Shown piece by piece: positions 1-64,000 of a DNA stretch of 64,000 nt. Origin of the DNA: Cytobacillus pseudoceanisediminis (GTDB lineage: Bacteria; Bacillota; Bacilli; Bacillales; Cytobacillaceae); the NCBI RefSeq assembly GCF_023516215.1, contig NZ_CP097349.1:1798001-1862000 (forward strand). Direction: 5' to 3'. Made by a program: the position numbers and the translations under genes. Every line of letters starts with the position of its first letter. The stretch's first letter is position 1. The notes under the pieces are model-generated. The model saw nothing but the letters and a program-made list of their open reading frames with translations. It was not told the DNA's origin and ran no database searches.

Positions 1-482
1 GATATGGAGGCATTGTTTGCCACCACAAAGCCAAATGCTGCTGAAGTAAACAGAAATTCTATCATTTCCATTCGTGTTGGATTGAGAACTTCTTTTACAG
101 CGAACAGTGTGCCTGGCACCACGCCAGCCGAACCTGCTGTAGGGGTGGCACAGATTGTACCCATTGCAGCGTTCACTTCATTGGTTGCAACTGCTTTGCT
201 GACAGCATCCAATAAAATATTTCCTGATAAAGCCTTTCCGCTCTGAATGTACTTTTGCAGAAGGACTGCATCACCGCCAGTCAGACCCGTAACAGACGTG
301 ACACCTTTCAGTCCTCTCTCGACAGCCTGTTCCATGACTGTCAAATTGCGGTCCATTTTGGCGATAATTTCATCACGAGTCAAACCAGTTACTTCTATCT
401 CCTGCTGAATCATGATTTCAGCAATTTTTACACCTTTATTTTCAGCGAGCTCAACAAGCTCAGCAACATTTCTAAACAACAT
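1..482 (-). CDS. sdaAA: L-serine dehydratase, iron-sulfur-dependent, alpha subunit (C-terminus cut by window edge)
   Basis: The alpha subunit of the two-subunit L-serine ammonia-lyase, which deaminates L-serine to pyruvate and ammonia with a 4Fe-4S cluster. About 160 residues are visible and the frame runs open off the left edge. The family is usually near 300 residues, so roughly the C-terminal half is missing. Recognisable stretches are the start MLFRNVAELVELAE, then TGLTGGDAVLLQKY and ICATPTAGSAGVVPG. The start ATG at 482 follows a good AGGAGG site. It lies 31 bases after the beta subunit gene on the same strand, so the two are one operon in the order sdaAB-sdaAA. Confidence 0.95.
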   Translation of the reverse strand, partial: MLFRNVAELVELAENKGVKIAEIMIQQEIEVTGLTRDEIIAKMDRNLTVMEQAVERGLKGVTSVTGLTGGDAVLLQKYIQSGKALSGNILLDAVSKAVATNEVNAAMGTICATPTAGSAGVVPGTLFAVKEVLNPTRMEMIEFLFTSAAFGFVVANNASI

Positions 483-513
483 TAGACTTTCCCTCCTGAT
501 GACCAGCTAACTA

Positions 514-1176
514 TTAGTCAACCATTCTGATAATTTGAGTGATATTCGGAAGCCCTTCAAGCTCTGTCATCACATCATGGCCGATCTTCTGATCCACTTC
601 AATGACCATAATTGCCATTTTCCCTTTTTCCTTGCGTGAAACTTCCATATGTCCAATATTAATCTGGTGCTTTGATAAAATATTCGTAACAGCGGAAATA
701 ACTCCAAACTGATCGTTATGCACAACTAAAATGGCAGGATGTTCGCCAGATAACTTTAGTTCAAAAGAATTCAGTTCGGTTATTTCTATTGTCCCGCCGC
801 CGATGGATATCCCCACAAGTTCAAGGTCACGATCTCCTTCGGTAAGCTTGACCCGTACAGTATTAGGATGGTCTGTAACGGTATCTTCAACTGTAAAAAT
901 GACTTCAATCCCTGCTTCTTCAGCTAATTGAAGAGCAGAAGGAATTCGCTCGTCAAAAGTATCAAAGTCGAGGATTCCGCCAACAATGGCAACATCCGTA
1001 CCATGTCCTTTATAGGTTTTTGCAAAAGAACCGTATAAAGAAATCTCGGCTTTGGACGGCTGTTTTCCGAAAAGAGTCCGGGCAACACGCCCAATGCGTG
1101 CAGCTCCGGCTGTATGTGAACTTGAAGGTCCGATCATAACCGGTCCAATAATATCAAACGCGGATCTGTATTTCAT
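514..1176 (-). CDS. sdaAB: L-serine dehydratase, iron-sulfur-dependent, beta subunit
   Basis: Beta subunit of L-serine ammonia-lyase, 220 residues, the normal length. The N-terminal SDH beta domain carries the signature SSSHTAGAARIGR near residue 18. The C-terminal 70 residues form an ACT domain (AILVVHNDQFGVISAV onward), a regulatory fold that senses amino acids in this family. It is the first gene of the sdaAB-sdaAA operon. The regulator gene just upstream, on the same strand, is separated by about 85 bases and may belong to the same transcript. The gene is intact. Confidence 0.95.
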   Translation of the reverse strand: MKYRSAFDIIGPVMIGPSSSHTAGAARIGRVARTLFGKQPSKAEISLYGSFAKTYKGHGTDVAIVGGILDFDTFDERIPSALQLAEEAGIEVIFTVEDTVTDHPNTVRVKLTEGDRDLELVGISIGGGTIEITELNSFELKLSGEHPAILVVHNDQFGVISAVTNILSKHQINIGHMEVSRKEKGKMAIMVIEVDQKIGHDVMTELEGLPNITQIIRMVD

Positions 1177-1261
1177 TTTTTATGCCCCTTTACTTTTAAG
1201 GTCTTTTAATTCATATAGCTGCAATGAAAATTACAGCAAGCAGGCTTTTCCTCAAAATTAT

Positions 1262-1933
1262 TTATTTATGCTCCACAGCTTCCGGCTGCAGCTCATTAAT
1301 CGTTCTGATTTTCTGCAGGTAATTATAGATGGTGAATTTGGAAACCCCAAGCACAGATGCAACATAATCAGTTGCCCCTTTAATGAGGAATGTCCCTTTA
1401 TCTTCAAGCTGGCGGACACATTCAACTTTTTCTTCGAGCGTCATCAATGAAGGTGCCTTCCTAAAGCCTTGAAGTACTTGATCCACCATCTCGTGAATAA
1501 CATCCTGGACGGAATTAAAAAAGGTCTCCGATTTAGAAGAATGTTCATCAAAGCTGATAAACTCTTCAATCTCTCCTCCAAATTGCATGAGCAGACTAAT
1601 ATCATAATTAAGGCACAATGCACCAATTACTTTATTTTCATCATCACGCAGAAAAATCGTGGATGATTTCATGACATTCCCTTTTTTGGATTGTGTTTTA
1701 TAATTGGCTATATCATTAACTTCGTTTTTATGTTTGGCTAATTCATTCAATACAAGATCTGTAATGGGTGAGCCGATTTTCCTGTCCGTTATATCTCCTG
1801 CTATATGAATAAGCGATTTTTTTAAGTCGCTGAAATCGTGCACGGCCACTTCACAGCGGGAACCAAACATTCGAACCAGCATATCTGCGGTTCGGATCGC
1901 CAAGTCAAAAACAGGTCTATGGCATTCCTTCAA
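1262..1933 (-). CDS. YheO/DauR-like transcriptional regulator (PAS plus helix-turn-helix)
   Basis: A DNA-binding regulator of the YheO/DauR type. Residues roughly 10-120 look like the YheO PAS-like sensor domain (VFDLAIRTADMLVRMFG, then DLVLNELAKH). The C-terminal 50 residues are a helix-turn-helix (GATDYVASVLGVSKFTIYNYLQKI). The TTG start at 1933 is preferred because it has AGGGAG eight bases upstream, whereas the in-frame ATG at 1966 has no Shine-Dalgarno. In known members the ligand is an amino acid or a related metabolite. Its position directly before sdaAB suggests control of serine degradation, which is inference. Confidence 0.8.
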   Translation of the reverse strand: MKECHRPVFDLAIRTADMLVRMFGSRCEVAVHDFSDLKKSLIHIAGDITDRKIGSPITDLVLNELAKHKNEVNDIANYKTQSKKGNVMKSSTIFLRDDENKVIGALCLNYDISLLMQFGGEIEEFISFDEHSSKSETFFNSVQDVIHEMVDQVLQGFRKAPSLMTLEEKVECVRQLEDKGTFLIKGATDYVASVLGVSKFTIYNYLQKIRTINELQPEAVEHK

Positions 1934-2063
1934 CTTTGTCACTCCCTTTTGTGAAATCGCTTTCATTATTATACTACTCTATATTTCTTTATAATTTCAT
2001 ATTAACATAAAAACATACATTGTTAAAATAAAATTTTAATAGCTACAAAAAAATTGTAAGACA

Positions 2064-2103
2064 CATAAAAAATTGCCGCAACAATAAATCAGATGCGGCA
2101 ATT
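2064..2103 (-). terminator. Rho-independent terminator of the small gene at 2109-2341
   Basis: A ten-base stem (2071-2080 with 2094-2103, AATTGCCGCA pairing with TGCGGCAATT) is followed on the minus strand by a run of T. Confidence 0.75.
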
Positions 2104-2108
2104 CTATA

Positions 2109-2341
2109 TTATACATTTTTTAATACAAGATAAAGCCTGTTGACTCGCTCAGTTCGTTCCTCCTCGGAAGCAAGATCAAATTTTTCAGTAAATGGAATAC
2201 CTCATTTAAAATATCCTGTGTATGTTCCTCCTGAAAAAAAGATTGAAACAAAGAACTCATATCGTCCGGCAGAAATTCTTTCTGCTGTTCAAACTTATTT
2301 TGTACATCTTCCGGTGTGTGATCCAGTTTACATTCACTCAT
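2109..2341 (-). CDS. Small acidic protein of unknown function, frameshifted in this sequence
   Basis: A small soluble protein of about 77 residues, not recognised. It starts at the ATG at 2341 (MSECKLDHTPEDVQ) with GGAGG seven bases upstream. The original frame runs past the normal end with an unlikely tail. If the A5 run near 2185 is read as A6 the protein continues as LLKKFDLASEEERTERV and ends KNV at 2109, just before the terminator. The composition is rich in Glu, Gln and Asp with predicted helices. No partner gene is obvious. The frameshift is probably a sequencing error. Confidence 0.55.
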
Positions 2342-2493
2342 AAAAAAACCTCCAGTATGACTGTTACTTACTTTTTTCATTATGATAAATCATTATTCTA
2401 TTTTACCTTCTACAGTCCTATTAAAACATATACCTCTTCTGCATAGTTTCTTCAAACATTTCGACTATAATAGAATTAATTGATTTGAAATGA

Positions 2494-3894
2494 GTGAGTT
2501 CTTTGAATAAACTTTCCATGAAGCTGGGCCTGTTGTTCTTTCTGATCCTTTTTGGGCTTGAAACAATTATGTTCTTCTTTTTACATAGTACCCTTGTTGA
2601 ATCACGTGTGGAGGAAGAGCTGATAGCTCTGCAGACACGCGGCAATTCACACCGTGCTATACTCGAAAAGCATTTTGATGAAAATACGATTTCCCATGTG
2701 GCTCTGATGGAATCTGAAGCAAATACAGATGTAGTTATTACAAATACGAATAATGAGATCCTTGGTGCTTCTGTTGATAGCAGTTTGATCCAAAAGTACA
2801 TAGAAAGGCCGCTAATATCTTCTATAAGGGAAGGCATAACCATCGAGGACAATTGGAAAGAGGAAGATTATATCTCAACAGTCAGCCCGATCGATCAGAA
2901 TGGAGTGCTGACTGGCCATGTATATATGTTTCAGGATACAGCTTGGATTCAGTCGTTAATTTCACGCTTAAATGAACAATTTTTAATCGCCGGTTTCATT
3001 GCCGTCATTTTTACCATTACTATCATCATCTTTTTATCAAAGGCACTGGCAAAACCGCTGATTAAAATGAAGGAAGCCACCTCACAAATTAGCAGCGGTG
3101 ATTTTTCAGTTTCCCTTCCTAAAACCGGTGACGATGAACTTGGGGATTTAGCTCGGTCCATTCAGTTATTGGCGGATGACCTGAATTATCTCAGAGAAGA
3201 ACGCAATGAATTTTTATCCAGTATATCGCACGAACTTCGCACTCCTCTTACTTATATAAAGGGGTATGCGGATATAGTTCAGAAGCGGAACCTGAGCCCG
3301 GAAGAAAGAAATCAATATTTATCAATTATTCTGGAGGAAACCAACCGGCTTTCAGATATGGTTAAGAATCTTTTCGATTTGGCTAAAATTGATAAAAATA
3401 CCTTTGATATAAAAAAGATCTATTGACCTGAAGGATTTTATGAAAAAATTGAAACAAAATTCTCACCGGCATTCACCGAAAAAGGTATGCTGCTGTCTGT
3501 TATTTGTCGTGAATCAATCACTATTTCTGCGGATGCATCAAGGCTGGAACAGATCATATTTAATCTTCTGGATAACTCCATTAAGTATTCCACAGCTGGA
3601 GATAAAACAACAATTAATATAAACAGGACCAAAAAACATGTCATCATTAACATAAAGGATACCGGAAGAGGAATCTCTGAAGAGGAACTGCCCTTTATCT
3701 TTAACCGGTTTTTCCGAGTGGATAAATCACGTGCAAGAGCTCTTGGAGGGACTGGTCTCGGGCTTGCCATTGTTAAGGAACTTGTCCATGCCCATGGAGG
3801 GACTATATCGGTCTGCAGCAGAGAAGGTGACGGCACAGAATTCGAAATTGTTTTTAAGGGAGAAACGGAAAGTGAAAACAATACTTTTGGTTGA
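2494..3894 (+). CDS. Sensor histidine kinase, interrupted near 3415-3440
   Basis: Membrane sensor kinase of an OmpR-type two-component system, about 466 residues once repaired. One N-terminal membrane helix, an extracellular sensor region (about residues 30-160), a second helix near 165-185, a HAMP segment, the HisKA box (SSISHELRTPLTYIKG) and an ATPase domain with DNSIKYS, DTGRGIS and GGTGLGLAIVKE. An in-frame TGA at 3424 splits it. Reading A6 near 3412 as A5 and T4 at 3436 as T5 gives the sensible bridge IKRSIDLKDFYEKIE, so two compensating homopolymer errors are likely. GTG at 2494 or TTG at 2503 could be the start. It overlaps the response regulator gene by 23 bases. Confidence 0.85.
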
Positions 3895-4549
3895 CGATGA
3901 AACAAGAATGCTGGATCTAATTTCTTTATACTTAACACCCCTCGGCTACAATTGCATTAAATTGGCATCAGGCTCAGATGCCTTGCTTTACTTAGAAACC
4001 CATTCAGCAGATCTCGTCCTTTTGGATGTTATGATGCCTGAAATGGATGGATGGAAAGTATGCGAGGAGGTAAAAAAATATTGGGATATTCCCATCATTA
4101 TGCTTACTGCGAAAAGCGAAAAGCCGGACATTGTAAAAGGATTGAACATCGGAGCAGATGATTATATTTTAAAGCCATTCGATGAAGAGGAGTTATCTGC
4201 AAGGATTGAAGCAGTTCTGAGAAGAAACAAAAAAGATGGAAAAACCAAAACCTTTAAAGGGCTGGAACTTAAAGAAGATTCTTTTGAACTTTGGTATAAA
4301 AATAAGGAAATCCTTTTGACTCCCAAAGAGTTTTCAATGTTAAGCCTGTTCCTCTCAAACCTGAACAGAGTTTTTTCACGTGAGCATTTAATAGGCTCTG
4401 TATGGGGTTATGGCGTTTCAATCGAAGACCGCACCATCGATTCGCATGTCAGAAATTTACGGGAAAAATTAAGAAAAGCCGGGTTTCCTGCAGATCAGTA
4501 TCTGACGACTGTCTGGGGTTTAGGCTATAAATGGGCCGGAAAGGATTAA
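3872..4549 (+). CDS. Response regulator, OmpR/PhoB family
   Basis: Partner of the kinase just upstream. The receiver domain (residues 1-115) starts KTILLVDDET, has the phosphoacceptor Asp in LVLLDVMMPEMDG and the conserved Lys in YILKPFDEEEL. The C-terminal 95 residues form a winged-helix DNA-binding domain (LTPKEFSMLSLFL, RTIDSHVRNLREKL). The GTG at 3872 is chosen as start because it begins exactly at the conserved KTILLVDDE and follows AAGGGA. The overlap with the kinase suggests translational coupling. Likely targets include the adjacent membrane and metal-binding genes, which is inference. Confidence 0.92.
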   Translation: MKTILLVDDETRMLDLISLYLTPLGYNCIKLASGSDALLYLETHSADLVLLDVMMPEMDGWKVCEEVKKYWDIPIIMLTAKSEKPDIVKGLNIGADDYILKPFDEEELSARIEAVLRRNKKDGKTKTFKGLELKEDSFELWYKNKEILLTPKEFSMLSLFLSNLNRVFSREHLIGSVWGYGVSIEDRTIDSHVRNLREKLRKAGFPADQYLTTVWGLGYKWAGKD

Positions 4550-4552
4550 TGG

Positions 4553-5113
4553 ATGTTTTCTGATATCATAGGATGGCTTTCAGATGAACCGATATTGGCA
4601 GCTTTTTTTAGCATATCCATGAACATTGCTGCCGCGATAACGGGTTTCCTCCCAAGTGCCTTTATTACTGCGGGCACAGTTGCTGCTTTTGATCTGAAAA
4701 TGGGGCTAATCCTATTAATCATCGGAGAAGCAGCTGGAGCAATTATAAGTTTTATTCTTTATCGTAAAGGAATCACTGCGCTTACCTCCTCTTTTCCTCA
4801 GCTTAAGAATAACAAATTATTTTCTAAGCTCCAAAATGCGGAAGGGCCGGCTGCCTATTTCATGGTTGTTTTGCTGAGGGTATTGCCGTTTGTCCCATCA
4901 GGTGCAGTCACACTGGCAGCAGCATACAGCAGGATGAGGCTTCTGCCCTTTGGCATTGCCAGCACCATCGGAAAAATACCTGCTTTGTTAATTGAAGCCT
5001 TTGCGGTTTCACATGCACTAAAATTAAAAATGGAGCTGCAAATAGCCATTTTCCTTTTTACTGCTTTTTCCTTTTTGGTTTACTATTTATTAAAAAAATA
5101 TAAATTAAGTTAA
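4553..5113 (+). CDS. TVP38/TMEM64 (SNARE-associated, DedA-like) family membrane protein
   Basis: Integral membrane protein of 186 residues with about five or six hydrophobic helices. The TVP38/DedA signature region is visible as AYFMVVLLRVLPFVPSGAVTLAAAYSRM, with helix-breaking Gly and Pro residues. It begins four bases after the response regulator stop, so it is the third gene of that operon. Families of this type are implicated in lipid or membrane homeostasis and sometimes in metal or peptide stress. The exact substrate cannot be read from the sequence. Confidence 0.82.
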   Translation: MFSDIIGWLSDEPILAAFFSISMNIAAAITGFLPSAFITAGTVAAFDLKMGLILLIIGEAAGAIISFILYRKGITALTSSFPQLKNNKLFSKLQNAEGPAAYFMVVLLRVLPFVPSGAVTLAAAYSRMRLLPFGIASTIGKIPALLIEAFAVSHALKLKMELQIAIFLFTAFSFLVYYLLKKYKLS

Positions 5114-5147
5114 GGAGCTTATCTTCGGCAGATAACCTCCTTAACTT
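5107..5147 (+). terminator. Bidirectional terminator-like hairpin between convergent genes
   Basis: An eleven-base inverted repeat (AAGTTAAGGAG and CTCCTTAACTT) closes an inner hairpin (TTATC-TTCGGCA-GATAA). It overlaps the stop of the TVP38-like gene and precedes the convergent lipoprotein gene's end. Confidence 0.6.
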
Positions 5148-5153
5148 ACAGTA

Positions 5154-5753
5154 TTATTCAGATGGAGAAAGCTCGTTTTCTGTTACCCACATGTGGTTTT
5201 TTACTTCCTGACCGTCAGCTGTAGTAAAGTCAACTGTATAGACAGTTGTTTTCTGCACAGAATCGATTACAGCTGCTGCTCCGTCCATCCCCTCCATGTG
5301 ACTTGGATTTATTTTTACCTCGGCGCCTTCTTTAAATGGCTCTTCTCCTGCATCAGCAATCTCTTCATGAACTACCCATTTATGATTTTCAACTTTTTTA
5401 CCGCCAGTGGTTGGTGTATAAGAGACCGTATATACAGTAGTATCATATGCGCCTGTAATTGTTGCTTCGGCTCCCTCCATCCCTTCCATATGTCCTTCTG
5501 TTATAAAGGCCTGGCTTCCAACTTCATATTTTGGATTTTCAGCTTCCTTTATTCCTTCAGGAACTTCCCCGGAGCCGGAATGGTCCATGCTTGAATGGTC
5601 TCCTGAGTGGCCGCTGCTTTCATTATTCGTTGTGCTTTCTTCAGTGCTGGTGCCTTCCTGACCGGCATTCCCATCATTTCCGCCGCAGGCAGTTAATGTT
5701 ATCGCTGCAGTTAGAGAAACCAGCCAAATCGCAAATTTTTTACTTGTCAGCAT
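5154..5753 (-). CDS. ydhK: DUF1541 lipoprotein (YdhK-like)
   Basis: Secreted lipoprotein of 199 residues. The signal peptide ends in the lipobox LTAC (Cys near residue 23). A low-complexity Ser/His/Asp-rich segment (SSGHSGDHSSMDHSGSG) follows, which could bind metal. Two tandem DUF1541 repeats come next, each with HMEGM followed by TTVYTV and ending near NHKWVVHEE or NHMWVTENE. The B. subtilis homologue is YdhK. Proteins of this type often sit near copper-handling genes, and here the neighbours are a Cys-rich copper-binding protein and a two-component system. The start ATG at 5753 has an AGGAGG-like site. Confidence 0.88.
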   Translation of the reverse strand: MLTSKKFAIWLVSLTAAITLTACGGNDGNAGQEGTSTEESTTNNESSGHSGDHSSMDHSGSGEVPEGIKEAENPKYEVGSQAFITEGHMEGMEGAEATITGAYDTTVYTVSYTPTTGGKKVENHKWVVHEEIADAGEEPFKEGAEVKINPSHMEGMDGAAAVIDSVQKTTVYTVDFTTADGQEVKNHMWVTENELSPSE

Positions 5754-5904
5754 ATCTATTCCTCCTTTTCTTCATGAAGTTAGTATGGCAATAAATTGTG
5801 CAGAAATTATGGAACAGGCATACAAAAGGCTAATTTAATTTCCCTTCAATAATGGAAAATATGTACAATTATTCATAACCGGGGATTGTAACTAAAAAGC
5901 ATTG

Positions 5905-5933
5905 AAACAGACACCCTGCTGGATGTCTGTTTT
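5905..5933 (-). terminator. Hairpin at the 3' end of the four-helix copper protein gene
   Basis: Nine-base stem AAACAGACA with TGTCTGTTT, ten bases beyond the stop codon. The T-run on the minus strand is weak. Confidence 0.5.
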
Positions 5934-5942
5934 GTCACTAAA

Positions 5943-6272
5943 TTAAGAAGCCATTTTACGGCATTCCTCCGCACACTTAAAGCAGGCTTCAGCACAGCGC
6001 TTGCAATGGCCGTGATCATGTTTTTTGCACTCATTTCCGCAAGCTTCACAAATTTCTGCGCATAGGATACAAATTTGCTTGGCAAATGGGCTGTTTGACT
6101 GCATCGTCTTAGCTGCAAAGGCACAGATATCAGCACACTCCCTATCCAGGCGGATACATTCCGCCATCATTTTAACATCCTCTTCTCCTAAGCATGCATC
6201 ATAGCATACATTACAGGCTTTCATGCATTCTAAACAAGCCTGAATGCATTCTTCAAAGGATTGGCTATACAT
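5943..6272 (-). CDS. yhjQ: Four-helix bundle copper-binding protein (Csp/YhjQ-like)
   Basis: Small cytosolic protein of 109 residues packed with Cys in helical spacing (ECIQACLECMKACNVCYDAC, then CADICAF, CILCAEICEACGNEC, CKRCAEACFKCAEEC). This is the DUF326 or copper storage protein pattern, in which Cys residues line the inside of a four-helix bundle and bind many Cu(I) ions. A His-rich patch (KKHDHGH) lies near the C-terminus. The start ATG at 6272 follows AAGGAAGG. There is no signal peptide, so it acts in the cytosol. It fits a copper-stress role next to the DUF1541 lipoprotein. Confidence 0.9.
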   Translation of the reverse strand: MYSQSFEECIQACLECMKACNVCYDACLGEEDVKMMAECIRLDRECADICAFAAKTMQSNSPFAKQICILCAEICEACGNECKKHDHGHCKRCAEACFKCAEECRKMAS

Positions 6273-6364
6273 TCTATCATCCTTCCTTTTATCTCATTAC
6301 AAAGATACTCTACCCGTGCCTTCTTTTAGTAAACTGCATATTTTCTGCATATATTGCAGGCTGC

Positions 6365-6396
6365 AAAAAAAGAGCAGAGAGTTATCTCTCTGCTCC
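6365..6396 (-). terminator. Rho-independent terminator of the LTA synthase gene
   Basis: Nine-base stem (AGCAGAGAG with CTCTCTGCT) followed by seven T on the minus strand. It begins just past the repaired stop codon at 6403. Confidence 0.8.
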
Positions 6397-6402
6397 TAAA
6401 TC

Positions 6403-8369
6403 TTACTTCTGTATACCCGGCCCATTTCTTTCCTCTATAAATGGCACCTCTTTTTTTACATATGAGTAATCATTCCGGTTGACTGGAATAAATCCTTCCG
6501 GTTTATAAAAGCGCAGCAGGTCTTTGTAAACAATGTTGTCTGACATTTCAAGCTCTTTTTCGCCTGATCGGAAAACGGCTTACAGGCATTAGCTTCAGCT
6601 ATTTCGCCGGTTTCAGTAAAATAACAGGTCTCTTCAATCTGTGTATATTCAGGGGAAATGAAGTTGCCGTTTCGGAACGGGACTACTTCACGGTGCTTAT
6701 CTGATAATAGATCTGATCCCATCTCCAGGTGATTTTTTGTATCAATGCCCAGCAGGTGAAGTAATGTCGGGCGCACATCCACCTGTCCGCCAACATTATG
6801 GACAATGCCGCCATCCACTCCTGGTACATGGATGAATACTGGCACTCTTTGAAGCTTGGCATATTCAAATGGTGTAATCTCTTTTCCGATTACTTCCGCC
6901 ATAGCTTCATTGTGGTTTTCGGAAATTCCGTAGTGATCGCCATACAGAACAACGACTGTATGATCATACAGCCCGGACTCCTTTAAATCATCAAAGAACT
7001 GCTGGAGTGCCTGGTCCATATAATTCGCCGACTGAAAATAGTGGTTCACCACATCATTATCCGTTTCGCCAGAAGGGAAATCAGTATCCCACTCATCCAT
7101 TTTAAAGGGGAAGTGATTAGAAAGAGTGATGAATTTTGTATAAAACGGCTGAGGAAGACTGGTCAGCATAGGCATGGATTCCTTGAAAAACGGCTTATCC
7201 TTCAACCCGTAGTTCTTAGTATTTTCATCGCTCATATTGTAATACTCAGCATCAAAAAACTTGTCATAGCCCATGGTTTTATACATTTCGTTACGGTTCC
7301 AGAATGTCTTGTAGTTTCCATGGAAAGCTGCTGAAGTATAGCCTTGAGACTTTAAAATAGCAGGTGTGCCATGGAAGGTATTTTGCGCTTTTGTTACATA
7401 TACCGCTCCCTGTGACATTGGATATAGCGATGTATCCATGATAAACTCTGCGTCAGAAGTCTTTCCCTGCCCGGTTTGATTCACAATATTATCAAAATAA
7501 AATGTCTTGCCGCTGTGTGCAAGTGAGTTCAGGAATGGAGTAACTTCTTTTCCATTCAGCTTGTAGTCAATAATAAATGTCTGAAGAGATTCCATAGATA
7601 CGTAAATAACGTTCATGCCCTTAGCTTTTCCGAAGTATTCAGGGTTCGGAGGTGCATACTTGGCTTTCACATAGTTCTCCACTTCAGTCACATCATTATT
7701 ATCCGCAAGAGCCCTTTGACTGGCAGACTTCGCATTTTGCACAATATCATATACGGTGAAATTGTATGCTCCAAGGTATTTCACCAAATAATTGCGGTCG
7801 AAGGAACGTGTAAGCAAATCAGGCCGGTCATTCTCTGCAACCTCAAGATTGATGAAGAATACAATGATGCCTGCAGCGATTACAGCCAATGCGGGCTTTC
7901 GGCTCATTTTCTTTCCTGGTTTGTACCATTTCCTGACTGCCAGGAAAAGAAGCAGAAGCGTATCTGTAAAATAAAAAATATCCCAAGGAGACATTAAAGA
8001 CAGAGCACTATCTCCCAGCTGCCCCCCATTAACTTTTGCCTGCATTAGTACGGGAACAGTAATAAAGTCGTTGAAGAATCTATAATAAACGACATTTGCA
8101 TAAAGCAGGAAAGATAAAAATAAATTCAAGCCAATAAGCATGCCTGATTGCCATTTTCCTTTGAAAAACAAAGCAAATCCAAGGAATACCAATGTAGAAC
8201 TTAATGGATTCAAAAACAGCAGAAATCGCTGTATGTCATTATTGATCCCTAAATTAAATTCGACGCGGTAGGCTATATATGTTTTTAGCCAAAAAAGGAT
8301 AACAGTCAGAAAGAACACAGCAAGGCTGTTTTTCGCCAATTTCCTTGGCGATTTTAATAACTTTCCCAT
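6403..8369 (-). CDS. ltaS: Lipoteichoic acid synthase family protein, frameshifted near its C-terminus
   Basis: Membrane sulfatase-fold enzyme that polymerises glycerol phosphate from phosphatidylglycerol on the outer face of the membrane. About 655 residues when repaired, matching the usual 640-650. Five N-terminal membrane helices come first, then the extracellular catalytic domain. The catalytic Thr lies in QTGQGKTSDAEF, and the metal ligands include the Glu in VSMESLQTF and the Asp/His pair in VVLYGDHYG. An A run near 6556 has lost one base; restored, the protein ends FIEERNGPGIQK at 6403, next to the terminator. The start ATG at 8369 has GAGGTGA. Bacilli carry several paralogues, so the exact one (LtaS, YfnI, YqgS, YvgJ) is uncertain. 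Confidence 0.9.
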
Positions 8370-8698
8370 AAGTGTGGTTTCACCTCTTAAATTGTAAACA
8401 TGCGAAAAACTTAGCAGCGGCTAAGTTTTTATACGTAAAAAATATGTAAAGCCAGCATTAATAAATGATGAAGGAATGTAAAATAATATAGCACAGTTTG
8501 AGATGAAAGAAAACTGATATCAACTTAATATCTTTCGCCTTTTTCCTGCAAAATCCAACAACTTTTCATAATAATTTTCTGTTAACCCATGCAATCTGAT
8601 GATAAAATGAATTTTCCCTTCATAATTTCTGTGCTGCAGGAGTATTGATCTTAAAAAGGGCAAGCTAAAAATTAAACATAGATGATTGGAGAGTCTTC
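8370..8698. other. Intergenic region between divergent ltaS and yczE-like genes
   Basis: AT-rich spacer of about 330 bases carrying the promoters of two divergent genes. The only clear structure is an inverted repeat at 8405-8430. I saw no ORF with a ribosome binding site. Confidence 0.5.
8405..8430 (-). promoter_or_regulatory. Terminator-like hairpin in the ltaS leader
   Basis: AAAAACTTAGC and GGCTAAGTTTTT form an eleven-base stem with a tiny loop, with T runs on either strand. It lies 36-61 bases upstream of the ltaS start and would be inside its leader. It could be an attenuator or the end of an unannotated small transcript. Confidence 0.4.
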
Positions 8699-9322
8699 AT
8701 GAAAGAACGTTTCTTATTTTTTATTATTGGGATGCTTATCCTGACAATGGGTGTAGCCCTAATTATCAGGTCAAACCTTGGAGCTTCTGCATGGGATGCC
8801 CTGGCTGTTGGTGAATCTCAAATGTTTCACTTAACAGTTGGCACCTTTGTTTTTATAAATGGAGTCATTCTCATTTTTATAAACGCTTTTTAATGAAAAA
8901 AGCCTGAAGTCCTTGCAGCCATTTCCATTTTGATTATTGGCGCACTAATTGACTTTTGGCTTCTCGTTATTTTTGGTGACCTTACCCCGCAAACATTGGC
9001 AGGTCAATCATTCATTTTGCTTTTTGGGATCCTTTCGATGGGTATGGGAGTGGCCATCTATCTGCAGGCCAAATTCCCCGCTAGTCCGATGGATACATTG
9101 ATGGTGGCCATTCACACTAGATTTGGATTGAATTTAAGAAACTCAAGGATTATCAGCGAAAGCTTTGCCCTGCTCCTTGCATTCTTATTCAAAGGTGCAA
9201 TCGGTGTAGGCACGATTGTGGTCACATTAACACTTGGTCTGGTTGTACAATTCTTTTACCCGGTTTTCGAAAGAACGCTTGAAAGAATGCAGGCGCCCAA
9301 AGGCCCGCTTATCACCAAATGA
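8699..9322 (+). CDS. YczE/YitT-like integral membrane protein, interrupted near 8891
   Basis: Membrane protein of about 207 residues with five or six helices. The conserved start (IGMLILTMGVALIIRSNLGASAWDAL) and the internal repeat (GMGVAIYLQAKFPASPMDTLM) are characteristic of the YczE family. Two stop codons in a row (TAA TGA at 8891-8896) break the frame, which continues in the same phase afterwards. Reading T5 as T6 and the following A6 as A5 gives INAFLMKKPEVLAAIS, so two offsetting homopolymer errors are likely. Function in the cell is unknown; B. subtilis YczE is linked to surfactin production. Confidence 0.78.
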
Positions 9323-9329
9323 TTACCCT

Positions 9330-9358
9330 CATCCTGCTCTTCCTGGGCAGGATGTTTT
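9330..9358 (+). terminator. Terminator after the yczE-like gene
   Basis: Eight-base stem CATCCTGC with GCAGGATG followed by TTTTAA, between convergent genes. Confidence 0.7.
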
Positions 9359-11648
9359 AACTTCTTAACAAAATAGAATCCTTCCATTCATCAGGCAGCA
9401 GGGTCTGATACTTTGCCTGTAAATACCTGTCATCCATTAAGACAATCATCCCTGTATCGTTTTCAGAACGAATAAGCCTGCCCCCTGCCTGAAGAACTTT
9501 GTTCATTCCAGGATAAGTATAGGCATAATCATAGCCGTTTTTCCCTTGCTGCTGGAAATAAGCTTTCATCATATCACGTTCAAACCCGATCTGGGGAAGA
9601 CCCACACCAACCACAAATACACCATTCAGCCTATCTCCCTGCAAATCAATTCCTTCTGAAAAAATCCCGCCCATGACGGCGAACCCCAACAGAGTACCAG
9701 AAGCATTTGGCTGAAATGCATCCAGAAACTCCTCCCTTTCTCTTTCATCCATTCCTGTCTTTTGAATAATTGCATGTACTGGCATTTCCTCATTGAGGAA
9801 CCTTCCATAAACAATTTCCATATATTGATAGGATGGAAAGAAGATTAAGTAATTCCCCTTCTGTCCCTTTAGCATGCTCTTGATTGTTCTGACAATCGGT
9901 TCGATAGATCCTTCCCGGTCACGATATCTGGTGGAAAGCGGCTGTATGTAGACCTTAGCCTGATCTTTGGAGAAAGGGGAAGGAACGGATACAATGAAAT
10001 CTTCCTCTTGAAAGCAAAGCATGTCCAGATAATAGTTAAGAGGCATTAAGGTAGCGGAAAAAAAGATAGCCGATTTATATCCTTTTCTGGCCTTGTGCAG
10101 AAGACTCGAAGGATCCAGGCAAAATAACTTGATGATCAGGTCATTCCTCTCCTTTTGAATATACGTTACAAACCTGTCATCATACAGTTTTCCTATTCTG
10201 ATGAAATTCTGGGCAGCAAAGAATACTTCCAGCAATTCTTCTTCCGTATTGTTTCTGTTTTGCCCCAGGTAGTTTTCGGAGTATTGAACAAATTCTTCAA
10301 GAATCTCAAAAAGTTCTTCTGGGGGATTTTTTTCTGCGATTTCCTGATTTTCACCACATTTCTTTTTTAATGCAATAAAAATTCCATTAACCTGTTTTGC
10401 GCTTTTTTGAATCCCTTCATCCTTCCCCTTAAAGCTTCTGCTCAACTGAAGAAAGGCTGATTTCTCCAGGGAACTTGAATACATTTCCCTTCCGCGGTCC
10501 ACCAGGTTATGAGCTTCATCGATCAATAGAGCCGTTTTCTTTTTCTCCTCTTCCAGTAATCGCTTAAGTGAGACCCTCGGATCGAAAATATAGTTATAAT
10601 CACCAATAATGGCGTCAGCGGCATATGCGGCATCCAATGAAAATTCAAAAGGGCAGACTTTATGCTTCTTAGCATATTGTTCAATTGCCGTTCTGCTTAT
10701 CATGTTCTCATTCTTCAGGAGGTCAAGTACGGCCTGGTTGATCCGGTCGTAATATCCATTGGCAAACTCACAGTTGTCTTTTTGGCAATTGGTTTCTTCC
10801 TTAAAGCAAATTTTGTCTTTAGCTGTGATTGTGACCGATTTAAGATTCAATCCATCATCCCCCATCATGGCTATGGCCCCTTCAGCAGCCTGACGGGTAA
10901 TGGTTTTGGCTGTGGCATAAATGATCCTCTGAATATGGCCTTCCCCAATGGCTTTTAATGCTGGAAAAAGAGTGGAAATTGTTTTGCCGATGCCTGTAGG
11001 TGCGTTGGCAAATAAGTTTTTCCCCTCTGCAATGGTTTTGTATACTGCCCCGGCAAATCTTCTCTGGCCATTTCGGTAGGCAGGAAAAGGAAAAGCCAAT
11101 TCTTGTATGCTCTTTGTTAATGCCTGTTGATGCTGAATCTTCCAGTCGGCGTATGGAAAATAGGATTCCAGAAGGTAAAGTATAAATTCTTCAAGTTCAC
11201 GTAAAGAATAGCTTTGCTGAAATCTTTTCACTTCATCTGTTTTAGATTGTACATAGGTTAATTGAACTGTCATGTCTGGAAGATTATGATCTTTTGCATA
11301 CATGAAAGCATAGCATTTAGCCTGAGCCCAATGGACTGGATATGCAAATTCATCTATTTCAGATAGCGGGAGGGAAACAGACTTAATTTCATCGATAATG
11401 TGTTCTTCATTTCTGATGAAAAGCCCGTCACACCTGCCCTCAAGCTGAAAGTCTAGGTGATTGAAGGTTAAGACTGTGTGCAGATACACTTCTTTTTGGT
11501 CTTCTTCCCCATAAAGTTTTTGGATTCTTTGATGAATCCTTGTTCCTTCTGAAAGCGGCACTGCAGAACGGAAGCCTGTTTCAATGCTGCCGCTTTTATA
11601 AACATATTCAACTAACGATCTAACCGATATTTTTATCTTATTATCCAT
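9357..11648 (-). CDS. DinG/XPD-type ATP-dependent DNA helicase with N-terminal nuclease-like domain
   Basis: Superfamily 2 DNA helicase of 763 residues. Walker A is in NAPTGIGKTIS near residue 217 and the DEAH box in LLIDEAHNLVDRG. Four Cys residues between them (CFKEETNCQKDNC and KVCPFEF) fit the iron-sulfur cluster of the XPD/DinG group. The C-terminal half has the expected motifs (IFFSATL, GGIFSEGIDLQGD, QAGGRLIRSEND). Residues 1-180 resemble a PD-(D/E)XK nuclease, with GRCDGLF and IIDEIKS as candidate active-site residues. Role: probably DNA repair, unwinding unusual structures. Start ATG at 11648 after AAGGAGC. Single gene, intact. Confidence 0.88.
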   Translation of the reverse strand: MDNKIKISVRSLVEYVYKSGSIETGFRSAVPLSEGTRIHQRIQKLYGEEDQKEVYLHTVLTFNHLDFQLEGRCDGLFIRNEEHIIDEIKSVSLPLSEIDEFAYPVHWAQAKCYAFMYAKDHNLPDMTVQLTYVQSKTDEVKRFQQSYSLRELEEFILYLLESYFPYADWKIQHQQALTKSIQELAFPFPAYRNGQRRFAGAVYKTIAEGKNLFANAPTGIGKTISTLFPALKAIGEGHIQRIIYATAKTITRQAAEGAIAMMGDDGLNLKSVTITAKDKICFKEETNCQKDNCEFANGYYDRINQAVLDLLKNENMISRTAIEQYAKKHKVCPFEFSLDAAYAADAIIGDYNYIFDPRVSLKRLLEEEKKKTALLIDEAHNLVDRGREMYSSSLEKSAFLQLSRSFKGKDEGIQKSAKQVNGIFIALKKKCGENQEIAEKNPPEELFEILEEFVQYSENYLGQNRNNTEEELLEVFFAAQNFIRIGKLYDDRFVTYIQKERNDLIIKLFCLDPSSLLHKARKGYKSAIFFSATLMPLNYYLDMLCFQEEDFIVSVPSPFSKDQAKVYIQPLSTRYRDREGSIEPIVRTIKSMLKGQKGNYLIFFPSYQYMEIVYGRFLNEEMPVHAIIQKTGMDEREREEFLDAFQPNASGTLLGFAVMGGIFSEGIDLQGDRLNGVFVVGVGLPQIGFERDMMKAYFQQQGKNGYDYAYTYPGMNKVLQAGGRLIRSENDTGMIVLMDDRYLQAKYQTLLPDEWKDSILLRS

Positions 11649-11785
11649 TGAAACGGCTCCTTAGTTTATTATTTCTCTATTATAGCACATACGTTCTATT
11701 GATAAGAAAGATTTGCATAATAAGGAAATGACCCTTTACAATTTAAGGAGATAAAAAATGGGAGGAGAGTGAGCGGATCTGTTCG

Positions 11786-12241
11786 TTGTTTGGGCAGGCC
11801 ATAAAAATTGAAAAAAATTATTTTTGGACAATTACCGGAGGATCTTTTATTTTATTGGGATTCCTCACCTATTTTGCTTCAATGGATCTGATATCAAATA
11901 AAGTAATGACAGAAGTTGCCGGCAGCATCACTAATGATGATCTGGAGATGCTTGCCGCTGATCCAAATGTAGAGGCCCTGCTCGGAAGCAGCCCGGAGGA
12001 TTTAACAGCAGTAAATCTTGAAAAGACATCGTTGCCGATCAAGACAAAAGAAGAGGCTGTGAAGAAGATTTCAGAAAGCTTTTCGTTGAAGGAAATCCAG
12101 CAGAGTGTCTCAAAAGTAAAAGGCGGACTGACCGCTGAAGAGCAGAATGAATTATACAGCCTTTTAACAGAAAGGTTATCAGAGGAAGAATTAACTGCCC
12201 TGAAAATCATTGCTGTACAGGAAACAAATAAGAATCAATAG
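11786..12241 (+). CDS. Membrane-anchored protein of unknown function
   Basis: A 151-residue protein with one N-terminal hydrophobic helix (YFWTITGGSFILLGFLTYFA) and a long, acidic, helical C-terminal part outside or inside the membrane. I do not recognise the family. The C-terminal half contains a regular pattern of short helices (LTAEEQNELYSLLTERLSEEEL), which may bind a partner. The TTG start at 11786 lies 19 bases after a strong GGAGGAG, too far for comfort, so the true start may be disturbed by a sequence error. It stands alone between the helicase and a small membrane protein. Confidence 0.6.
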   Translation: MFGQAIKIEKNYFWTITGGSFILLGFLTYFASMDLISNKVMTEVAGSITNDDLEMLAADPNVEALLGSSPEDLTAVNLEKTSLPIKTKEEAVKKISESFSLKEIQQSVSKVKGGLTAEEQNELYSLLTERLSEEELTALKIIAVQETNKNQ

Positions 12242-12346
12242 ATAATTCTAAAGAACTGTTTTTTATCTTATTCGGAAGATTCGGGATATTAGACCAAGCA
12301 AGATTCCGCCCTTTTCATACCTTAGTATGGAAGGGAGGGATCTATA

Positions 12347-12532
12347 ATGTATCAATTGGCATTATTATATCTTGCTTGTATGCTTGCAGGCTACGGATTG
12401 ACAATGGTACCTGTTTCTGCAGTTATTACTTCAGGCATTGCCAGCTTTTTCACCATTGTCGGCAGTCTGGCTATGATCATCTTTGGTCTTGCCATTCTTT
12501 ATCTTGGAGTGAAAGCTTTGTTAGGGAAATAG
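12347..12532 (+). CDS. Small two-helix membrane protein of unknown function
   Basis: A 61-residue, almost wholly hydrophobic protein with two predicted membrane helices (LALLYLACMLAGYGL and SFFTIVGSLAMIIFGLAILYL). The ATG at 12347 is preceded by AAGGGAGGG at ideal spacing and the gene is closed by a terminator, so it is a real transcription unit. No charged catalytic residues. Function cannot be inferred; such proteins may be holin-like, regulatory or subunits of membrane complexes. Confidence 0.7.
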   Translation: MYQLALLYLACMLAGYGLTMVPVSAVITSGIASFFTIVGSLAMIIFGLAILYLGVKALLGK

Positions 12533-12548
12533 AGTGCACATTGGAAAT

Positions 12549-12575
12549 CACCAGCCCTGAGCGGCTGGTGTTTTT
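12549..12575 (+). terminator. Rho-independent terminator of the small membrane protein gene
   Basis: Eight-base GC-rich stem CACCAGCC with GGCTGGTG followed directly by five T. Confidence 0.85.
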
Positions 12576-12603
12576 CGCTTTATCTCCTTTTAACTAAAAC
12601 CCG

Positions 12604-13638
12604 TCATTCGTTTGACAGCAGCTGTGCTGTGGCAAGTTCGATCCCATTTTTATAAAACTTCTCAGCAATTACATGTCTTAACCGGCTTTCAAATTTCTGT
12701 TTGGCTTCAAAGTTTGCAACAGGGACTTCTATTAGAAAGTCCATGGCCTTATTGCGGAAATCCACAAAACGGATATCAGGTGCAGGTGCCGTTAAAACCC
12801 CTTCTGTTTTAGGCATTACAACCTCGACTGCTTCTCTAAGAAGCTTTTCAACTTTATCTGTATCAGTACCGTACGCTACGCTGATTAGGACCTGGGCAAG
12901 CATTTCTGAGCCTGTCCGGTTCTTGATGATTTGTTCGATGAAGTATTGGTTTGGGACGATGAGGGTTCCCTCTTTAGCAGTGCGGACGATAGTGGATCTG
13001 AGACGGATGCTTTCTATTTTACCGATCTTATTATTGATCTCGATTACTTCCCCAATTTCAATAGGCCGTTCGAAGAGGATGATGATGCCTGAAATAAAGT
13101 TACCGGCAATATTGCGCATGCCGAATCCTATACCAATGCCGAGAACACCCAGCATGGCAGCAGCCGCTGTTAAATCAAGCCCAACCGTTGTCAGGCTGAT
13201 GGCGAGCGCTGCAATCATGACGGTATAATAGATCATTCTGTTGAATGAATAGCCGAGCCCCCGATCAACTCCATAGAATTCATAAACAGATGTTAATACA
13301 TATTTAGTGAATACTTTTACGATCCGATTTGCAAGCGAGACTGTCAAAAACGCTACAATTATTAAATATAGCGTCACATCTACCTCCCCAGCTGTGAACA
13401 AGGTATAAAAAAGCCATTTCTCCCTCGAAAAATAAAACAAGAATAGAATGATAATTCCATAAAAAGCTGCCCAGTTCACGAGTGAAGAAATTCCCTGCAT
13501 GATCCGGTCGTTTTGTGCTGACTTGCCCTTTCTCTTTTTCACGAGTAAGTTAACGGTCCATTTGGCAGCCAATATTACTCCTGCAAACAATAAAAACAGC
13601 ATTGCTTCCTTAATGGTTACATTTTTTATAAACAGCAT
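12604..13638 (-). CDS. Small-conductance mechanosensitive channel family protein (MscS)
   Basis: Membrane protein of 344 residues. About four N-terminal helices are followed by the pore-lining helix and the MscS beta domain (AAAMLGVLGIGIGFGMRNIAGNFISGIIILFERPIEIGEVIE). The C-terminal alpha-beta region (VLISVAYGTDTDKVEKLLREAV) is typical. These channels open under membrane tension and release solutes during osmotic downshock. The start ATG at 13638 follows GTGAGGGAG. It is a single-gene unit, intact, of the YkuT/YnaI length class. Confidence 0.9.
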   Translation of the reverse strand: MLFIKNVTIKEAMLFLLFAGVILAAKWTVNLLVKKRKGKSAQNDRIMQGISSLVNWAAFYGIIILFLFYFSREKWLFYTLFTAGEVDVTLYLIIVAFLTVSLANRIVKVFTKYVLTSVYEFYGVDRGLGYSFNRMIYYTVMIAALAISLTTVGLDLTAAAAMLGVLGIGIGFGMRNIAGNFISGIIILFERPIEIGEVIEINNKIGKIESIRLRSTIVRTAKEGTLIVPNQYFIEQIIKNRTGSEMLAQVLISVAYGTDTDKVEKLLREAVEVVMPKTEGVLTAPAPDIRFVDFRNKAMDFLIEVPVANFEAKQKFESRLRHVIAEKFYKNGIELATAQLLSNE

Positions 13639-13776
13639 AATTAGACTCCCTCACCTGTTGCGTTTTTAATGTTTTACCTATTCCTCTTACATCGATTCTT
13701 AAACGGCTGTGTTTAACAATGTTTGAAAAAAGGAAAGGTGAATAGTAAATACATATATTAAGGTTGGGGTATATGA

Positions 13777-14861
13777 ATGTGGATCAATAAACCATTTTTT
13801 AAATATGCAGCAGGTACTATTTTCGTATTAATCATCATTTTCCTGCTTGGGAAGATTGATTACTTCCTATGGCCAATTCGGGCTTTAGTTGCCACTATTT
13901 TCTTTCCGGTAGTGATCTCCGGTATTCTTTACTATATATTGAGGCCCCTGGTAAGATTGGTTTCCAGGTCTTTACCCAAAACAGCCAGTATTATCGTCAT
14001 TTTTGCCGTTGTGCTGGGTGCAGGGTATTTAGGATTTAACGCAATCGGCAATTTGATTGGCAGCCAGGTTACTGAACTAAGCGAAAACCTGCCGGCAAAG
14101 ATGGAGGATTTATCGGATGAAACGGAGAAAGTGGTTGAAAAAAACAATATGGGCATGTTTTCTTATGACCAAGTCAAAAACAAAGCCTTGAACTTTTTAG
14201 AAACCATCCTATCAGGCGCTGGCGAGAACGTGATGAAAGTCTTCTCCACCATTACAAGCATTGTGACTGTCATGGTTGTGGTGCCGTTTATCCTTTTCTA
14301 CTTCCTTAAGGATGACCATAAGCTTCGGCCTTTTCTGTTAAAATATCTTCCTGATAAACACGAGGAAGAAGGAAATAAAATTCTCGGAGATATTGATAAG
14401 ACCTTATTTTCCTATGTTACCGGCCAGTTTATAGTGGCAGTCGTAGATGGTGTGTTAATGTATTTCGGATATAAGATTATAGGTTTGGAATATGCATTAA
14501 TTTTAGCATTCTTTGCAATGTTCCTTACTGTCGTGCCCTTTCTTGGCCCGGTACTTGGCATCATACCCGCCATTTTCATCGGATTACTGCAAGGCACCGG
14601 AATGGTATTAAAAATAGTACTGGTATTGATCGCTGTTCAGCTGCTTGAAAGTAATCTCGTTTCCCCCATGTGATGGGCAAAAGGCTTAATCTCCATCCCC
14701 TTACAGTTATTATTATCCTAATGGCTGCAGGATCAATTTATGGTTTTATCGGAATCCTCATTGCCATTCCGTTCTATTCCGTCGTTAAGGTACTTGTAAA
14801 AGACTTTAGAAGGTTTTACCGTTTAAGAACGAGGAAAAGCTTGCTTTCAGAAGAAATATAA
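13777..14861 (+). CDS. AI-2E family transporter, frameshifted near 14667
   Basis: Membrane protein of about 361 residues in the AI-2 exporter (YdiK/PerM/TqsA) family. Two N-terminal helix pairs, a periplasmic-like coiled segment (residues 95-150) and a C-terminal group of helices. Signature parts are FILFYFLKDD, YFGYKIIGLEYALILAFFAMFLTVVPFLGPVLG and GRKLNLHPLTVI-type sequence (here MGKRLNLHPLTVII). Translation stops at 14671, but reading the C5 run as C6 joins LVSPHVMGKRLNLHP cleanly. The deletion is likely an error. Homologues export signals or ions; the substrate here is unknown. Confidence 0.85.
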
Positions 14862-14868
14862 AGTTACA

Positions 14869-14893
14869 GACTGCCGTTCTGGCAGTTTTTTTT
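14869..14893 (+). terminator. Rho-independent terminator of the AI-2E transporter gene
   Basis: Stem ACTGCC with GGCAGT followed by eight T. Confidence 0.8.
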
Positions 14894-14972
14894 ATTTATA
14901 GGGCATGCTTATCCCAAGAAATAACAGTATAATAAGAATTGCGCGTGAATAATTTGAGAGGAGATTTTCTAA

Positions 14973-16022
14973 ATGTCATACCCAAATACAAAAGAAACCA
15001 TTAACTTGCTAAAAGAAATCGTTTCTATTCCAAGTCCATCCGGAAATACCAATGAAGTGATTACATATGTGGAAAAGTTTTTGAAAGAGCTTACTGTTGA
15101 AACAAAACGCAACCGCAAGGGAGGGCTAATTGCTTCCCTTCCCGGTAAAGACCAAAATCGTCACCGGATGCTGACTGCCCATGTTGATACTCTGGGAGCG
15201 ATTGTGAAAGAAATTAAGCCAAGCGGACGCCTGAAGATTGACCTGATCGGCGGATTCAAATATAACTCGATAGAAGGCGAATATTGTGAAATCGAGACAT
15301 CATCAGGCAATAAATTCACCGGTACCATTCTGATGCATCAGACTTCAGTTCATGTATACAAAGATGCCGGGAAAGCTGAAAGAAACCAGGAGAACATGGA
15401 AGTCCGAATTGATGAAAAAGTACATAATGCTGAGGATGTCCGTGCACTGGGTATTGAAGTTGGGGACTTTGTTTCCTTTGATCCGCGTGTGCAGACGACA
15501 CCGGCAGGATTCATTAAATCACGCCATCTTGACGACAAGGCAAGTGTCGCCATCCTTCTTCAGCTGATTAAACAGCTGAAGTCCGAGAACATTGAACTGC
15601 CGTACACAACCCATTTTCTTATCTCAAATAATGAAGAAATCGGCTATGGCGGCAATTCCAATATCACACCGGAGACAGTAGAATATCTGGCTGTGGATAT
15701 GGGTGCTATGGGAGACGGGCAATCTACTGATGAGTATACCGTTTCCATCTGTGTGAAGGATGCAAGCGGCCCTTATCACTACGAACTAAGAAAGCGTCTG
15801 GTTCAGCTTGCAAAGGATAATGGAATTGGGTACAAGCTTGATATCTATCCTTTTTACGGATCTGATGCTTCGGCAGCCATACGTGCCGGACACGACATTG
15901 TCCACGGCTTAATCGGACCGGGGATTGATTCTTCCCATGCATTCGAGCGTACACATGAGGATTCAATTGAAAATACAGCTAAGCTGCTGTATCACTATGT
16001 ACAGTCGGAAATGGTCCTATAA
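14973..16022 (+). CDS. M42 family metallopeptidase (glutamyl aminopeptidase / endoglucanase-like)
   Basis: Cytosolic dinuclear zinc aminopeptidase of 349 residues. Metal ligands and catalytic residues are visible in AHVDTLG (first His/Asp), HLDDKASVAIL (bridging Asp), SNNEEIGYGG (catalytic Glu pair) and LAVDMGAMG. The C-terminal DSSHAFERTHEDSI supplies the last His. An inserted beta domain occupies about residues 75-170. Family members form dodecameric tetrahedral shells and trim peptides after the proteasome-like proteases. The start ATG follows GAGAGGAG. Monocistronic, ended by a terminator. Confidence 0.93.
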   Translation: MSYPNTKETINLLKEIVSIPSPSGNTNEVITYVEKFLKELTVETKRNRKGGLIASLPGKDQNRHRMLTAHVDTLGAIVKEIKPSGRLKIDLIGGFKYNSIEGEYCEIETSSGNKFTGTILMHQTSVHVYKDAGKAERNQENMEVRIDEKVHNAEDVRALGIEVGDFVSFDPRVQTTPAGFIKSRHLDDKASVAILLQLIKQLKSENIELPYTTHFLISNNEEIGYGGNSNITPETVEYLAVDMGAMGDGQSTDEYTVSICVKDASGPYHYELRKRLVQLAKDNGIGYKLDIYPFYGSDASAAIRAGHDIVHGLIGPGIDSSHAFERTHEDSIENTAKLLYHYVQSEMVL

Positions 16023-16029
16023 CAAAAAT

Positions 16030-16064
16030 AAGAAACTGCACATCTTGAGTGCAGTTTCTTTTAT
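16030..16064 (+). terminator. Bidirectional terminator between convergent peptidase genes
   Basis: Eleven-base stem AAGAAACTGCA with TGCAGTTTCTT and T-rich flank on both strands. Confidence 0.8.
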
Positions 16065-16066
16065 TA

Positions 16067-16622
16067 TCATTCCGTTTCAGGCGGTCTCTTCCCTCTTTGC
16101 AGTTCCCAAATGGTAAGTCCAAAATCCATTTGGAGATGAGGATAGTCCTTAAATTGCGTCCAATCCCCGCCCCATTCAAAACCAAGCTCTTTTGCGATTT
16201 CGACGACCTCATCCCAATCTGCTTTACTGTTGCCGTTGCTGTCATAATTCATATCCCAGATAACCTGGCCGTCTACAGACATAAGGGCAAAGTCAATCGC
16301 CAGTCCGAAATTATGGTAGGACTCTCCCCTTTTGCATGAGTAACAATACTCCCCTCAGCCGTGCGGCCTTTTTCATATAAAGCATCCTGTTCTTCTATGC
16401 TTCTGAAATCCTGGGTGATGACTACGTTAATGCCTTTGTCGGCAGCCTGGGAGATCAGCTGATCCTTTTTTCAGCAACTGCAGGGTGAAGAGCAGTTGGG
16501 AGAGAAGTGTCCTCTAAATTAGGAGGGCCTATATAATATCTGCTATATTCATAAACTATTAAGCCAATGGCAGATAGTATGAGCAGAAAAACAACTAGTT
16601 TCAAAAGTGATTTTACTGGCAA
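16067..16622 (-). CDS. CwlK/VanY-like M15 peptidoglycan peptidase, two frameshifts
   Basis: Membrane-anchored cell wall peptidase of about 184 residues, reconstructed over three frames. An N-terminal helix (LLKLVVFLLILSAIGLIVY) is followed by AEKKDQLISQAADKGI, ITQDFRSIEEQDALYEKGR, then the M15 zinc motif HAKGGESYHNFGLAIDF (SxHxxGxAxD type) and the C-terminal PHLQMDFG with the third His. The frame is lost at an A6 run near 16470 and at a G4 run near 16331, each consistent with one missing base. A TTG start at 16622 follows AAAGGA. CwlK of B. subtilis is an L-Ala-D-Glu endopeptidase; a D-Ala-D-Ala carboxypeptidase is the alternative. Confidence 0.75.
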
Positions 16623-16670
16623 GATTTTAAGTTCCTTTCTTAGCGGTATTCCCTATATGTATATTAAATC

Positions 16671-16704
16671 ATAAAAAGCCTCGGATTTCCCGTATCCGAG
16701 GCTT
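16671..16704 (-). terminator. Rho-independent terminator of the coiled-coil/JAMM operon
   Basis: Eleven-base stem AAGCCTCGGAT with ATCCGAGGCTT followed by T5 on the minus strand, about 50 bases past the JAMM gene stop. Confidence 0.85.
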
Positions 16705-16750
16705 ATATGACGATCTACACAACACACCTGTTAAATTAGAAAGGATAATA

Positions 16751-17388
16751 TTATCTTATAACTTCAAATTTCACTTGAAAAGCTTTATGGTCAATTATCT
16801 TAAAACACTTTACACTTGTCTTCCTATTTGCGAATGAAATAATAAAATAGGCTGCAGCAGGGTCATGAAAGTTCCTGATGTCATCTCTTGAAGGCAATGG
16901 GGCTGCGGAGGGATGTGAATGGTACATGCCTGTCATTGTTTGAGAGAGCTTTTTCATCCCAGATAGGGCAGCTGAGACCTGTTTCATATCCATTGCAAAA
17001 GAAGTCGGACTTTTTCCGTGCTCCTAATTTTCCACATCATTTCGTTTCGGCCATGTTGACCGGAAAGAAGCCCGCATGCTTCATAAGGAAGATCTTCTCT
17101 GCAATGATTAATTATTTCATTCAAAACCGAACGATTTATATAAACAACATTTTTGTTGTAAAAGTCAAATTTTTGGTTAACGGCCGCAGCAGCTCCTGCG
17201 TCTGGGTTGAGTGGCACTCGCAGTTCCCGAAACATAGATTTTTTCTTGCCATTGCTCGATGTTTGTTTTAATTCTTGATTTTTCCCTTTTAAAAGCCCTG
17301 ATGCTTTCTTGGCTTTATTACCAGCTGGGAATTTTCTTGCTTTTTTAAAACTCTCATAAAATTTTTTCGGTGTTTCCACTTCAACCAC
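16751..17388 (-). CDS. JAMM/MPN (M67) metalloprotease, frameshifted near 17019
   Basis: Zinc isopeptidase-like protein of about 212 residues. Residues 1-75 are a basic, low-complexity tail (KKARKFPAGNKAKKASGLLKGKN). The JAMM domain follows: the glutamate in YEACGLLSGQ, then HSHPSAAPLPSRDD, which gives the complete E...HxH...SxxD zinc site. The frame breaks at an A5 run; reading A6 gives RSTEKSPTSFAMDMKQ, as in intact relatives. It starts 19 bases after the coiled-coil gene, so the pair is an operon. JAMM proteins remove ubiquitin-like modifiers or process sulfur carriers. I see no E1, E2 or ubiquitin-like gene nearby, so the substrate may be the neighbouring protein. Confidence 0.82.
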
Positions 17389-17407
17389 TCCCGTTAGTTT
17401 TTTATTT

Positions 17408-18834
17408 TTAATATTTAAAAGGATTAAAAACGCTGCTCTGCGATCGAGCCTGAGGGTAGAATTTCTGGATTAAATCCAGTTTGTTCTGAGCTCGCTGCTG
17501 ACTTGGATTCAATTGTCTTGGCTGATTATTCATATTCCTTGGCATTCCATTTACATTAGGGGTCCTGGACCTCCTAACGGAGCTTTGTTTTTGTTCAAAT
17601 TGTCTCATTTCTGTTCTTTGGCTGCGTTGAGGAATTGCATTTTGCTGCTTCATCTTTTTCGATAATTTTTCCTTCTTCTGCATATTCTGCGGAGGTAATG
17701 AAGGTTGGTTATTCATATTTTCATATTCTTTTAACTGCTGGGATTTTGCATCCAGCTCTTCTTTCAAACGATCCAATTCTGATATCTTTTTTTCAAGACT
17801 AATATTTTTCTGCTTATATTCCTGAATCTCTTCTTTGAGCTGCTGGATTTCATATAGATACTCATCTTCACTGCCAGCTATGGCCTGCAGATTTTCCTTT
17901 AGGTCAACCATTTCCTGCAGATAAAGTTCCTCATTTTTTTCATACTGGTCAAATTGCTTACTAAGCTTCTCCAGAACTTCTTCATATGAACTAACCGTAG
18001 CTTTCAACTCATTGATGGTACTTTGTAATTCTGCTGTTTTTTCCAAATACTGAGTTTGTTTATCTCCATTAAGCCAATTCCAAGCCAACTCTAACCAACT
18101 CCCTCTCTTTATGTTATTCATGTCCATTTCATGATGAATAGGCATAATAATCTCTTTTATTGCCCAATTTTCATGGATTATCTGGTAATCGGTGCCCAAC
18201 TTCTGTATCATCAAATAATCCTTTTTCTTTAACTCGGATAATTCGTTAATCTTTCTTTCGATCAGTTTAATGCTCTGCTTTTTATCTGCCCCTTTTTGAG
18301 TTACAGGGTATGAAGCCCCTGGTTCTAAGCTTCTTGCTTCATGCTTTAACTGGTGACGCACTTTTTTATTTCCGTTTCCATTTTTTCGCTGTAGTGCGTT
18401 CTTGTAAAACTGTGTTCTCTTTTCGTGAATAGCAGCCAAATGTTTATAATCGGATATTTCTTTTTTCATTTGTTTTTTTTGTAATACAAATTCTTTGATC
18501 ATTAATTCTTTTTTCTTTTTATCTTTTCTCCATTTTCCCTCCTCGAGGCGAAGATGCTTTAAATAATGCCTGATTTCACCAATGATCATTTCTGTTTGGA
18601 GGAGAGCATCCTGCGGGTTATTAGATTTCTCCTTATGGACTGAAAAGCTGAGAGTCTTTTGATTTGTTATCTTATTAAAGGAAATCTTATTATCCTGGTC
18701 GTTTTGTAAACTTTTTCTGTTTGGCTGTATATCATGTTTGGAGGAAAAAGTCTGCCTTGAAGATTTTTCATCTCACACGAGTATAGTTGCCAAGTGCCGT
18801 TCCTCACTAATACCATTTTGGCCCTTTTCAACAT
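17408..18834 (-). CDS. Long coiled-coil protein, probable spore or envelope structural protein, frameshifted near 18765
   Basis: About 475 residues when repaired. The N-terminus (MLKRAKMVLVRNGTWQLYSCEMKK) is joined to the long second frame by restoring one A at an A5 run near 18765. A start at 18834 is supported by GGGAGGAG at seven bases. Heptad-like coiled coil spans much of residues 125-390 (LSKQFDQYEKNEELYLQEMV, LEKKISELDRLKEELDAKSQ). The C-terminal 80 residues are Asn, Gln, Arg and Pro rich (RTPNVNGMPRNMNNQPRQLN) and end in a short aromatic tail. No known domain is recognised. Next gene is the JAMM protease. Role in spore coat or exosporium assembly is inference. Confidence 0.65.
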
Positions 18835-18958
18835 TTCACTCTCCTCCCTCTGCACAGATTCTTGATATATCTATATGTATTTATTTTTGTCACGTTACAA
18901 GCTTAAAGAACATTAAGTTATTACTACTGATGACAATGTTAATTCCGAGGTGTTAAGC

Positions 18959-19561
18959 ATGGAAAAGATTTATCTTCTTGATGAGTTTTTAACTGTTCCC
19001 TATTTGAAGGAACTCGTGAAAAGCAATGGTTTGAAAATGGTAAATCCCCCGCCGCAAGAGCTTGAAGAGACCCTGAGATATTATAAACAGCGACTAAGAA
19101 GCTCATTAGACGAGCCATTTATCATGAATGATCACCAAAAAGCTAAAGTGAGAATCCCGCTAAACCAAGACGAGTACTATTGCATGGAATGGAACATGAC
19201 GAAGCTGAAGTACCTTATAAACCGAGCACAAATAAAAAAAGTGGAAGTCACAGAAAAGATCATTGCTTCTTCTCTCCCGGCTCATTGCGAAGGTGATAAA
19301 GATGGTAATTGGACACTGCTATCCTTCCCTCCAATCACAAGCAAATATATCCTTGCCGAAGGAAATAAGGAAAACATAAGCACCGATCAAAAAATATGGG
19401 ATGCCTATCTAATCCAGCCTCAAATACACCTCCAGGCAGTGACCCGTTCTATTTATAGGTATTTATTTGCTATCCATTTTAATTATTCCCTTATATGCAG
19501 TTATATCGCCGGGCAGCTTACCCTTAAGGAAGTGGAAGCGAGGGTTCTTCCAGTAATATAA
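18959..19561 (+). CDS. Protein of unknown function preceding a glycosyltransferase
   Basis: A 200-residue soluble protein, unrecognised. ATG at 18959 is chosen because GAGGTG lies at good spacing; an earlier in-frame ATG at 18950 overlaps that site. The sequence has no signal peptide or membrane helix. The stretch RSIYRYLFAIHFNYSLICSYIAGQLTLKEVEARVLPVI near the end is helical and partly hydrophobic. It stops 21 bases before the glycosyltransferase start, so the two form an operon and the protein may help glycan synthesis. The gene is divergent from the coiled-coil/JAMM operon. Confidence 0.6.
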   Translation: MEKIYLLDEFLTVPYLKELVKSNGLKMVNPPPQELEETLRYYKQRLRSSLDEPFIMNDHQKAKVRIPLNQDEYYCMEWNMTKLKYLINRAQIKKVEVTEKIIASSLPAHCEGDKDGNWTLLSFPPITSKYILAEGNKENISTDQKIWDAYLIQPQIHLQAVTRSIYRYLFAIHFNYSLICSYIAGQLTLKEVEARVLPVI

Positions 19562-19582
19562 CAATAAAGGAGTGAAATAAAT

Positions 19583-20467
19583 TTGCTTGCTTCCATCATC
19601 TTTCCTGTAAAAAACGAAGGAATAAACGTAAAGAACACACTTGAATCTTTTTTCTCCGTAGAGATTGGCTCTCCATATGAAATCATTGTTGTAAATGATC
19701 AGTCTGATGATCATTGCTGTGATTTTCTTCGGGATCAGTTTCTGAATAAAAATATCACAGTAGTGAATACATCCGGTGTCGGGGCAGCAAATGCAAGAAA
19801 TGCAGGGGCAGAAAAAGCAAATGGGAGCATTCTTGTGTTTTGTGATGCCCATCTGGAATTTGAAGATTCGTGGCTAGACAGACTGCTTGAACCAATTCTT
19901 GAGGGGACCTGCGATTCCATTACCCCTGCCATTGGCGCTATAGGTAATCCCAATTTTATCGGGTATGGCCAAACACTATGGGTAAATGAAAGATCAAATA
20001 AGTTCAGGACCCACTGGAACACAAAAAGAGATTATCTATTTGAAACCGCCGTTCTGCCAGGCGGATGCTTTGCGATCAGACGGGATGTATTTGAAGATGT
20101 GGGAGGATTTGAAACAGGGTTTCCGACTTGGGGACATGAAGATGTGGAACTTTCTATTAAGCTCTGGTTATTCGGCTACAATTGTTATGTACAGCCAAAG
20201 ACGAAAGTACTGCATTTATTCCGGAAAGTACAGCCCTACAAAATTGAACTGGAAGATTACTACTATAACCTATTAAGACTTGCCTATCTGCATTTTAACC
20301 CCAGCCGCATTCAAAAGATCCGTAAAATGATGATAAAGCATACTAAATCAAAAGATGTTGAAAAAAGAGTGATTCAGAATGGGGCAATGGAGAAGAAACA
20401 GGTTTATTTGAAGAAAAGGAAATTTGATGATGATTGGTATTTTCGGAGGTTTGGGGTTGAGTTTTGA
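19583..20467 (+). CDS. Family 2 glycosyltransferase with a C-terminal galactosyltransferase-like segment
   Basis: Glycosyltransferase of 294 residues with a GT-A fold. The N-terminal nucleotide-binding part is SIIFPVKNEGINVKNTLESF, the metal-binding acidic motif is in ILVFCDAHLEF, and the acceptor region carries GGCFAIRRDVFEDVGGFETGF and WGHEDVELSIKLWLFGY, the Glyco_transf_7C signature. The TTG start at 19583 follows AGGAGTG. No membrane anchor, so it works in the cytosol on a lipid- or protein-linked acceptor. It is the first sugar-transfer gene of the accessory region and its C-terminal half resembles that of the two-domain enzyme at 23360-25843. Confidence 0.88.
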   Translation: MLASIIFPVKNEGINVKNTLESFFSVEIGSPYEIIVVNDQSDDHCCDFLRDQFLNKNITVVNTSGVGAANARNAGAEKANGSILVFCDAHLEFEDSWLDRLLEPILEGTCDSITPAIGAIGNPNFIGYGQTLWVNERSNKFRTHWNTKRDYLFETAVLPGGCFAIRRDVFEDVGGFETGFPTWGHEDVELSIKLWLFGYNCYVQPKTKVLHLFRKVQPYKIELEDYYYNLLRLAYLHFNPSRIQKIRKMMIKHTKSKDVEKRVIQNGAMEKKQVYLKKRKFDDDWYFRRFGVEF

Positions 20468-20558
20468 TAGCATTTATAAAAATTAAAGCAAACAAGGAAC
20501 CAGCCTTCAGCATCAATTAACAGACTCCGAGGATGATTCCTCAAATGAACTCTAAATG

Positions 20559-21721
20559 TTAAACGTTATTGCTAAACCCCTTCCTTAATATATCCGCTAC
20601 TTCAGGCCTTGTAATTTCAGGTGGAAGCTGCTCTCCATTTCTTAGCATCTCCCTAACTTTGGTGCCGCTTAGAAAGAAGCGGTCCTCTTCTAAGTGGGGA
20701 CACGTCTTAGCGGACGCCATATTCATGCATTTTTTACAGTAAAAACTATGTTCAAAAAATAACAGTTTAATTCCAATTTTTTCGGGGTCAAAATTGGAAA
20801 ATATTTTTTGAGCATCATAAGTTCCATAATAATTTCCGACACCTGCATGATCTCTGCCGACAATGAAGTGTGTGCACCCATAATTTTTACGGATAATAGC
20901 GTGATGCACAGCTTCTCTCGGACCTGCATAGCGCATAGCACCTGGAAATACTGCCAGCTTAACTCGATCCATTGGATAATATTTATCAAGCAATACACTA
21001 TAGCTTTCCATTCTGATATCTGCTGGTATATCATCCTTTTTTGTTTCTCCGACAAGGGGATGAAGTAAAAGACCATCTACCATCTCCAATGCACATTTTT
21101 GCAGGTATTCATGGGCCCGATGTACTGGATTACGTGTCTGGAAGCCAACGATAGTACTCCACTTCAAGTCATTGAACATTTTTCTTGTTTCAGCTGGTTC
21201 TTTTAGATAGTCTTCAAAAGGGGCATGTGAAGGCTGATTAATTGCATAAACCGGACCTGCAACATAAATATCCCCCTGGGTATTTAACTTCTTCACACCA
21301 GGATGATTATGATCGTTTGTGCCGTAAACCATCAATGCCTCATATTCTTTGTTGTAACTATATATTTCCTCTATTTTAATTACTCCGTAGGTAATATCAT
21401 CTTTCCCTCTTAGGAGGACTTCATCTCCTATTTCAAGTTGTTCAGCCTCCTCTTTATCAACGGGAAGAGTGATGGGGATTGTCCAAGGAAGACCGCTTGG
21501 GAGATGCATGTTTTCCAAAACACTAAGGTATTCCTTTTGATTCATAAACCCGCGAAGCGGACTGTAACCGCCATTCGTAATCAGTTCAACATCAGATATT
21601 GTCCACTTCGAAATTGAAATATAAGGCATGGAATCTTGTTTTGATAAATATTTTTTCTCTCTCCTTCAGATAACTTGCCATTTACTAAATTTCCACCGTG
21701 GGGGTCAATAATTGAATTCAT
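20559..21721 (-). CDS. sat: Sulfate adenylyltransferase (ATP sulfurylase), frameshifted near 21655
   Basis: Makes adenosine 5'-phosphosulfate (APS) from ATP and sulfate. About 387 residues, the standard length of the Bacillus-type Sat. The catalytic motifs [12 protein letters not shown] and [12 protein letters not shown] are intact, as is the C-terminal Cys-rich [15 protein letters not shown]. The first 22 residues ([20 protein letters not shown]) are in another frame and join at an A6 run (A7 gives [16 protein letters not shown]). The ATG at 21721 has AAGGAGGG. It lies 19 bases after cysC on the same strand. It has no PAPS reductase gene beside it, which fits use of APS/PAPS for sulfation rather than assimilation. 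Confidence 0.93.
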
Positions 21722-21740
21722 TTTTTCCCTCCTTAGCCAT

Positions 21741-22334
21741 TTACAGTAATCTTTTCAGATAATCATAAAGAATTTCTGTACACTCTTTTATCGAATAGTT
21801 AGAAGTCTCTAAGATGATTTCTGGATTCTCAGGCACTTCATAAGGCGAAGAAATCCCCGTAAATTCTTTGATTTCACCATTTTTTGCCCTTTGGTACAAG
21901 CCCTTTGGATCTCTTTTTTCGCACTCTTCCAAAGAGCAATTGACATACACTTCAATAAACTCGTCCTTTTCAACCATATCTCTGACCAGTTTACGCTCTG
22001 AAGCGAATGGTGATATAAAGGTAACCAGAACCACAATTCCGCTATCTACAAATAATTTTGCTACCTCTCCGATTCTGCGAATATTTTCTTTTCGATCTTC
22101 CTGACTGAATCCTAAATCGTTATTCAGTCCCTGCCGAATATTATCTCCATCTAAAATAAAGGTGGAGATACCTTTTGAATGAAGAATGTCTTCCAGTTCA
22201 TTTGCGATGGTTGTTTTACCTGATCCTGATAAACCAGTAAACCAAATAATCTTACTATTATGTCCATGAAGAGCTCTTCTTTTTTCTTTTGTTACTTTAA
22301 ATATAGGAGAATATAAATTCTTGTCTTTTTCCAT
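21741..22334 (-). CDS. cysC: Adenylylsulfate kinase (APS kinase)
   Basis: Phosphorylates APS to the sulfate donor PAPS (3'-phosphoadenylylsulfate). 197 residues, normal for the family. The P-loop is in TGLSGSGKTTIAN, followed by the typical LDGDNIRQGLNNDLGFS, TFISPFASER and the lid region DPKGLYQRAKNGEIKEFTG. Middle gene of a TauE-cysC-sat operon with gaps of 33 and 19 bases. Together with the sulfotransferase gene at 25983-26755 it implies PAPS made for sulfate transfer. Start ATG at 22334 after GGAGGG. Confidence 0.95.
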   Translation of the reverse strand: MEKDKNLYSPIFKVTKEKRRALHGHNSKIIWFTGLSGSGKTTIANELEDILHSKGISTFILDGDNIRQGLNNDLGFSQEDRKENIRRIGEVAKLFVDSGIVVLVTFISPFASERKLVRDMVEKDEFIEVYVNCSLEECEKRDPKGLYQRAKNGEIKEFTGISSPYEVPENPEIILETSNYSIKECTEILYDYLKRLL

Positions 22335-22367
22335 GCCTTCCCTCCTTTTTGTATGACAGAACCTGTA

Positions 22368-23225
22368 TCAGCTCTTATTCTTTTTAATTGTATAAATAAT
22401 GGCTATTATCCAAAGCATAAAAAGACAGGGATATATAAAGTAAGATAATGTAATCCCTATGCCAGATAAATTAATAATGGTATGCAAATTGGTTATAATG
22501 ATCACTCCACCTACTGCGACTCCAAGGAGGTAGGAAGGAAGGATCCTTACGAGCCATGCTGCAATAGGAGCAGCAAACAATCCACCTAGCATTAACGCAA
22601 GAACCCAAAACCAATCAAATTCCTTCCAGCCTAAAGAGATAAGAAACCCTGCCGTTGCTGATAATGCTATTACAAATTCACTCGTATCAACAGTTCCAAT
22701 CACTTTTCTGGGAGCAGTGTCTTTTTGGGCCAGAAGAACAGGTGTTGTAATGGGCCCCCATCCGCCTCCACCGGTAGCGTCAGCGAACCCGCCTAATAGA
22801 CCAAGGATTGCAGCTTTCCTGTTAGATAACTGGATTCCCTTATTCTCATTTGGAATACTATTAAGAAACAAAAAGCGGAATAAGATATAAACTCCCAATA
22901 ACAACAAAAAAACAGATATAAAAGGCCTGACAGCTTCTCCTGGCATGCTGCTTAAAAAGCATGCTCCAATAAATGCCCCTACACCACCGGGTAGAATTAA
23001 TTTCATTACTGTCCCTCTATCTACATTTCCAAACTTAAAATGAAAAAAACCTGAAGCAGCAGTCGTAACCACTTCCGAAATGTGAATACTGGCAGATGCA
23101 ACCGCAGGAGCCATACCTAGCATTAAAAACAAAGAGGAGGATGTAACTCCGTAAGCCATCCCTAGTGATCCGTCAATTAATTGGGCAATGAATCCAACAA
23201 TTGTAACAGTAAGTAATTTTCTCAA
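22368..23225 (-). CDS. TauE/SafE family sulfite/sulfate-type anion transporter
   Basis: Integral membrane protein of 285 residues with about eight helices and the two-repeat layout of the TauE/SafE family (VTIVGFIAQLIDGSLGMAYGV and AAILGLLGGFADATGGGGWGP repeats). The first gene of the TauE-cysC-sat operon, starting at TTG 23225 with GGAG. Members move sulfite, sulfate, sulfoacetate or taurine-derived anions. Here the likely job is sulfate uptake for PAPS synthesis, or export of sulfite. Direction cannot be told from sequence. Confidence 0.88.
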   Translation of the reverse strand: MRKLLTVTIVGFIAQLIDGSLGMAYGVTSSSLFLMLGMAPAVASASIHISEVVTTAASGFFHFKFGNVDRGTVMKLILPGGVGAFIGACFLSSMPGEAVRPFISVFLLLLGVYILFRFLFLNSIPNENKGIQLSNRKAAILGLLGGFADATGGGGWGPITTPVLLAQKDTAPRKVIGTVDTSEFVIALSATAGFLISLGWKEFDWFWVLALMLGGLFAAPIAAWLVRILPSYLLGVAVGGVIIITNLHTIINLSGIGITLSYFIYPCLFMLWIIAIIYTIKKNKS

Positions 23226-23359
23226 TTCTTCTGCTCCAATCTGTTTTTTTATACACGAGGGTATACCTTTATTAGATTCAAAACTCTTGTATCATGAAAC
23301 GGCTAATGCACCAAGGTAAAAGAAAAAAACTGGAAAGCTATATCTTCCCAGAATTTGTT

Positions 23360-25843
23360 TTACATCTTAATAATGTTCTTAAAATTACTTGCAAACGGCT
23401 TAACTTTAGGATACCTTTCTAATTCTTCAAGATTTTTTATAATTTGTTCTTTATTTACTGAACTAGTATTTAGTAAGTTTGTTAATGGTTCTTCTTTCCA
23501 TAGTTTAACAGATATTCTTTGGAGTATTTGCTCTAATAACTTCGGAATTCCTTTATAAATATTTGAATATCCACTTAAAAAGTTCAAGTATGAATCATAA
23601 ATTAAGTGTACATTAGGAACGGATATACCCAAGAAATGCAATATAAAAATCCTTAATTGTACCTCAGGATATTTATTAAACACTCGGACAAAATTTTTAA
23701 TAGCATCTTGAGGATTTGTCTTTGAAATAGGGTGTTCTTGATGATAGGCTGCTAACCCATTATGATTAAAAAATCTATACCCCTTTTTATATAAACGATA
23801 TCCAAGTTCATGATCATCCCAGCCGTATCCTGGGTACTCTTCAAATAGGCCTACTTCCTTAATGGCCTTTGCCTCAACAGAAACATTCCCAGTGCAAAAT
23901 AAGAGCCATGGAAAGTGAAACCCATTCAGATTATTCCCAAAACGATTAAAAAGCGTTTCTTTGTAAACCTTTACGAATGGTTTATCAAATGAATAATTTT
24001 GATATGATTGATTACTAACCTCTTTTTCAGTTAATAGTTTAACAGTCTTACCACTTTTTATCTCATTCAAAGTACTAGGAGTAAAAGTCGGATAGTTTTT
24101 CAACAGCTTCATTATTTGAGTCTTTTGTTCCATGTTGTATCTTGGATGATATATTGTATATAATCCTTTAAGTACCAAGCTTCCACAAATGACTATTTTT
24201 TTGTTCTCCTTATGTCCTTGGTAATGCAGAGAAACAAAGTCAGGCTTAACAATTATCTCTGCATCCAAAAATACAATAACTCGGCCTCCAGCATTCTGAA
24301 TCCCAAGGTTTCTCATACTAGCCCTTCCAATATTTTGGTTGGATCTTATATATTTTAAATCAAATGAAAAATTGTGTTCATTGATTATAGAAGCAGTTTT
24401 GTCAATTGATCCATCATCGACAATAATTACTTCATACTTTTTCTTATCAAAATGCTGGCATTCTAAGGAATGAAGTGTTAACAATAATTCTTGATATTTA
24501 TTAAAGGTCGGCAATATTATACTGACTTCGTAGTCAGATTTCTTCCCATTTTTATAGGCAGACCCGCTTAAAAAGTCATAACCCCACACAATATTTTGAT
24601 TTACATTCATATCTTCCCTCATTAACCGAATTTCTGATTGGTTTGGGGGTACTTTCCAAAGTTTTATTGATTGGATTTTTCCATAGAAACACCCATCTTT
24701 AATGTTGCCGCCAAAAACCAAAGATGGACAAATGTGAGTATATCTGCTTTTTGTCCCCACAGCTACTTCCTTTTCATTAATATACACTGTTGGTGTCTTA
24801 TCTATATAAATAAGGACTACTTTAATCCACTCATTCTGATTTATAGGCAAACTTATAACTGTTTCAACATTATTTTGATATTTTTCAACCACACATAACC
24901 TATTACTTTGGAATAATATACCTGCTACAGCAAAATTTCCTTCAATATTATTTACCTCTGGTGAAATAAGATATGATGCATTTTCATTATTTGACCTTCT
25001 TTGTGGTAAAATCACACATTCATATTTAAAATTATCAATTATTTGCCGAGGGTTAAATTGTGCAGCAATATATTCATTCCCTCTAAAAGTAAATGGAGAG
25101 TTAAACATGTTTCTCTCCTCTCTGTTCTGAAAAAATTTATTATATTTGACTCTATAATTCTCTCTAAGTTCATAGAATTCTTTCATTTGATCTATATTAT
25201 GACGAATTGATCCCATTAAATCATGGACCCGGTAGTTAGTTAAAGTACAATGGAAATAATGAAGAGGAAAATGGGCCGAAGTTCTTATCCAGTAATCATA
25301 GTCTTGTGCATATTTTAAAGTTTCGTCAAAATATCCAATTTTTTCAATAACCTTCCTGGACATCATAACCGTACAACCATTTATAGGATTAAAATCTTTT
25401 AATGATTGTAAGACTTCTATTCCGCTCTTGAAATGTATCCCAACATTATATTTTTTTATCTGATTATGGCTATCGATAATATTAAAATTTGTAAAACTAA
25501 ATAATGATTTATTCTCTTTCATAAAATTAAGCTGTAGTTCGATTTTCTTCTCAGAAAATAAATCATCTGAGCTTAACCAAGCTAGATATTCACCATTAGC
25601 TATCTTGATTCCCTCATTTAAAGCAGACGCAACACCTTTATTTTTTTGTTCTATATATATAATTCTTGATAAGTATGGTTTTAATAATTCATTATACATA
25701 TAGGACCCATCATTAACTAATATAATTTCGATATTCTTGTAAGTTTGTCTTAATACGGTTTCAATTGCCTGGGGAACATATTTACAATTATAAAATGGTA
25801 TTAAAACACTTACTAATGGCAGTTCTTTACTCAAACTTCTCAC
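23360..25843 (-). CDS. Two-domain glycosyltransferase with a central lectin-like (LamG/ConA) insertion
   Basis: Large protein of 827 residues. An N-terminal GT2 domain (about 1-240; [38 protein letters not shown]) is followed at about 250-420 by a beta-rich, LamG/concanavalin-like domain (WIKVVLIYIDKTPTVYINEK, GKIQSIKLWK). A second GT2 domain lies at about 430-700 (VSIILPTFNKYQELLLTLHS, VIVFLDAEIIV, WDDHELGYRLYKKGY). The C-terminal 120 residues are helical. The acidic motif needed for metal is present in both enzyme domains (SSDD and DAE). A single peptide therefore could add two sugars while binding a glycan through the middle domain. AT-rich codon use. Confidence 0.85.
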   Translation of the reverse strand: MRSLSKELPLVSVLIPFYNCKYVPQAIETVLRQTYKNIEIILVNDGSYMYNELLKPYLSRIIYIEQKNKGVASALNEGIKIANGEYLAWLSSDDLFSEKKIELQLNFMKENKSLFSFTNFNIIDSHNQIKKYNVGIHFKSGIEVLQSLKDFNPINGCTVMMSRKVIEKIGYFDETLKYAQDYDYWIRTSAHFPLHYFHCTLTNYRVHDLMGSIRHNIDQMKEFYELRENYRVKYNKFFQNREERNMFNSPFTFRGNEYIAAQFNPRQIIDNFKYECVILPQRRSNNENASYLISPEVNNIEGNFAVAGILFQSNRLCVVEKYQNNVETVISLPINQNEWIKVVLIYIDKTPTVYINEKEVAVGTKSRYTHICPSLVFGGNIKDGCFYGKIQSIKLWKVPPNQSEIRLMREDMNVNQNIVWGYDFLSGSAYKNGKKSDYEVSIILPTFNKYQELLLTLHSLECQHFDKKKYEVIIVDDGSIDKTASIINEHNFSFDLKYIRSNQNIGRASMRNLGIQNAGGRVIVFLDAEIIVKPDFVSLHYQGHKENKKIVICGSLVLKGLYTIYHPRYNMEQKTQIMKLLKNYPTFTPSTLNEIKSGKTVKLLTEKEVSNQSYQNYSFDKPFVKVYKETLFNRFGNNLNGFHFPWLLFCTGNVSVEAKAIKEVGLFEEYPGYGWDDHELGYRLYKKGYRFFNHNGLAAYHQEHPISKTNPQDAIKNFVRVFNKYPEVQLRIFILHFLGISVPNVHLIYDSYLNFLSGYSNIYKGIPKLLEQILQRISVKLWKEEPLTNLLNTSSVNKEQIIKNLEELERYPKVKPFASNFKNIIKM

Positions 25844-25982
25844 TCCTTTGTTCGAAAAATAAAAGATAAATCAGTTTCCATATACTATTTTCAACAACTG
25901 CTAATAAAATCATAGACCTTTTGTGGATTTTTAGATTTGGCCTAATCTTCCTTAGACTCGATCGCAAAATCGGCCATGTAAA

Positions 25983-26755
25983 TCACCAATTATTGTCCTT
26001 TTCATAACCTAGTTTAATGATCAAATCACCAGCTACTTTTTTAAAGTTCGCTTTATTTCTAGATGTAAATTCTTCACGCCACCCTCCAAATTTGCCTTGT
26101 CTATATGTCCATGAGTTTTTAGTATCAATGTTGTTTTTCATTATTTTTAAGAATTCACTTTTACTTATGTTTAGGTTTCTTAGATCTTCCCATAAAAAAT
26201 TTATTATTTTTAATATTTCAGTATCTGCAGTTAAATTATTTACTAGATCTTCGTAACGTATGCAGCACACGCTGGGATCTTTACGCCATTCATAAATTTT
26301 ATAAGTTTCCTCATAAATGCCTGGATAATGTTTCTTAACCCCCACTTATTTTCATTTTCTTCACCAATCAGATCTACTCCAAGAATGACAGCATCTAATT
26401 GATCTTCAAATAAGGTAATTCTCTTTTTAAAAACTTGATGAAGAGGATGATCAAAAAATACATCATTAATAAAGTAAACCATTGAAACAGCAACATCTCT
26501 TAAGTCTCTGTAAATGAATATCTGATTTATTGACATACTTTGAAGTCCGCTTGAAAATTTTTCATTATATGGCAGGTGACTATAGACCAATTCACCTTCC
26601 TTAATACTTAATACATCATTTTCATTGTTTACCCAATATGATTTACCTTGATATAATTTAGTTATGCCTTTTACTAATTGTATTACTAAATTAGTACTGC
26701 TTTTTGGGACAGAGTTAATAAATATCTTAGGTTGTTTAAAAGATTTGTTTTGCAC
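25983..26755 (-). CDS. PAPS-dependent sulfotransferase, frameshifted near 26345
   Basis: Cytosolic sulfotransferase of about 257 residues that would transfer a sulfuryl group from PAPS to an acceptor hydroxyl. The 5'-phosphosulfate loop is FINSVPKSSTNLVIQLVKG, the 3'-phosphate site is IYRDLRDVAVSMV, and the end carries RQGKFGGWREEFT, a typical C-terminal motif. The frame breaks at a G5 run; reading G6 gives NKWGVKKHYPGIYEETYKIYEWR, as expected. It lies among glycosyltransferases, so a glycan or glycoprotein is the likely acceptor. The gene is AT-rich, like its neighbours. Confidence 0.87.
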
Positions 26756-27151
26756 TTTTTCACTCCTATTTAATGTTTTTATGATAGTAATTTAATCTCT
26801 TCTAATACAAATTCTTTCATAGTTAAAACGCCATGTTACATTCAAACAATCTTTCCACACAAATCTCCCTCGATAATTACTTAATACGGAAATGAAAATT
26901 AAATTTAAATACCCTTCAACCTGTCTTTTATAAGTTATGTCTAATTCTTATTCTTGCTATAGGCTAGTTTTATAGAATTATTCTTTATATTTACAAAATC
27001 CTCTTTTGCCTAGCCATGATCAATATTTTCAATCCTGAATTGATTTGAAAAGCAAAAAAATTTATTTAAAGCAGGCATAAATTAATGTCACAAAATATTT
27101 TTTCAATTAGAAAGTTTATTAATATAGGATATACCGGCAAAAGATCTAGCT
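26756..27151. other. AT-rich intergenic spacer
   Basis: About 395 bases of very AT-rich sequence. I see no ORF with a ribosome binding site and no conserved motif. It may be the promoter area of the sulfotransferase gene or degraded sequence. Confidence 0.5.
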
Positions 27152-27184
27152 AAAAAAACAGCAGCTTGTCTATAGAAGCTACTG
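27152..27184 (-). terminator. Rho-independent terminator of the glycosyltransferase at 27197-27908
   Basis: Nine-base stem (CAGTAGCTT with AAGCTGCTG, one G-U pair) followed by seven T on the minus strand. Confidence 0.75.
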
Positions 27185-27196
27185 TAAAGTAATTAA

Positions 27197-27908
27197 TTAT
27201 TTTTCTTTTAAATATTTCTCCAGTTCTGTTTTATATTTTAGTTTTACTTTCCTTGATTCCTTCAACACATCATTTAAATATTGTTTACTTCCCATTTTCC
27301 CATGAACTCTATACAATGTGAGTGGAATATTTAAATGCCCTATTTTAAATTTTAGAAACACCCTAATCCAATAATCATAGTCATTGGCATATCTCAGTGA
27401 TTCATCAAAAAGCCCAATACTTTTAGTAACCTCTCTCCGCATCATAATAGTGGAACCGTTTATCGGGCAGCCTACTATTAGGCTTTTTAGGAGCTCTTCA
27501 GAGTTTAAAGGACCAACAGAATCAGATATTATTCGATTCTTTTCATTAATGCAAAAGTAATTGGTATAAGAAAACATATACATTTTGTTTTTCATAAAAT
27601 CTAATTGTGTTTCGACTTTTGTATTAATAAATAAATCATCTGAACTCAACCATACAATATATTCTCCCTTTGAATTCCTTATTCCCTCATTTAATGCTGA
27701 AGCAGTTCCACCATTTTTTTCTTATATAGAAGATCTTGTCCTTAAGTGGTTTTATCATTGGTATATGAGAAGTTGATCCGTCATCCACCACAATAACTTC
27801 AATATTTCTATAAGTTTGTTTTAATGCACTAGAAATTGCTCTCTGGACATATTTACAATTATAGAATGGAATAATAATAGAAACTAAAGGATATTCATTT
27901 AATTCCAC
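27197..27908 (-). CDS. Family 2 glycosyltransferase, paralogue of the N-terminal domain of the 23360-25843 protein, frameshifted
   Basis: GT-A glycosyltransferase of about 237 residues. It begins [17 protein letters not shown], has [21 protein letters not shown] and DYDYWIRV and matches the N-terminal domain of the two-domain enzyme (shared [24 protein letters not shown] motifs). The frame is lost at an A7 run near 27718; reading A8 gives [17 protein letters not shown]. Start ATG at 27908 follows GAGGTG. It lies 21 bases downstream of the DUF4915 gene, so the two are probably cotranscribed. Confidence 0.84.
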
Positions 27909-27928
27909 AATCTTTCACCTCTTTGTAA

Positions 27929-28747
27929 TCAGATAAAAATAATTCCATATATTTCCAAGGAGGGGATCGGCACAAAAGTTGAAAGTTTATTATTCATATT
28001 TAATAAATAGACTCCACAGTCTGAAGAAATATTAGGATGCTTTTCTAATAATTTATTTATATGTCTAGTTATACTTTGGCCAATTAGAACCGTTTCATTC
28101 TGAACAGCTAGACCTCTCGTATAACCAAGACATTTAAATAATATATTATTTTCTTTACGTACAGAGAATTCTTCCGAATTACAAAAATACAGATCATTTT
28201 TATATAACATAACACTATGAGGCTGAGATATTCCTTCATATAGAACATTCTTAACTTTCTTCTTTTTTAAAGAATATTCAACTACCCCGCCTCCAATATT
28301 AAATTGGCCAGGTAAATGAAACATTGATACAAAAAGACTATTTTCTTCAATAAATATATCATTAATATGGCAAATATCTGTTGCTCTGTTGGAAGAAAAG
28401 CAAATCTCATCGACTCTGTTTAATCCATTTGATAAATCATATATGCCAATACAATTAAGCTTAGTTTCTGCTAAATAAGCAAAATCTCCACTAATAGCTA
28501 TTCCATGCAGATCTAATCCTTTTCCTGCATGGCTAAAATTTACAACATTTAAACTTTCATCCAATAGAATAATTCCTTCCTCATTTGATGCAACAACAAA
28601 TCCCTTACCATATCTAGCTATTCCTCTGCATTCAATATCTAATATTATTTGAAGTGTATTCATTCCTTTTTGGCGTTTCAGATGGTATAGTCCCCCATTT
28701 TGGTTACAGCAGCTTATCAGTGCATTAAAATCTTTAACTTGTAACAT
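27929..28747 (-). CDS. DUF4915-like beta-propeller protein
   Basis: A 272-residue protein with repeated beta-strand pattern, probably a seven-bladed propeller (IARYGKGFVVASNEEGIILLDES, LDLHGIAISGDFAYLAET, ICHINDIFIEENSLFVSMF, SQPHSVMLYKNDLYFCNS). The ending SLEIYGIIFI resembles the DUF4915 family, seen next to glycosyltransferases. Start is taken at ATG 28747 (GGAGTG upstream); a TTG at 28756 overlaps the ribosome site. It may bind a glycan or glycoprotein. I cannot assign a reaction. Divergent from the GT4 gene with a 170-base gap. Confidence 0.68.
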   Translation of the reverse strand: MLQVKDFNALISCCNQNGGLYHLKRQKGMNTLQIILDIECRGIARYGKGFVVASNEEGIILLDESLNVVNFSHAGKGLDLHGIAISGDFAYLAETKLNCIGIYDLSNGLNRVDEICFSSNRATDICHINDIFIEENSLFVSMFHLPGQFNIGGGVVEYSLKKKKVKNVLYEGISQPHSVMLYKNDLYFCNSEEFSVRKENNILFKCLGYTRGLAVQNETVLIGQSITRHINKLLEKHPNISSDCGVYLLNMNNKLSTFVPIPSLEIYGIIFI

Positions 28748-28804
28748 ATACAACACTCCAACAATTTTAACTATGTTTTAGTTACTTTTATTTTCTTAGT
28801 AAAC

Positions 28805-28840
28805 AAAACACCTTTCAAGGTATTTTATGCATATATAATA
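28805..28840 (+). promoter_or_regulatory. Candidate SigK-type promoter for the GT4 gene
   Basis: A CACC box at 28809 and CATATATAA at 28830 with 17 bases between fit the mother-cell SigK pattern (mACm, 16-17, CATAnnnTA). A vegetative TATAAT overlaps it, and the region is AT-rich, so this is weak. Confidence 0.25.
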
Positions 28841-28916
28841 ATGAGTGCGCAATATATTAATCATAGGATTAAAATATTTGGAAATAAACTTATTCAAATA
28901 AATCGAGGTGGAATTA

Positions 28917-30020
28917 TTGGACTTATCTAAAAAAACCGGAGCAGGCGGAATTAAAGTTTTATTTACGTATTATATTCCCAGTGGAGGTATCGAGACACTA
29001 AATAGACAGCGTTTTTATGCTCTAAGTAAAGCAGGAGTTACCTGTCACTTTTTGTATAAACAACATGGAACCGGATTACAGAATATGTTAAAACCAGTTT
29101 TTGTTCTTGATAAAGAAGAACTTATCAGGGAGTTAGTTATTCGTGAAAAGTATGATGCTATAGTAGTGGCATCAGATCTTCAAATGCTTGAGAATTTAAA
29201 GAAATGGGGAATTAAAAGTACATTAATCTATGAAGTTCAAGGACTTGGCTTCTATAAAGAATATGCAGAAAAATTCATTAAAACTCAAGCTTATGATATT
29301 ATTAATAATTTTGCTGATGGAATTTTATACCCTAGAACGCCTCATTTAATAAAAGCTTTTGAAAAATATTTTCCCAATAAAAAAAAATTTTGCTTTCACA
29401 ATTGCTTTAACTCAAAAAGTTTTCATTATAAGAAACTGCCTGCTCCTAAGAACCCTATCCTTGGCTGGGTTGGAAGGATAGAAGAAAATAAAAATTGGAG
29501 GGATTTTTTAACAATAGGGTCAAAGTTAAGTGAATCTATCCCCAATATCCAAATGTGGATGTTTGAAGACAATACTCTTTCAAAACCTGAATCAAGAAAA
29601 GAATTTGAAAATATGGTATCTTCCCTCAAACTGAATAACAGATTAACAATCTACCCTAATCAACCTCATAGTAAGATGGCAGACTACTTTTCAATGATCG
29701 GGGATTCTGGTGGCCTGTTATGCTCTACCTCAAAAGTTGAGGGTTTTGGATACGCAGTTCTTGAAGCTATGATTTGTAGATGTCCTGTCCTTACAACAGA
29801 TTCAGATGGAGTCCGAAGCTTTATTGTTCATAACCATACAGGAAAATATTATAAACAGGGAGATATCAATCATGCTATCCAGGAAGCTAAAATATTACTA
29901 ACAAACATTCCTATTAGAAATGAAATAAGAAGAAATGGAGTAGCACATATTGAAAAAATATTTTCGCCTGAAATTTATGCTGCTAATTTTCTGAATATGC
30001 TTATTACATTAAAAGAATAA
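28917..30020 (+). CDS. Family 4 glycosyltransferase
   Basis: GT-B fold transferase of about 368 residues. The acceptor-side start is VLFTYYIPSGGIETLNRQRF. The donor domain has GWVGRIEENKNWRDFLTIG and the E-x7-E motif EGFGYAVLEAMICRCPVL that binds nucleotide sugar. The TTG start at 28917 is preferred since GAGGTGG lies five bases before it, while GTG at 28908 overlaps that site. Faces the DUF4915 and GT2 genes across a divergent promoter. It is likely to extend or branch the same glycan. Intact, AT-rich. Confidence 0.85.
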   Translation: MDLSKKTGAGGIKVLFTYYIPSGGIETLNRQRFYALSKAGVTCHFLYKQHGTGLQNMLKPVFVLDKEELIRELVIREKYDAIVVASDLQMLENLKKWGIKSTLIYEVQGLGFYKEYAEKFIKTQAYDIINNFADGILYPRTPHLIKAFEKYFPNKKKFCFHNCFNSKSFHYKKLPAPKNPILGWVGRIEENKNWRDFLTIGSKLSESIPNIQMWMFEDNTLSKPESRKEFENMVSSLKLNNRLTIYPNQPHSKMADYFSMIGDSGGLLCSTSKVEGFGYAVLEAMICRCPVLTTDSDGVRSFIVHNHTGKYYKQGDINHAIQEAKILLTNIPIRNEIRRNGVAHIEKIFSPEIYAANFLNMLITLKE

Positions 30021-30211
30021 AAATAATTTCAACCATTACATTCTTCAACCACTAGCTTTTTATAGGATTTGTATTATTTTGTTAGTTTCATAGCTGTGTT
30101 TACATTTTAAACTAATGATTTTACTTTTAAATTATAAATGGCAGCCATTCAAAAGATCGTAAATCAAGAACATTTTAATATCTCATCTAAGTTAATCTGT
30201 AAATTTCTAAT

Positions 30212-30243
30212 AGAAGAAACCCATTTTAATAAGGGTTTCTTCT
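30212..30243 (-). terminator. Terminator hairpin at the end of the sugar reductase fusion gene
   Basis: Eleven-base stem AGAAGAAACCC with GGGTTTCTTCT. The stop codon of the gene (30226-30228) lies in its loop. Confidence 0.6.
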
Positions 30244-31950
30244 ATAATATTTAAGATTATCCTCAAGTGATTTTTTAAAAGAGATAATTGGTTTCCACCC
30301 CAATTGGTTTATTCTTTCAGATGATATCTTAACTTTATCTTCTCTAATGCTCCTTTCAGATATTTTAACTTTAAAGTTAATGGGTGTCATCGTTTTAAAT
30401 ATTTTTACAACTTCCCCTAATGAGCGGCTTTTTCCTGATGAAATTGGATAAATTTCTTTACTTACCCCGTTCTTTAAAAGAATTTCATAAGCTCTGACGG
30501 CATCTCGAACGTCTATGAAGTCACGCTGAGCGTACAGATTGTTCACATTAAGAATATGTTCTGCTTTTTGGCTTTCCATTTCAGCAATCTTTTTTGCAAA
30601 CATAGAACATACCCCGTTTGAATTGCCTGGACCTATTAAATTCGTTGGTTGGGCAATGACAATCGAAAGGCCATAAAGTTCTGCCCAAGCTCTGGCAGCT
30701 AGCACTTGAAATGTTTTACTGAGACTATATGGATGGGTAATTGCAGAGATATTGGAAGGGTCGATTTGAAGAGCGGATCCTACTATGACAGACTTTGATT
30801 CAGGGCATTCTTTATGGATAGCATCCAGTATATATACAGTTGAAAGCAGATTGGTTTCCAACGTTCCTGTTGGATCGGACCATGATTGACCAACATGGTT
30901 TTGACCGGCCAAATGCAACAGATATTGCGGTTTTACTTTCTTTATTAAATTTAGCACCAATTCTTTGTTATGAAGATCGCATTGTTCTACCATAACATTA
31001 TCAATAGCAATATCCTTACTTCTTGTAACAGCAGTTACCTCATATCCGGCAGATGCAAAATACCTGCAGGAATGGAGGCCAGTAAATCCAGCTGCACCAG
31101 TAATTAATATTTTAGACTTCCCGCTCACTTTTTTCATCCAGTCTCTAAGTTCCAATAGCATTTCCTTATAAGGCGGGACTTGATACTTCCAATCACTTCT
31201 TGTATTTATAATGGTTCTATCCTGTTTAATTTCGCTATCAGGCTGAATGACAACATCTCTTTTATTAAATATCTCTTTAATTAACATCAGCAAATTATAT
31301 TTTGAAATTTTTTCATCACAAGATAAATGATAAAGTCCCGTTATATTCTGCTTAATCATCCAATCGATTGCCTTTGCCAATTCAAGAGTAGTAACACCAT
31401 TCCAATAAACTTCCTTATATCCCTTTATGTTCCCTTTTTGCTTCATGAACCACAAAAATAATCCGATCCCACTTCCTTTTAATTCAGGGCCTATTATAGA
31501 AGTCCGAATGGTCAAATGTGTATCACTGATGATTTCTCCAAGCTGTTTTGATTCAGCATAAACAGAAGTCCCATCTGGTATATCATTTTCAGAATAATTC
31601 CCTTTCGTCCCTAAAAATACACAATCAGTGCTAATGTGAATTACCTTCCCATTGTATCTCTCTGCAAATTTGACTAATTGATGGGGAAGCAAACTATTAA
31701 CCTGAAAGGCTAGCTTTTGGTTTTTTTCTGCAAATTCGTTCAATATTCCAATACAATTAATTATTACATCGGGCTTTTGCTTATTAATTACGTCCTCAAG
31801 CTTTAAAGAATCTGTGATATCAAGATAAATTCCATCTTCATCTTCTTTATTCCTTGAAGTATAAATGACATTATATTGTGGCTGCCTCTGAAGATAATCT
31901 ACTATCATATGGCCTGCCATCCCTTTTCCTCCAAGGACTAATACCTTCAT
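30226..31950 (-). CDS. Fused nucleotide-sugar reductases: RmlD-like domain plus GMD/RMD-like SDR domain
   Basis: A 574-residue protein of two extended SDR domains. Residues 1-272 are RmlD-like (VLVLGGKGMAGHMIV, YAESK catalytic pair, HISTDCVFLG, RTSIIG). After a short linker, residues 277-574 form another SDR (ILITGAAGFTGLHSCRYF, YSLSK, LNVNNLYAQRDFIDVRDAV) like GDP-4-keto-6-deoxymannose reductases. It follows the 4,6-dehydratase gene by one base, in a tight three-gene operon. The first domain matches the position of WbvR/CapF-type reductases in UDP-L-QuiNAc or L-FucNAc synthesis, without the CapF cupin tail. The second domain may reduce another intermediate. Intact. Confidence 0.84.
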   Translation of the reverse strand: MKVLVLGGKGMAGHMIVDYLQRQPQYNVIYTSRNKEDEDGIYLDITDSLKLEDVINKQKPDVIINCIGILNEFAEKNQKLAFQVNSLLPHQLVKFAERYNGKVIHISTDCVFLGTKGNYSENDIPDGTSVYAESKQLGEIISDTHLTIRTSIIGPELKGSGIGLFLWFMKQKGNIKGYKEVYWNGVTTLELAKAIDWMIKQNITGLYHLSCDEKISKYNLLMLIKEIFNKRDVVIQPDSEIKQDRTIINTRSDWKYQVPPYKEMLLELRDWMKKVSGKSKILITGAAGFTGLHSCRYFASAGYEVTAVTRSKDIAIDNVMVEQCDLHNKELVLNLIKKVKPQYLLHLAGQNHVGQSWSDPTGTLETNLLSTVYILDAIHKECPESKSVIVGSALQIDPSNISAITHPYSLSKTFQVLAARAWAELYGLSIVIAQPTNLIGPGNSNGVCSMFAKKIAEMESQKAEHILNVNNLYAQRDFIDVRDAVRAYEILLKNGVSKEIYPISSGKSRSLGEVVKIFKTMTPINFKVKISERSIREDKVKISSERINQLGWKPIISFKKSLEDNLKYYRRNPY

Positions 31951-32937
31951 TTATATAAACCTGCCTTTCTTTAAAACTTTCCTGATTTCATCCGTGCTCA
32001 TTAGGTCTTTGCTGGAATTATAATTTATTAGATTAACCGGTTTATAATTTGCATATTTTTCCTTCAAGCCATCAATATGAATACTTGGCAATATAACAAA
32101 ATACTCTTCATCATAAGCAATTGTTGTTTCACTTTCATACTCTGAAAGCAGAAGTTCATGAATCTTCTCTCCTGGTCGAACACCCAGAATCTCAACATCG
32201 ATTCCTTTTTTGCCCATATCCTCAGATAAAACATGTGCAAGATCCAGGATTTTACATGCTGGCATCTTCATGACAAAAATCTCCCCGCCCAAACTTTCAA
32301 AAGTGGCCTTAAAAACCAGTTTGATAGCTTCTTCAATTGTTAAGAAAAATCTTGTCATCTCTGGATCAGTAATGCCAATCCTGCCTTTTTCTATTATCTG
32401 TTTCTTAAAGACATGAATCACGCTTCCATTTGTTCCAAGAACATTCCCGCCTCTTATGCAAACAAATTTTGTGTCAGTGTTAAGTGTATTTGCATGGATG
32501 ATTAGCCTTTCTCCCATCGCTTTAGATAATCCATAAAAATTTGATGGATTTGCCGCTTTATCCGTGGAAATGTATACGACTCTTTTTACCTTGTTATGAA
32601 TCGCAGCTTCAATTACATTCTGGGTACCGTGAACATTTGTCTTTAATGCTTCTAGGGGCTGATATTCACATACAGGAACATGCTTCAGAGCAGCAAGGTG
32701 AAAAACATAATCAACACCCTCAGATGCTTCCATGATAATTTCTTTTTCTTTAATATCTCCGATCACAAAATGAAGCAGCGGGTTATTGTCAAATTCTTGC
32801 TTCATCGAAAATTGGTTAGATTCGTTCCTGGAAAAAATTCTTATCTCCTTAGGCTTATAATCTAAAAGCTGCCTAACGAGTTCATAGCCCCATGATCCCG
32901 TTCCTCCAGTAATTAGAATTGTCTGGTTCTTAAACAA
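31951..32937 (-). CDS. capE: UDP-GlcNAc 4,6-dehydratase/5-epimerase-type SDR (CapE/FnlA/WbjB family)
   Basis: Extended SDR of 328 residues that would convert UDP-GlcNAc to a 4-keto-6-deoxy sugar with C5 inversion. The NAD(P) site is ITGGTGSWGYELVRQLL, followed by FHLAALKHVPVCEYQPLEA, YISTDKAANPSNFYGLSK (catalytic Tyr and Lys) and GGEIFVMKMPAC. Length and the soluble form (no membrane domain) match CapE/FlaA1-like enzymes. It overlaps the 2-epimerase gene by eight bases and ends one base before the reductase fusion. This gene order is typical for UDP-L-FucNAc/QuiNAc operons. Confidence 0.9.
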   Translation of the reverse strand: MFKNQTILITGGTGSWGYELVRQLLDYKPKEIRIFSRNESNQFSMKQEFDNNPLLHFVIGDIKEKEIIMEASEGVDYVFHLAALKHVPVCEYQPLEALKTNVHGTQNVIEAAIHNKVKRVVYISTDKAANPSNFYGLSKAMGERLIIHANTLNTDTKFVCIRGGNVLGTNGSVIHVFKKQIIEKGRIGITDPEMTRFFLTIEEAIKLVFKATFESLGGEIFVMKMPACKILDLAHVLSEDMGKKGIDVEILGVRPGEKIHELLLSEYESETTIAYDEEYFVILPSIHIDGLKEKYANYKPVNLINYNSSKDLMSTDEIRKVLKKGRFI

Positions 32938-34030
32938 CTTCCATGCCTCCCATCAATAATTTCACCACTTTATCAGAAACACCTGTCTCGCCATATCCCT
33001 CAGGCAAAGACCAGTCTCTTTCTCCTTTTAGCATGACATTTACACAATTCAATATCTTTCCCGAGTCTATACCTGATAGAACATTGCTTCCGCAATCAAT
33101 TGTTTCAGGTCTTTCCGTTGTCCGCCGTACTGTAACCGTTGGCACCCGAAAAATACAGCACTCTTCCTGGACAGTTCCACTATCCGTTAAGACACATAAC
33201 GCCTTTTGCTCCAATTGAACAAAATCAAAGAAACCAAAGGGTTCATGAAATTCAACAAAGGTATTAAGCGTAAATGAATCAAGCTTTTGAAGCTTTGATC
33301 TTGTGCGGGGGTGAATACTGCAGATGATTCTTTTTCGATAAATCTCTGCCACCCTGTTGATTCCATTCATAATTTCTCTTAGGTGGCATAAATTATCTAC
33401 ATTCTCAGCCCTGTGAATAGTTACTAAGAAATATTCTTCCTGCTGTAGACCAAGCGTCTTAATTATCTGACTCTGATCAATACTTGTTTTGTAAGCACTT
33501 AATACTTCTTTTATTGGGTTCCCGGAAAGGATGATTCTGTTTTTTGGAAATCCTTCTTTCATTAAATTTTCTTTACTTTGTGGTGTATAAGGCAGATTAA
33601 AGCTAGCAATAGCATCAATTACTTTTCGGTTCTTTTCTTCAGGAACGTTCAAATCGAAGCAACGATTCCCGGCTTCCATATGAATAACCGGGATTCCCAT
33701 TCTTTCAGCCAATATTGCGCTTAATCCACTATTTGTATCTCCCAGTACCAAAACCTTATCCGGCTTTTCTTTTAGAAGGATATTTTCTAATTGATTAAAC
33801 ATATTTCCAAGCTGGCCACCTAAAGTGGCCTGTTTTTTCGATAAGATATAATCCGGTTCCCTGATCTTTAATTCCCGAAAAAACAAGTCGCTTAATGATT
33901 CAGTAAAGTTTTGGCCGGTATGGACAAGTATGTGTTTTGAGGCTAATAAATCAAGCTTTTTAATAATAAGGCTAAGACGGATTATTTCTGGTCTTGTCCC
34001 CAAAATTGTCATAATTCTCACTTTGTGCAC
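32930..34030 (-). CDS. capG: Non-hydrolysing UDP-GlcNAc 2-epimerase-type enzyme (WecB/CapG/FnlC family)
   Basis: Cytosolic 2-epimerase of 366 residues with a GT-B-like fold. Conserved parts are TILGTRPEIIRLSLIIK, GDTNSGLSAILAERMGIPVIHMEAGNR, SIHPRTRSKL and TDSGTVQEECC, the last holding the UDP-binding Ser and Glu. In the FnlC/WbvD role it inverts C2 of the deoxy sugar made by its neighbours; a WecB role (UDP-ManNAc) is the alternative. First gene of the three-gene sugar operon with a clear AAGGAGTG before the ATG at 34030. Confidence 0.88.
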   Translation of the reverse strand: MHKVRIMTILGTRPEIIRLSLIIKKLDLLASKHILVHTGQNFTESLSDLFFRELKIREPDYILSKKQATLGGQLGNMFNQLENILLKEKPDKVLVLGDTNSGLSAILAERMGIPVIHMEAGNRCFDLNVPEEKNRKVIDAIASFNLPYTPQSKENLMKEGFPKNRIILSGNPIKEVLSAYKTSIDQSQIIKTLGLQQEEYFLVTIHRAENVDNLCHLREIMNGINRVAEIYRKRIICSIHPRTRSKLQKLDSFTLNTFVEFHEPFGFFDFVQLEQKALCVLTDSGTVQEECCIFRVPTVTVRRTTERPETIDCGSNVLSGIDSGKILNCVNVMLKGERDWSLPEGYGETGVSDKVVKLLMGGMEVV

Positions 34031-34151
34031 TCCTTTCTGCTAAAATCATTATTTCAATTCGTCCCTATTAACCTATTCATATATCTTTAATTTGAATAGG
34101 TTTGTATCATTCATTTAAGTTAATTTTTTTGCTGCCAAAACGGATTCTTTG

Positions 34152-34175
34152 AAAAAAAGAAGGGTTGCCCCTTCT
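34152..34175 (-). terminator. Rho-independent terminator of the Cys-rich protein gene
   Basis: Stem AGAAGGG with CCCTTCT followed by seven T on the minus strand, about 30 bases past the stop. Confidence 0.85.
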
Positions 34176-34206
34176 AATCATAGCTATTTAACATTTATAC
34201 TTGGGA

Positions 34207-35433
34207 TTAGTCATCTAGTAAGTTAGGAAAAGTAACACAATCCTGTACAACTAAATCTTCATCTGGTACAAAATCTACTGCAGCAGCAGCAAAAGTTATC
34301 AGAGCTGTTCCAGCAAGATCAGTAAGGGTAATGGCATATGTGTCATCAGCTGATCCGATATTTTCTACTAATGTCAATGTGAACAATACAGTCCGGTCAG
34401 CAACTCCAGGGTCTGCAAAGCTTACTGTACCTGCCCCTTCAACAGTCATCGTTGTTACCCCAAGAACCTCTGTACATTCCGGCATTCCAATTTCTGAAGC
34501 AGTAAACGTAAAGCTTTGATCTACAGTACCTGTTCCTGTTCCTGTTGGAACAACGAAATCTTCGACAATCCAGGAAATAGTGCTCCCAGTTAATTGACAG
34601 TTATCGCAAATCTCAGCATTAAGTTCCGTAGTATAAGTTCCTGCAGCTAACGGTGTATCAAAAAGAATTGGTGCGAAGGTAATATCAACTGGACCAGTCA
34701 ATGGATCTGTATCCACAAACGCCTGGCAATCACAGTTGTCGCGAGGGAAGAAGTCACATTGTGCAGGCCATTCGAATTCCGGACATACGCCGTTAGTAGG
34801 AAGTTCAATGTCATTTGGACGCGGGAAGCAGAATTTAGCAAGTACTTCTAGTTTTACATCTGCTTCTACTTGAATCTCGAAACAGATATCCAGCATAACC
34901 TGAAGGCCAAGGTCTGGGTCTCCAGTTTCGATGAAGTTAGTGTCACAGTCTAGTGAAATTAAACGGCAGAACACGTTATCAGCTGTAAACGGTTCTGGAG
35001 CACAAACAACTAAACGGCGGGATTCACTGATAGTAGGACGGAATTGGCAAATGATAGCACCTGTGCTATCAAAGATTGTAATTAGCGGTCTAATAGTGAA
35101 AATGACTTTTACAATGGCCACTTCTACTAGTCTGCCGCCTAGCGGAATTTCACGTCTTTCAATTCTGGAAGAAACTGTACACAATGCGTTTCCATCCGTA
35201 TCTGGAGGATCAAGCGGGAAGAAGCCTCCTACATCTGGAACTTCGCATGTTACATCTAGCGGTGTTCTTCCTGCTGCAACCGCTGCAGCAACTGCAGCTG
35301 CGCAATCATCCGGCAAGGTTATACCTGTATCGGTAGAAATAGCATCAAAAACCCAGTCATAAACCTTGGATACCCGAATACATTCTTCTTGAACGTTATT
35401 AGGAGTCAATTGGGATCCTCTAATAGGTTTCAA
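34207..35433 (-). CDS. Cys-rich secreted-type structural protein of unknown family, probable spore surface component
   Basis: A 408-residue protein without signal peptide. TTG at 35433 is the better start, with AAAGGA eight bases before it; the ATG at 35442 abuts that site. It begins with CIRVSKVYDWVFDAI, a motif I associate with Bacillus/Clostridium spore-surface proteins, though not with certainty. Cys residues are scattered in pairs (CDCQAF, CDNCQL, CVTF) and the rest is beta-strand and Thr/Val/Asp rich, with a repetitive tail of 30-residue strands. It reads like a disulfide-linked coat or exosporium protein. Base use is less AT-rich than the flanking glycan genes. Function is unproven. 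Confidence 0.6.
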   Translation of the reverse strand: MKPIRGSQLTPNNVQEECIRVSKVYDWVFDAISTDTGITLPDDCAAAVAAAVAAGRTPLDVTCEVPDVGGFFPLDPPDTDGNALCTVSSRIERREIPLGGRLVEVAIVKVIFTIRPLITIFDSTGAIICQFRPTISESRRLVVCAPEPFTADNVFCRLISLDCDTNFIETGDPDLGLQVMLDICFEIQVEADVKLEVLAKFCFPRPNDIELPTNGVCPEFEWPAQCDFFPRDNCDCQAFVDTDPLTGPVDITFAPILFDTPLAAGTYTTELNAEICDNCQLTGSTISWIVEDFVVPTGTGTGTVDQSFTFTASEIGMPECTEVLGVTTMTVEGAGTVSFADPGVADRTVLFTLTLVENIGSADDTYAITLTDLAGTALITFAAAAVDFVPDEDLVVQDCVTFPNLLDD

Positions 35434-35469
35434 GCAAATCATCCTTTCTAATAGGTTGTGTTTTCACTT

Positions 35470-35498
35470 CATAGTATGGATATATTTAGAATTGTGTT
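35470..35498 (-). promoter_or_regulatory. Candidate SigK promoter for the Cys-rich protein gene
   Basis: On the minus strand AACA, sixteen bases, then CATACTATG. The SigK consensus is mACm, 16-17, CATAnnnTA. One base departs from the -10. It is 28 bases from the ATG at 35442 and fits the start site. Confidence 0.35.
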
Positions 35499-35528
35499 CT
35501 AATCAAATAGCCTGTTTTTGTTGATTCT

Positions 35529-35558
35529 CACGAATTCGGTCTCTTCTTCATATATATA
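35529..35558 (+). promoter_or_regulatory. Candidate SigK-type promoter for the gene at 35597
   Basis: CACG, sixteen bases, then CATATATATA. The -10 is off by one position from CATAnnnTA. Divergent with the candidate promoter at 35470-35498. Confidence 0.25.
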
Positions 35559-35596
35559 GGTGTTACAAATGCAATTGATAAAAGGAGACTGTACAC

Positions 35597-36781
35597 ATGA
35601 CCTATTCTGTTTTTATTGATGGCGAACTTTTAGGCAAAGCTCTCTATCAGTCAGCAGTTAGCCTAGCATTATTTTGTGAGCAGCAGGGATTTGAAGCAGT
35701 TATTGATCAACACAAAGAAACGATTAATATTGAAACCGGAAGAAAACAGCACCCTATCTCAATTTCTGCTCGTTCAAAGAACCAGCCAAGCCAGGACGCT
35801 GTTCTAAAATTGAATGATATCCTTAAAGCTGAGGGTCTGGATCTTTTGAAAGAGCCAAGTATCATTATATATTTGGATAGCATTGACCAGCAGTATTCTG
35901 ATCAGCAATTGATCATTGAACATAATGTTCTTCTTGATGAAAGGCTCAAAAATCTTCTCATTATAGAGTTTAATAAAGCAAAAATACCTTTTGTTTTAAA
36001 TGAAAAGAAAAATTTAGCTGCTGATGGGAAACAGCAATTAGCCTTCAGATCTCAATTTAACGAAGATGATCGACTAATATTAAGCATATCTCGTGCTTTG
36101 ATCAGGTACTGCAGCGTCAAACCTGCTGCAAATAATTCGGCTATAGTGCCAATGCCACTTATAAAGTCCTGGTTAAGCTCCTTTTTAGATCAAGCACCAC
36201 TGCCTAATACACAAGAAAAGAAAGCTGTAACAAAGGGTCCTGAAAAAACCATGAAACCCGAAAAGAATAAAAATAGCTCAGCAGTCAACAGCCAAGACCA
36301 AAGATTAAAGAAAGCCAATGCTGAAGTATTCCTAAATTACACAATGCTCATTCCAAGACCGGATGATGAACAAAAAGAGTATATGGTGAACGGTTCAATC
36401 ATAATGAAAAATACTGGGGATCTTGATTTAAAGAATCCTGTCATATGCATTAAAATCCCCGTCGAACAAGGAATCTCTTTACAGGGCCAGATCCTGCCGC
36501 CTAAACTGGTTGCAGGTCTGGCAATGAAGGGCAGTGATGGAGAAAAAGGCTGGAAATATGTATATGATGATTGGAGAGATAGGGTGAAAACCAAAGGGGA
36601 ATATTGGATTACTTCCATTCAGGAATTAACTATTCCCCCTGGAGGCTCTGAAGTATTCAACGGGTTAAAGGTCCTTATAAGAGAACCTAAAAATTCCTCA
36701 GTCGGTATCCATGCATTTGTATACTTTAATGAAGGCAAACAACAATACGCATCCAACAACACCATTTCACTTTCATTTTAA
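35597..36781 (+). CDS. Protein of unknown function with a charged linker
   Basis: A 394-residue soluble protein, not recognised. Residues 1-200 form one domain (SVFIDGELLGKALYQSAVSL, then FNEDDRLILSISRALIRYC). A Lys/Ser/Asn-rich linker lies near 205-240 (KKAVTKGPEKTMKPEKNKNS). The C-terminal 150 residues look like a beta-sandwich (NYTMLIPRPDDEQKEYMVNG, VHAFVYFNEGKQQ-type ending YFNEGKQQYASNN). The N-terminal part loosely resembles a cell-wall amidase-like fold, but no catalytic His or Glu set is clear. It is divergent from the Cys-rich protein gene, so they may be coregulated in sporulation. Confidence 0.6.
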   Translation: MTYSVFIDGELLGKALYQSAVSLALFCEQQGFEAVIDQHKETINIETGRKQHPISISARSKNQPSQDAVLKLNDILKAEGLDLLKEPSIIIYLDSIDQQYSDQQLIIEHNVLLDERLKNLLIIEFNKAKIPFVLNEKKNLAADGKQQLAFRSQFNEDDRLILSISRALIRYCSVKPAANNSAIVPMPLIKSWLSSFLDQAPLPNTQEKKAVTKGPEKTMKPEKNKNSSAVNSQDQRLKKANAEVFLNYTMLIPRPDDEQKEYMVNGSIIMKNTGDLDLKNPVICIKIPVEQGISLQGQILPPKLVAGLAMKGSDGEKGWKYVYDDWRDRVKTKGEYWITSIQELTIPPGGSEVFNGLKVLIREPKNSSVGIHAFVYFNEGKQQYASNNTISLSF

Positions 36782-36806
36782 GCCTGTGTTAAACAGGCTT
36801 TTTATT
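36780..36806 (+). terminator. Rho-independent terminator after the gene at 35597
   Basis: Stem AAGCCTG with CAGGCTT followed by T runs. Confidence 0.75.
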
Positions 36807-36810
36807 TTGC

Positions 36811-36838
36811 AACAATCTGCCTATTAGCACATAGGATA
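36811..36838 (+). promoter_or_regulatory. Candidate SigK promoter for the tandem coiled-coil genes
   Basis: AACA at 36811, fifteen bases, then CATAGGATA, an exact match to the CATAnnnTA -10 of SigK. It is 40 bases before the ATG. The spacer is one base short of the usual 16-17. Confidence 0.45.
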
Positions 36839-36878
36839 GTGTATATGCTCCTAATTGTAAGGTCAGGAGGGCACATAC

Positions 36879-37820
36879 ATGTTGAATGCACCTTTCATTA
36901 AAGATAATGGGAAACAAGACTATAGAAATCTTCAGCAAAAAGTGATTTATCTTACTGCTGAAATCTCAAAATATAAAAATAAAATTAAGGAATATCAAGA
37001 AAATTATCATTACAGCCAATTGGAAACTTTGAAAAATGAGAACCAATACTTAAAGGAACAAATCCAAAAACCAGCAGGATGAATTAAATATAAAAGAACA
37101 ACTTAGTTTTGCAATAGCCCGTTATGAAATGAAGCTGAAAGAACTTTCTTCTAAAGAAGCAGATTACCTCTCTAAGATTGAATCATTAGATGAACAAATC
37201 CAAAACAGTCAGAAGCTTATTTCAAACCTGCAGGAAAATAACACCTCTTTACGTCAGGAAATTGAAGAGTTTCATAAAAATAGAATCTACCTGCATAAAC
37301 AACTTTCAGAAAAAGATTCTGATCTTATCAGATTGAAAAGTGAGAATAAACATCTCCAATCAAAGAATAATGACTTTAAAGACTTAGTTGTAAGTATGAA
37401 AGATGAATTGAACAAATACTCAAATCAATTAGAGACAATCGAAAAAAGGATCAGCTAATTATAGACGACCTGCAATATAACCTATCCATACAAAAAGAGG
37501 AAAATGAAAAGCTTCTTCTTGAAATACTGGAATACAGTACCTTAATTAGTGAATATGAAGATAAAATAAAGAAAAATGAAATGAATATAAATGAATTAAA
37601 AATAAAAGATGATAAAAACCTTCAGCTTCAACAGCAAAATGAGCAGCTGGAAGCATTAAACAGGGATTTGTATGAAGAAAAGGTGTTGTTGGAGCATGTA
37701 CAAAAAGAAATAATTGCTCAGTTACTATTAATTAGAGATGAGATCAAGGAATATCCAAACTCCCCTTTTAGTTCGGATGTTATCTCTTACGGTAAACTTA
37801 TGGGCAATGTTAAGAAATAA
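36879..37820 (+). CDS. Coiled-coil protein, two frameshifts
   Basis: About 313 residues once repaired. The start (MLNAPFIKDNGKQDYRNLQQKV) has GGAGGG. The frame shifts at an A5 run near 37067 (read A4) and returns at an A6 run near 37450 (read A7), both giving a smooth coiled coil (IQNQQDELNIKEQL and IEKKDQLIIDDL). Nearly all of it is heptad-rich, with Lys, Glu, Gln and Asn at exposed positions. The tail ends YGKLMGNVKK. No known domain. The neighbouring gene at 37867 has the same style, so the two are likely structural partners. Confidence 0.6.
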
Positions 37821-37866
37821 TGTATTGCAGCTGAAAGAATGTAGAATATCAGAAAGGAGAATGAAC

Positions 37867-38567
37867 ATGCTCCGCAATCATACTCCCAATATGGATAACC
37901 AGATACAGCAGAAAATCACTAACCTAAAATCAGAATTAGCCAAATGTCAGTCCATGCTTAGCTCCCCTTTTAAAAGAGATGACTCAATAGAATTCGAAAA
38001 TAACATGATGCAAATTAATGAATTGATCAATAAAAATGATACCTTGAGAAAGAAATTGGCTTTATTATCTGAAGAAAATAAAAAACAAAGGTCATATTTG
38101 CATAACCTACAGAAATCAGTTTATGAGCTTCATAATAAAGATTTAACAGATGAACTTTTTATAAAAGAAGATAAAGAGCTGATTTACAAATTAGAAAGAC
38201 GAATTTATGAGCTTGAATTAACGTTTTGGGAAATGCATTGTAAAATTGAGAATTTGGAAAGGGAAAATGAAAGACTGATTCAAATACCTGAAAATGAAAA
38301 TTCACTTCACTTATTCCATAAATCAGATTCTGGTGACACCAGCAGTGAGATCATTATATTAAAGGAAAAAAGAGGCTTGAACAATTAGTAAGTATAGAAA
38401 CGAACACAGTAACAGCCTTCAGCAAGCCAAAGCTTCAAAAAATGTCTAATAATGAAGCAGAAATTATTAATCCTGGAACTGCCCGCAATATAGAGCTTGA
38501 AAGGGCTATAAAACTTTTGGAGGGGGAAATTTTATCATTAGAAAATAAATTGAATGATCAAGAATAA
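37867..38567 (+). CDS. Second coiled-coil protein, frameshifted near 38372
   Basis: About 233 residues after restoring one A at an A6 run. The ATG at 37867 has AAAGGAG at eight bases. Coiled coil (LKSELAKCQSML, LRKKLALLSEENKKQ, IYELELTFWEMHCKIENLE) fills most of the sequence, and the repaired C-terminus has LKKRLEQLV-like sequence, then SKPKLQKMSNNEAEI and a final coiled coil ending NDQE. It begins 46 bases after the first coiled-coil gene, so they form an operon. Function unknown; probable spore or envelope assembly. Confidence 0.6.
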
Positions 38568-38595
38568 AACACGTCTTTGAATAAGTCGTGTTTAT
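38567..38595 (+). terminator. Terminator after the coiled-coil pair
   Basis: Seven-base stem AAACACG with CGTGTTT followed by ATTTTC. Confidence 0.5.
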
Positions 38596-38640
38596 TTTCT
38601 ATCATTCTCCAATAAGTGTGAAGGCTGTATTTCTCAGTTA

Positions 38641-38665
38641 GTTTTAGAGTGCTCATTTTGGGTAA
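38641..38665 (+). promoter_or_regulatory. SigB-type promoter of csbD
   Basis: GTTTTA (38641) and GGGTAA (38660) separated by 13 bases match the general-stress SigB consensus (GTTT and GGGWAW, 12-15 spacing). csbD of B. subtilis is a known SigB target. Confidence 0.7.
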
Positions 38666-38699
38666 ATAAGAAGTAAGCAAACACAAGGAGGAGATACTT

Positions 38700-38891
38700 A
38701 TGAACAAAGACCAGACAAATGGAAATGTGGACCAATTAAAAGGCGAATTTAAAAAGCAATATGGCAAACTGACCAATAATGAATCCAAAGAAGCTGAAGG
38801 GAATATGGATAAATTCAAGGGACAGGCACAGGAAAAATGGGGAGATGCAAAGGAGGCACTCTCAAAGACTTTCAGTGATCGCAGAGATTAA
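38700..38891 (+). CDS. csbD: CsbD family general stress protein
   Basis: Small, charged protein of 63 residues with the CsbD pattern (NGNVDQLKGEFKKQYGKLTNNE, GNMDKFKGQAQEKWGDAKEAL). Members are induced by general stress and are thought to be disordered or helical, with no known reaction. GGAGGAG lies before the ATG. A SigB-type promoter lies just upstream and a terminator closes the gene, so it is a monocistronic stress gene. Confidence 0.93.
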   Translation: MNKDQTNGNVDQLKGEFKKQYGKLTNNESKEAEGNMDKFKGQAQEKWGDAKEALSKTFSDRRD

Positions 38892-38892
38892 T

Positions 38893-38932
38893 AAAAGTAC
38901 TCAACGCTGCATTTGAGCGTTGAGTACTTTTT
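38893..38932 (+). terminator. Bidirectional terminator between csbD and the endopeptidase gene
   Basis: Fourteen-base stem AAGTACTCAACGCT with AGCGTTGAGTACTT followed by T runs. Confidence 0.85.
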
Positions 38933-38946
38933 CATGAGCAGAATGA

Positions 38947-39932
38947 TTAAAAAGTCGTTTTCGCCCCTAAATAACGAGGCTTCCAATATGAATTATTCAT
39001 ATCACTGATTTCTACACCTCGTGAAGAACCAGCATGAATGAACTTGTAATTGCCAAGGTAGATACCTGCATGTGATGGACCGGACTTGTATGTTTCAAAA
39101 AAACCAAATCGCCCACTCTTGGTGCTGCAACATGTTTTGTCGCGCTCCAAATGGATGCTACAGTACGAGGAATAGAGATTCCCACTTTACCATATACATA
39201 GTTCAGGTAGCCGCTGCAGTCAAATCCAGCAGGTGTGCTTCCTGCCCATTCATAAGGTGAACCGATGTATTTCTTAGCTTCAGAAATCAGTTCATTCACC
39301 TTTGATGTCGTTTGGCCTGCAACCTGTGATTCTGCCGGCTTGCTTGATGCCGTACCAGATACTTTTAAAGTCTGACCAGCATAAATCAAGTCAGAAGAAA
39401 GGTTGTTCATTGCCTTTAGTTGTGAAACCGATAAGTTATGGCGAGATGCAATACCTGAAAGAGTGTCTCCTCTTTTGATGGTATAGGATCCAGTGCTTGC
39501 AGGAGCAGAAGGTGCAGCAATGTTAGCCGAACCTTTCACTTTTAGCTTTTGACCTGGATATATCGTGTCACTGCTGAATCCGTTTAAACTCTTTAGTGTA
39601 CTGACGGAAAGGCCGTGTGTTCTTGCAATTCCCCATAAAGTATCGCCCGATTTCACTGTGTAGCTGACTGTACCGCCAGAAGACCCTCCTGTTGAAGCGT
39701 CATGGCTGTGCGGTGCCAGAAGAGTCAGAGCTTGTCCTTTATATATTATCGATCCTGATATATTATTCCATGTCTTTAACTCTTCAATTGAAAGATTGTT
39801 AGAGCGGGAGATTCCCCATAAGGTGTCGCCAGACTGAACTATATATTTATTTTCATGAGCACTTGCTTCTCCATTGAACGGTGTAATCAAAAAACCAGCT
39901 GTCGCAGCCATTGTAAGTAGTTGTTTCTTCAA
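38947..39932 (-). CDS. LysM-NlpC/P60 cell wall endopeptidase, frameshifted near 39103
   Basis: Secreted DL-endopeptidase of about 328 residues. A signal peptide ([25 protein letters not shown]) is followed by three LysM repeats (each with [11 protein letters not shown] or [11 protein letters not shown]), a linker and the NlpC/P60 domain. The catalytic Cys is in [12 protein letters not shown] and the His in PSHAGIYLG. The TTG at 39932 is the preferred start, eight bases after AAGGAG. The frame is lost at a T7 run in [10 protein letters not shown]; read as T8 it continues to YLGAKTTF at 38947. Close to LytE/LytF/CwlS enzymes that separate or elongate cell walls. Confidence 0.9.
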
Positions 39933-40173
39933 GTTGTACACTCCTTAAATTTCTTTGACAACCTAATATTAGTAATAATTCTAGTAAAATCCTATCTGAA
40001 AATAATGGACAAATAGGTAAAATCATCTATAATTTCATGGAATTCCCTACACTGGTTAAATTGTAGTAACTTTGTCCTGTATTTATTAGTAGTTATTTCC
40101 ACAATAACAGGGGTAACCGGGTAAATCTTCGTCATATTTCGGACTATTCTGATTAAACTTTCTTTTCCCCAAA

Positions 40174-40206
40174 CAAAAAATAGATCAGCATTTTAAAGCT
40201 GATCTA
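40174..40206 (-). terminator. Rho-independent terminator of selB
   Basis: Nine-base stem TAGATCAGC with GCTGATCTA followed by six T on the minus strand. Confidence 0.85.
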
Positions 40207-40226
40207 CTTAAAGAAAACTCCTTACT

Positions 40227-42104
40227 TTAAATCCATATTCTTTTATTTTCTGCTCTGCGTGTCATTCCCAAAGTATCAAGTTTTTCGAGAAAAGGAATCA
40301 TATACTTTCTGGAAAGACCCAATACATCCTTTGCATTGCCCACTTCAAATTCAGCAGCTGTGCTCTTTTTCAGTTCTTCTACTGCTTTTCTAAAATGATC
40401 ACCATGCCAATAGTATTGTGCATCTAGCGGTACGACGATTTCCTGGTCTTCTAAATAGCGTTTTAAATCGCCTTTGAGATTCTCTGGGATTCCTGCAGAA
40501 GCATAATATTCATCGAAAGGCTTTACTTTATAGCCATCTTTTTTTAAGTCAGCAAGAAGATTGTCAGTGCGTTTTTGCCAGCTTTTCGGTACATGCGGAT
40601 AAAAACCTTTATTCTGTAAAAACTGGCCTTTTCGTTGGAACGCGCTCTTTTCAATCGCTGCATTCAAAACAAATTCAACCAGCATTTTAGGATATTTATT
40701 CTGCATTGCCTGCAGCAATTCTGCTTTATTGGCCCCTTGCTTCATTGGATTTTCCAGGTGGAACTCATTCAGGCGGTCAGCTATTTCTTCCTCTACTGCC
40801 TCTTTGATGGCTACTAAAGTGAATTCCTTGCTGTTAATACTCAGAAAATCTTCTTCTTTAAGTATTTCTTTAACCGTCAATTCATCCAGTGAGGTTTTTG
40901 CTGTAATCTCTGAAACCGTAAGTACCTTATCATCTGACAACGCCGTTTTTATGCGATCTTTCGGTGTCCCTTCTTTTTTCCGGCTTAAGTTTTCAATGGT
41001 TTTTTGGCCGAACCGGTATTTTTCCCCGTTGGGATCTATAACCCAGCCCCCGCCGATAGTCTCCTGGGGACTAGGCCGTCTTAAAATGAACCTGTCTCCC
41101 CTTTTGGCGACGACTTCTTCTTCTAAAGGGAGCTGGCAGAGAATTTCTCCCTCTGAATTGGATAAATCATTACGGTCAAAAAAGACGATTTTGCCCATGA
41201 CCTCAGCTGTACCAATATGGCATTTGATCGGCATTCTCTGTTTGACGATATGCTCTAAATCTCCCACCATTCTTACTGCCACATCAATGGTTTTCGTGAC
41301 GCTGAAATGCCCAGACGATACAAGGACCTCTCCCCGCTCAATATCCTCCTTCGAAACACCCGAAAGGTTAATGGCTGCCCTTTGCCCTGCAAATGCCGCT
41401 TTTGCAGGCTGATGATGTACCTGCAGCTGGCGTGCCCTGGTCTCAATACCATTTGGCATGATTTTCAGAAGCTGTCCTTCTTCGACTTTTCCTTCATAAA
41501 CAGTTCCTCTGACTACGGTTCCCTGGCCTTTCACCGTAAATACCTGATCGATTGGAAGGCGGAATGCGCCTTTTGCATCCCGTGTGTCCCTTTCTTTCAG
41601 CGTAAGAATAATCAACTGCTTTAACTCTTCAATCCCTTTGCCTGACAAGCTATCTGTTAAAATAAATGGAACATCTTCAAAAACAGTTCCTTTCAGTTCC
41701 TCAATAATTTCTTCTTTTACAAGGCCGGTGAACTCTTCGTCCACACGATCAATTTTTGTTATGGCGACAATGCCATTTCGGATCCCCAGAAAATCAAGAA
41801 TTTCCAGATGTTCTCTTGTTTGCGGCATAACACCTTCATCTGCTGCAACAGCCAGGATGACTAAATCAATACCTGCAACACCTGCAATCATTTGCCTGAT
41901 AAAACGTTCATGACCCGGTACATCCACTACTGAAATTTGAATTTCCTCATCTTCATGTAAAGGGGCAAATCCTAGTTCTATGGATATTTGCCTTTCTTTT
42001 TCTTCTTTTAGCCTATCTGTATCCACGTTTGTTAATGCTTTAGTCAATGTAGTTTTTCCATGATCGATATGGCCAGCCATACCGATTGTAAAGTATCTTT
42101 TCAT
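40227..42104 (-). CDS. selB: Selenocysteine-specific translation elongation factor SelB
   Basis: GTPase that delivers Sec-tRNA(Sec) to in-frame UGA codons. 625 residues. The N-terminal EF-Tu-like part shows G1 AGHIDHGKTTL, switch II DVPGHERFI, G4 TKID and two beta barrels. The C-terminal 250 residues are winged helices (KYPKMLVEFVLNAAIEKSAF, VGNAKDVLGLSRKYMIPFLEK) that bind the SECIS RNA. The start at 42104 is preferred over 42173 because it begins the GTPase and follows AGGTGG. selA, selD and tRNA-Sec are not in this window. Its presence implies the host makes selenoproteins. Confidence 0.95.
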   Translation of the reverse strand: MKRYFTIGMAGHIDHGKTTLTKALTNVDTDRLKEEKERQISIELGFAPLHEDEEIQISVVDVPGHERFIRQMIAGVAGIDLVILAVAADEGVMPQTREHLEILDFLGIRNGIVAITKIDRVDEEFTGLVKEEIIEELKGTVFEDVPFILTDSLSGKGIEELKQLIILTLKERDTRDAKGAFRLPIDQVFTVKGQGTVVRGTVYEGKVEEGQLLKIMPNGIETRARQLQVHHQPAKAAFAGQRAAINLSGVSKEDIERGEVLVSSGHFSVTKTIDVAVRMVGDLEHIVKQRMPIKCHIGTAEVMGKIVFFDRNDLSNSEGEILCQLPLEEEVVAKRGDRFILRRPSPQETIGGGWVIDPNGEKYRFGQKTIENLSRKKEGTPKDRIKTALSDDKVLTVSEITAKTSLDELTVKEILKEEDFLSINSKEFTLVAIKEAVEEEIADRLNEFHLENPMKQGANKAELLQAMQNKYPKMLVEFVLNAAIEKSAFQRKGQFLQNKGFYPHVPKSWQKRTDNLLADLKKDGYKVKPFDEYYASAGIPENLKGDLKRYLEDQEIVVPLDAQYYWHGDHFRKAVEELKKSTAAEFEVGNAKDVLGLSRKYMIPFLEKLDTLGMTRRAENKRIWI

Positions 42105-42179
42105 CAAATCTGCCACCTGCTTCTTTTTGCATTCTTGTTCAACTGTATCCTGAAAAAAGAATCTTTCAATCATCTGGTT

Positions 42180-42983
42180 TTATAAGGACAGCATCGCACC
42201 TAATGCTCCACAATACGCCCCATTTTGAATAAAGACAGGTTTCTTGCCAAGCATGGCGGTATATTTCTCTAACAGGTGCTTTAACGGGGCATTATGCCGA
42301 AGTGTGCTTCCTATATAAATTATGTATTCAATTTGGTGCTGATCTGCAGCCTGAGTGCTTAAGAGTACTATCGTTTCAGCAATCATGCTGGTTAAACTGG
42401 CAGCTTTGTCTTCCTTGCTTACTTGATCATCCTTAATTTTCCCAAAATTGCTCGCAGTTAGGCTTCCATCTAACGGTGAATCGAATGGTGAATAAATATC
42501 TTTGACCAATAAATCTGCATTCTCTGCTTTCCCGCTGGCAGCCAGCGAAACGAGCTTGGAAAAGTCACCTTCACCAGTCAGCAATCTTCCCAGTCCCATC
42601 AACGTGCCCCCGCCAATGCCGCTCCCAGTCACCCTTGAGATACTCCCGCCGTTGTTTAGGGAAATCGAGGTTCCTGTGCCTATACTTATGAAGAGAAAAT
42701 TTTCATAGGATAATCCATCTTGCTTCATCAAATAGGATGCACCCATACCGCAAGACTCAAATTCAGGAACAATCCGGGCATTTTGAAAAAACTCATTTTG
42801 AAGGTATTCAGCCTTCCCGCCTGTCAAGGCAATTGGCGCATCAGCAGCAGTCATTTTCAGCCAATTCATTGAACTGTACAGCTCATCAATCGGATAGCTT
42901 TTGTAATGGATTTGACCTTGTTCTTCAAATGCCATTTTCAGCAGAGAACCTCCAGCATCAATCCCTATTTTTGCAGGTTTCAT
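42180..42983 (-). CDS. coaW: Type II pantothenate kinase
   Basis: Phosphorylates pantothenate, the first step of coenzyme A synthesis. 267 residues. The ASKHA ATP-binding motifs are GIDAGGSLLKMAF, LTGGKA and ISIGTGTSI, with GSGIGGGTLMGLG in the middle. This type is found in staphylococci and Bacilli and, unlike type I, is not feedback-inhibited by CoA. It overlaps the upstream YwaF-like gene by about 26 bases and lies about 75 bases before selB. Confidence 0.92.
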   Translation of the reverse strand: MKPAKIGIDAGGSLLKMAFEEQGQIHYKSYPIDELYSSMNWLKMTAADAPIALTGGKAEYLQNEFFQNARIVPEFESCGMGASYLMKQDGLSYENFLFISIGTGTSISLNNGGSISRVTGSGIGGGTLMGLGRLLTGEGDFSKLVSLAASGKAENADLLVKDIYSPFDSPLDGSLTASNFGKIKDDQVSKEDKAASLTSMIAETIVLLSTQAADQHQIEYIIYIGSTLRHNAPLKHLLEKYTAMLGKKPVFIQNGAYCGALGAMLSL

Positions 42984-43710
42984 GCAGATTCCGCCTTTCC
43001 AGCTTTATTTTTCCAATCATTTTGAATGGCAGCAGCAATAATGAAAACAGCATTAATGCCGCTATCTCCAGTGTTATTATGTAATAAGGGTAAGGTCCGA
43101 AGTAATCTAATAATGAAGTATTCTCAGGCTTACGGGAAAGGAACATATAATTTCCTCCTGTTAGCTTGTTTGCGAAAAATGCCGCAGCTGCACAGAGATT
43201 CAGGAAGATAAAAGATTGGAACAGACCCTTTCCTGTTGGCCTGAATTGATGAACAAACACGAAATAAAGGCAAGTCCAAACAATTAGATTATGAGTAATA
43301 AAAAATTGAAAATAGCGAAAATGAGGAAAGCCTAAAAACAGCTCAGGAGTCAGAATGGCCATTATTGCCCCCGTGACGCCTATGTAATAGACAATCTGGA
43401 AGACGGCCTTAGATTTTGATGCCAATAATAACAAGCAAAGGACTAAGCTTATGGAGCAAAGCTGGAGCGGCAGAGTGAAGGAAAGATCCCATTTCCCGCC
43501 ATGATAAAGCCAGAAATGGTAAAGCAGCTCCAGTGTAAAAAGCAGCAGAAACATATACAGCCTGAATTTTTGATCAAGCCGGTATAACCCTTTTCTGAAT
43601 ATGAATAAAAGCGCTGATGCTGCTGCAAATAACACAATCATGGCAATATGAGGCGCGGAAAAAGACATAAAAGGGAAAGCTTTATAATCATGAGAAAATA
43701 CATCGGACAA
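42958..43710 (-). CDS. ywaF: YwaF/TIGR02206-like integral membrane protein
   Basis: Membrane protein of about 250 residues with seven predicted helices (LYMFLLLFTLELLYHFWLYH, LQLCSISLVLCLLLLAS). The start is taken at TTG 43710, giving MSDVFSHDYKAFPFMSFSAPH, with GGGAGAG upstream; the longer frame adds a polar tail that lacks a site. The family has no known function. The gene overlaps coaW, so the two are probably translated together. Confidence 0.78.
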   Translation of the reverse strand: MSDVFSHDYKAFPFMSFSAPHIAMIVLFAAASALLFIFRKGLYRLDQKFRLYMFLLLFTLELLYHFWLYHGGKWDLSFTLPLQLCSISLVLCLLLLASKSKAVFQIVYYIGVTGAIMAILTPELFLGFPHFRYFQFFITHNLIVWTCLYFVFVHQFRPTGKGLFQSFIFLNLCAAAAFFANKLTGGNYMFLSRKPENTSLLDYFGPYPYYIITLEIAALMLFSLLLLPFKMIGKIKLERRNLHETCKNRD

Positions 43711-43775
43711 ACTATTCTCTCCCTTCCGGGCTGGAGACTGCTCTCCAGGCCTGGAAAGGACTAGACTCAATTAAA

Positions 43776-44150
43776 TTATTTATTAAACCAAAGGGGATCA
43801 TCATTATCAGCTTCCCCATTATAATTAATCAATACCTCTTCACCTGCTTTAATGTCTCTATAAGCGAAAAAGTCAAAGGTATGATTGTCAAAGTTAATAT
43901 CATATACTGCATTTGGCTTGTAGGAATGGTTAAAAAGCATCCCATAGCCTAATAAAATGGCACTGTGATTTTTTCCGTATTCAAATGCATAATCAGCCAG
44001 AGCCGTTTTTTCAATATACTGATGCTCTTTGTTTGGATAAGGAAGGACCGGAGCCTCATGAATCAGTTCACCCTTCTTAATATCACGAGTAGCAAAGACT
44101 CCTCTATTATGTTCGCCATCGCTTACTGCTGATGTCTTAATTTCGATCAT
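43776..44150 (-). CDS. SET domain protein
   Basis: Small 124-residue SET-fold protein, a minimal lysine methyltransferase domain. Recognisable are RGVFATRDIKKGELI (SAM-binding region), FNHSYKPNAVYD (NHS motif) and EVLINYNGEAD (catalytic Tyr). No pre- or post-SET Cys clusters. Bacterial SET proteins of this size are common in Bacilli, and their protein substrates are largely unknown. It lies between the YwaF-like gene and the Dph6-like gene on the same strand. Confidence 0.87.
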   Translation of the reverse strand: MIEIKTSAVSDGEHNRGVFATRDIKKGELIHEAPVLPYPNKEHQYIEKTALADYAFEYGKNHSAILLGYGMLFNHSYKPNAVYDINFDNHTFDFFAYRDIKAGEEVLINYNGEADNDDPLWFNK

Positions 44151-44185
44151 TTCATTACCTGCACATTCTCGTCAATGACGTTTTT

Positions 44186-44862
44186 TTATTTTTCAGCGAG
44201 CCTAAACTCACCAAATTCCAATTTCTTCGTGGTTTCAAGCTGAATCACTACAGGAGAGTCCAGCTGGATGCTTTTATAAAATAGCGGACCGTCATAAACA
44301 AATGTATGATACTCACCTGATTCACCCATTGGACAGACAGGCTCATCTTCAATTTTGCTTACAAAGTCTTGATTAAGTTCCTTGCCCAGCCAGGAGCTGT
44401 CCAATACATCTTCCCGGACACGTATGACTTTGGCTTTATAGCCTGATTCCGCAAAGGCCTTTAATGCCTTAAGACTATCTTTCTCCTCCATCCATAGAGG
44501 ATATACCGCATCCAATCCTGCTTCGGCAGCTGTTTTTTCTCCCCATTCGCGGTGACCATCCAAGTATAGATCCCCATATGCAATGCCTGTAATCCCATAT
44601 GTATCTTTTATTTTTCTTAAATCACTCACGAAACGTTCCGAGTAATCCTCAAAAGTACAATAAATAAACTCTGCAGGTATGGACAAGCTTTTAGCCTGAA
44701 GCTGGATTAATTCCTTTTTTCACCATGCCCGAACGTTCTGCCAATTTCCTTTGGAACCGTTGTCAGAAGGCATGCAACCTCGTACCCCTGTTTTATTAGA
44801 ACATCTAGAGCCAGACAGCTGTCTTTGCCGCCGCTCCATGATAAAACGACTTTCTTCCTCAA
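44186..44862 (-). CDS. Dph6/MJ0570-type ATP pyrophosphatase, frameshifted near 44718
   Basis: PP-loop ATPase of about 225 residues. The N-terminal PP-loop is VVLSWSGGKDSCLALDVL, and the C-terminal part has ITGIAYGDLYLDGHREWGE and SWLGKELN. A run of A near 44718 has lost one base; restored it reads HGEKKELIQLQAKSLSIPAE. The TTG at 44862 is a likely start. In eukaryotes and archaea the family amidates diphthine; most bacteria have no diphthamide, so the substrate here is unclear and may be another tRNA or protein intermediate. Confidence 0.8.
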
Positions 44863-44888
44863 CAGTCTTCACCAACTTTAATAGTATT

Positions 44889-44919
44889 GGAAAAAGGATA
44901 GAAGGTCTATCCTTTTTCC
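44889..44919 (-). terminator. Hairpin after sbcC
   Basis: Thirteen-base stem GGAAAAAGGATAG with CTATCCTTTTTCC, T-rich on both strands, nine bases from the sbcC stop. Confidence 0.75.
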
Positions 44920-44926
44920 TTGAATC

Positions 44927-47900
44927 CTAATTTAAAAATTGAAACTGTGTACGGCTTCCTGTCTGGCTTGCTGTTACTTCCAGACGTGCATCAATTCTTT
45001 CCTTCAGCTCAGGAACATGAGAGATGATGCCTACAAGCCTTCCGCTGCTTTGGATTTCGATCAATGCTTCTATTGCCTGATCTAATGATTCGGGATCAAG
45101 TGTTCCAAATCCTTCATCAATGAACATCGTCTCAAGGGATACCCCTCCTGCGTATTGCTGCACCACGTCCGCCAGACCAAGAGCAAGTGCGAGCGCGGCT
45201 TTAAAGCTTTCTCCGCCAGATAAAGTTTTAACATGCCTTTCCTGTCCAGTGTATTGATCGAACACTAGCAATTCCAGGCCGCTTTGTGCGTTGCCCTTTG
45301 ACCGGTCTGTTTTTCGAAGCAGCATATATCTTCCGCTAGTCATCTTTGATAAACGTCCGTTGGCTTCCCTCAGTATATCATCTAAAAAGGCCGCCAGGAC
45401 AAATCGTTCAAAAGTAATTCGGTAAGTGTTCTGCCCTTTTGAAATTTCATACAAGTGCCCGATTACTTTGTACCTTTCCTCCAGGGCTTTCATATTTTCA
45501 TTTATTTCTTCGATTTTTTGCATAGTCTCTTTATTTTGCTTTTTCATCATAAACAGATTTGTATATTGATCCTGCAGCAGTTTCAATTGATCATCTGTTT
45601 CCTGCAATAATAGCTGCAAGCTATCCAGGTCAGGTTTTTCAATCCCTTCCAAGAGGTGCCCCAGCTCAGCGTATCGATCATGAACAGAACGGACTTCTTC
45701 CCGATATTCCCTTACTTCACCTTCAAGCTGCCTGATCTGATCCTCTGATTTTTTGGCATCACGGTATTCTCCGTAGACTTCAAAGCCCTGGTCCTTCATG
45801 CGCTGCACAAAATTCTGCCTTTCGGCTGCAAGCTTTTGCTCGATTTTATCAGCCTGCTTTTGAAGTGTCTCCAGTTTTGCCTGTTCTGCCAAGAGGGCCG
45901 ACTTTGCATCTTGATAATTCTGCTGGGATGATTCCAGCTGCCTTTGCATAATTTCAAGTTTCTCAGCAGCAGTTTTCAAACTTGACTCATAAGCATCAAT
46001 AGACCGCAGGTTTTCAGGAATAGTATCCGTCATCCTCGCCAAGTTGCTTCTCTTTTCCGCATGCAAAATGGCTGCGTCATTTATTTGGTCTTGCAGCCGG
46101 TCAATTTCTGCAGCTAGAGCTTCTTTCCTCTGCTGTGTTTTTTCTAACTCAGCAGTACAGTTTTCCAGCCTTAAAGATTTCTTCTTCAGTTCAGCATGAA
46201 TTTTCAGAAGATCCTTCTTTTGATCGGCAAGAGTATTTTTCAGCACTAGCAAACTTTCTTGTTTAAAGTCAGGACGGTGTTTTTGTATTTGGGCTGTGAG
46301 TTCAGCCAATCCACTCTCGCTGGAATTCATGCGGGACTGGGCTTCATAAAAAGCAGACTCCGCTTTCGCTTTCTCGGCTTCAATTTGAGCTGCCTGTTTT
46401 TTTGCTTCCTTTAGGTCTTTTTCATCCGGAATATCATGCGGAGATACAGCCGGATTTGGATGGTGTTCTGAGCCGCAGACCGGACATGCCTCCCCGTTTT
46501 GCAGCCTGTTTGCCAAGATCGATGCCTGTCCATGAAGCCACTTGCCCTCCAGTTCTTCCACAAGCAGTTTGGCATCAGTCAGCCTGGATGAAGTCTGATC
46601 AAAATAATTTCTCTTATTGCTGAAGGCATTCATTGATAATTGATGCTCTTTATGCAGCTCTTCATATTTATGAAGCCGTTCTATTTCGTCTGTCAGTTTC
46701 TCCAGGTTTCGTTCATTCTCAATCTGTGCAAGCTTACTCTTTTCAATGTCCTGCTTTTCTTCAGAAAGTGTTTTTATTTGTAAATCAGCTTTTTGATGGG
46801 CTTCATCTTTCTGTCTCTTTTGAAGCCGGAGGTATTCAAGATTTTTTTCAAGAGAACGGACCAGCTTTTCCACTTTTGCATACGAGAGAATGTCCTCTTT
46901 CATATTTTGCAGGTGATTAACCTGTTCGGCAGCTTGTTTTCTTTCTTCCTCGCGGTTCTTTTCAGATTCCCATTTATCTTGCTTTTCTTTTAGGAGAGTT
47001 TCAAGAGTGCCTATATTTTTCTGAAGCTCATGAAGATCGGCATGTGCTGCATCAAGATCTTTCTTCAGTTCATGACAGAGCTGCTCCTGCTGATTAAGCA
47101 GGGCTGCTTTCTGGGCAAGAGCAATGGCATTCTCTTTGGCAGTATATTGGCCCCTAAGCCCCTCCAGCTCTTCTTTCCTTTGCATTAGCTCTTCTTTCGT
47201 CTTCAGCTGTTTGAGTACCATTTCAGCTTCATAGAGCTTTTGCTGAAGATGATCTCTCTGTTCCTTCTTTTTCCTGCCTGCTTCTGTCAGCTCAGCAAGG
47301 CCTGCTTCCATTTCCTTAATTTCCTCTGCAAGAAGCGGCATGAGCAGGGTGTCATTAACACTTCCTGCTTCGAGGCAGGATTTCAGCTCCTCGCTATATA
47401 AAGCCTGAACCTGATTAAAATACTGATCTCTCAGTTTTATCTGTTCTTCTACCGTTCTTTTTAATTCAGTTGCATCTTCTTTTAGTTTTTCTTCTATGCT
47501 TTTGTATATTTGAGTATGGAATAACCGCTGAAGAATGACTTCCTTATCCTTGCTTTCAGAAGTTAGGAGCTTTCGGAACTCTCCCTGGGGAATCATCAGA
47601 ATTTGCCTGAACTGATTGCTGTCAATGATCATAATTTCTTTTATCTTTTCATCAACATCCCTGACATTTGAAGCCAGGAGCTTTTGCTCTCCATTTTCAC
47701 CATACATATACAGTTCTGCTTTGGCACTTACTGTCGTCGTGCCATCGCCGCGCTCTTTTTCTTTTCCTGCTGAGGAGACCTAGTAATATAATATCTTTTA
47801 TTTCTTAAAATGAATTCGAGGGAAATCTCGGTTAGTGTATTATTTTTCGCAAACTGGCTTCGAAGTTCGGGGCCATTTCGATCCTCCCCGCTCGCCTTTC

Positions 47901-48060
47901 CGTAAATCGCATAGCTGATGCCGTCAAAAATAGTGGTTTTACCTGAACCCGTCTTTCCGGAGATGACAAACATGGTCCGATTTCCAAGTTCCGTAAAATC
48001 AATGCTCTCACTGTCTGCGTAGGGGCCGAACGCCTGCATCGTTAATTTTAATGGCTTCAT
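44927..48060 (-). CDS. sbcC: Exonuclease SbcC (ATPase subunit), frameshifted near 47755
   Basis: Rad50-like SMC ATPase of about 1044 residues. The N-terminal Walker A region is VISGKTGSGKTTIFDGI, followed by two long coiled-coil arms. The zinc hook is at GEACPVCGSEHHPNP near the middle. The signature motif and Walker B are in KTLSGGESFKAALALALGLAD and ETMFIDEGFGTLDPESL. The frame is broken at an A4 run after the Walker A part; reading A5 gives QQEKEKERGDGTTTVSAK. It overlaps the sbcD stop by four bases (ATGA), a classic coupled pair. With SbcD it cuts hairpins and blocked ends in DNA. Confidence 0.93.
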
Positions 48061-49199
48061 TTCAGCGCCTCCTCCCTTAGCACTTTTTCGATCACATTGG
48101 TCATAACCTGCTGTTTATCTTCTGTAAATTCGGAAGTGGTCATTTGTTCATAGAATTGTTTAAACAGATCAAGCTCCGACTTTTTCTCTTCCTTCATCGA
48201 AAGGAAGGAGCTTTTTTTCATATCTGTAACGGCTATCCTTCTTTCAAGGTGAAGAACATTTGGGTAGACCTGTCTCAGCTTATTAATCGGATCAAGCAAT
48301 GCGCCTTCATCAAAAAGGGTGATTTTCAGATAGTCATCAAGGTTCTGTTTTTCATAGAAAGCTGGATCCATCAGTTCATCCAGATGCCCTTCGATCTCTC
48401 TCAAGTCTTTTTTAGGCTTTAATGAACGAGTACGCAAGTCAAATTCACCATTCTCCTTCATTTCTATAATAGAAATGGATTTTTCCTGTTTAGCTTCGGA
48501 AAAAGAATATTTTAATAGGGAGCCTGAATAGCGGATCTTGTCATGCTTTATGGCATCAGGACTATGCAAATGACCAAGTGCCGTATAGGAGAAAGGATCA
48601 AAGCTGCTGGAATGGACACAGCCTGATCCTCCGACAGAGAGGGTCCTCTCCGAATCACTGGTAGCACCGCCCAAAACAAAAGCATGTCCGACAAGAACGT
48701 TCGGTTCATTTGGATTCAGGTACTCTTCAATTCTGTTCACAATTGCCTTCATTGCATCATCATGGGAATGCACACGGTCGTCATCAAGCAAATGCCTGAC
48801 CATTCCGGGTTCAGCATACGGAACCAGATAAAAGTTCACACCATTAATATGTATGGGCCTAAAATCATTTACCAGTTTTCCAGACAGGTAGAACTTGCTT
48901 TGTTTGTACCAGGAGCTACCAAAGGACAGCCTTTCAGCGCTGTCATGGTTTCCTCCTATGGCAACCACAGGTGTATTGAGCTCTACATTTATTTTAAAAA
49001 GGATTTCATTCAGCAATTCTACAGCATCAGTCGGAGGTACGGAACGGTCATATAAGTCTCCTGCAATAACGACTGCATCCGGCTTTTCTTCCTCTACCAC
49101 ATCAATAAATTGATGCAAAAAATGACGCTGATCTCCGGTCATATATACACCATGGACCAGCTTGCCCAAATGCCAATCAGCGGTATGGATAAATTTCAT
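48057..49199 (-). CDS. sbcD: Exonuclease SbcD (nuclease subunit)
   Basis: Mre11-like metallophosphoesterase of 380 residues. Metal motifs are visible as HTADWHLGK, GDLYDRSVPP, GGNHDSAERL and, further on, VGHAFVLGG and LGHLHSPD. The ATG at 49199 is preferred because it begins directly with the first metal motif and has GAGGGTG; a longer upstream frame lacks a site. The first gene of sbcDC. Confidence 0.95.
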   Translation of the reverse strand: MKFIHTADWHLGKLVHGVYMTGDQRHFLHQFIDVVEEEKPDAVVIAGDLYDRSVPPTDAVELLNEILFKINVELNTPVVAIGGNHDSAERLSFGSSWYKQSKFYLSGKLVNDFRPIHINGVNFYLVPYAEPGMVRHLLDDDRVHSHDDAMKAIVNRIEEYLNPNEPNVLVGHAFVLGGATSDSERTLSVGGSGCVHSSSFDPFSYTALGHLHSPDAIKHDKIRYSGSLLKYSFSEAKQEKSISIIEMKENGEFDLRTRSLKPKKDLREIEGHLDELMDPAFYEKQNLDDYLKITLFDEGALLDPINKLRQVYPNVLHLERRIAVTDMKKSSFLSMKEEKKSELDLFKQFYEQMTTSEFTEDKQQVMTNVIEKVLREEALK

Positions 49200-49348
49200 A
49201 TCTAACACCCTCTTTTCCTTGCCTGAGATTCTTTCTGCAATGTTACCATTATACCAAATCAAAAAACGGCAATGGCTCAGCAAAATTTGACAGAACATTC
49301 GTTCTAATTATATCAAAGATTATTTCCAAAACATAGCATTATTCGAAA

Positions 49349-49376
49349 AGAAAAAGAGCCCAACAAAGGCTCTTTC
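49349..49376 (-). terminator. Rho-independent terminator of the NhaC/MetT gene
   Basis: Eight-base stem AAAGAGCC with GGCTCTTT and a T-rich tail on the minus strand. Confidence 0.75.
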
Positions 49377-49378
49377 AT

Positions 49379-50662
49379 CTATTGCTTTTTTAGCTTAGGG
49401 AAGTTAATCAAAATGGCTATAACACCGCAAATGCCAATTAATATTGGATAAATGGAATATGCCATGATGCTCACCGGCGAAATGGCAGCGAGCCCGGAAG
49501 CAGCCAGCATCTGTGCCCCATATGGGATAGTCCCTTGTACAAAACAGGCAAATATATCAAGAATACTTGCTGATTTACGTGGGTCAATCTCATATTGATC
49601 TGCAATTTTTTTGGCAAGCGGCCCTGCAATAATGATGGCAATTGTGTTATTGGCTGTAGATAAATTTGTCAGGGTGACAAGTGACGCAATACCAAATTCA
49701 GCTCCCCTGCGAGATTTTATTTTGCTTGTAGCCATGTGAAGCAAGTAATCGATTCCGCCATTAAATCGGATGATCTCAACCAATCCGCCAATGAGGATGG
49801 CAATTATCGCAAGGGTCTGCATACCAGCCATTCCTTCAGCAACCATTTGCAGGAATGAAACAAAGGTATAGCTGCCGTCTGCAATTCCGATCAGCCCTGC
49901 AAGAAGGATACCCCCGCTAAGGACAAGAATGACATTCATGCCAAGCAAAGCTGCAGCCAATACGCCAAGATAAGGGACTACTTTCAAAAAGCTGTAATCC
50001 CCGCTGGTTACCACGCTTTCCTGACCTGCTGTTAAAATCCCAAGAATCAAAGCCGTAAGCAATGCAGCAGGCAGGACGATTAAGAAATTCACACGGAATT
50101 TATCGGTCATTCTCGTTCCTTGTGTCCTGACCGCTGCAATGGTCGTATCAGAAATGACGGAAAGATTATCCCCGAACATGGCACCGCCTATTATTGCTGC
50201 CATGGCCAATGCGACGGAAATATCGGTCTCCGCAGAAAGAGCTACACCAATTGGAGCGAGAGCTACAACTGTCCCCATTGATGTTCCCATTGATAATGAA
50301 ATAAAGCATGCAATGATAAAAATTCCGACCATAAGCAGATTCTGCGGGATAAAAGAGAGTGCAAGGTTCACTGTTGAATCAACTGCACCCATACCTTTAG
50401 CTGTACCAGAAAAGGCCCCTGCCAGGATAAAAATGATGGACATTAATATAATATCGGGATGACCTGCCCCTTTAGTGAATATCTCTACTTTTTCCATGAA
50501 TGGCTTTTTTCTGTTCATTGCCAGTCCTATTCCGGCTGTAGCGGATACACTGACAATGATTGGAATGCTATTGAAATCTCCTGTTGCTATGCCGCTTCCA
50601 ATAAAAATTAGAAGGAAAGCCAAAAGCGGCAATAATGCCCAGGGATTGCCCTTGTTTTTCAT
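49379..50662 (-). CDS. metT: NhaC-superfamily transporter, probable methionine transporter (MetT-like)
   Basis: Membrane transporter of 427 residues with about eleven helices (WALLPLLAFLLIFIGSGIATG, FIIACFISLSMGTSMGTVVALAPIG). Conserved residues of the NhaC family include SMGTSMGTV, GAMFGDNLSVISDTT and LSTANNTIAIIIAGP. A full S-box riboswitch and its terminator sit in the leader, so expression follows S-adenosylmethionine scarcity. Comparative genomics named S-box-controlled NhaC relatives MetT, a predicted methionine transporter. The ATG at 50662 with GAGGAG is the start. Sodium antiport is the other reading. Confidence 0.85.
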   Translation of the reverse strand: MKNKGNPWALLPLLAFLLIFIGSGIATGDFNSIPIIVSVSATAGIGLAMNRKKPFMEKVEIFTKGAGHPDIILMSIIFILAGAFSGTAKGMGAVDSTVNLALSFIPQNLLMVGIFIIACFISLSMGTSMGTVVALAPIGVALSAETDISVALAMAAIIGGAMFGDNLSVISDTTIAAVRTQGTRMTDKFRVNFLIVLPAALLTALILGILTAGQESVVTSGDYSFLKVVPYLGVLAAALLGMNVILVLSGGILLAGLIGIADGSYTFVSFLQMVAEGMAGMQTLAIIAILIGGLVEIIRFNGGIDYLLHMATSKIKSRRGAEFGIASLVTLTNLSTANNTIAIIIAGPLAKKIADQYEIDPRKSASILDIFACFVQGTIPYGAQMLAASGLAAISPVSIMAYSIYPILIGICGVIAILINFPKLKKQ

Positions 50663-50693
50663 TAAAAATCTCCTCTCCGAATGGATTTTCCAG

Positions 50694-50729
50694 CAAAATA
50701 AAAAGACCTCTTCAAGCAAGAAGAGATCT
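50694..50729 (-). terminator. Riboswitch-controlled terminator in the metT leader
   Basis: Ten-base stem AGACCTCTTC with GAAGAGATCT (G-U pair) followed by T-rich sequence on the minus strand. Its 5' arm can pair instead with AGAAGAGA just after the aptamer, forming the antiterminator. Confidence 0.85.
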
Positions 50730-50750
50730 TAACAAATCAATCGTTCTCTT

Positions 50751-50851
50751 CTTATCTGCCAAGCACCTATGCTTGCTGGATTTGGCACAGCGCTCTATAG
50801 AGCCCGCTGCCGAGACATCTTCGGGCCAGTCCCTCAGTCTCTCTTGATAAG
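50751..50851 (-). promoter_or_regulatory. SAM-I (S-box) riboswitch
   Basis: On the minus strand the closing stem CTTATC pairs with GATAAG. Inside are the conserved AGGGACTGGCCCGA, GGCAGCGG and GTGCCAAATCC segments of the SAM-I aptamer. High SAM favours the terminator at 50694-50729 and turns the transporter gene off. Confidence 0.96.
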
Positions 50852-50988
50852 TGATTTATATGAAATTATTCTGAAATAACTCACGTTTGAAAATTATACA
50901 GGAAACTCGCGAAACTTCAAGCACTTTTTTGTTATAGATTAAGAATCTGAATAATACTTTAAAAGGGGAAAGATGGGGATTATGAATT

Positions 50989-51012
50989 TAAAAAAGCCGC
51001 AATGCGGCTTAA
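50989..51012 (-). terminator. Rho-independent terminator of the DUF421 gene
   Basis: Seven-base stem AAGCCGC with GCGGCTT followed by seven T on the minus strand. It sits right at the stop codon. Confidence 0.85.
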
Positions 51013-51014
51013 AA

Positions 51015-51599
51015 TTAGTGCAGATCTTTTGAATTTGGCGGGGAATGCCCCTTTTTCAGCTCCTGAAATATATCACCTGATGCTTGTGGTGCAGGCTGAA
51101 CGGGTGACTGCAAAATCATTTCTCCTATCAGCCTTTTAAATTCTCCAACAGTCAAAGGCTTCGCATCATTCATTAACTCATACCCAAGCTGTCCATTCGG
51201 TTCAAGCGTAGCCATTTTGACATCTGAAATTTTTGTGATTCCGTTGGTTCTAAGCCTCATTTCCAGCTGATCAGCTGTAAAGCGCAGCTTCCTCATATTT
51301 GCTGTTTTTAGCTTCCCATCCTCAATCACAATTTTGGATTTGCCCGTTATAAATTTTTCAATAAAATTAAACTTTACCTGCAGATATTCCATTAATATTA
51401 ATGATCCGATTAAGATAGCTGCTGCCACAATCGTTTTCCAAACACTTGTCTCAATGATCGGCTGAATGATAATGGTACCTATTGAAATCATCACAACTGT
51501 TTGAGCTAATGTCATTTGCGAAATGGATTTTCTTCCGGCCACACGTAAAAGCAATACCCCTGAAAAAATTAAAAGGACTGATTCCCATAAAAAATCCAT
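51015..51599 (-). CDS. DUF421 membrane protein (YetF/YrbG/YkjA-like)
   Basis: A 194-residue protein with three N-terminal helices (ESVLLIFSGVLLLRVAGRKS, TLAQTVVMISIGTIIIQPII, KTIVAAAILIGSLILMEYLQ) and a C-terminal cytosolic domain (KLRFTADQLEMRLRTNGITKISDVKMATLEPNGQLGYEL), the typical DUF421 arrangement. ATG at 51599 follows AAGGTGG. B. subtilis members are linked to spore germination or envelope stability; the function here is not known. Confidence 0.88.
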   Translation of the reverse strand: MDFLWESVLLIFSGVLLLRVAGRKSISQMTLAQTVVMISIGTIIIQPIIETSVWKTIVAAAILIGSLILMEYLQVKFNFIEKFITGKSKIVIEDGKLKTANMRKLRFTADQLEMRLRTNGITKISDVKMATLEPNGQLGYELMNDAKPLTVGEFKRLIGEMILQSPVQPAPQASGDIFQELKKGHSPPNSKDLH

Positions 51600-51666
51600 C
51601 TTATACCACCTTCCCTTTTTCCCATAGGTTGTGGCATAGCATGTACTTATATACAATCGTTGATAA

Positions 51667-51701
51667 ATAAAACAGCCTGACCAAATGGCCAGGCTGTTTT
51701 T
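51667..51701 (-). terminator. Bidirectional terminator between cspB and the DUF421 gene
   Basis: Nine-base stem AACAGCCTG with CAGGCTGTT followed by T runs on both strands. Confidence 0.8.
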
Positions 51702-51716
51702 GTATGGGTCTGTCGA

Positions 51717-51917
51717 TTATAGTTTAGTTACGTTAGCTGCTTGAGGTCCGCGTGCACCTTCAACAACTTCGAAAGAAACTTCTTGGCCTTCTTCTAAAGA
51801 TTTGAAACCTTCAGATTGGATAGCAGAGTAATGTACGAATACGTCGTTTCCGTCTTCACCTTCGATGAATCCGAAACCTTTTTCAGCATTGAACCATTTT
51901 ACTTTACCGTTTTTCAT
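51717..51917 (-). CDS. cspB: Cold shock protein (CspB type)
   Basis: RNA chaperone of 66 residues, the full single OB-fold. RNP1 (KGFGFIEG) and RNP2 (VFVHYSAI) RNA-binding motifs are intact. It melts RNA structure at low temperature and acts as antiterminator. AGGAGG lies eight bases before the ATG at 51917. Codon use is highly biased, as in strongly expressed genes. A long structured leader upstream is typical. Confidence 0.97.
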
Positions 51918-52260
51918 GAAAAAATCCTCCTATTGGCTAGAAAAAGCCATGTGTAAATTCACCATATACACGCTTATAACTTTACGTTCATTACTCATCC
52001 AGACCATTGCCTAACGGTTGAAAAAGCAGCTAGCAAAATATAACACGATGCATAACGGCTGATTCAAATTTAGCACTTATAGGAAGGAATGTCAACTATA
52101 CCACCCGTTTGCAAAAGGAATTTTCAAACTATTTCGTCTTCCGCGGATTCCAAAATGTGTAAATCTATCATGATATATCTACCATTTTAGAGACAATCAG
52201 ACAAACAAATTATATGATGCATTCATAAAATATAGAAAACAGGATCAGGAGGTGAATGGA
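51918..52260 (-). promoter_or_regulatory. Long 5' leader and promoter region of cspB
   Basis: About 340 bases without a gene between the divergent cspB and holin-like genes. On the minus strand the 100-150 bases before cspB are AT-rich and resemble the long leaders of csp genes. I see no ORF. Exact transcription start not determined. Confidence 0.45.
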
Positions 52261-52530
52261 TTGAACTTACTGGATTTTTTAAACCAGAATTATTACATGC
52301 TGGTCCCGGCCTTGTGGGTAATTGGGTATGCATTGAAACAGACACCAAAAATTCCTGATTGGTCCATCGTATGGATTCTTGTAATCATTTCTGTTTCCGC
52401 AGGCAGCCTGGCATTAGGCTTTTCTTTTGAAGGGCTCCTTAACGGAATCGTTGCAGCAGGCGTTGCGGTGCTTGGACATCAAATGATGAAACAGACTATA
52501 GAAGGTGCATACAGCAATAAAAAGAATTAG
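52261..52530 (+). CDS. Holin-like small membrane protein
   Basis: Small 89-residue protein with two to three membrane helices (LVPALWVIGYALKQ, WSIVWILVIISVSAGSLALG, LNGIVAAGVAVLGHQMM). The pattern ends in a charged tail, as in phage holins of the phi105/Bacillus type. The TTG at 52261 is favoured because AGGAGG lies eight bases before it; a GTG at 52252 sits on that site. There is no phage gene around, so this is a stand-alone chromosomal copy. Confidence 0.78.
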   Translation: MNLLDFLNQNYYMLVPALWVIGYALKQTPKIPDWSIVWILVIISVSAGSLALGFSFEGLLNGIVAAGVAVLGHQMMKQTIEGAYSNKKN

Positions 52531-52540
52531 ATGATATCAT

Positions 52541-52575
52541 AAAAGGTTCATCCCAATTAGGATGAACTTTTTATT
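52541..52575 (+). terminator. Terminator between the holin-like and DnaB-like genes
   Basis: Ten-base stem AAGGTTCATCC with GGATGAACTT followed by T runs on both strands. Confidence 0.8.
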
Positions 52576-52582
52576 TACTCTA

Positions 52583-52909
52583 TTATTTTAAGCCGGCCAG
52601 AACTTTTTCAATATACTCGCCAGTCATTTCCTGTGCTTTTGCAAAACTGTATACATGATTCGATGCCCAGTAATCATAAAGCCTGGCAAGATCATTTCGG
52701 TCATATACTTTATTCGCAAATGTGCTGAAGAAATAAACGATCAGGACATTCACGACATTTGCCGGCAGCTGTTTTCTGTTTGCAAGCGTGCCCAAAGCGA
52801 TTTTTTCCAATCCTCTAATATTACCGCCTGTTAAGTATTCAACCATCTCAAGCGGGGAGGAAGTTTCACACTTTTGAATAAAATCAGGGTCATTTAATAA
52901 ATTTAACAT
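52583..52909 (-). CDS. Short protein resembling the DnaB/DnaD C-terminal replication-initiation domain
   Basis: A 108-residue, helical protein. The middle part LEKIALGTLANRKQLPANVVNVLIVYFF and the later YDYWASNHVYSFAKAQEMTGEYIEKV follow the pattern of the DnaB_2/DnaD_C domain (LPPGVVNVLI-like turn, then a helix with aromatic residues), which in Bacilli binds DNA at helicase loading. It is much shorter than DnaB or DnaD and has only one such unit. The ATG at 52909 follows GGGGAG. May be a remnant or a regulator; function open. Confidence 0.62.
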   Translation of the reverse strand: MLNLLNDPDFIQKCETSSPLEMVEYLTGGNIRGLEKIALGTLANRKQLPANVVNVLIVYFFSTFANKVYDRNDLARLYDYWASNHVYSFAKAQEMTGEYIEKVLAGLK

Positions 52910-53035
52910 AGGTCTCTCCCCTCTATAACTTCTATTTATACACATTTGGAGGAGATCAATAAACCCTTTTGGGTATTTTGTATCAAAAATGATATAAATA
53001 GCTGAGATTTGTAATAAATGTCACTTGCTTTTAGG

Positions 53036-53788
53036 TTAACCGCGAATGAACCCTCCCTCGGAATGGATCACCTGCCCTGTTATCCACTTTGACTCTTCAC
53101 TTGCCAGAAATGCTGCAAGATTGGCTGCGTCTTCAGGCTGGCCGATTCTGCCGGCTGGAAATTTAGGCAATAGGTGATTTCTTATGCCTTCATCCATCCA
53201 TGTAGAGTCTGTTGGACCAGGGTTAATCGCATTGACGGTTATTCCTAAATGAGCAATTTCTGTTGACAGAGTTCTGGTAAATGCCGTGATGGCTGCTTTA
53301 GTAGAAGCATAAGCCAATTCACCGGGCATTGGACCCAGCTCTTGTCCGGAAGTCATATTAATGATTCGACCGTAAGGTAAATTCCAATCCGGAAATCTTT
53401 TGGCGAATTCAGTGCAGAGAAGAAATAGGGCTCTCATATTAACCGCATAGTGTGCGTCCAGTGTTTTTGCATCAAGCTCCAGATATCCATCTCTTGTTGA
53501 ATGAGCTGCATTATTAACAAGTATCATCGGCTTTCCAACTGTCAAGGCAGCAGATTCAAGCACCTTTTCTGCTGATTGAACATCCGATAAGTCTGCTTCA
53601 AGACCTTTGCATTCAACCCCGTTTTCCGATATCTCCTTGCTGAATACTTTTTCCCAATGGGGCTCGGCATCCCAATAAGTAAAGAATATGTTAAAATCTC
53701 GGATAGCCAGCTTTCGGCATATAGCAGCACCTATGCCTTTATGGCTGCTGACACCTGTAACAATAACGGTCTTATTCTGTTGATTCAT
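53036..53788 (-). CDS. Short-chain dehydrogenase/reductase
   Basis: Classical SDR oxidoreductase of 250 residues. The NAD(P) site is VIVTGVSSHKGIGAAICRKL, the structural motif is LVNNAAHS, the catalytic Ser is in NMTSGQE and the Tyr/Lys in YASTKAAIT. The substrate loop ends with NAINPGPTDSTWMDEG. Related enzymes reduce keto groups on fatty acyl or sugar substrates. The ATG at 53788 follows TTGGAGGG. Its leader carries a terminator/antiterminator pair (53845-53915), so transcription is probably attenuated. Target unknown. Confidence 0.9.
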   Translation of the reverse strand: MNQQNKTVIVTGVSSHKGIGAAICRKLAIRDFNIFFTYWDAEPHWEKVFSKEISENGVECKGLEADLSDVQSAEKVLESAALTVGKPMILVNNAAHSTRDGYLELDAKTLDAHYAVNMRALFLLCTEFAKRFPDWNLPYGRIINMTSGQELGPMPGELAYASTKAAITAFTRTLSTEIAHLGITVNAINPGPTDSTWMDEGIRNHLLPKFPAGRIGQPEDAANLAAFLASEESKWITGQVIHSEGGFIRG

Positions 53789-53844
53789 CAGCTTTCCCTC
53801 CAATTTGGCCTGCTGCGGGGTAGCCAGGAGATAAAGATTCCAAT

Positions 53845-53874
53845 AAAAAAGCAGATACACAACAAGGTATCTGC
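53845..53874 (-). terminator. Attenuator terminator in the SDR leader
   Basis: On the minus strand GCAGATAC pairs with GTATCTGC around an eight-base loop and is followed by six T. It sits between the upstream hairpin and the SDR start. Confidence 0.75.
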
Positions 53875-53915
53875 CAGCTTATGGTTTAAGAATTCACAGC
53901 AGGGCATACCTTGTT
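53861..53915 (-). promoter_or_regulatory. Competing antiterminator hairpin in the SDR leader
   Basis: On the minus strand AACAAGGTAT (53906-53915) pairs perfectly with ATACCTTGTT (53861-53870), extended by GCC-GGC past a two-base bulge. The 3' arm shares its ATAC with the 5' arm of the terminator, so the two hairpins exclude each other. A nine-residue ORF (MMKTRYALL, 53894-53923) lies in its 5' arm but has no good ribosome site. A second hairpin at 53932-53971 (ATAGAG-CTCTAT with an inner CTTTC-GAAAG pair) lies just upstream. Confidence 0.55.
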
Positions 53916-53971
53916 TTCATCATTTTTAAAAATAGAGAGACCTTTCCGACATTATGAGAAAGCTGCTCTAT

Positions 53972-54287
53972 TTTAGCTTAAAATGATTACATGTTCTGCC
54001 ACATAATAGAATCTCAATTCCCATTCCGTATATCTCCTAGTTTGAGAATATCTGCAAGGCCGGGAAAAATCAACATAATTTTTCAGATTGCTCTGTTAGT
54101 TTCCGTCAGAGCTCATCCAGACATTAAAAGGAAACGATTATGTTATTTTGTCTCCCTGTGCAGGGTGTGTTTTTTTAGCTTTGGAGAGTATTTCATTAAT
54201 TCAATTCTATGTGGATTATTTCTTTTATTTTGGTTGTTATATAGTTGCGATCCCCTGTTTCAATGCATGCCAAAGTAATTTTCACTC
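53972..54287. other. Intergenic region with no clear feature
   Basis: About 315 bases between the SDR leader and the end of the COG0523 GTPase gene. I see no ORF with a ribosome binding site. Confidence 0.4.
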
Positions 54288-55489
54288 TCATACTATTTCC
54301 TCCATCATAGTAGAATTAAAAGGTGGCAGCCTGTCAGCCAGCCTGCTCCAGGCTGAACTCATTTCTTTGTCGGTTAGTAAGCAGTCATCCAGGCTTGATG
54401 CAACCTCTTCTTGTTTCATTTCCATGCCAATGAATACAAGCTCTGTCATTCTGTCTCCAAATTCCTTATCCCATCTATTAAGCAGTTCTGGGTCATTTTT
54501 TAAAATTTCGTTTCTTTCCACTTCTGGAAGGGCTGCTATCCATTCCCCGGCACCTTGCAGTGTTATGGATGGCCCTGCCTGAGACAGGAGCCCAGCCATG
54601 TCATTTCGGGAAGCCAGCCAGAAAAAGCCTTTGGCTCTCACAATATCTGCAGGGAATTCTTCTAGCCATTGCATGAATCTTTCTGGATGGAAAGGCCTTT
54701 TCCTTCTATATACAAAGGATGAAATTCCATATTCTTCAGTTTCCGGTGTATGTTCCTCATTAAGCTCCTTAATCCAGCCTGCTCCCTGGCTCGCCGTTTC
54801 AAAATCAAAAAGACGAGTATGAAGGATCTCTTCCGGTTCAACCCCTGAATTTACGGCATTAATAATTTTCGCTTCAGGATTTAACTTTTCTAATATAGCC
54901 CTAAGCTCATCAGCGCTTTCCGGATCAACCAAATCCATCTTGTTCAGCACTATAACATTTGCGAATTCTATTTGATCAATTAATAAGTCAACAATTTCCC
55001 GAACGTCACTTTCATCTGTGCCCTGTTTGCGGTCCAGCAGAGTTTCTCCGGATGCAAAGTCATGCCAAAAACGATTTGCATCTACAACTGTAACCATGGT
55101 GTCAAGAGTGCACCATTTTGAAAGGTTAATACCCAAACTTTCATCCATATAAGTAAAAGTCTGGGCAATCGGAATAGGTTCTGAGATGCCTGAGGATTCA
55201 ATCAGGATATAATCGATATCCCCTTCTTTAACCAGCCTTTCCACTTCTATCATTAAGTCTTCTCTCAGGGTACAGCAGATACAGCCGTTTTGAAGCTCAA
55301 CCAGCTTTTCATCGGTTCTGGTAAAACCGCCTTTTTTACCATGGATGCGTCTATGTTGACTTCACTCATATCGTTTACAATCACTGCAATTTTCTTATTG
55401 CTGCGATTATGTAGTATGTGGTTGAGCAGAGTGGTCTTTCCTGAACCTAAATAGCCGCTCAGTACAGTGACGGGTAACTTCTTTATCAT
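54288..55489 (-). CDS. COG0523/CobW-type GTPase, putative zinc chaperone, frameshifted near 55330
   Basis: Metallochaperone GTPase of about 400 residues. The P-loop is [12 protein letters not shown], the switch motif ESSGISEP, and the metal-binding GCICC lies at [11 protein letters not shown]4 is NKMDLV and the C-terminal CobW_C domain starts near [12 protein letters not shown]. The frame breaks at an A6 run after MVKK; reading A7 gives [20 protein letters not shown] Zur-box-like palindrome lies 25 bases upstream. In B. subtilis the relative YciC/ZagA is controlled by Zur and delivers zinc under starvation. Confidence 0.9.
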
Positions 55490-55512
55490 GGATTCTCTCC
55501 TTTTTTCGGTAT

Positions 55513-55533
55513 AAATAGTAATTATTACGATTT
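55513..55533. promoter_or_regulatory. Zur box, one mismatch, upstream of the GTPase gene
   Basis: AAATAGTAATTATTACGATTT, one base short of the palindrome AAATCGTAATnATTACGATTT bound by the zinc regulator Zur in B. subtilis. Lies 24 bases from the GTPase ATG. Confidence 0.75.
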
Positions 55534-55602
55534 ATTTTTGATTACTCCCCCTCACCCTGATTAGATATAGTGTTTACTCGAGAATATTGGTGGATTTTTA
55601 TT

Positions 55603-55623
55603 AAATCGTAATTGTTACGATTT
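55603..55623. promoter_or_regulatory. Zur box, near-perfect palindrome in the divergent promoter region
   Basis: AAATCGTAATTGTTACGATT plus one T, differing from the consensus by one base in the right arm (GTTACG). Placed midway between the divergent GTPase and permease genes. Confidence 0.85.
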
Positions 55624-55748
55624 AAATCATATTAAAATTTTCTTACGATTGCAAGGATAGACTTTATATTTTTTTATCCTCCAATTCTCCTATCCTTTCA
55701 AAATGCTCATAATCCCATTTACAATATCATAAAATTAATATAGAGTAT

Positions 55749-55769
55749 AAAACGAAATCATTACGATTT
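55749..55769. promoter_or_regulatory. Zur box upstream of the permease gene
   Basis: Left arm is imperfect (AAAACGAAAT) but the right arm ATTACGATTT is exact. It ends 18 bases before the permease start, where Zur would block transcription. Confidence 0.65.
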
Positions 55770-55787
55770 TAACCACAGGAGGATACT

Positions 55788-56780
55788 ATGAATCGAGTTT
55801 TTCGCAGCCATATCATTGATATAACGGGCATAATTTTGATAGCCATTCTGGTATATTTAATATCTTTCAGCTCTGGCTTAGGTTTATCTTTTGATATTCC
55901 CCCTTCTCTGTTAAATTTGAATGTTATCTTTATCAGCATCTTAATAGAAGCGTTGCCTTTTGTCCTGATAGGTGTGCTGATTGCAGGGTTTATCCAAATT
56001 TTCATTACAGAAGACCATATAAAAAGGTGGATACCGAAAAATAGAACGGCTGCTGTTGTTATGAGCTGTGTGGCGGGCGCCCTTTTTCCAGCGTGTGAAT
56101 GCGGAATTGTCCCCATTATCCGCCGTCTTATGTCCAAGGGTGTTCCAGTATATGCAGCGATTGGTTTTATGCTGACTGGGCCCTTGATTAATCCCATCGT
56201 CATTGCTTCTACATACATGGCTTTTGGAAACGATTTTGAAATGGCGGGCTTAAGAATGGGACTTGGATTCCTAATTGCTATAATAGTCGCCTTTAGTGTG
56301 AGCATCTTCTTTAAGTCCGGGCAATTGAAAAATAATCTTCATTTACCCCACAGCAGCGAATACAATCGTTCTTTCCTGGACCGGATTTGGTCGATGCTGA
56401 CTCATTCAATCGATGAATTTTTTGACATGGCCAAATATTTAATAATTGGTGCTTTATTAGCTTCCATTGTACAAGTCTATATGCCAGCAAAAACATTTCT
56501 GCAAAATGCTGATAATCCGGTTGTATCCTTGCTGATCATGATGGGCTTTGCTTATGTGTTGTCACTATGCTCCGAGGCAGACGCTTTTATTGGTGCGTCA
56601 TTCAGCAGCATATTTCCTAAGTCTTCCGTACTGGGGTTCCTGATCTTTGGTCCAATGATCGATTTTAAAAATACAATCATGATGCTTAGTGTGTTTCGGA
56701 TGAAGTTTGTTCTTGGGGTATTAGCGCTGACCGCTTCCGTTGTCTTTTTCACGCTGGTTCTTGTACAGAATTTCATTTAG
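55788..56780 (+). CDS. ycgR: DUF318/YraQ-like permease (YcgR-like)
   Basis: Membrane permease of 330 residues with about eight helices in two halves (LNVIFISILIEALPFVLIGVLIAGF and DEFFDMAKYLIIGALLASIVQVY repeat). The conserved PxCECG site is at LFPACECGIVPIIRRLMSKG, and the second half has YVLSLCSEADAFIGASF. The ATG at 55788 has GGAGG and three Zur boxes lie upstream. Relatives move divalent metals or other cargo through an unknown mechanism; zinc-linked control suggests zinc or a zinc complex. First gene of a two-gene operon. Confidence 0.87.
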   Translation: MNRVFRSHIIDITGIILIAILVYLISFSSGLGLSFDIPPSLLNLNVIFISILIEALPFVLIGVLIAGFIQIFITEDHIKRWIPKNRTAAVVMSCVAGALFPACECGIVPIIRRLMSKGVPVYAAIGFMLTGPLINPIVIASTYMAFGNDFEMAGLRMGLGFLIAIIVAFSVSIFFKSGQLKNNLHLPHSSEYNRSFLDRIWSMLTHSIDEFFDMAKYLIIGALLASIVQVYMPAKTFLQNADNPVVSLLIMMGFAYVLSLCSEADAFIGASFSSIFPKSSVLGFLIFGPMIDFKNTIMMLSVFRMKFVLGVLALTASVVFFTLVLVQNFI

Positions 56781-56790
56781 GAGGATTGCT

Positions 56791-57765
56791 ATGAAAATCC
56801 ATTTTCAGCAGGCATTGAGGGCGCTGATTCTACTGGCTTTTTGCGGACTGATTTTTCAGCTTCATTATACAGGCGATATAACCAAATATATTAATCCGAA
56901 GTATGTCCGCTTAAGTCAATCCGCTTCCATACTGTTTTTATTTTTATTTTTTATTCAGATTACCAGGATATGGAGTTCCAAAAGAGAAAAAGAGGATCAC
57001 GAACACCATCACGGCGAGGATTGCTGCCACCATGACGATCATAGCTGTTCTCATCACCATGATCATGGTGATACACCGTTTACAGGTAAAAAGCTGCTTT
57101 CATACTCTATTATATTATTTCCACTTTTAACAGGATTCTTCTTACCCGCGAGGACGCTTGATGCTTCAATTGCTGAAAAGAAAGGCGGGCTGGCCATACT
57201 TGGGAATCAAAAACAAGAGGTGAATACATCGGCAGGCTCTGAAGAATCAGACTTTGACCTTGAAGACTATTCTTTTGAAGAAGAGCTGGAAGAAGTTGAG
57301 GAGCTGGAACATGACCTGTCTGTAAATGAAGAAGTAGAGGAAATATCCAATGAAGAGTTTGAGCAATTAAAAAAGGACCTTTATTCGGCTTCTGCTATTA
57401 AGATGGATGATAAAGTTTTTAGCTTGTATTATGAGGAAATCAGTAAGGATATTGATAAATTCATTGGCAGGGAAATTGAATTTCAGGGATTTATATATAA
57501 AGAAGAAGGACTTGCTTCCAATCAGCTTGTCATTTCGAGGTTTTTGATTACGCATTGTGTGGCAGATGCAAGTATGATTGGCTTTCTTTCAGAAATGGAG
57601 GAAGCTCCGGAACTCTATGATAATATGTGGGTTAAAGTTAGCGGAGTCATAGATAAGGCATCCTATAATGGGACGGAGCTTCCTCTGATTAAAATTAAGG
57701 AATGGAAAGAAATTGAGGAGCCGTTTATTCCATATCTGTATCCCTTAACCATTAAAATCTTATAA
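56791..57765 (+). CDS. ycgQ: TIGR03943 family permease partner with His-rich metal-binding loop
   Basis: Membrane protein of 324 residues. Two N-terminal helices (LRALILLAFCGLIFQLHY and SASILFLFLFFIQI) flank a His/Cys/Asp-rich loop (DHEHHHGEDCCHHDDHSCSH), a likely metal site. A third helix (LLSYSIILFPLLTGFFLPA) precedes a long acidic segment (EEELEEVEELEHDLSVNE) and a C-terminal domain. It starts 10 bases after the permease stop. The paired YcgR/YcgQ genes are found together in many Bacilli. Zur control implies a role in zinc. Confidence 0.86.
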   Translation: MKIHFQQALRALILLAFCGLIFQLHYTGDITKYINPKYVRLSQSASILFLFLFFIQITRIWSSKREKEDHEHHHGEDCCHHDDHSCSHHHDHGDTPFTGKKLLSYSIILFPLLTGFFLPARTLDASIAEKKGGLAILGNQKQEVNTSAGSEESDFDLEDYSFEEELEEVEELEHDLSVNEEVEEISNEEFEQLKKDLYSASAIKMDDKVFSLYYEEISKDIDKFIGREIEFQGFIYKEEGLASNQLVISRFLITHCVADASMIGFLSEMEEAPELYDNMWVKVSGVIDKASYNGTELPLIKIKEWKEIEEPFIPYLYPLTIKIL

Positions 57766-57773
57766 TACAAATC

Positions 57774-57799
57774 AAAAGGGACTCAGCTGAGTCCCTTTT
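57774..57799 (+). terminator. Perfect palindromic bidirectional terminator
   Basis: AAAAGGGACTCAGCTGAGTC and its mirror form a thirteen-base perfect stem with T runs at both ends, between convergent genes. Confidence 0.85.
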
Positions 57800-59485
57800 A
57801 TAATTTAAATCTCGATACAACCTCCTGCAGTTCTTCCGCAAGCTTTGCAAGTGATCCTGCTGATGTTGATACTTCTTCCATTGTCGCGAGCTGTTCTTCT
57901 GTTGCGGCAGAAGTTTCCTGTGAAGCTGCTGCATTTTTTTCTGAAATGTCCTGCACATTTGTCATGACTTCAATGATCTGGCTGGTTAAGGCAGTCAGTT
58001 CCTCCACTGAGGATGAAACTTCCTCGACTTTATATGTTACATTACCCATTGAATCGGCGATTTCGGCAAAAGCAGCACTTGCTTCCATCGTGTCTTCAAG
58101 GCCTTCTTTTACCTGGTCATTCCCTTTCTCCATTGCCTGAACGGCCTGCTTTGTTTCTTCCTGAACAAGTCCGATCATTTGCTGAATCTGAACAGCAGAT
58201 TGTTTGGAACCCTCTGCCAGTTTGCGGACTTCATCTGCGACAACCGAAAAGCCCCTGCCATGCTCACCAGCCCTTGCAGCTTCAATGGCAGCATTGAGTG
58301 CAAGCAAATTGGTCTGCTCGGCGATAGTGGTGATCAGTTCCACAATATTGCTTATTTCTCTTGATCGGGATTCGAGCGTATAAATATACTGTGTGGCATC
58401 GCCTACCGAAATATTTATTTCATTCATCTGCCTTACAACATTTTCGACTGATTTAGTGCCTTTTTTAGTTAAGAAATCAGTTTTTTCTGCTGCTTCAAGC
58501 ATCAGCTCGCTGCTTGACGAAATCTGCTGCATTCCGGAAGCAATCTCTTCCATTGAAGAAGATACCTCTCTAAAACGGTAAAGCTGCTGTTCAGTGCCAA
58601 GGGCATTTTTTTGTGAAATGGCAGCAACCTGTTCAGAAGCCAATGAACTTTCCTCTGCACTCGCAGCCAGTTCCTCACTGCTTGATGCAACTTGTTCTGA
58701 AGTGCTTCTTACCTGGCTGACCACAGATCTCAAGTCTTTTACCATCTTATTTAAAGATAAAATAAACGCTCCTATTTCATCCCTGTTTTTCACTTTAATG
58801 GAGCTCTGGCTTAAATCTCCTCCAGCCACCTTGTCTATCGTGGCTGCAGCCTGATTTATCGGCCTTGAAATCATTCTGCTTATAAAATAAGCGATCGCCA
58901 TCGCAGCCAGAATGGCTGCAATCGTAATGATTAAAGTAATGACCTGAGCGGATTTTACGCTGGATACTGTTTCATTTATCCCGGCATCTAATTGGGATTC
59001 GTAAAATTTTACAAGTTCATCCGCTTTTTTGTTAAAATCCTGGCTGACCTGTTTATCAGAGGTTTCAACTAATGACATGTATGCATTATTATCTTCCAGC
59101 TTAAACTTAATTTCCTTATCAATAATGCTCTGGTAGCGATCATGGAGCACTTTCAGCTCTTTCGCCAGCGCCTTTTCTTCTTTATTGGCGGTTAATTTAT
59201 TCAGTTCATTAATATGATGTTCCATTCTCTTGCGGGAACTTTCATAGTCACTGAGATATGTAGAGTCGCCTGTCAGGAGGTAGCCTCGGATTCCCCTGCT
59301 TCATTCATAAGCTCTGCCTTCAGGGTTTTTACAAGCATCACTTCAGAGACACTTTCATCTAGTAAGCTTTGATAATTTCGGTTAACGTTACCGAGTTCAT
59401 AATTCGATAAACCGGCTACAAGACCAAATAATAAAAGGACAGATAAAAACCCGAGGAACAGTTTTTTTGCCACAGATAATTTCAT
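57798..59485 (-). CDS. Methyl-accepting chemotaxis protein, frameshifted near 59290
   Basis: Chemoreceptor of about 563 residues. A helix at 9-29, a short periplasmic-like four-helix bundle, a second membrane helix ([22 protein letters not shown]), HAMP, then the signalling domain with the hairpin tip [40 protein letters not shown]. The frame is lost near 59290 (GCAGGGGAATCC, G4 probably G5), after which [17 protein letters not shown] resumes. It controls swimming toward an unknown chemical and signals through CheA/CheW. No chemotaxis genes are near. Confidence 0.9.
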
Positions 59486-59850
59486 GACTTTCCTCTTTTC
59501 CAGATAAAATAGGATATTCTACTTATAATTTAACATGAACACACCTGGTAAGTCAGGTCCTTTTTACCTATCAGCTCATGTATTTACAGAAAATTCTCTT
59601 CCTTTCTCATTATTTGCATATAACAAAGAAAATGCCGCTAATCCGGCTGGCAGATTAGCGGCGACTATGCAGACCAAAGATCCTTAGGGAGGAGATCTTC
59701 TATATTATTGTATTAAGAGGGACTAAAAAGGTGTGGACAAACCCCTCCGCTTTTTGCTTATTTTTTCAGCAATTTATTCTGTCAATGCAAGAGTGGTTTA
59801 AAAACAAGACAGGCACCTTACCGGAAACCTGGTATAGGTGCATGCTGCCA
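59486..59850. other. Intergenic region between the chemoreceptor and VanW genes
   Basis: About 365 bases. It holds the hairpin at 59634-59662 and part of an imperfect repeat near 59810. No ORF with a ribosome site was seen. Confidence 0.5.
59624..59662 (-). terminator. Terminator-like hairpin upstream of the chemoreceptor gene
   Basis: Ten-base GC-rich stem GCCGCTAATC with GATTAGCGGC, followed by ATTTTCTTTG on the minus strand. It may end the VanW transcript. Confidence 0.6.
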
Positions 59851-59858
59851 TCATACTG
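59810..59858. repeat. Imperfect copy of the GGTGCCTGG inverted repeat
   Basis: AGGCACCTTACC and GGTATAGGTGC surround a short loop. It resembles the repeat at 61448-61490 in its arms. It overlaps the VanW stop. Confidence 0.45.
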
Positions 59859-60879
59859 CTTTCTTCAGTAATCCTTCATATTTTTTTGCTGTTCTGATTT
59901 CAATCGTTAAAACACCATTTCCAAAGTTTGCTTTTACAAGAAGAGGGATGCCCGTAGTATTTTCAAATCTGAAGTCTTTTCCTCCATAGGACACGGTTGC
60001 ATCCCTGCCCTTAGGGACATAGCCCACCGTCACGGAATGGTGGTGTTTTTCGACATAGCTGACCCCGACTTTATCGACGGCATTGAAAAGTGTGGAGGAT
60101 GTTTGGCAAATACCGCCGCCAATGCCCATCACGAGCTTGCCATTAATGGCTTCTTCAGCAGGCTGATATCCATGAGCTTCATCACTGGGACCCACAGTTG
60201 TATTAAAAGAAAAATGATCTCCGACACCTAGAATAATATTATTGATGGCTTCTGCAGAGAGTTCAATATTTTTTGTTCTGCCTGCCACACCACTGTTAAA
60301 ACGGGTTGTATATGACGCAACGACCACTTCACCCAGATAGGGTACATCTGCAGGGTCATATCCACTTTCAGATACATAGAGCGGCAGTTCGACATCGCCT
60401 CCGCTTACAGACGAATCAATAATCCTCTGCACCAATTCACTTTCTTCAAGGATAATTTCAGGCTGCCCCTTAATAATTTTCCCATCCGGACCTAATTTAT
60501 CAAGGGTCATTCTTTGATCATACCCTTGCTTTGCATCCGTGCCCCGTGCTATTTCTTTAGCCCATTGGGCAAGTTCTGCCTTATATTTTTCATCTTCACC
60601 TCCAAAGCCCATCTCAGCAGGGCTGAAGGTTTTAAGTACTGCTTTTGTATTGGGATCGATCACATTGACCACAACCGGTTTTACTTCTTCCTTCTTTTCT
60701 TCCTCTTTGGCCTGCTCCTCTTCTTTTGCCTCCTCTTTGGACTTTTCTTCATCTTCTTTAGCCCTTTCCGCTGTCTTTTTCTCCAGCTCATTATCGCCGG
60801 CAACTTTACCTGAACACCCGGCTAATCCTATGAAACAGACAATCAACAAAAGTGATATTCCCCATTTTCGCTTACTCAT
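59851..60879 (-). CDS. VanW family lipoprotein
   Basis: Lipoprotein of 342 residues. The signal ends in a lipobox (LAGC near residue 22), followed by a Glu/Lys-rich, highly charged spacer (about residues 30-65), then the VanW domain (LGEVVVASYTTRFNSGVAGRTKNIELSA, GDHFSFNTTVGPSDEAHGYQPAEE, GGGICQTSSTLFNAV). VanW proteins are cell-surface proteins found with peptidoglycan or vancomycin loci; their biochemical role is unsettled. YoaR of B. subtilis is a relative. ATG at 60879. Intact. Confidence 0.87.
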   Translation of the reverse strand: MSKRKWGISLLLIVCFIGLAGCSGKVAGDNELEKKTAERAKEDEEKSKEEAKEEEQAKEEEKKEEVKPVVVNVIDPNTKAVLKTFSPAEMGFGGEDEKYKAELAQWAKEIARGTDAKQGYDQRMTLDKLGPDGKIIKGQPEIILEESELVQRIIDSSVSGGDVELPLYVSESGYDPADVPYLGEVVVASYTTRFNSGVAGRTKNIELSAEAINNIILGVGDHFSFNTTVGPSDEAHGYQPAEEAINGKLVMGIGGGICQTSSTLFNAVDKVGVSYVEKHHHSVTVGYVPKGRDATVSYGGKDFRFENTTGIPLLVKANFGNGVLTIEIRTAKKYEGLLKKAV

Positions 60880-61012
60880 TTTTCCCCCAGCTTTTTAAAT
60901 ATTAGCTTCCTCTCTCTATTTAGGAAACTGTTTCCATTTTCTAATTGTATTCACCGGCGATATGAGGTATTCCTGCATTGCTGCAAGTTAAGTTGTACCT
61001 TTTTTACTATTT

Positions 61013-61040
61013 AAAAACGCCTGCGGGTTGCAGACGTTTT
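61013..61040 (-). terminator. Terminator after the small protein gene at 61049
   Basis: Stem ACGCCTGC with GCAGACGT (one G-U pair) followed by T5 on the minus strand, ten bases past the stop. Confidence 0.7.
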
Positions 61041-61048
61041 ACAAGCTA

Positions 61049-61210
61049 TTATACTCCTCCGCAGCCGGACGGATTTTCCCGTTCTTTTTCATGAGAATTA
61101 ACTTCACTTTCTGAAACAGATTCTAAACCATAGCCTGTTGAACTGATTTCAAGCACTTCTTCAGCCGTTTCAACTTTTGATTTTTCATTTTCATCTTTGT
61201 CCCATTTCAT
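61049..61210 (-). CDS. Small acidic protein ending in a Cys-Gly motif
   Basis: A 53-residue hydrophilic protein (starts MKWDKDENEKSKVETAEEV, ends PSGCGGV). GGGAGG lies before the ATG at 61210 and a terminator follows the stop, so the gene is likely real. It has no membrane helix and only one Cys. No family recognised. It follows the small Cys-rich protein at 61234 on the same strand. Confidence 0.55.
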   Translation of the reverse strand: MKWDKDENEKSKVETAEEVLEISSTGYGLESVSESEVNSHEKERENPSGCGGV

Positions 61211-61233
61211 GCTAAAACCTCCCTATTTCTTAC

Positions 61234-61377
61234 TTAACCTTTTATCCCATGAAGCCATTCACTATAACATTCTTTGCAGAGGATTTCTTCCCGTTCATTT
61301 TCTGCCATATCAAACGAAATCAAATGCATTTGTTTGTCCGTGATCTCTTTCGTACAATAAAAACACGTTTCTCTCAT
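61234..61377 (-). CDS. Small zinc-ribbon-like protein
   Basis: A 47-residue protein with two CxxC pairs (CFYCTKEIT and LCKECYSEW) that can bind one zinc ion. The centre is polar (HLISFDMAENEREE). GGAGG lies before the ATG at 61377. Such tiny zinc ribbons act as protein adaptors or RNA-binding domains. It starts about 24 bases before the next small gene, so they form a pair. Function unknown. Confidence 0.6.
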   Translation of the reverse strand: MRETCFYCTKEITDKQMHLISFDMAENEREEILCKECYSEWLHGIKG

Positions 61378-61447
61378 GAATAATCCTCCCTATTTGAAAG
61401 TGTTTTTATTTTGGGATCAGTGGTGCTTATTTATTCATGAAAAGTAC

Positions 61448-61490
61448 CAGGCACCTATACCATGTTGTTAAAGCGGTATAGGTGCCTGGC
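61448..61490. repeat. Fifteen-base perfect inverted repeat with GGTGCCTGG ends
   Basis: CCAGGCACCTATACC (61448-61462) and GGTATAGGTGCCTGG (61476-61490) flank a 13-base loop. It may serve as terminator of the symporter gene, which ends at 61497. Short GTGCCTGG palindromes of this kind are dispersed in Bacillus genomes. Confidence 0.75.
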
Positions 61491-61496
61491 GCCATT

Positions 61497-62995
61497 TTAT
61501 GAGAAGTTAGCTGCTGCCGGATCTTCGGTTTTGGCAGATCCTTTTGGCTTATCTTCAAAGATTGGACTTGATGCAGGCTTTGTGATAAGGGAGATACCAA
61601 CTAATGATATGGTCGAGATGATCATAGCAATCGCCCCTGTATCAAGTGCTGGAACATAAATTCCTTTTACTTTCAGAATGTATAGACCAAGGCTGGAGAT
61701 GAACCCTAAAACAGATGAACAAATAGCAGCTGTCTTCGTTGCACGCCTCCACAATAGGCCGATGCTTAATACAGGCAGCAATGATGCTGAGAAGATACCC
61801 CATGATGCATTGCCCAGCCAGCCAACGAGATCAGGGGGATTTAGGGAAAGCAGGAATGTGACAGCTATAATCGCAAGAGTGAACCATCTGGATAGCGCCA
61901 ATTCCTTTTTCTCAGACAATTTTTCACCTTTCTTAATGATCTGCTGGTAGATGTCCCTTACAATCGATGAACTCGCGACTAGAAGAAATGCTTCGCTAGT
62001 CGACATGATCGCTGCCATGACAGCAGCAAATATGATTCCTGCAACAACAGGCGGGAAAAAGTTTTCGATAAACATCGGCGCCACCATATCAGGAGTTGCC
62101 GGTGCTGCCATTTCTCCGCGATTTACCATTACTCGTGTATAAAGGCCAACAAACCACAATAAAGCTGTTATCGCGTAAGTTGAAGCCGCAATAATACAAG
62201 CCCACTTTAGCATGGAAATTTTTCTGATCATATAGAATTTGGTTACAACATGCGGCTGACCCTGATGACCGATTACGTAAATAAAGAAATAGGATATGAA
62301 AGCAAAAATTCCGATTGGGCCTGTAGTATGGAAGGCCTGAACCATATCAGGATTAATAGCTGTCAGCTCAGCATTCATTTGGGACATGCCGCCAACCATT
62401 TTCATTCCGCCTATAAAAACAATTAAAGCGCCCACAATCATGACAATCATTTGAATAAAGTCTGTCCAGACGGCACTGATCATTCCTCCGCCGACAACAT
62501 ATACCGTTAAAATGGCCACTCCTATAAATAAAGCAAGCTTATAATCAACCCCTAATACGGTTTCAAGCATATTGCCCAATGCTTTATATTGAGCCATCTG
62601 ATAGCCAATTGCTCCGCCAAGGATGGCAAGTGCAGTAATGCCCCGCACAGTTTTGCTGTTATAGCGGATTTCCAATAAGTCCGGAATGGTCAGTGCGCCA
62701 AATTTTTGTGTAATTCTCCTCATCGGCTTTGCCAATATCAAGAAGCTTACAAAGATTCCGGCAGTGGCAAAAATACCGATCATAAAAATGGCATAGCCAT
62801 GCTCATATACCAGCCCGGTCAGTCCAATAAAACCGTAACCTGACATGGTTGTGGAAGAAACAGCCAAAGCGACCAGCCACGGGCCAAATCTCCGCCCCCG
62901 GTATAGAAGGTGTCCATGTCTTTTTGGTGTCTCATGGATAATAACCCGATAACGAGTATGACAAGAAGATAAATAATTCCGATGGCCAATATCAT
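61497..62995 (-). CDS. Sodium:solute symporter (SSS family), frameshifted near 62900
   Basis: Membrane cotransporter of about 499 residues with thirteen helices. Recognisable parts include the start MILAIGIIYLLVILVIG, the Na site GYGFIGLTGLVYEHG, GYQMAQYKALGNMLETVLG, and AVWTDFIQMIVMIVGALIVF. The N-terminal frame shifts at a G5 run (FYTGGRRFGPWLVALA after adding a G). It overlaps its small partner by four bases. The solute is unknown; pantothenate, proline or carboxylates are possible in this family. Confidence 0.9.
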
Positions 62996-63117
62996 AAAGC
63001 ATCCTCCTCTTCCCCTGAATTTTTAAATGCCAATACTCCCCATATACCTGCGGCTGCCAATGACAGCGGCCAAAAACCAAATAACATAAAAGTCATTAAT
63101 GGCGATAATCCAAACAT
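62992..63117 (-). CDS. Small DUF3311-like membrane partner of the symporter
   Basis: A 41-residue protein with one hydrophobic helix (PLMTFMLFGFWPLSLAAAGIWGVLAF) and an acidic end (KNSGEEEDAL). Its TGA overlaps the symporter ATG (ATGA), so the two are translationally coupled. Such short subunits (DUF3311 or DUF997 type) precede SSS genes in many Bacilli, as with the YhdT-PanF pair. Confidence 0.75.
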   Translation of the reverse strand: MFGLSPLMTFMLFGFWPLSLAAAGIWGVLAFKNSGEEEDAL

Positions 63118-63140
63118 ACCAATACCTCCTATTCTTTTAG

Positions 63141-63932
63141 CTACTGATCAGTAAATTTAGGATCCCTTTTTTGAATAAAAGCACCGACACCTTCTTTTAC
63201 ATCTTCAGTTTGAAATACCTGTCCAAAATATTCAGCCTCGGTGATTAGTGCAATCTCAAGTTTTTGCTCATAACCTTTATCGATCGATCGTTTGGCAAAA
63301 GTAAGTGCTGGCAAAGAATGTGCACTGATTGACTCAGCAAGATCCAGAGCCATTTCAAGCGACTTTCCTTTTGGGGCAATACGGTTAATTAACCCTATCC
63401 TCCAGGCCTCCTGTGCAGATATCGGCTCACCAATGAAGATCAGCTCTTTGGCTTTTGATTTACCAACAAGACGTGAAAGCCGCTGAGTTCCTCCCGCACC
63501 TGGAAATAAGCCAAGCTTTATTTCGGGCAGCCCAATTTTTATGTGCTCCTCTCCTATCCGGATGTCACAGCTTAAAGCCAATTCACAACCGCCACCCAAA
63601 GCAAACCCATTGATGGCAGCAATCGTTGGCTGAGGCAGCCTTTCAAGTTTATTTAAGGGTTCCTGCAGCCAAAGAGACTTTTCTTTTGCGAATTCAATTC
63701 CTTTTCCCATCCAATCCGGAAAGCCTTTTATGTCGCCTCCGGCGACAAAAGCCCTTTCTCCAGCCCCTGTTATGATTACAGCCTTAATATTGGAATCGCT
63801 TTCAATCTTATCTGCTGTATGTGACAATAACTCAATTACTTCGGCACTCAGAACATTTAATGGCGGATTAGCAATCTTAATAATGGCAATATTACTTTGA
63901 ACTGACCAGGAAACAGCTTTTGTCTTTTCCAA
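63141..63932 (-). CDS. Enoyl-CoA hydratase/isomerase family protein
   Basis: Crotonase-fold enzyme of 263 residues. Oxyanion-hole segments are GAGERAFVAGGDIKG and LGGGCELALSCD, and the active-site glutamates lie in the CELALS and LPEIKLGLFPGAGGTQRL stretches. It hydrates enoyl-CoA in fatty acid or branched-chain degradation. A TTG start at 63932 follows AAGGAGGG. It begins 13 bases after the acyl-CoA ligase gene ends, so both belong to one operon. Confidence 0.9.
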   Translation of the reverse strand: MEKTKAVSWSVQSNIAIIKIANPPLNVLSAEVIELLSHTADKIESDSNIKAVIITGAGERAFVAGGDIKGFPDWMGKGIEFAKEKSLWLQEPLNKLERLPQPTIAAINGFALGGGCELALSCDIRIGEEHIKIGLPEIKLGLFPGAGGTQRLSRLVGKSKAKELIFIGEPISAQEAWRIGLINRIAPKGKSLEMALDLAESISAHSLPALTFAKRSIDKGYEQKLEIALITEAEYFGQVFQTEDVKEGVGAFIQKRDPKFTDQ

Positions 63933-63945
63933 ATCTGTCCCTCCT

Positions 63946-64000
63946 TCATGAGCTATATTGTTCTCTGAGCATGAACTTTTGAACTTTACCGGATGGTGTG
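63946..64000 (-). CDS. C-terminal tail of an AMP-forming acyl-CoA ligase (gene runs off the window)
   Basis: The last 18 residues are visible (TPSGKVQKFMLREQYSS). TxSGKxQKFxLRE is the universal C-terminal motif of acyl-CoA synthetases, with the catalytic Lys for adenylation. The rest of the gene lies beyond the right edge. It stands just before the enoyl-CoA hydratase gene, consistent with a fatty acid or carboxylate degradation operon. Confidence 0.82.
   Translation of the reverse strand, partial: TPSGKVQKFMLREQYSS

Follow-up and report, generated by a model that had tools for sequence, protein, structure and literature searches.

The NodPQ-NodH system of Sinorhizobium keeps a second ATP sulfurylase/APS kinase set together with a sulfotransferase (ST) that acts on a sugar product; the Nod factor is a signal secreted by growing cells. 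RaxST of Xanthomonas sulfates a peptide tyrosine and has its own PAPS-making genes, RaxP/RaxQ. The spore sulfolactate set of Bacillus subtilis, which involves yit genes, includes a PAPS reductase. The yitBA-yisZ and yitCD operons of this species belong to late sporulation and have been inferred to make phosphosulfolactate, and its sps operon serves the mother cell in making a coat polysaccharide, the excerpted text of the source making no mention of ST or PAPS genes in it (PMC517825). In Priestia megaterium QM B1551, BMQ_0737 counts among the spore's outermost proteins (PMC4656864) and genes of its plasmids pBM500 and pBM600 are needed for exosporium assembly or stability (PMC4674009); sulfation is not mentioned for either in the excerpts of these two papers, and the stem 'sulf' is absent from the available text of PMC4674009.

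The locus described here lies in a window, that is, the whole stretch of 64,000 nucleotides analyzed, of the Cytobacillus pseudoceanisediminis genome. Like NodPQ-NodH it joins a dedicated PAPS supply to an ST, but its Sat and CysC are separate proteins, it includes a TauE transporter, and it lies beside a spore-coat gene. Some CysC matches in the searches carry the name NodQ. It resembles RaxST with RaxP/RaxQ as a bacterial ST with its own PAPS-making genes, whereas its proposed target is a spore glycan and not a peptide tyrosine. With yitBA-yisZ/yitCD it shares the presence of a second sulfate-activation set, although those operons go with a PAPS reductase and ComA and the locus has an ST and no reductase, ComA not being found in the genome. 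The sps operon, which likewise directs coat-polysaccharide synthesis in the mother cell, is comparable to the role proposed here, and the exosporium genes of P. megaterium QM B1551 are akin through the BMQ_0737 family, plasmids of other P. megaterium strains carrying both ST and spore-coat genes. We consider it likely, from gene content and linkage, that the locus directs, in the mother cell, the synthesis of a sulfated glycan for the outermost layer of the spore and provides its own PAPS. Its features are the following:

19583..20467, + strand, GT2 glycosyltransferase GT2a (PF00535, 6.8e-26)
20559..21629, - strand, sat, ATP sulfurylase (PF01747, 1.1e-98; NF003166, 550.8 bits, cut-off 387)
21741..22334, - strand, cysC, APS kinase (PF01583, 5.5e-70; TIGR00455, 270 bits, cut-off 138.7)
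22368..23225, - strand, TauE/SafE-family transporter, putatively for sulfate import (PF01925, 2.3e-39)
23360..25843, - strand, GT2 and LamG-like plus GT2 in a single ORF (PF00535, two stretches)
25983..26345, - strand, C-terminal half of the ST in a second frame (PF00685, 1e-5, profile positions 146-248)
26243..26755, - strand, N-terminal half of the ST with PKSSTN, SHLPY and YRDLRDVAVS (PF00685, 2.2e-6)
27197..27907, - strand, GT2b, a GT2 in two frames (ORF 27197-27649)
27929..28756, - strand, DUF4915/TIGR03032-like protein (PF16261, 1.6e-14, 54.3 bits, cut-off 35)
28821..28846, - strand, sigma-K-type promoter-like sequence 90 bp before the DUF4915 gene, suggestive only
28908..30020, + strand, GT4 glycosyltransferase (PF00534, 4.6e-22)
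30226..31950, - strand, RmlD-type reductase and GDP-6-deoxy-4-keto-hexose reductase-like protein in a single ORF (PF04321 and PF01370)
31951..32937, - strand, CapE/FlaA1-type UDP-GlcNAc 4,6-dehydratase (PF02719, 2.1e-100; 2gn4, 1.1e-74; CapE 3vvb, 3.7e-66)
32930..34030, - strand, CapG/WecB-type nucleotide-sugar 2-epimerase (PF02350, 6.6e-90; CapG 7ya2, 1.1e-99)
34207..35442, - strand, BMQ_0737-family morphogenetic spore coat protein (NF052457, 116.1 bits, cut-off 71)
35597..36781, + strand, conserved neighbour of the coat gene, without a Pfam or NCBIfam match in the profile search; homologues adjoin the locus in G003, G045 and L008

Pfam profiles place the TauE-cysC-sat group, all on the - strand, where the first-pass annotation had put it, and the five glycosyltransferase domains it had counted are GT2a, the two in the 23360-25843 ORF, GT2b and the GT4. 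Its three nucleotide-sugar genes are likewise found at 30226-34030, and its AT-rich segment corresponds to a GC content of 0.29-0.34 at 24-32 kb versus 0.35-0.43 in the rest of the window. The spore-coat gene at which the locus ends was absent from that annotation. GT2a is retained beside the locus in genomes G003 and G045, and the gene content and much of its order are found again in other genera, which exceeds what chance would give. By simple hydropathy, only TauE shows several predicted membrane segments; the flippase, polymerase or exporter of a Wzx/Wzy- or ABC-exported capsule is not visible in the gene set, as would be expected if the product never crosses the membrane.

The first-pass annotation had described a PAPS sulfotransferase with intact PKSSTN and YRDLRDVAVS motifs. 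Both motifs are present in the DNA, but the ST is spread over two frames and is not one intact ORF. Each half matches PF00685 (27.7 and 25.5 bits, curated cut-off 22), compared with 45.3 bits for the intact copy of G048, and an intact ST of 257 aa is found in C. oceanisediminis 2691. In an alignment of 31 STs, which includes all 11 class-level sequences taken by BLAST and some near copies (L006 and P0005, 97%), residues P17 K18 S19, H60, R83, S91, R219, G221 and W226 are invariant, T21 is present in 29 and G224 in 30. We take these motifs to be the 5'-phosphosulfate loop, the catalytic His, the 3'-phosphate Arg/Ser and the C-terminal RxGxxGxW. A 21-row profile, two rows of which are PF13469-type STs, aligns with PAPS sulfotransferases of solved structure over positions 8-235 of 251. 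A structure predicted from 7 sequences had a mean pLDDT of 62.2, too poor to base a fold claim on. By score and motifs, the PF00685 protein is assigned to the PAPS-dependent sulfotransferase family. A GT2-ST fusion, 680 aa long, occurs in one relative, and the ST is absent from phage records.

Comparison with strain 2691 over 27,549 aligned bases, in pieces between which an IS element of 2691 falls uncounted, revealed 14 small indels, some of them in DNA outside the sulfation locus. The window was the shorter sequence at all 14, and 13 were in homopolymers, so that errors of sequencing or assembly are the probable cause of the split genes and of both apparent fusions. GT2b, split in the window, is a single 237-aa ORF in 2691, where sat encodes 387 aa and the window ORF is shorter at its start. 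The 827-aa double-glycosyltransferase ORF corresponds to two overlapping genes in 2691 and L006, and the 574-aa RmlD-epimerase ORF to two overlapping genes in 2691 whose nearest solved chains are 2ggs and 2pk3. We therefore rejected a natural origin for the double glycosyltransferase and for the RmlD-epimerase fusion, both of which we regard as artefacts caused by differing run lengths. Phase variation is not favoured as the cause of the split frames either, since the indels run in one direction and also occur outside the locus.

Among 193 genomes of the family, 25 gave an ST match, those in G024, G061 and G156 being under the curated cut-off. The first-pass annotation had made its reading depend on the ST and sat/cysC not being unlinked in all relatives, and CysC lies within 35 kb of the ST in 20 of these 25 genomes; 0.6 would be expected under uniform placement, in counts that treat genomes as independent and ignore their relatedness. 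The 35-kb limit is less telling than limits of 5 kb (8/25) and 12 kb (14/25) because two CysC genes lie about 21-35 kb from each other in several genomes (G035, G037, G044, G046, G053, G054 and G060). Among the CysC matches listed, an ST occurs in 20 of 73 genomes with two or more CysC genes versus 5 of 120 others. In G148 the sole CysC lies 2.5 kb from an ST match with an internal stop and 4.4 kb from an open ST. Beyond the family, CysC was present in the fetched flanks of 6 of 14 class-level genomes and not found in those of the other 8, some of which are on short contigs; loci L006 and L007 also carry CysC, while none was found within 20.7 kb at the L008 ST locus. Nor was CysC found near the ST of G040, or on 4 of 6 ST plasmids (E limit 1e-60), all of these six but H3 being inspected. 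In seven sister loci 76 chosen ORFs were scanned. STs of PF03567 and PF06990 occur in sister loci, the genome-wide counts covering other ST families. The G053 locus has a Na_sulph_symp/CitMHS transporter, a relative of which adjoins cysC in G054, and a homologue of the DUF4915 protein adjoins cysC-TauE on a P. megaterium plasmid. Sister loci also have a PHP phosphatase, not present in the window locus; in 9 of the 10 genomes that have the high-scoring type, whose closest model is the 3',5'-nucleoside bisphosphate phosphatase, it is located no more than 10 kb from CysC. One PHP phosphatase copy has an internal stop.

The surface involved is most likely that of the spore, given the coat gene in the set and the P. 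megaterium plasmids on which ST and sugar genes lie within 20 kb of spore-coat genes. That the product is instead a sulfated capsule or exopolysaccharide of the growing cell, its spore-coat neighbours being incidental, seems unlikely to us. CapG/CapE-type sugar genes are capsule genes too, and 13 of the 25 ST genomes have no coat gene of the BMQ_0737 type; however, ST and coat gene lie within 25 kb of each other in 11 of the 12 genomes having both, CsxC and YheCD families occur in some sister loci, and with TauE as the sole multi-membrane protein no Wzx/Wzy or ABC export is visible. Sigma-K promoters were not accepted as proof, the evidence from them being weak. With a consensus that we take to be that of sigma-K, the sequence before the DUF4915 gene matches at 8 of 8 positions, the whole window has 5 full matches on both strands, and among 33 upstream stretches 3 hold a full match (those of the DUF4915 gene in the window and in L007, and that of tauE in L006), but shuffled controls reach the same score in 6 of 280.

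The TauE-cysC-sat group could also be a second sulfate-assimilation or sulfolactate set standing beside a glycan locus by chance, which we regard as very improbable. Such sets exist in sporulating cells, as the B. subtilis operons inferred to make phosphosulfolactate in the excerpted source illustrate (PMC517825), G045 retains the group without an ST, and 53 of the 73 genomes with two or more CysC genes, among the CysC matches listed, have no ST by PF00685, PF13469 or A2. Yet in other loci the STs close to CysC belong to several Pfam families, and no cysH (PAPS reductase), as an assimilatory cysH operon would have, was detected among the scanned ORFs of the window locus, while the genome has a separate cysH-PiT-sat-cysC-sumT operon elsewhere (L076). 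A second cysteine-synthesis operon was rejected on this basis, and a sulfolactate pathway was rejected for this genome because ComA (PF02679) gave no match in it (G000), nor in the 12 others of the 13 genomes of the genus searched (E limit 1e-10). The comparison supports a locus PAPS set that serves neither cysteine synthesis nor sulfolactate, and with Sat, APS kinase and ST linked in the window, apart from the housekeeping copy in L076, the locus has the NodPQ-NodH-like organisation of a dedicated PAPS-sulfation module. The least probable reading is a decaying module in which the ST is a true pseudogene and this strain lacks sulfation. The split ST and GT2b would suit it, as would the IS21-type insertion inside the DUF4915 gene of 2691 and the sister species G045, which keeps TauE-cysC-sat, sugar and coat genes with no ST detectable in the locus and no PF00685 or PF13469 match in the genome. 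Against decay stand the one-directional indels described above, the intact ST and GT2b of 2691, and a dN of 0.25 versus a dS of 3.0 (NG86, saturated) between the ST genes of 2691 and L006.

The first-pass proposal of a region for building a surface glycan and sulfating it thus gains genomic support from ST-CysC linkage in 20 of 25 genomes and from gene content. Counting against the spore-glycan reading are the sister species G045 with its missing ST, the several ST loci without cysC, the 13 ST genomes without the coat gene, the broken ST ORF of this assembly, the IS21-type insertion of 2691 and the absence of the PHP phosphatase from the window locus. In the spore-glycan reading that we prefer, TauE would import sulfate, and Sat and CysC, assigned to their families by profile, would convert it to PAPS. 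CapG-, CapE- and RmlD-like enzymes with the second reductase would supply 6-deoxy (amino) sugars, the exact sugar being conjectural, and cytoplasmic GT2 and GT4 enzymes would assemble the glycan. The PF00685 ST may then use PAPS to sulfate a hydroxyl group of a sugar, and linkage suggests that the product would go onto a spore coat or exosporium built around the BMQ_0737-family protein.

Animals, some marine bacteria and rhizobial signals offer familiar examples of sulfated glycans; a description of them on Bacillaceae spores was not found in the literature searched. For the family as a whole, the balance tips slightly towards a wider proposal, namely that scattered Bacillaceae lineages have endospores whose outermost layer bears sulfated glycans. 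The mother cell would produce these from a mobile cassette, plasmid-borne in some cases, with a sulfate-activation cycle (importer, Sat, CysC and STs, joined in sister loci by a PAP-type phosphatase), and they would give the spore a heparin-like anionic surface. If true, this would explain the second PAPS set in some of these genomes and would represent a new spore-surface chemistry, one that might govern charge, metal binding and adhesion as well as contact with clay or host.

The window (G000:C1:1798001-1862000 of the 5.69-Mb C. pseudoceanisediminis genome) contains a series of ORFs combining a predicted PAPS supply, a sulfotransferase (ST), glycosyltransferases (GT2 and GT4 types) and a spore-coat gene:

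19583-35442, ORF series: GT2, sat, cysC, TauE, GT2 genes, PF00685 ST, further GT2, DUF4915, GT4, sugar-nucleotide genes and, last, the coat gene
34207-35442 (-), BMQ_0737-family coat gene

The lowest GC content (0.286) was found at window 26-28 kb. The locus is near-identical between the window and Cytobacillus oceanisediminis strain 2691, and the gene set is real and recurrent. An alignment of 31 ST sequences (Cytobacillus, Peribacillus, Ectobacillus, Halalkalibacter, four P. megaterium plasmid copies and other genomes) showed several features that are invariant or nearly so: the PKS loop, the C-terminal RxGxxGxW, a His positioned as the catalytic base, and an Arg and a Ser assigned to the 3'-phosphate. 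Between positions 8 and 235 of 251, a 21-row ST profile that includes two PF13469-type rows matched structurally solved PAPS sulfotransferases (best E 4.4e-17). In genome G286 (L037 250-2292) a 680-aa protein joins an N-terminal GT2 to a C-terminal ST; this natural fusion suggests that the acceptor is a sugar.

The ST of the window is divided between two reading frames, and PF00685 matches both halves. Comparison with 2691 over 27,549 aligned bases in two pieces (within window 9347-36890) gave 64 substitutions and 14 small indels; the window was shorter at all 14 indels, 13 of them in homopolymers of at least five. Since these indels run one way, the ST (257 aa) and the GT2 at 27197-27907 (237 aa) are single ORFs in 2691, and the double GT and RmlD-epimerase of the window are overlapping gene pairs there, sequencing errors most likely account for the ORFs that are split or fused in the window. 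Indels with the window shorter also occur outside the locus, for example close to the end of transporter ORF 13777-14673. A 12-member protein cluster represents an intact ST close to the 2691 copy. Strain 2691 has damage of its own, its DUF4915 being interrupted by an IS21-type element; two ORFs at 8563-10811 of its locus (L016) resemble, by eye, an IS21-type istA/istB pair, and DUF4915 is uninterrupted in the window.

The first-pass annotation had suggested comparing the gene set across Bacillaceae genomes, and its refuting case, ST and sat/cysC unlinked in all relatives, did not arise. An ST match (by PF00685, PF13469 or our own alignment) was present in 25 of the family's 193 genomes, and CysC lay on the same contig within 35 kb of ST in 20 of these (0.62 expected under uniform placement), within 12 kb in 14 (0.21 expected) and within 5 kb in eight (0.09 expected). 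ST was matched in 20 of 73 genomes with at least two CysC versus 5 of 120 with fewer. Our own genome has two CysC genes, one in an ordinary assimilation operon (cysH-PiT-sat-cysC-sumT) and the other in the locus, where cysH is absent. In G148 the lone CysC stands beside ST matches, one open and one with an internal stop. CysC also occurs within open frames of 586-593 aa, with ST on the same contig, at G132:C31:41601, G133:C21:32509 and G143:C2:194089; this length may reflect fusion to another enzyme. At class level ST was found in 15 of 398 genomes, including our own; in the 14 others the flanks, five of them shortened by a contig end or the extent taken, held CysC in six and the CapG-CapE-RmlD set in five. 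Of three distant loci, L006 and L007 carry both CysC and the sugar set, and L008 the sugar set, with CysC not found.

Against this linkage, CysC is absent nearby from many ST loci; G024, G040, G061, G156 and G191 have none at 35 kb or less on the contig that carries ST. In G045, closely related and from the same genus, the coat gene, the sugar genes, TauE, cysC and sat are all retained, but ST is missing from the locus and of one GT gene just the end is left. We read this as a putative deletion, yet it shows that the PAPS supply can outlive ST. Promoter evidence for the locus was weak.

The transporter varies by locus, being TauE in some and Na_sulph_symp/CitMHS in G053, a relative of which adjoins cysC in G054; this variety fits a predicted role in sulfate uptake. 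A PHP phosphatase, absent from the window locus, is found no further than 10 kb from CysC in nine of ten genomes with the high-scoring type. Its nearest model is a 3',5'-nucleoside bisphosphate phosphatase, with a score below the 400-bit cut-off, and it could remove the by-product PAP. CapG, CapE and the RmlD-type reductase suggest a UDP-6-deoxy-L-amino sugar, presumably of FucNAc or QuiNAc type, and the second reductase suggests a GDP-6-deoxyhexose.

Six plasmid records, all of P. megaterium, carry ST, two of them with cysC. Each of the five examined has a wecB-CapE-SDR-epimerase set, and four have annotated spore-coat genes 8-19 kb from ST. A passage of PMC4674009 states that exosporium assembly or stability in P. 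megaterium QM B1551 depends on plasmids. Immediately before wecB on the ST plasmids stands this gene:

L077 1-14358 (NZ_CP085418.1 record 16859-38338), 21.5-kb gene annotated as carboxypeptidase regulatory-like domain protein

Its product may act as a giant carrier on the spore surface. A further result against the linkage comes from plasmid NZ_CP085448, which has cysC and TauE as well as DUF4915 and the sugar set, and on which ST was not found; since DUF4915, cysC and TauE are grouped there (L082 6372-10761, NZ_CP085448.1), DUF4915 may share in the sulfate step.

The nearest known principle is NodPQ-NodH. The literature on sulfotransferases and sulfated glycans of spores, exosporium and Bacillaceae, covered as titles and abstract starts with most subscription papers outside, yielded no description of sulfated spore glycans; the single mention in a Bacillaceae paper (PMC10978704) is of GlpE, which is not a PAPS enzyme.

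The coat gene scores over the cut-off of its profile NF052457, and a passage of PMC4656864 includes BMQ_0737 among the outermost P. megaterium spore proteins. The family occurs in 36 of the 193 genomes; 12 have both it and ST, at most 25 kb apart in 11 (0.14 expected). Among sister loci lacking the coat gene, those of G113 and G148 have YheCD-type ATP-grasp genes and that of G046 a CsxC-family gene; the name CsxC appears in the abstract of a paper on C. sporogenes spore surface proteins (PMC4942563). Four-gene rows of related genes stand near ST-cysC-sat loci at L028 3661-9463 and L020 2221-8006; L020 6693-8006, scanned singly, is of YheC/D ATP-grasp type. The absence of a visible flippase, polymerase or exporter from the locus set agrees with synthesis of the product inside the cytoplasm of the mother cell. 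On this genome evidence, the best reading is that the locus probably serves the sulfation of a spore-surface glycan.
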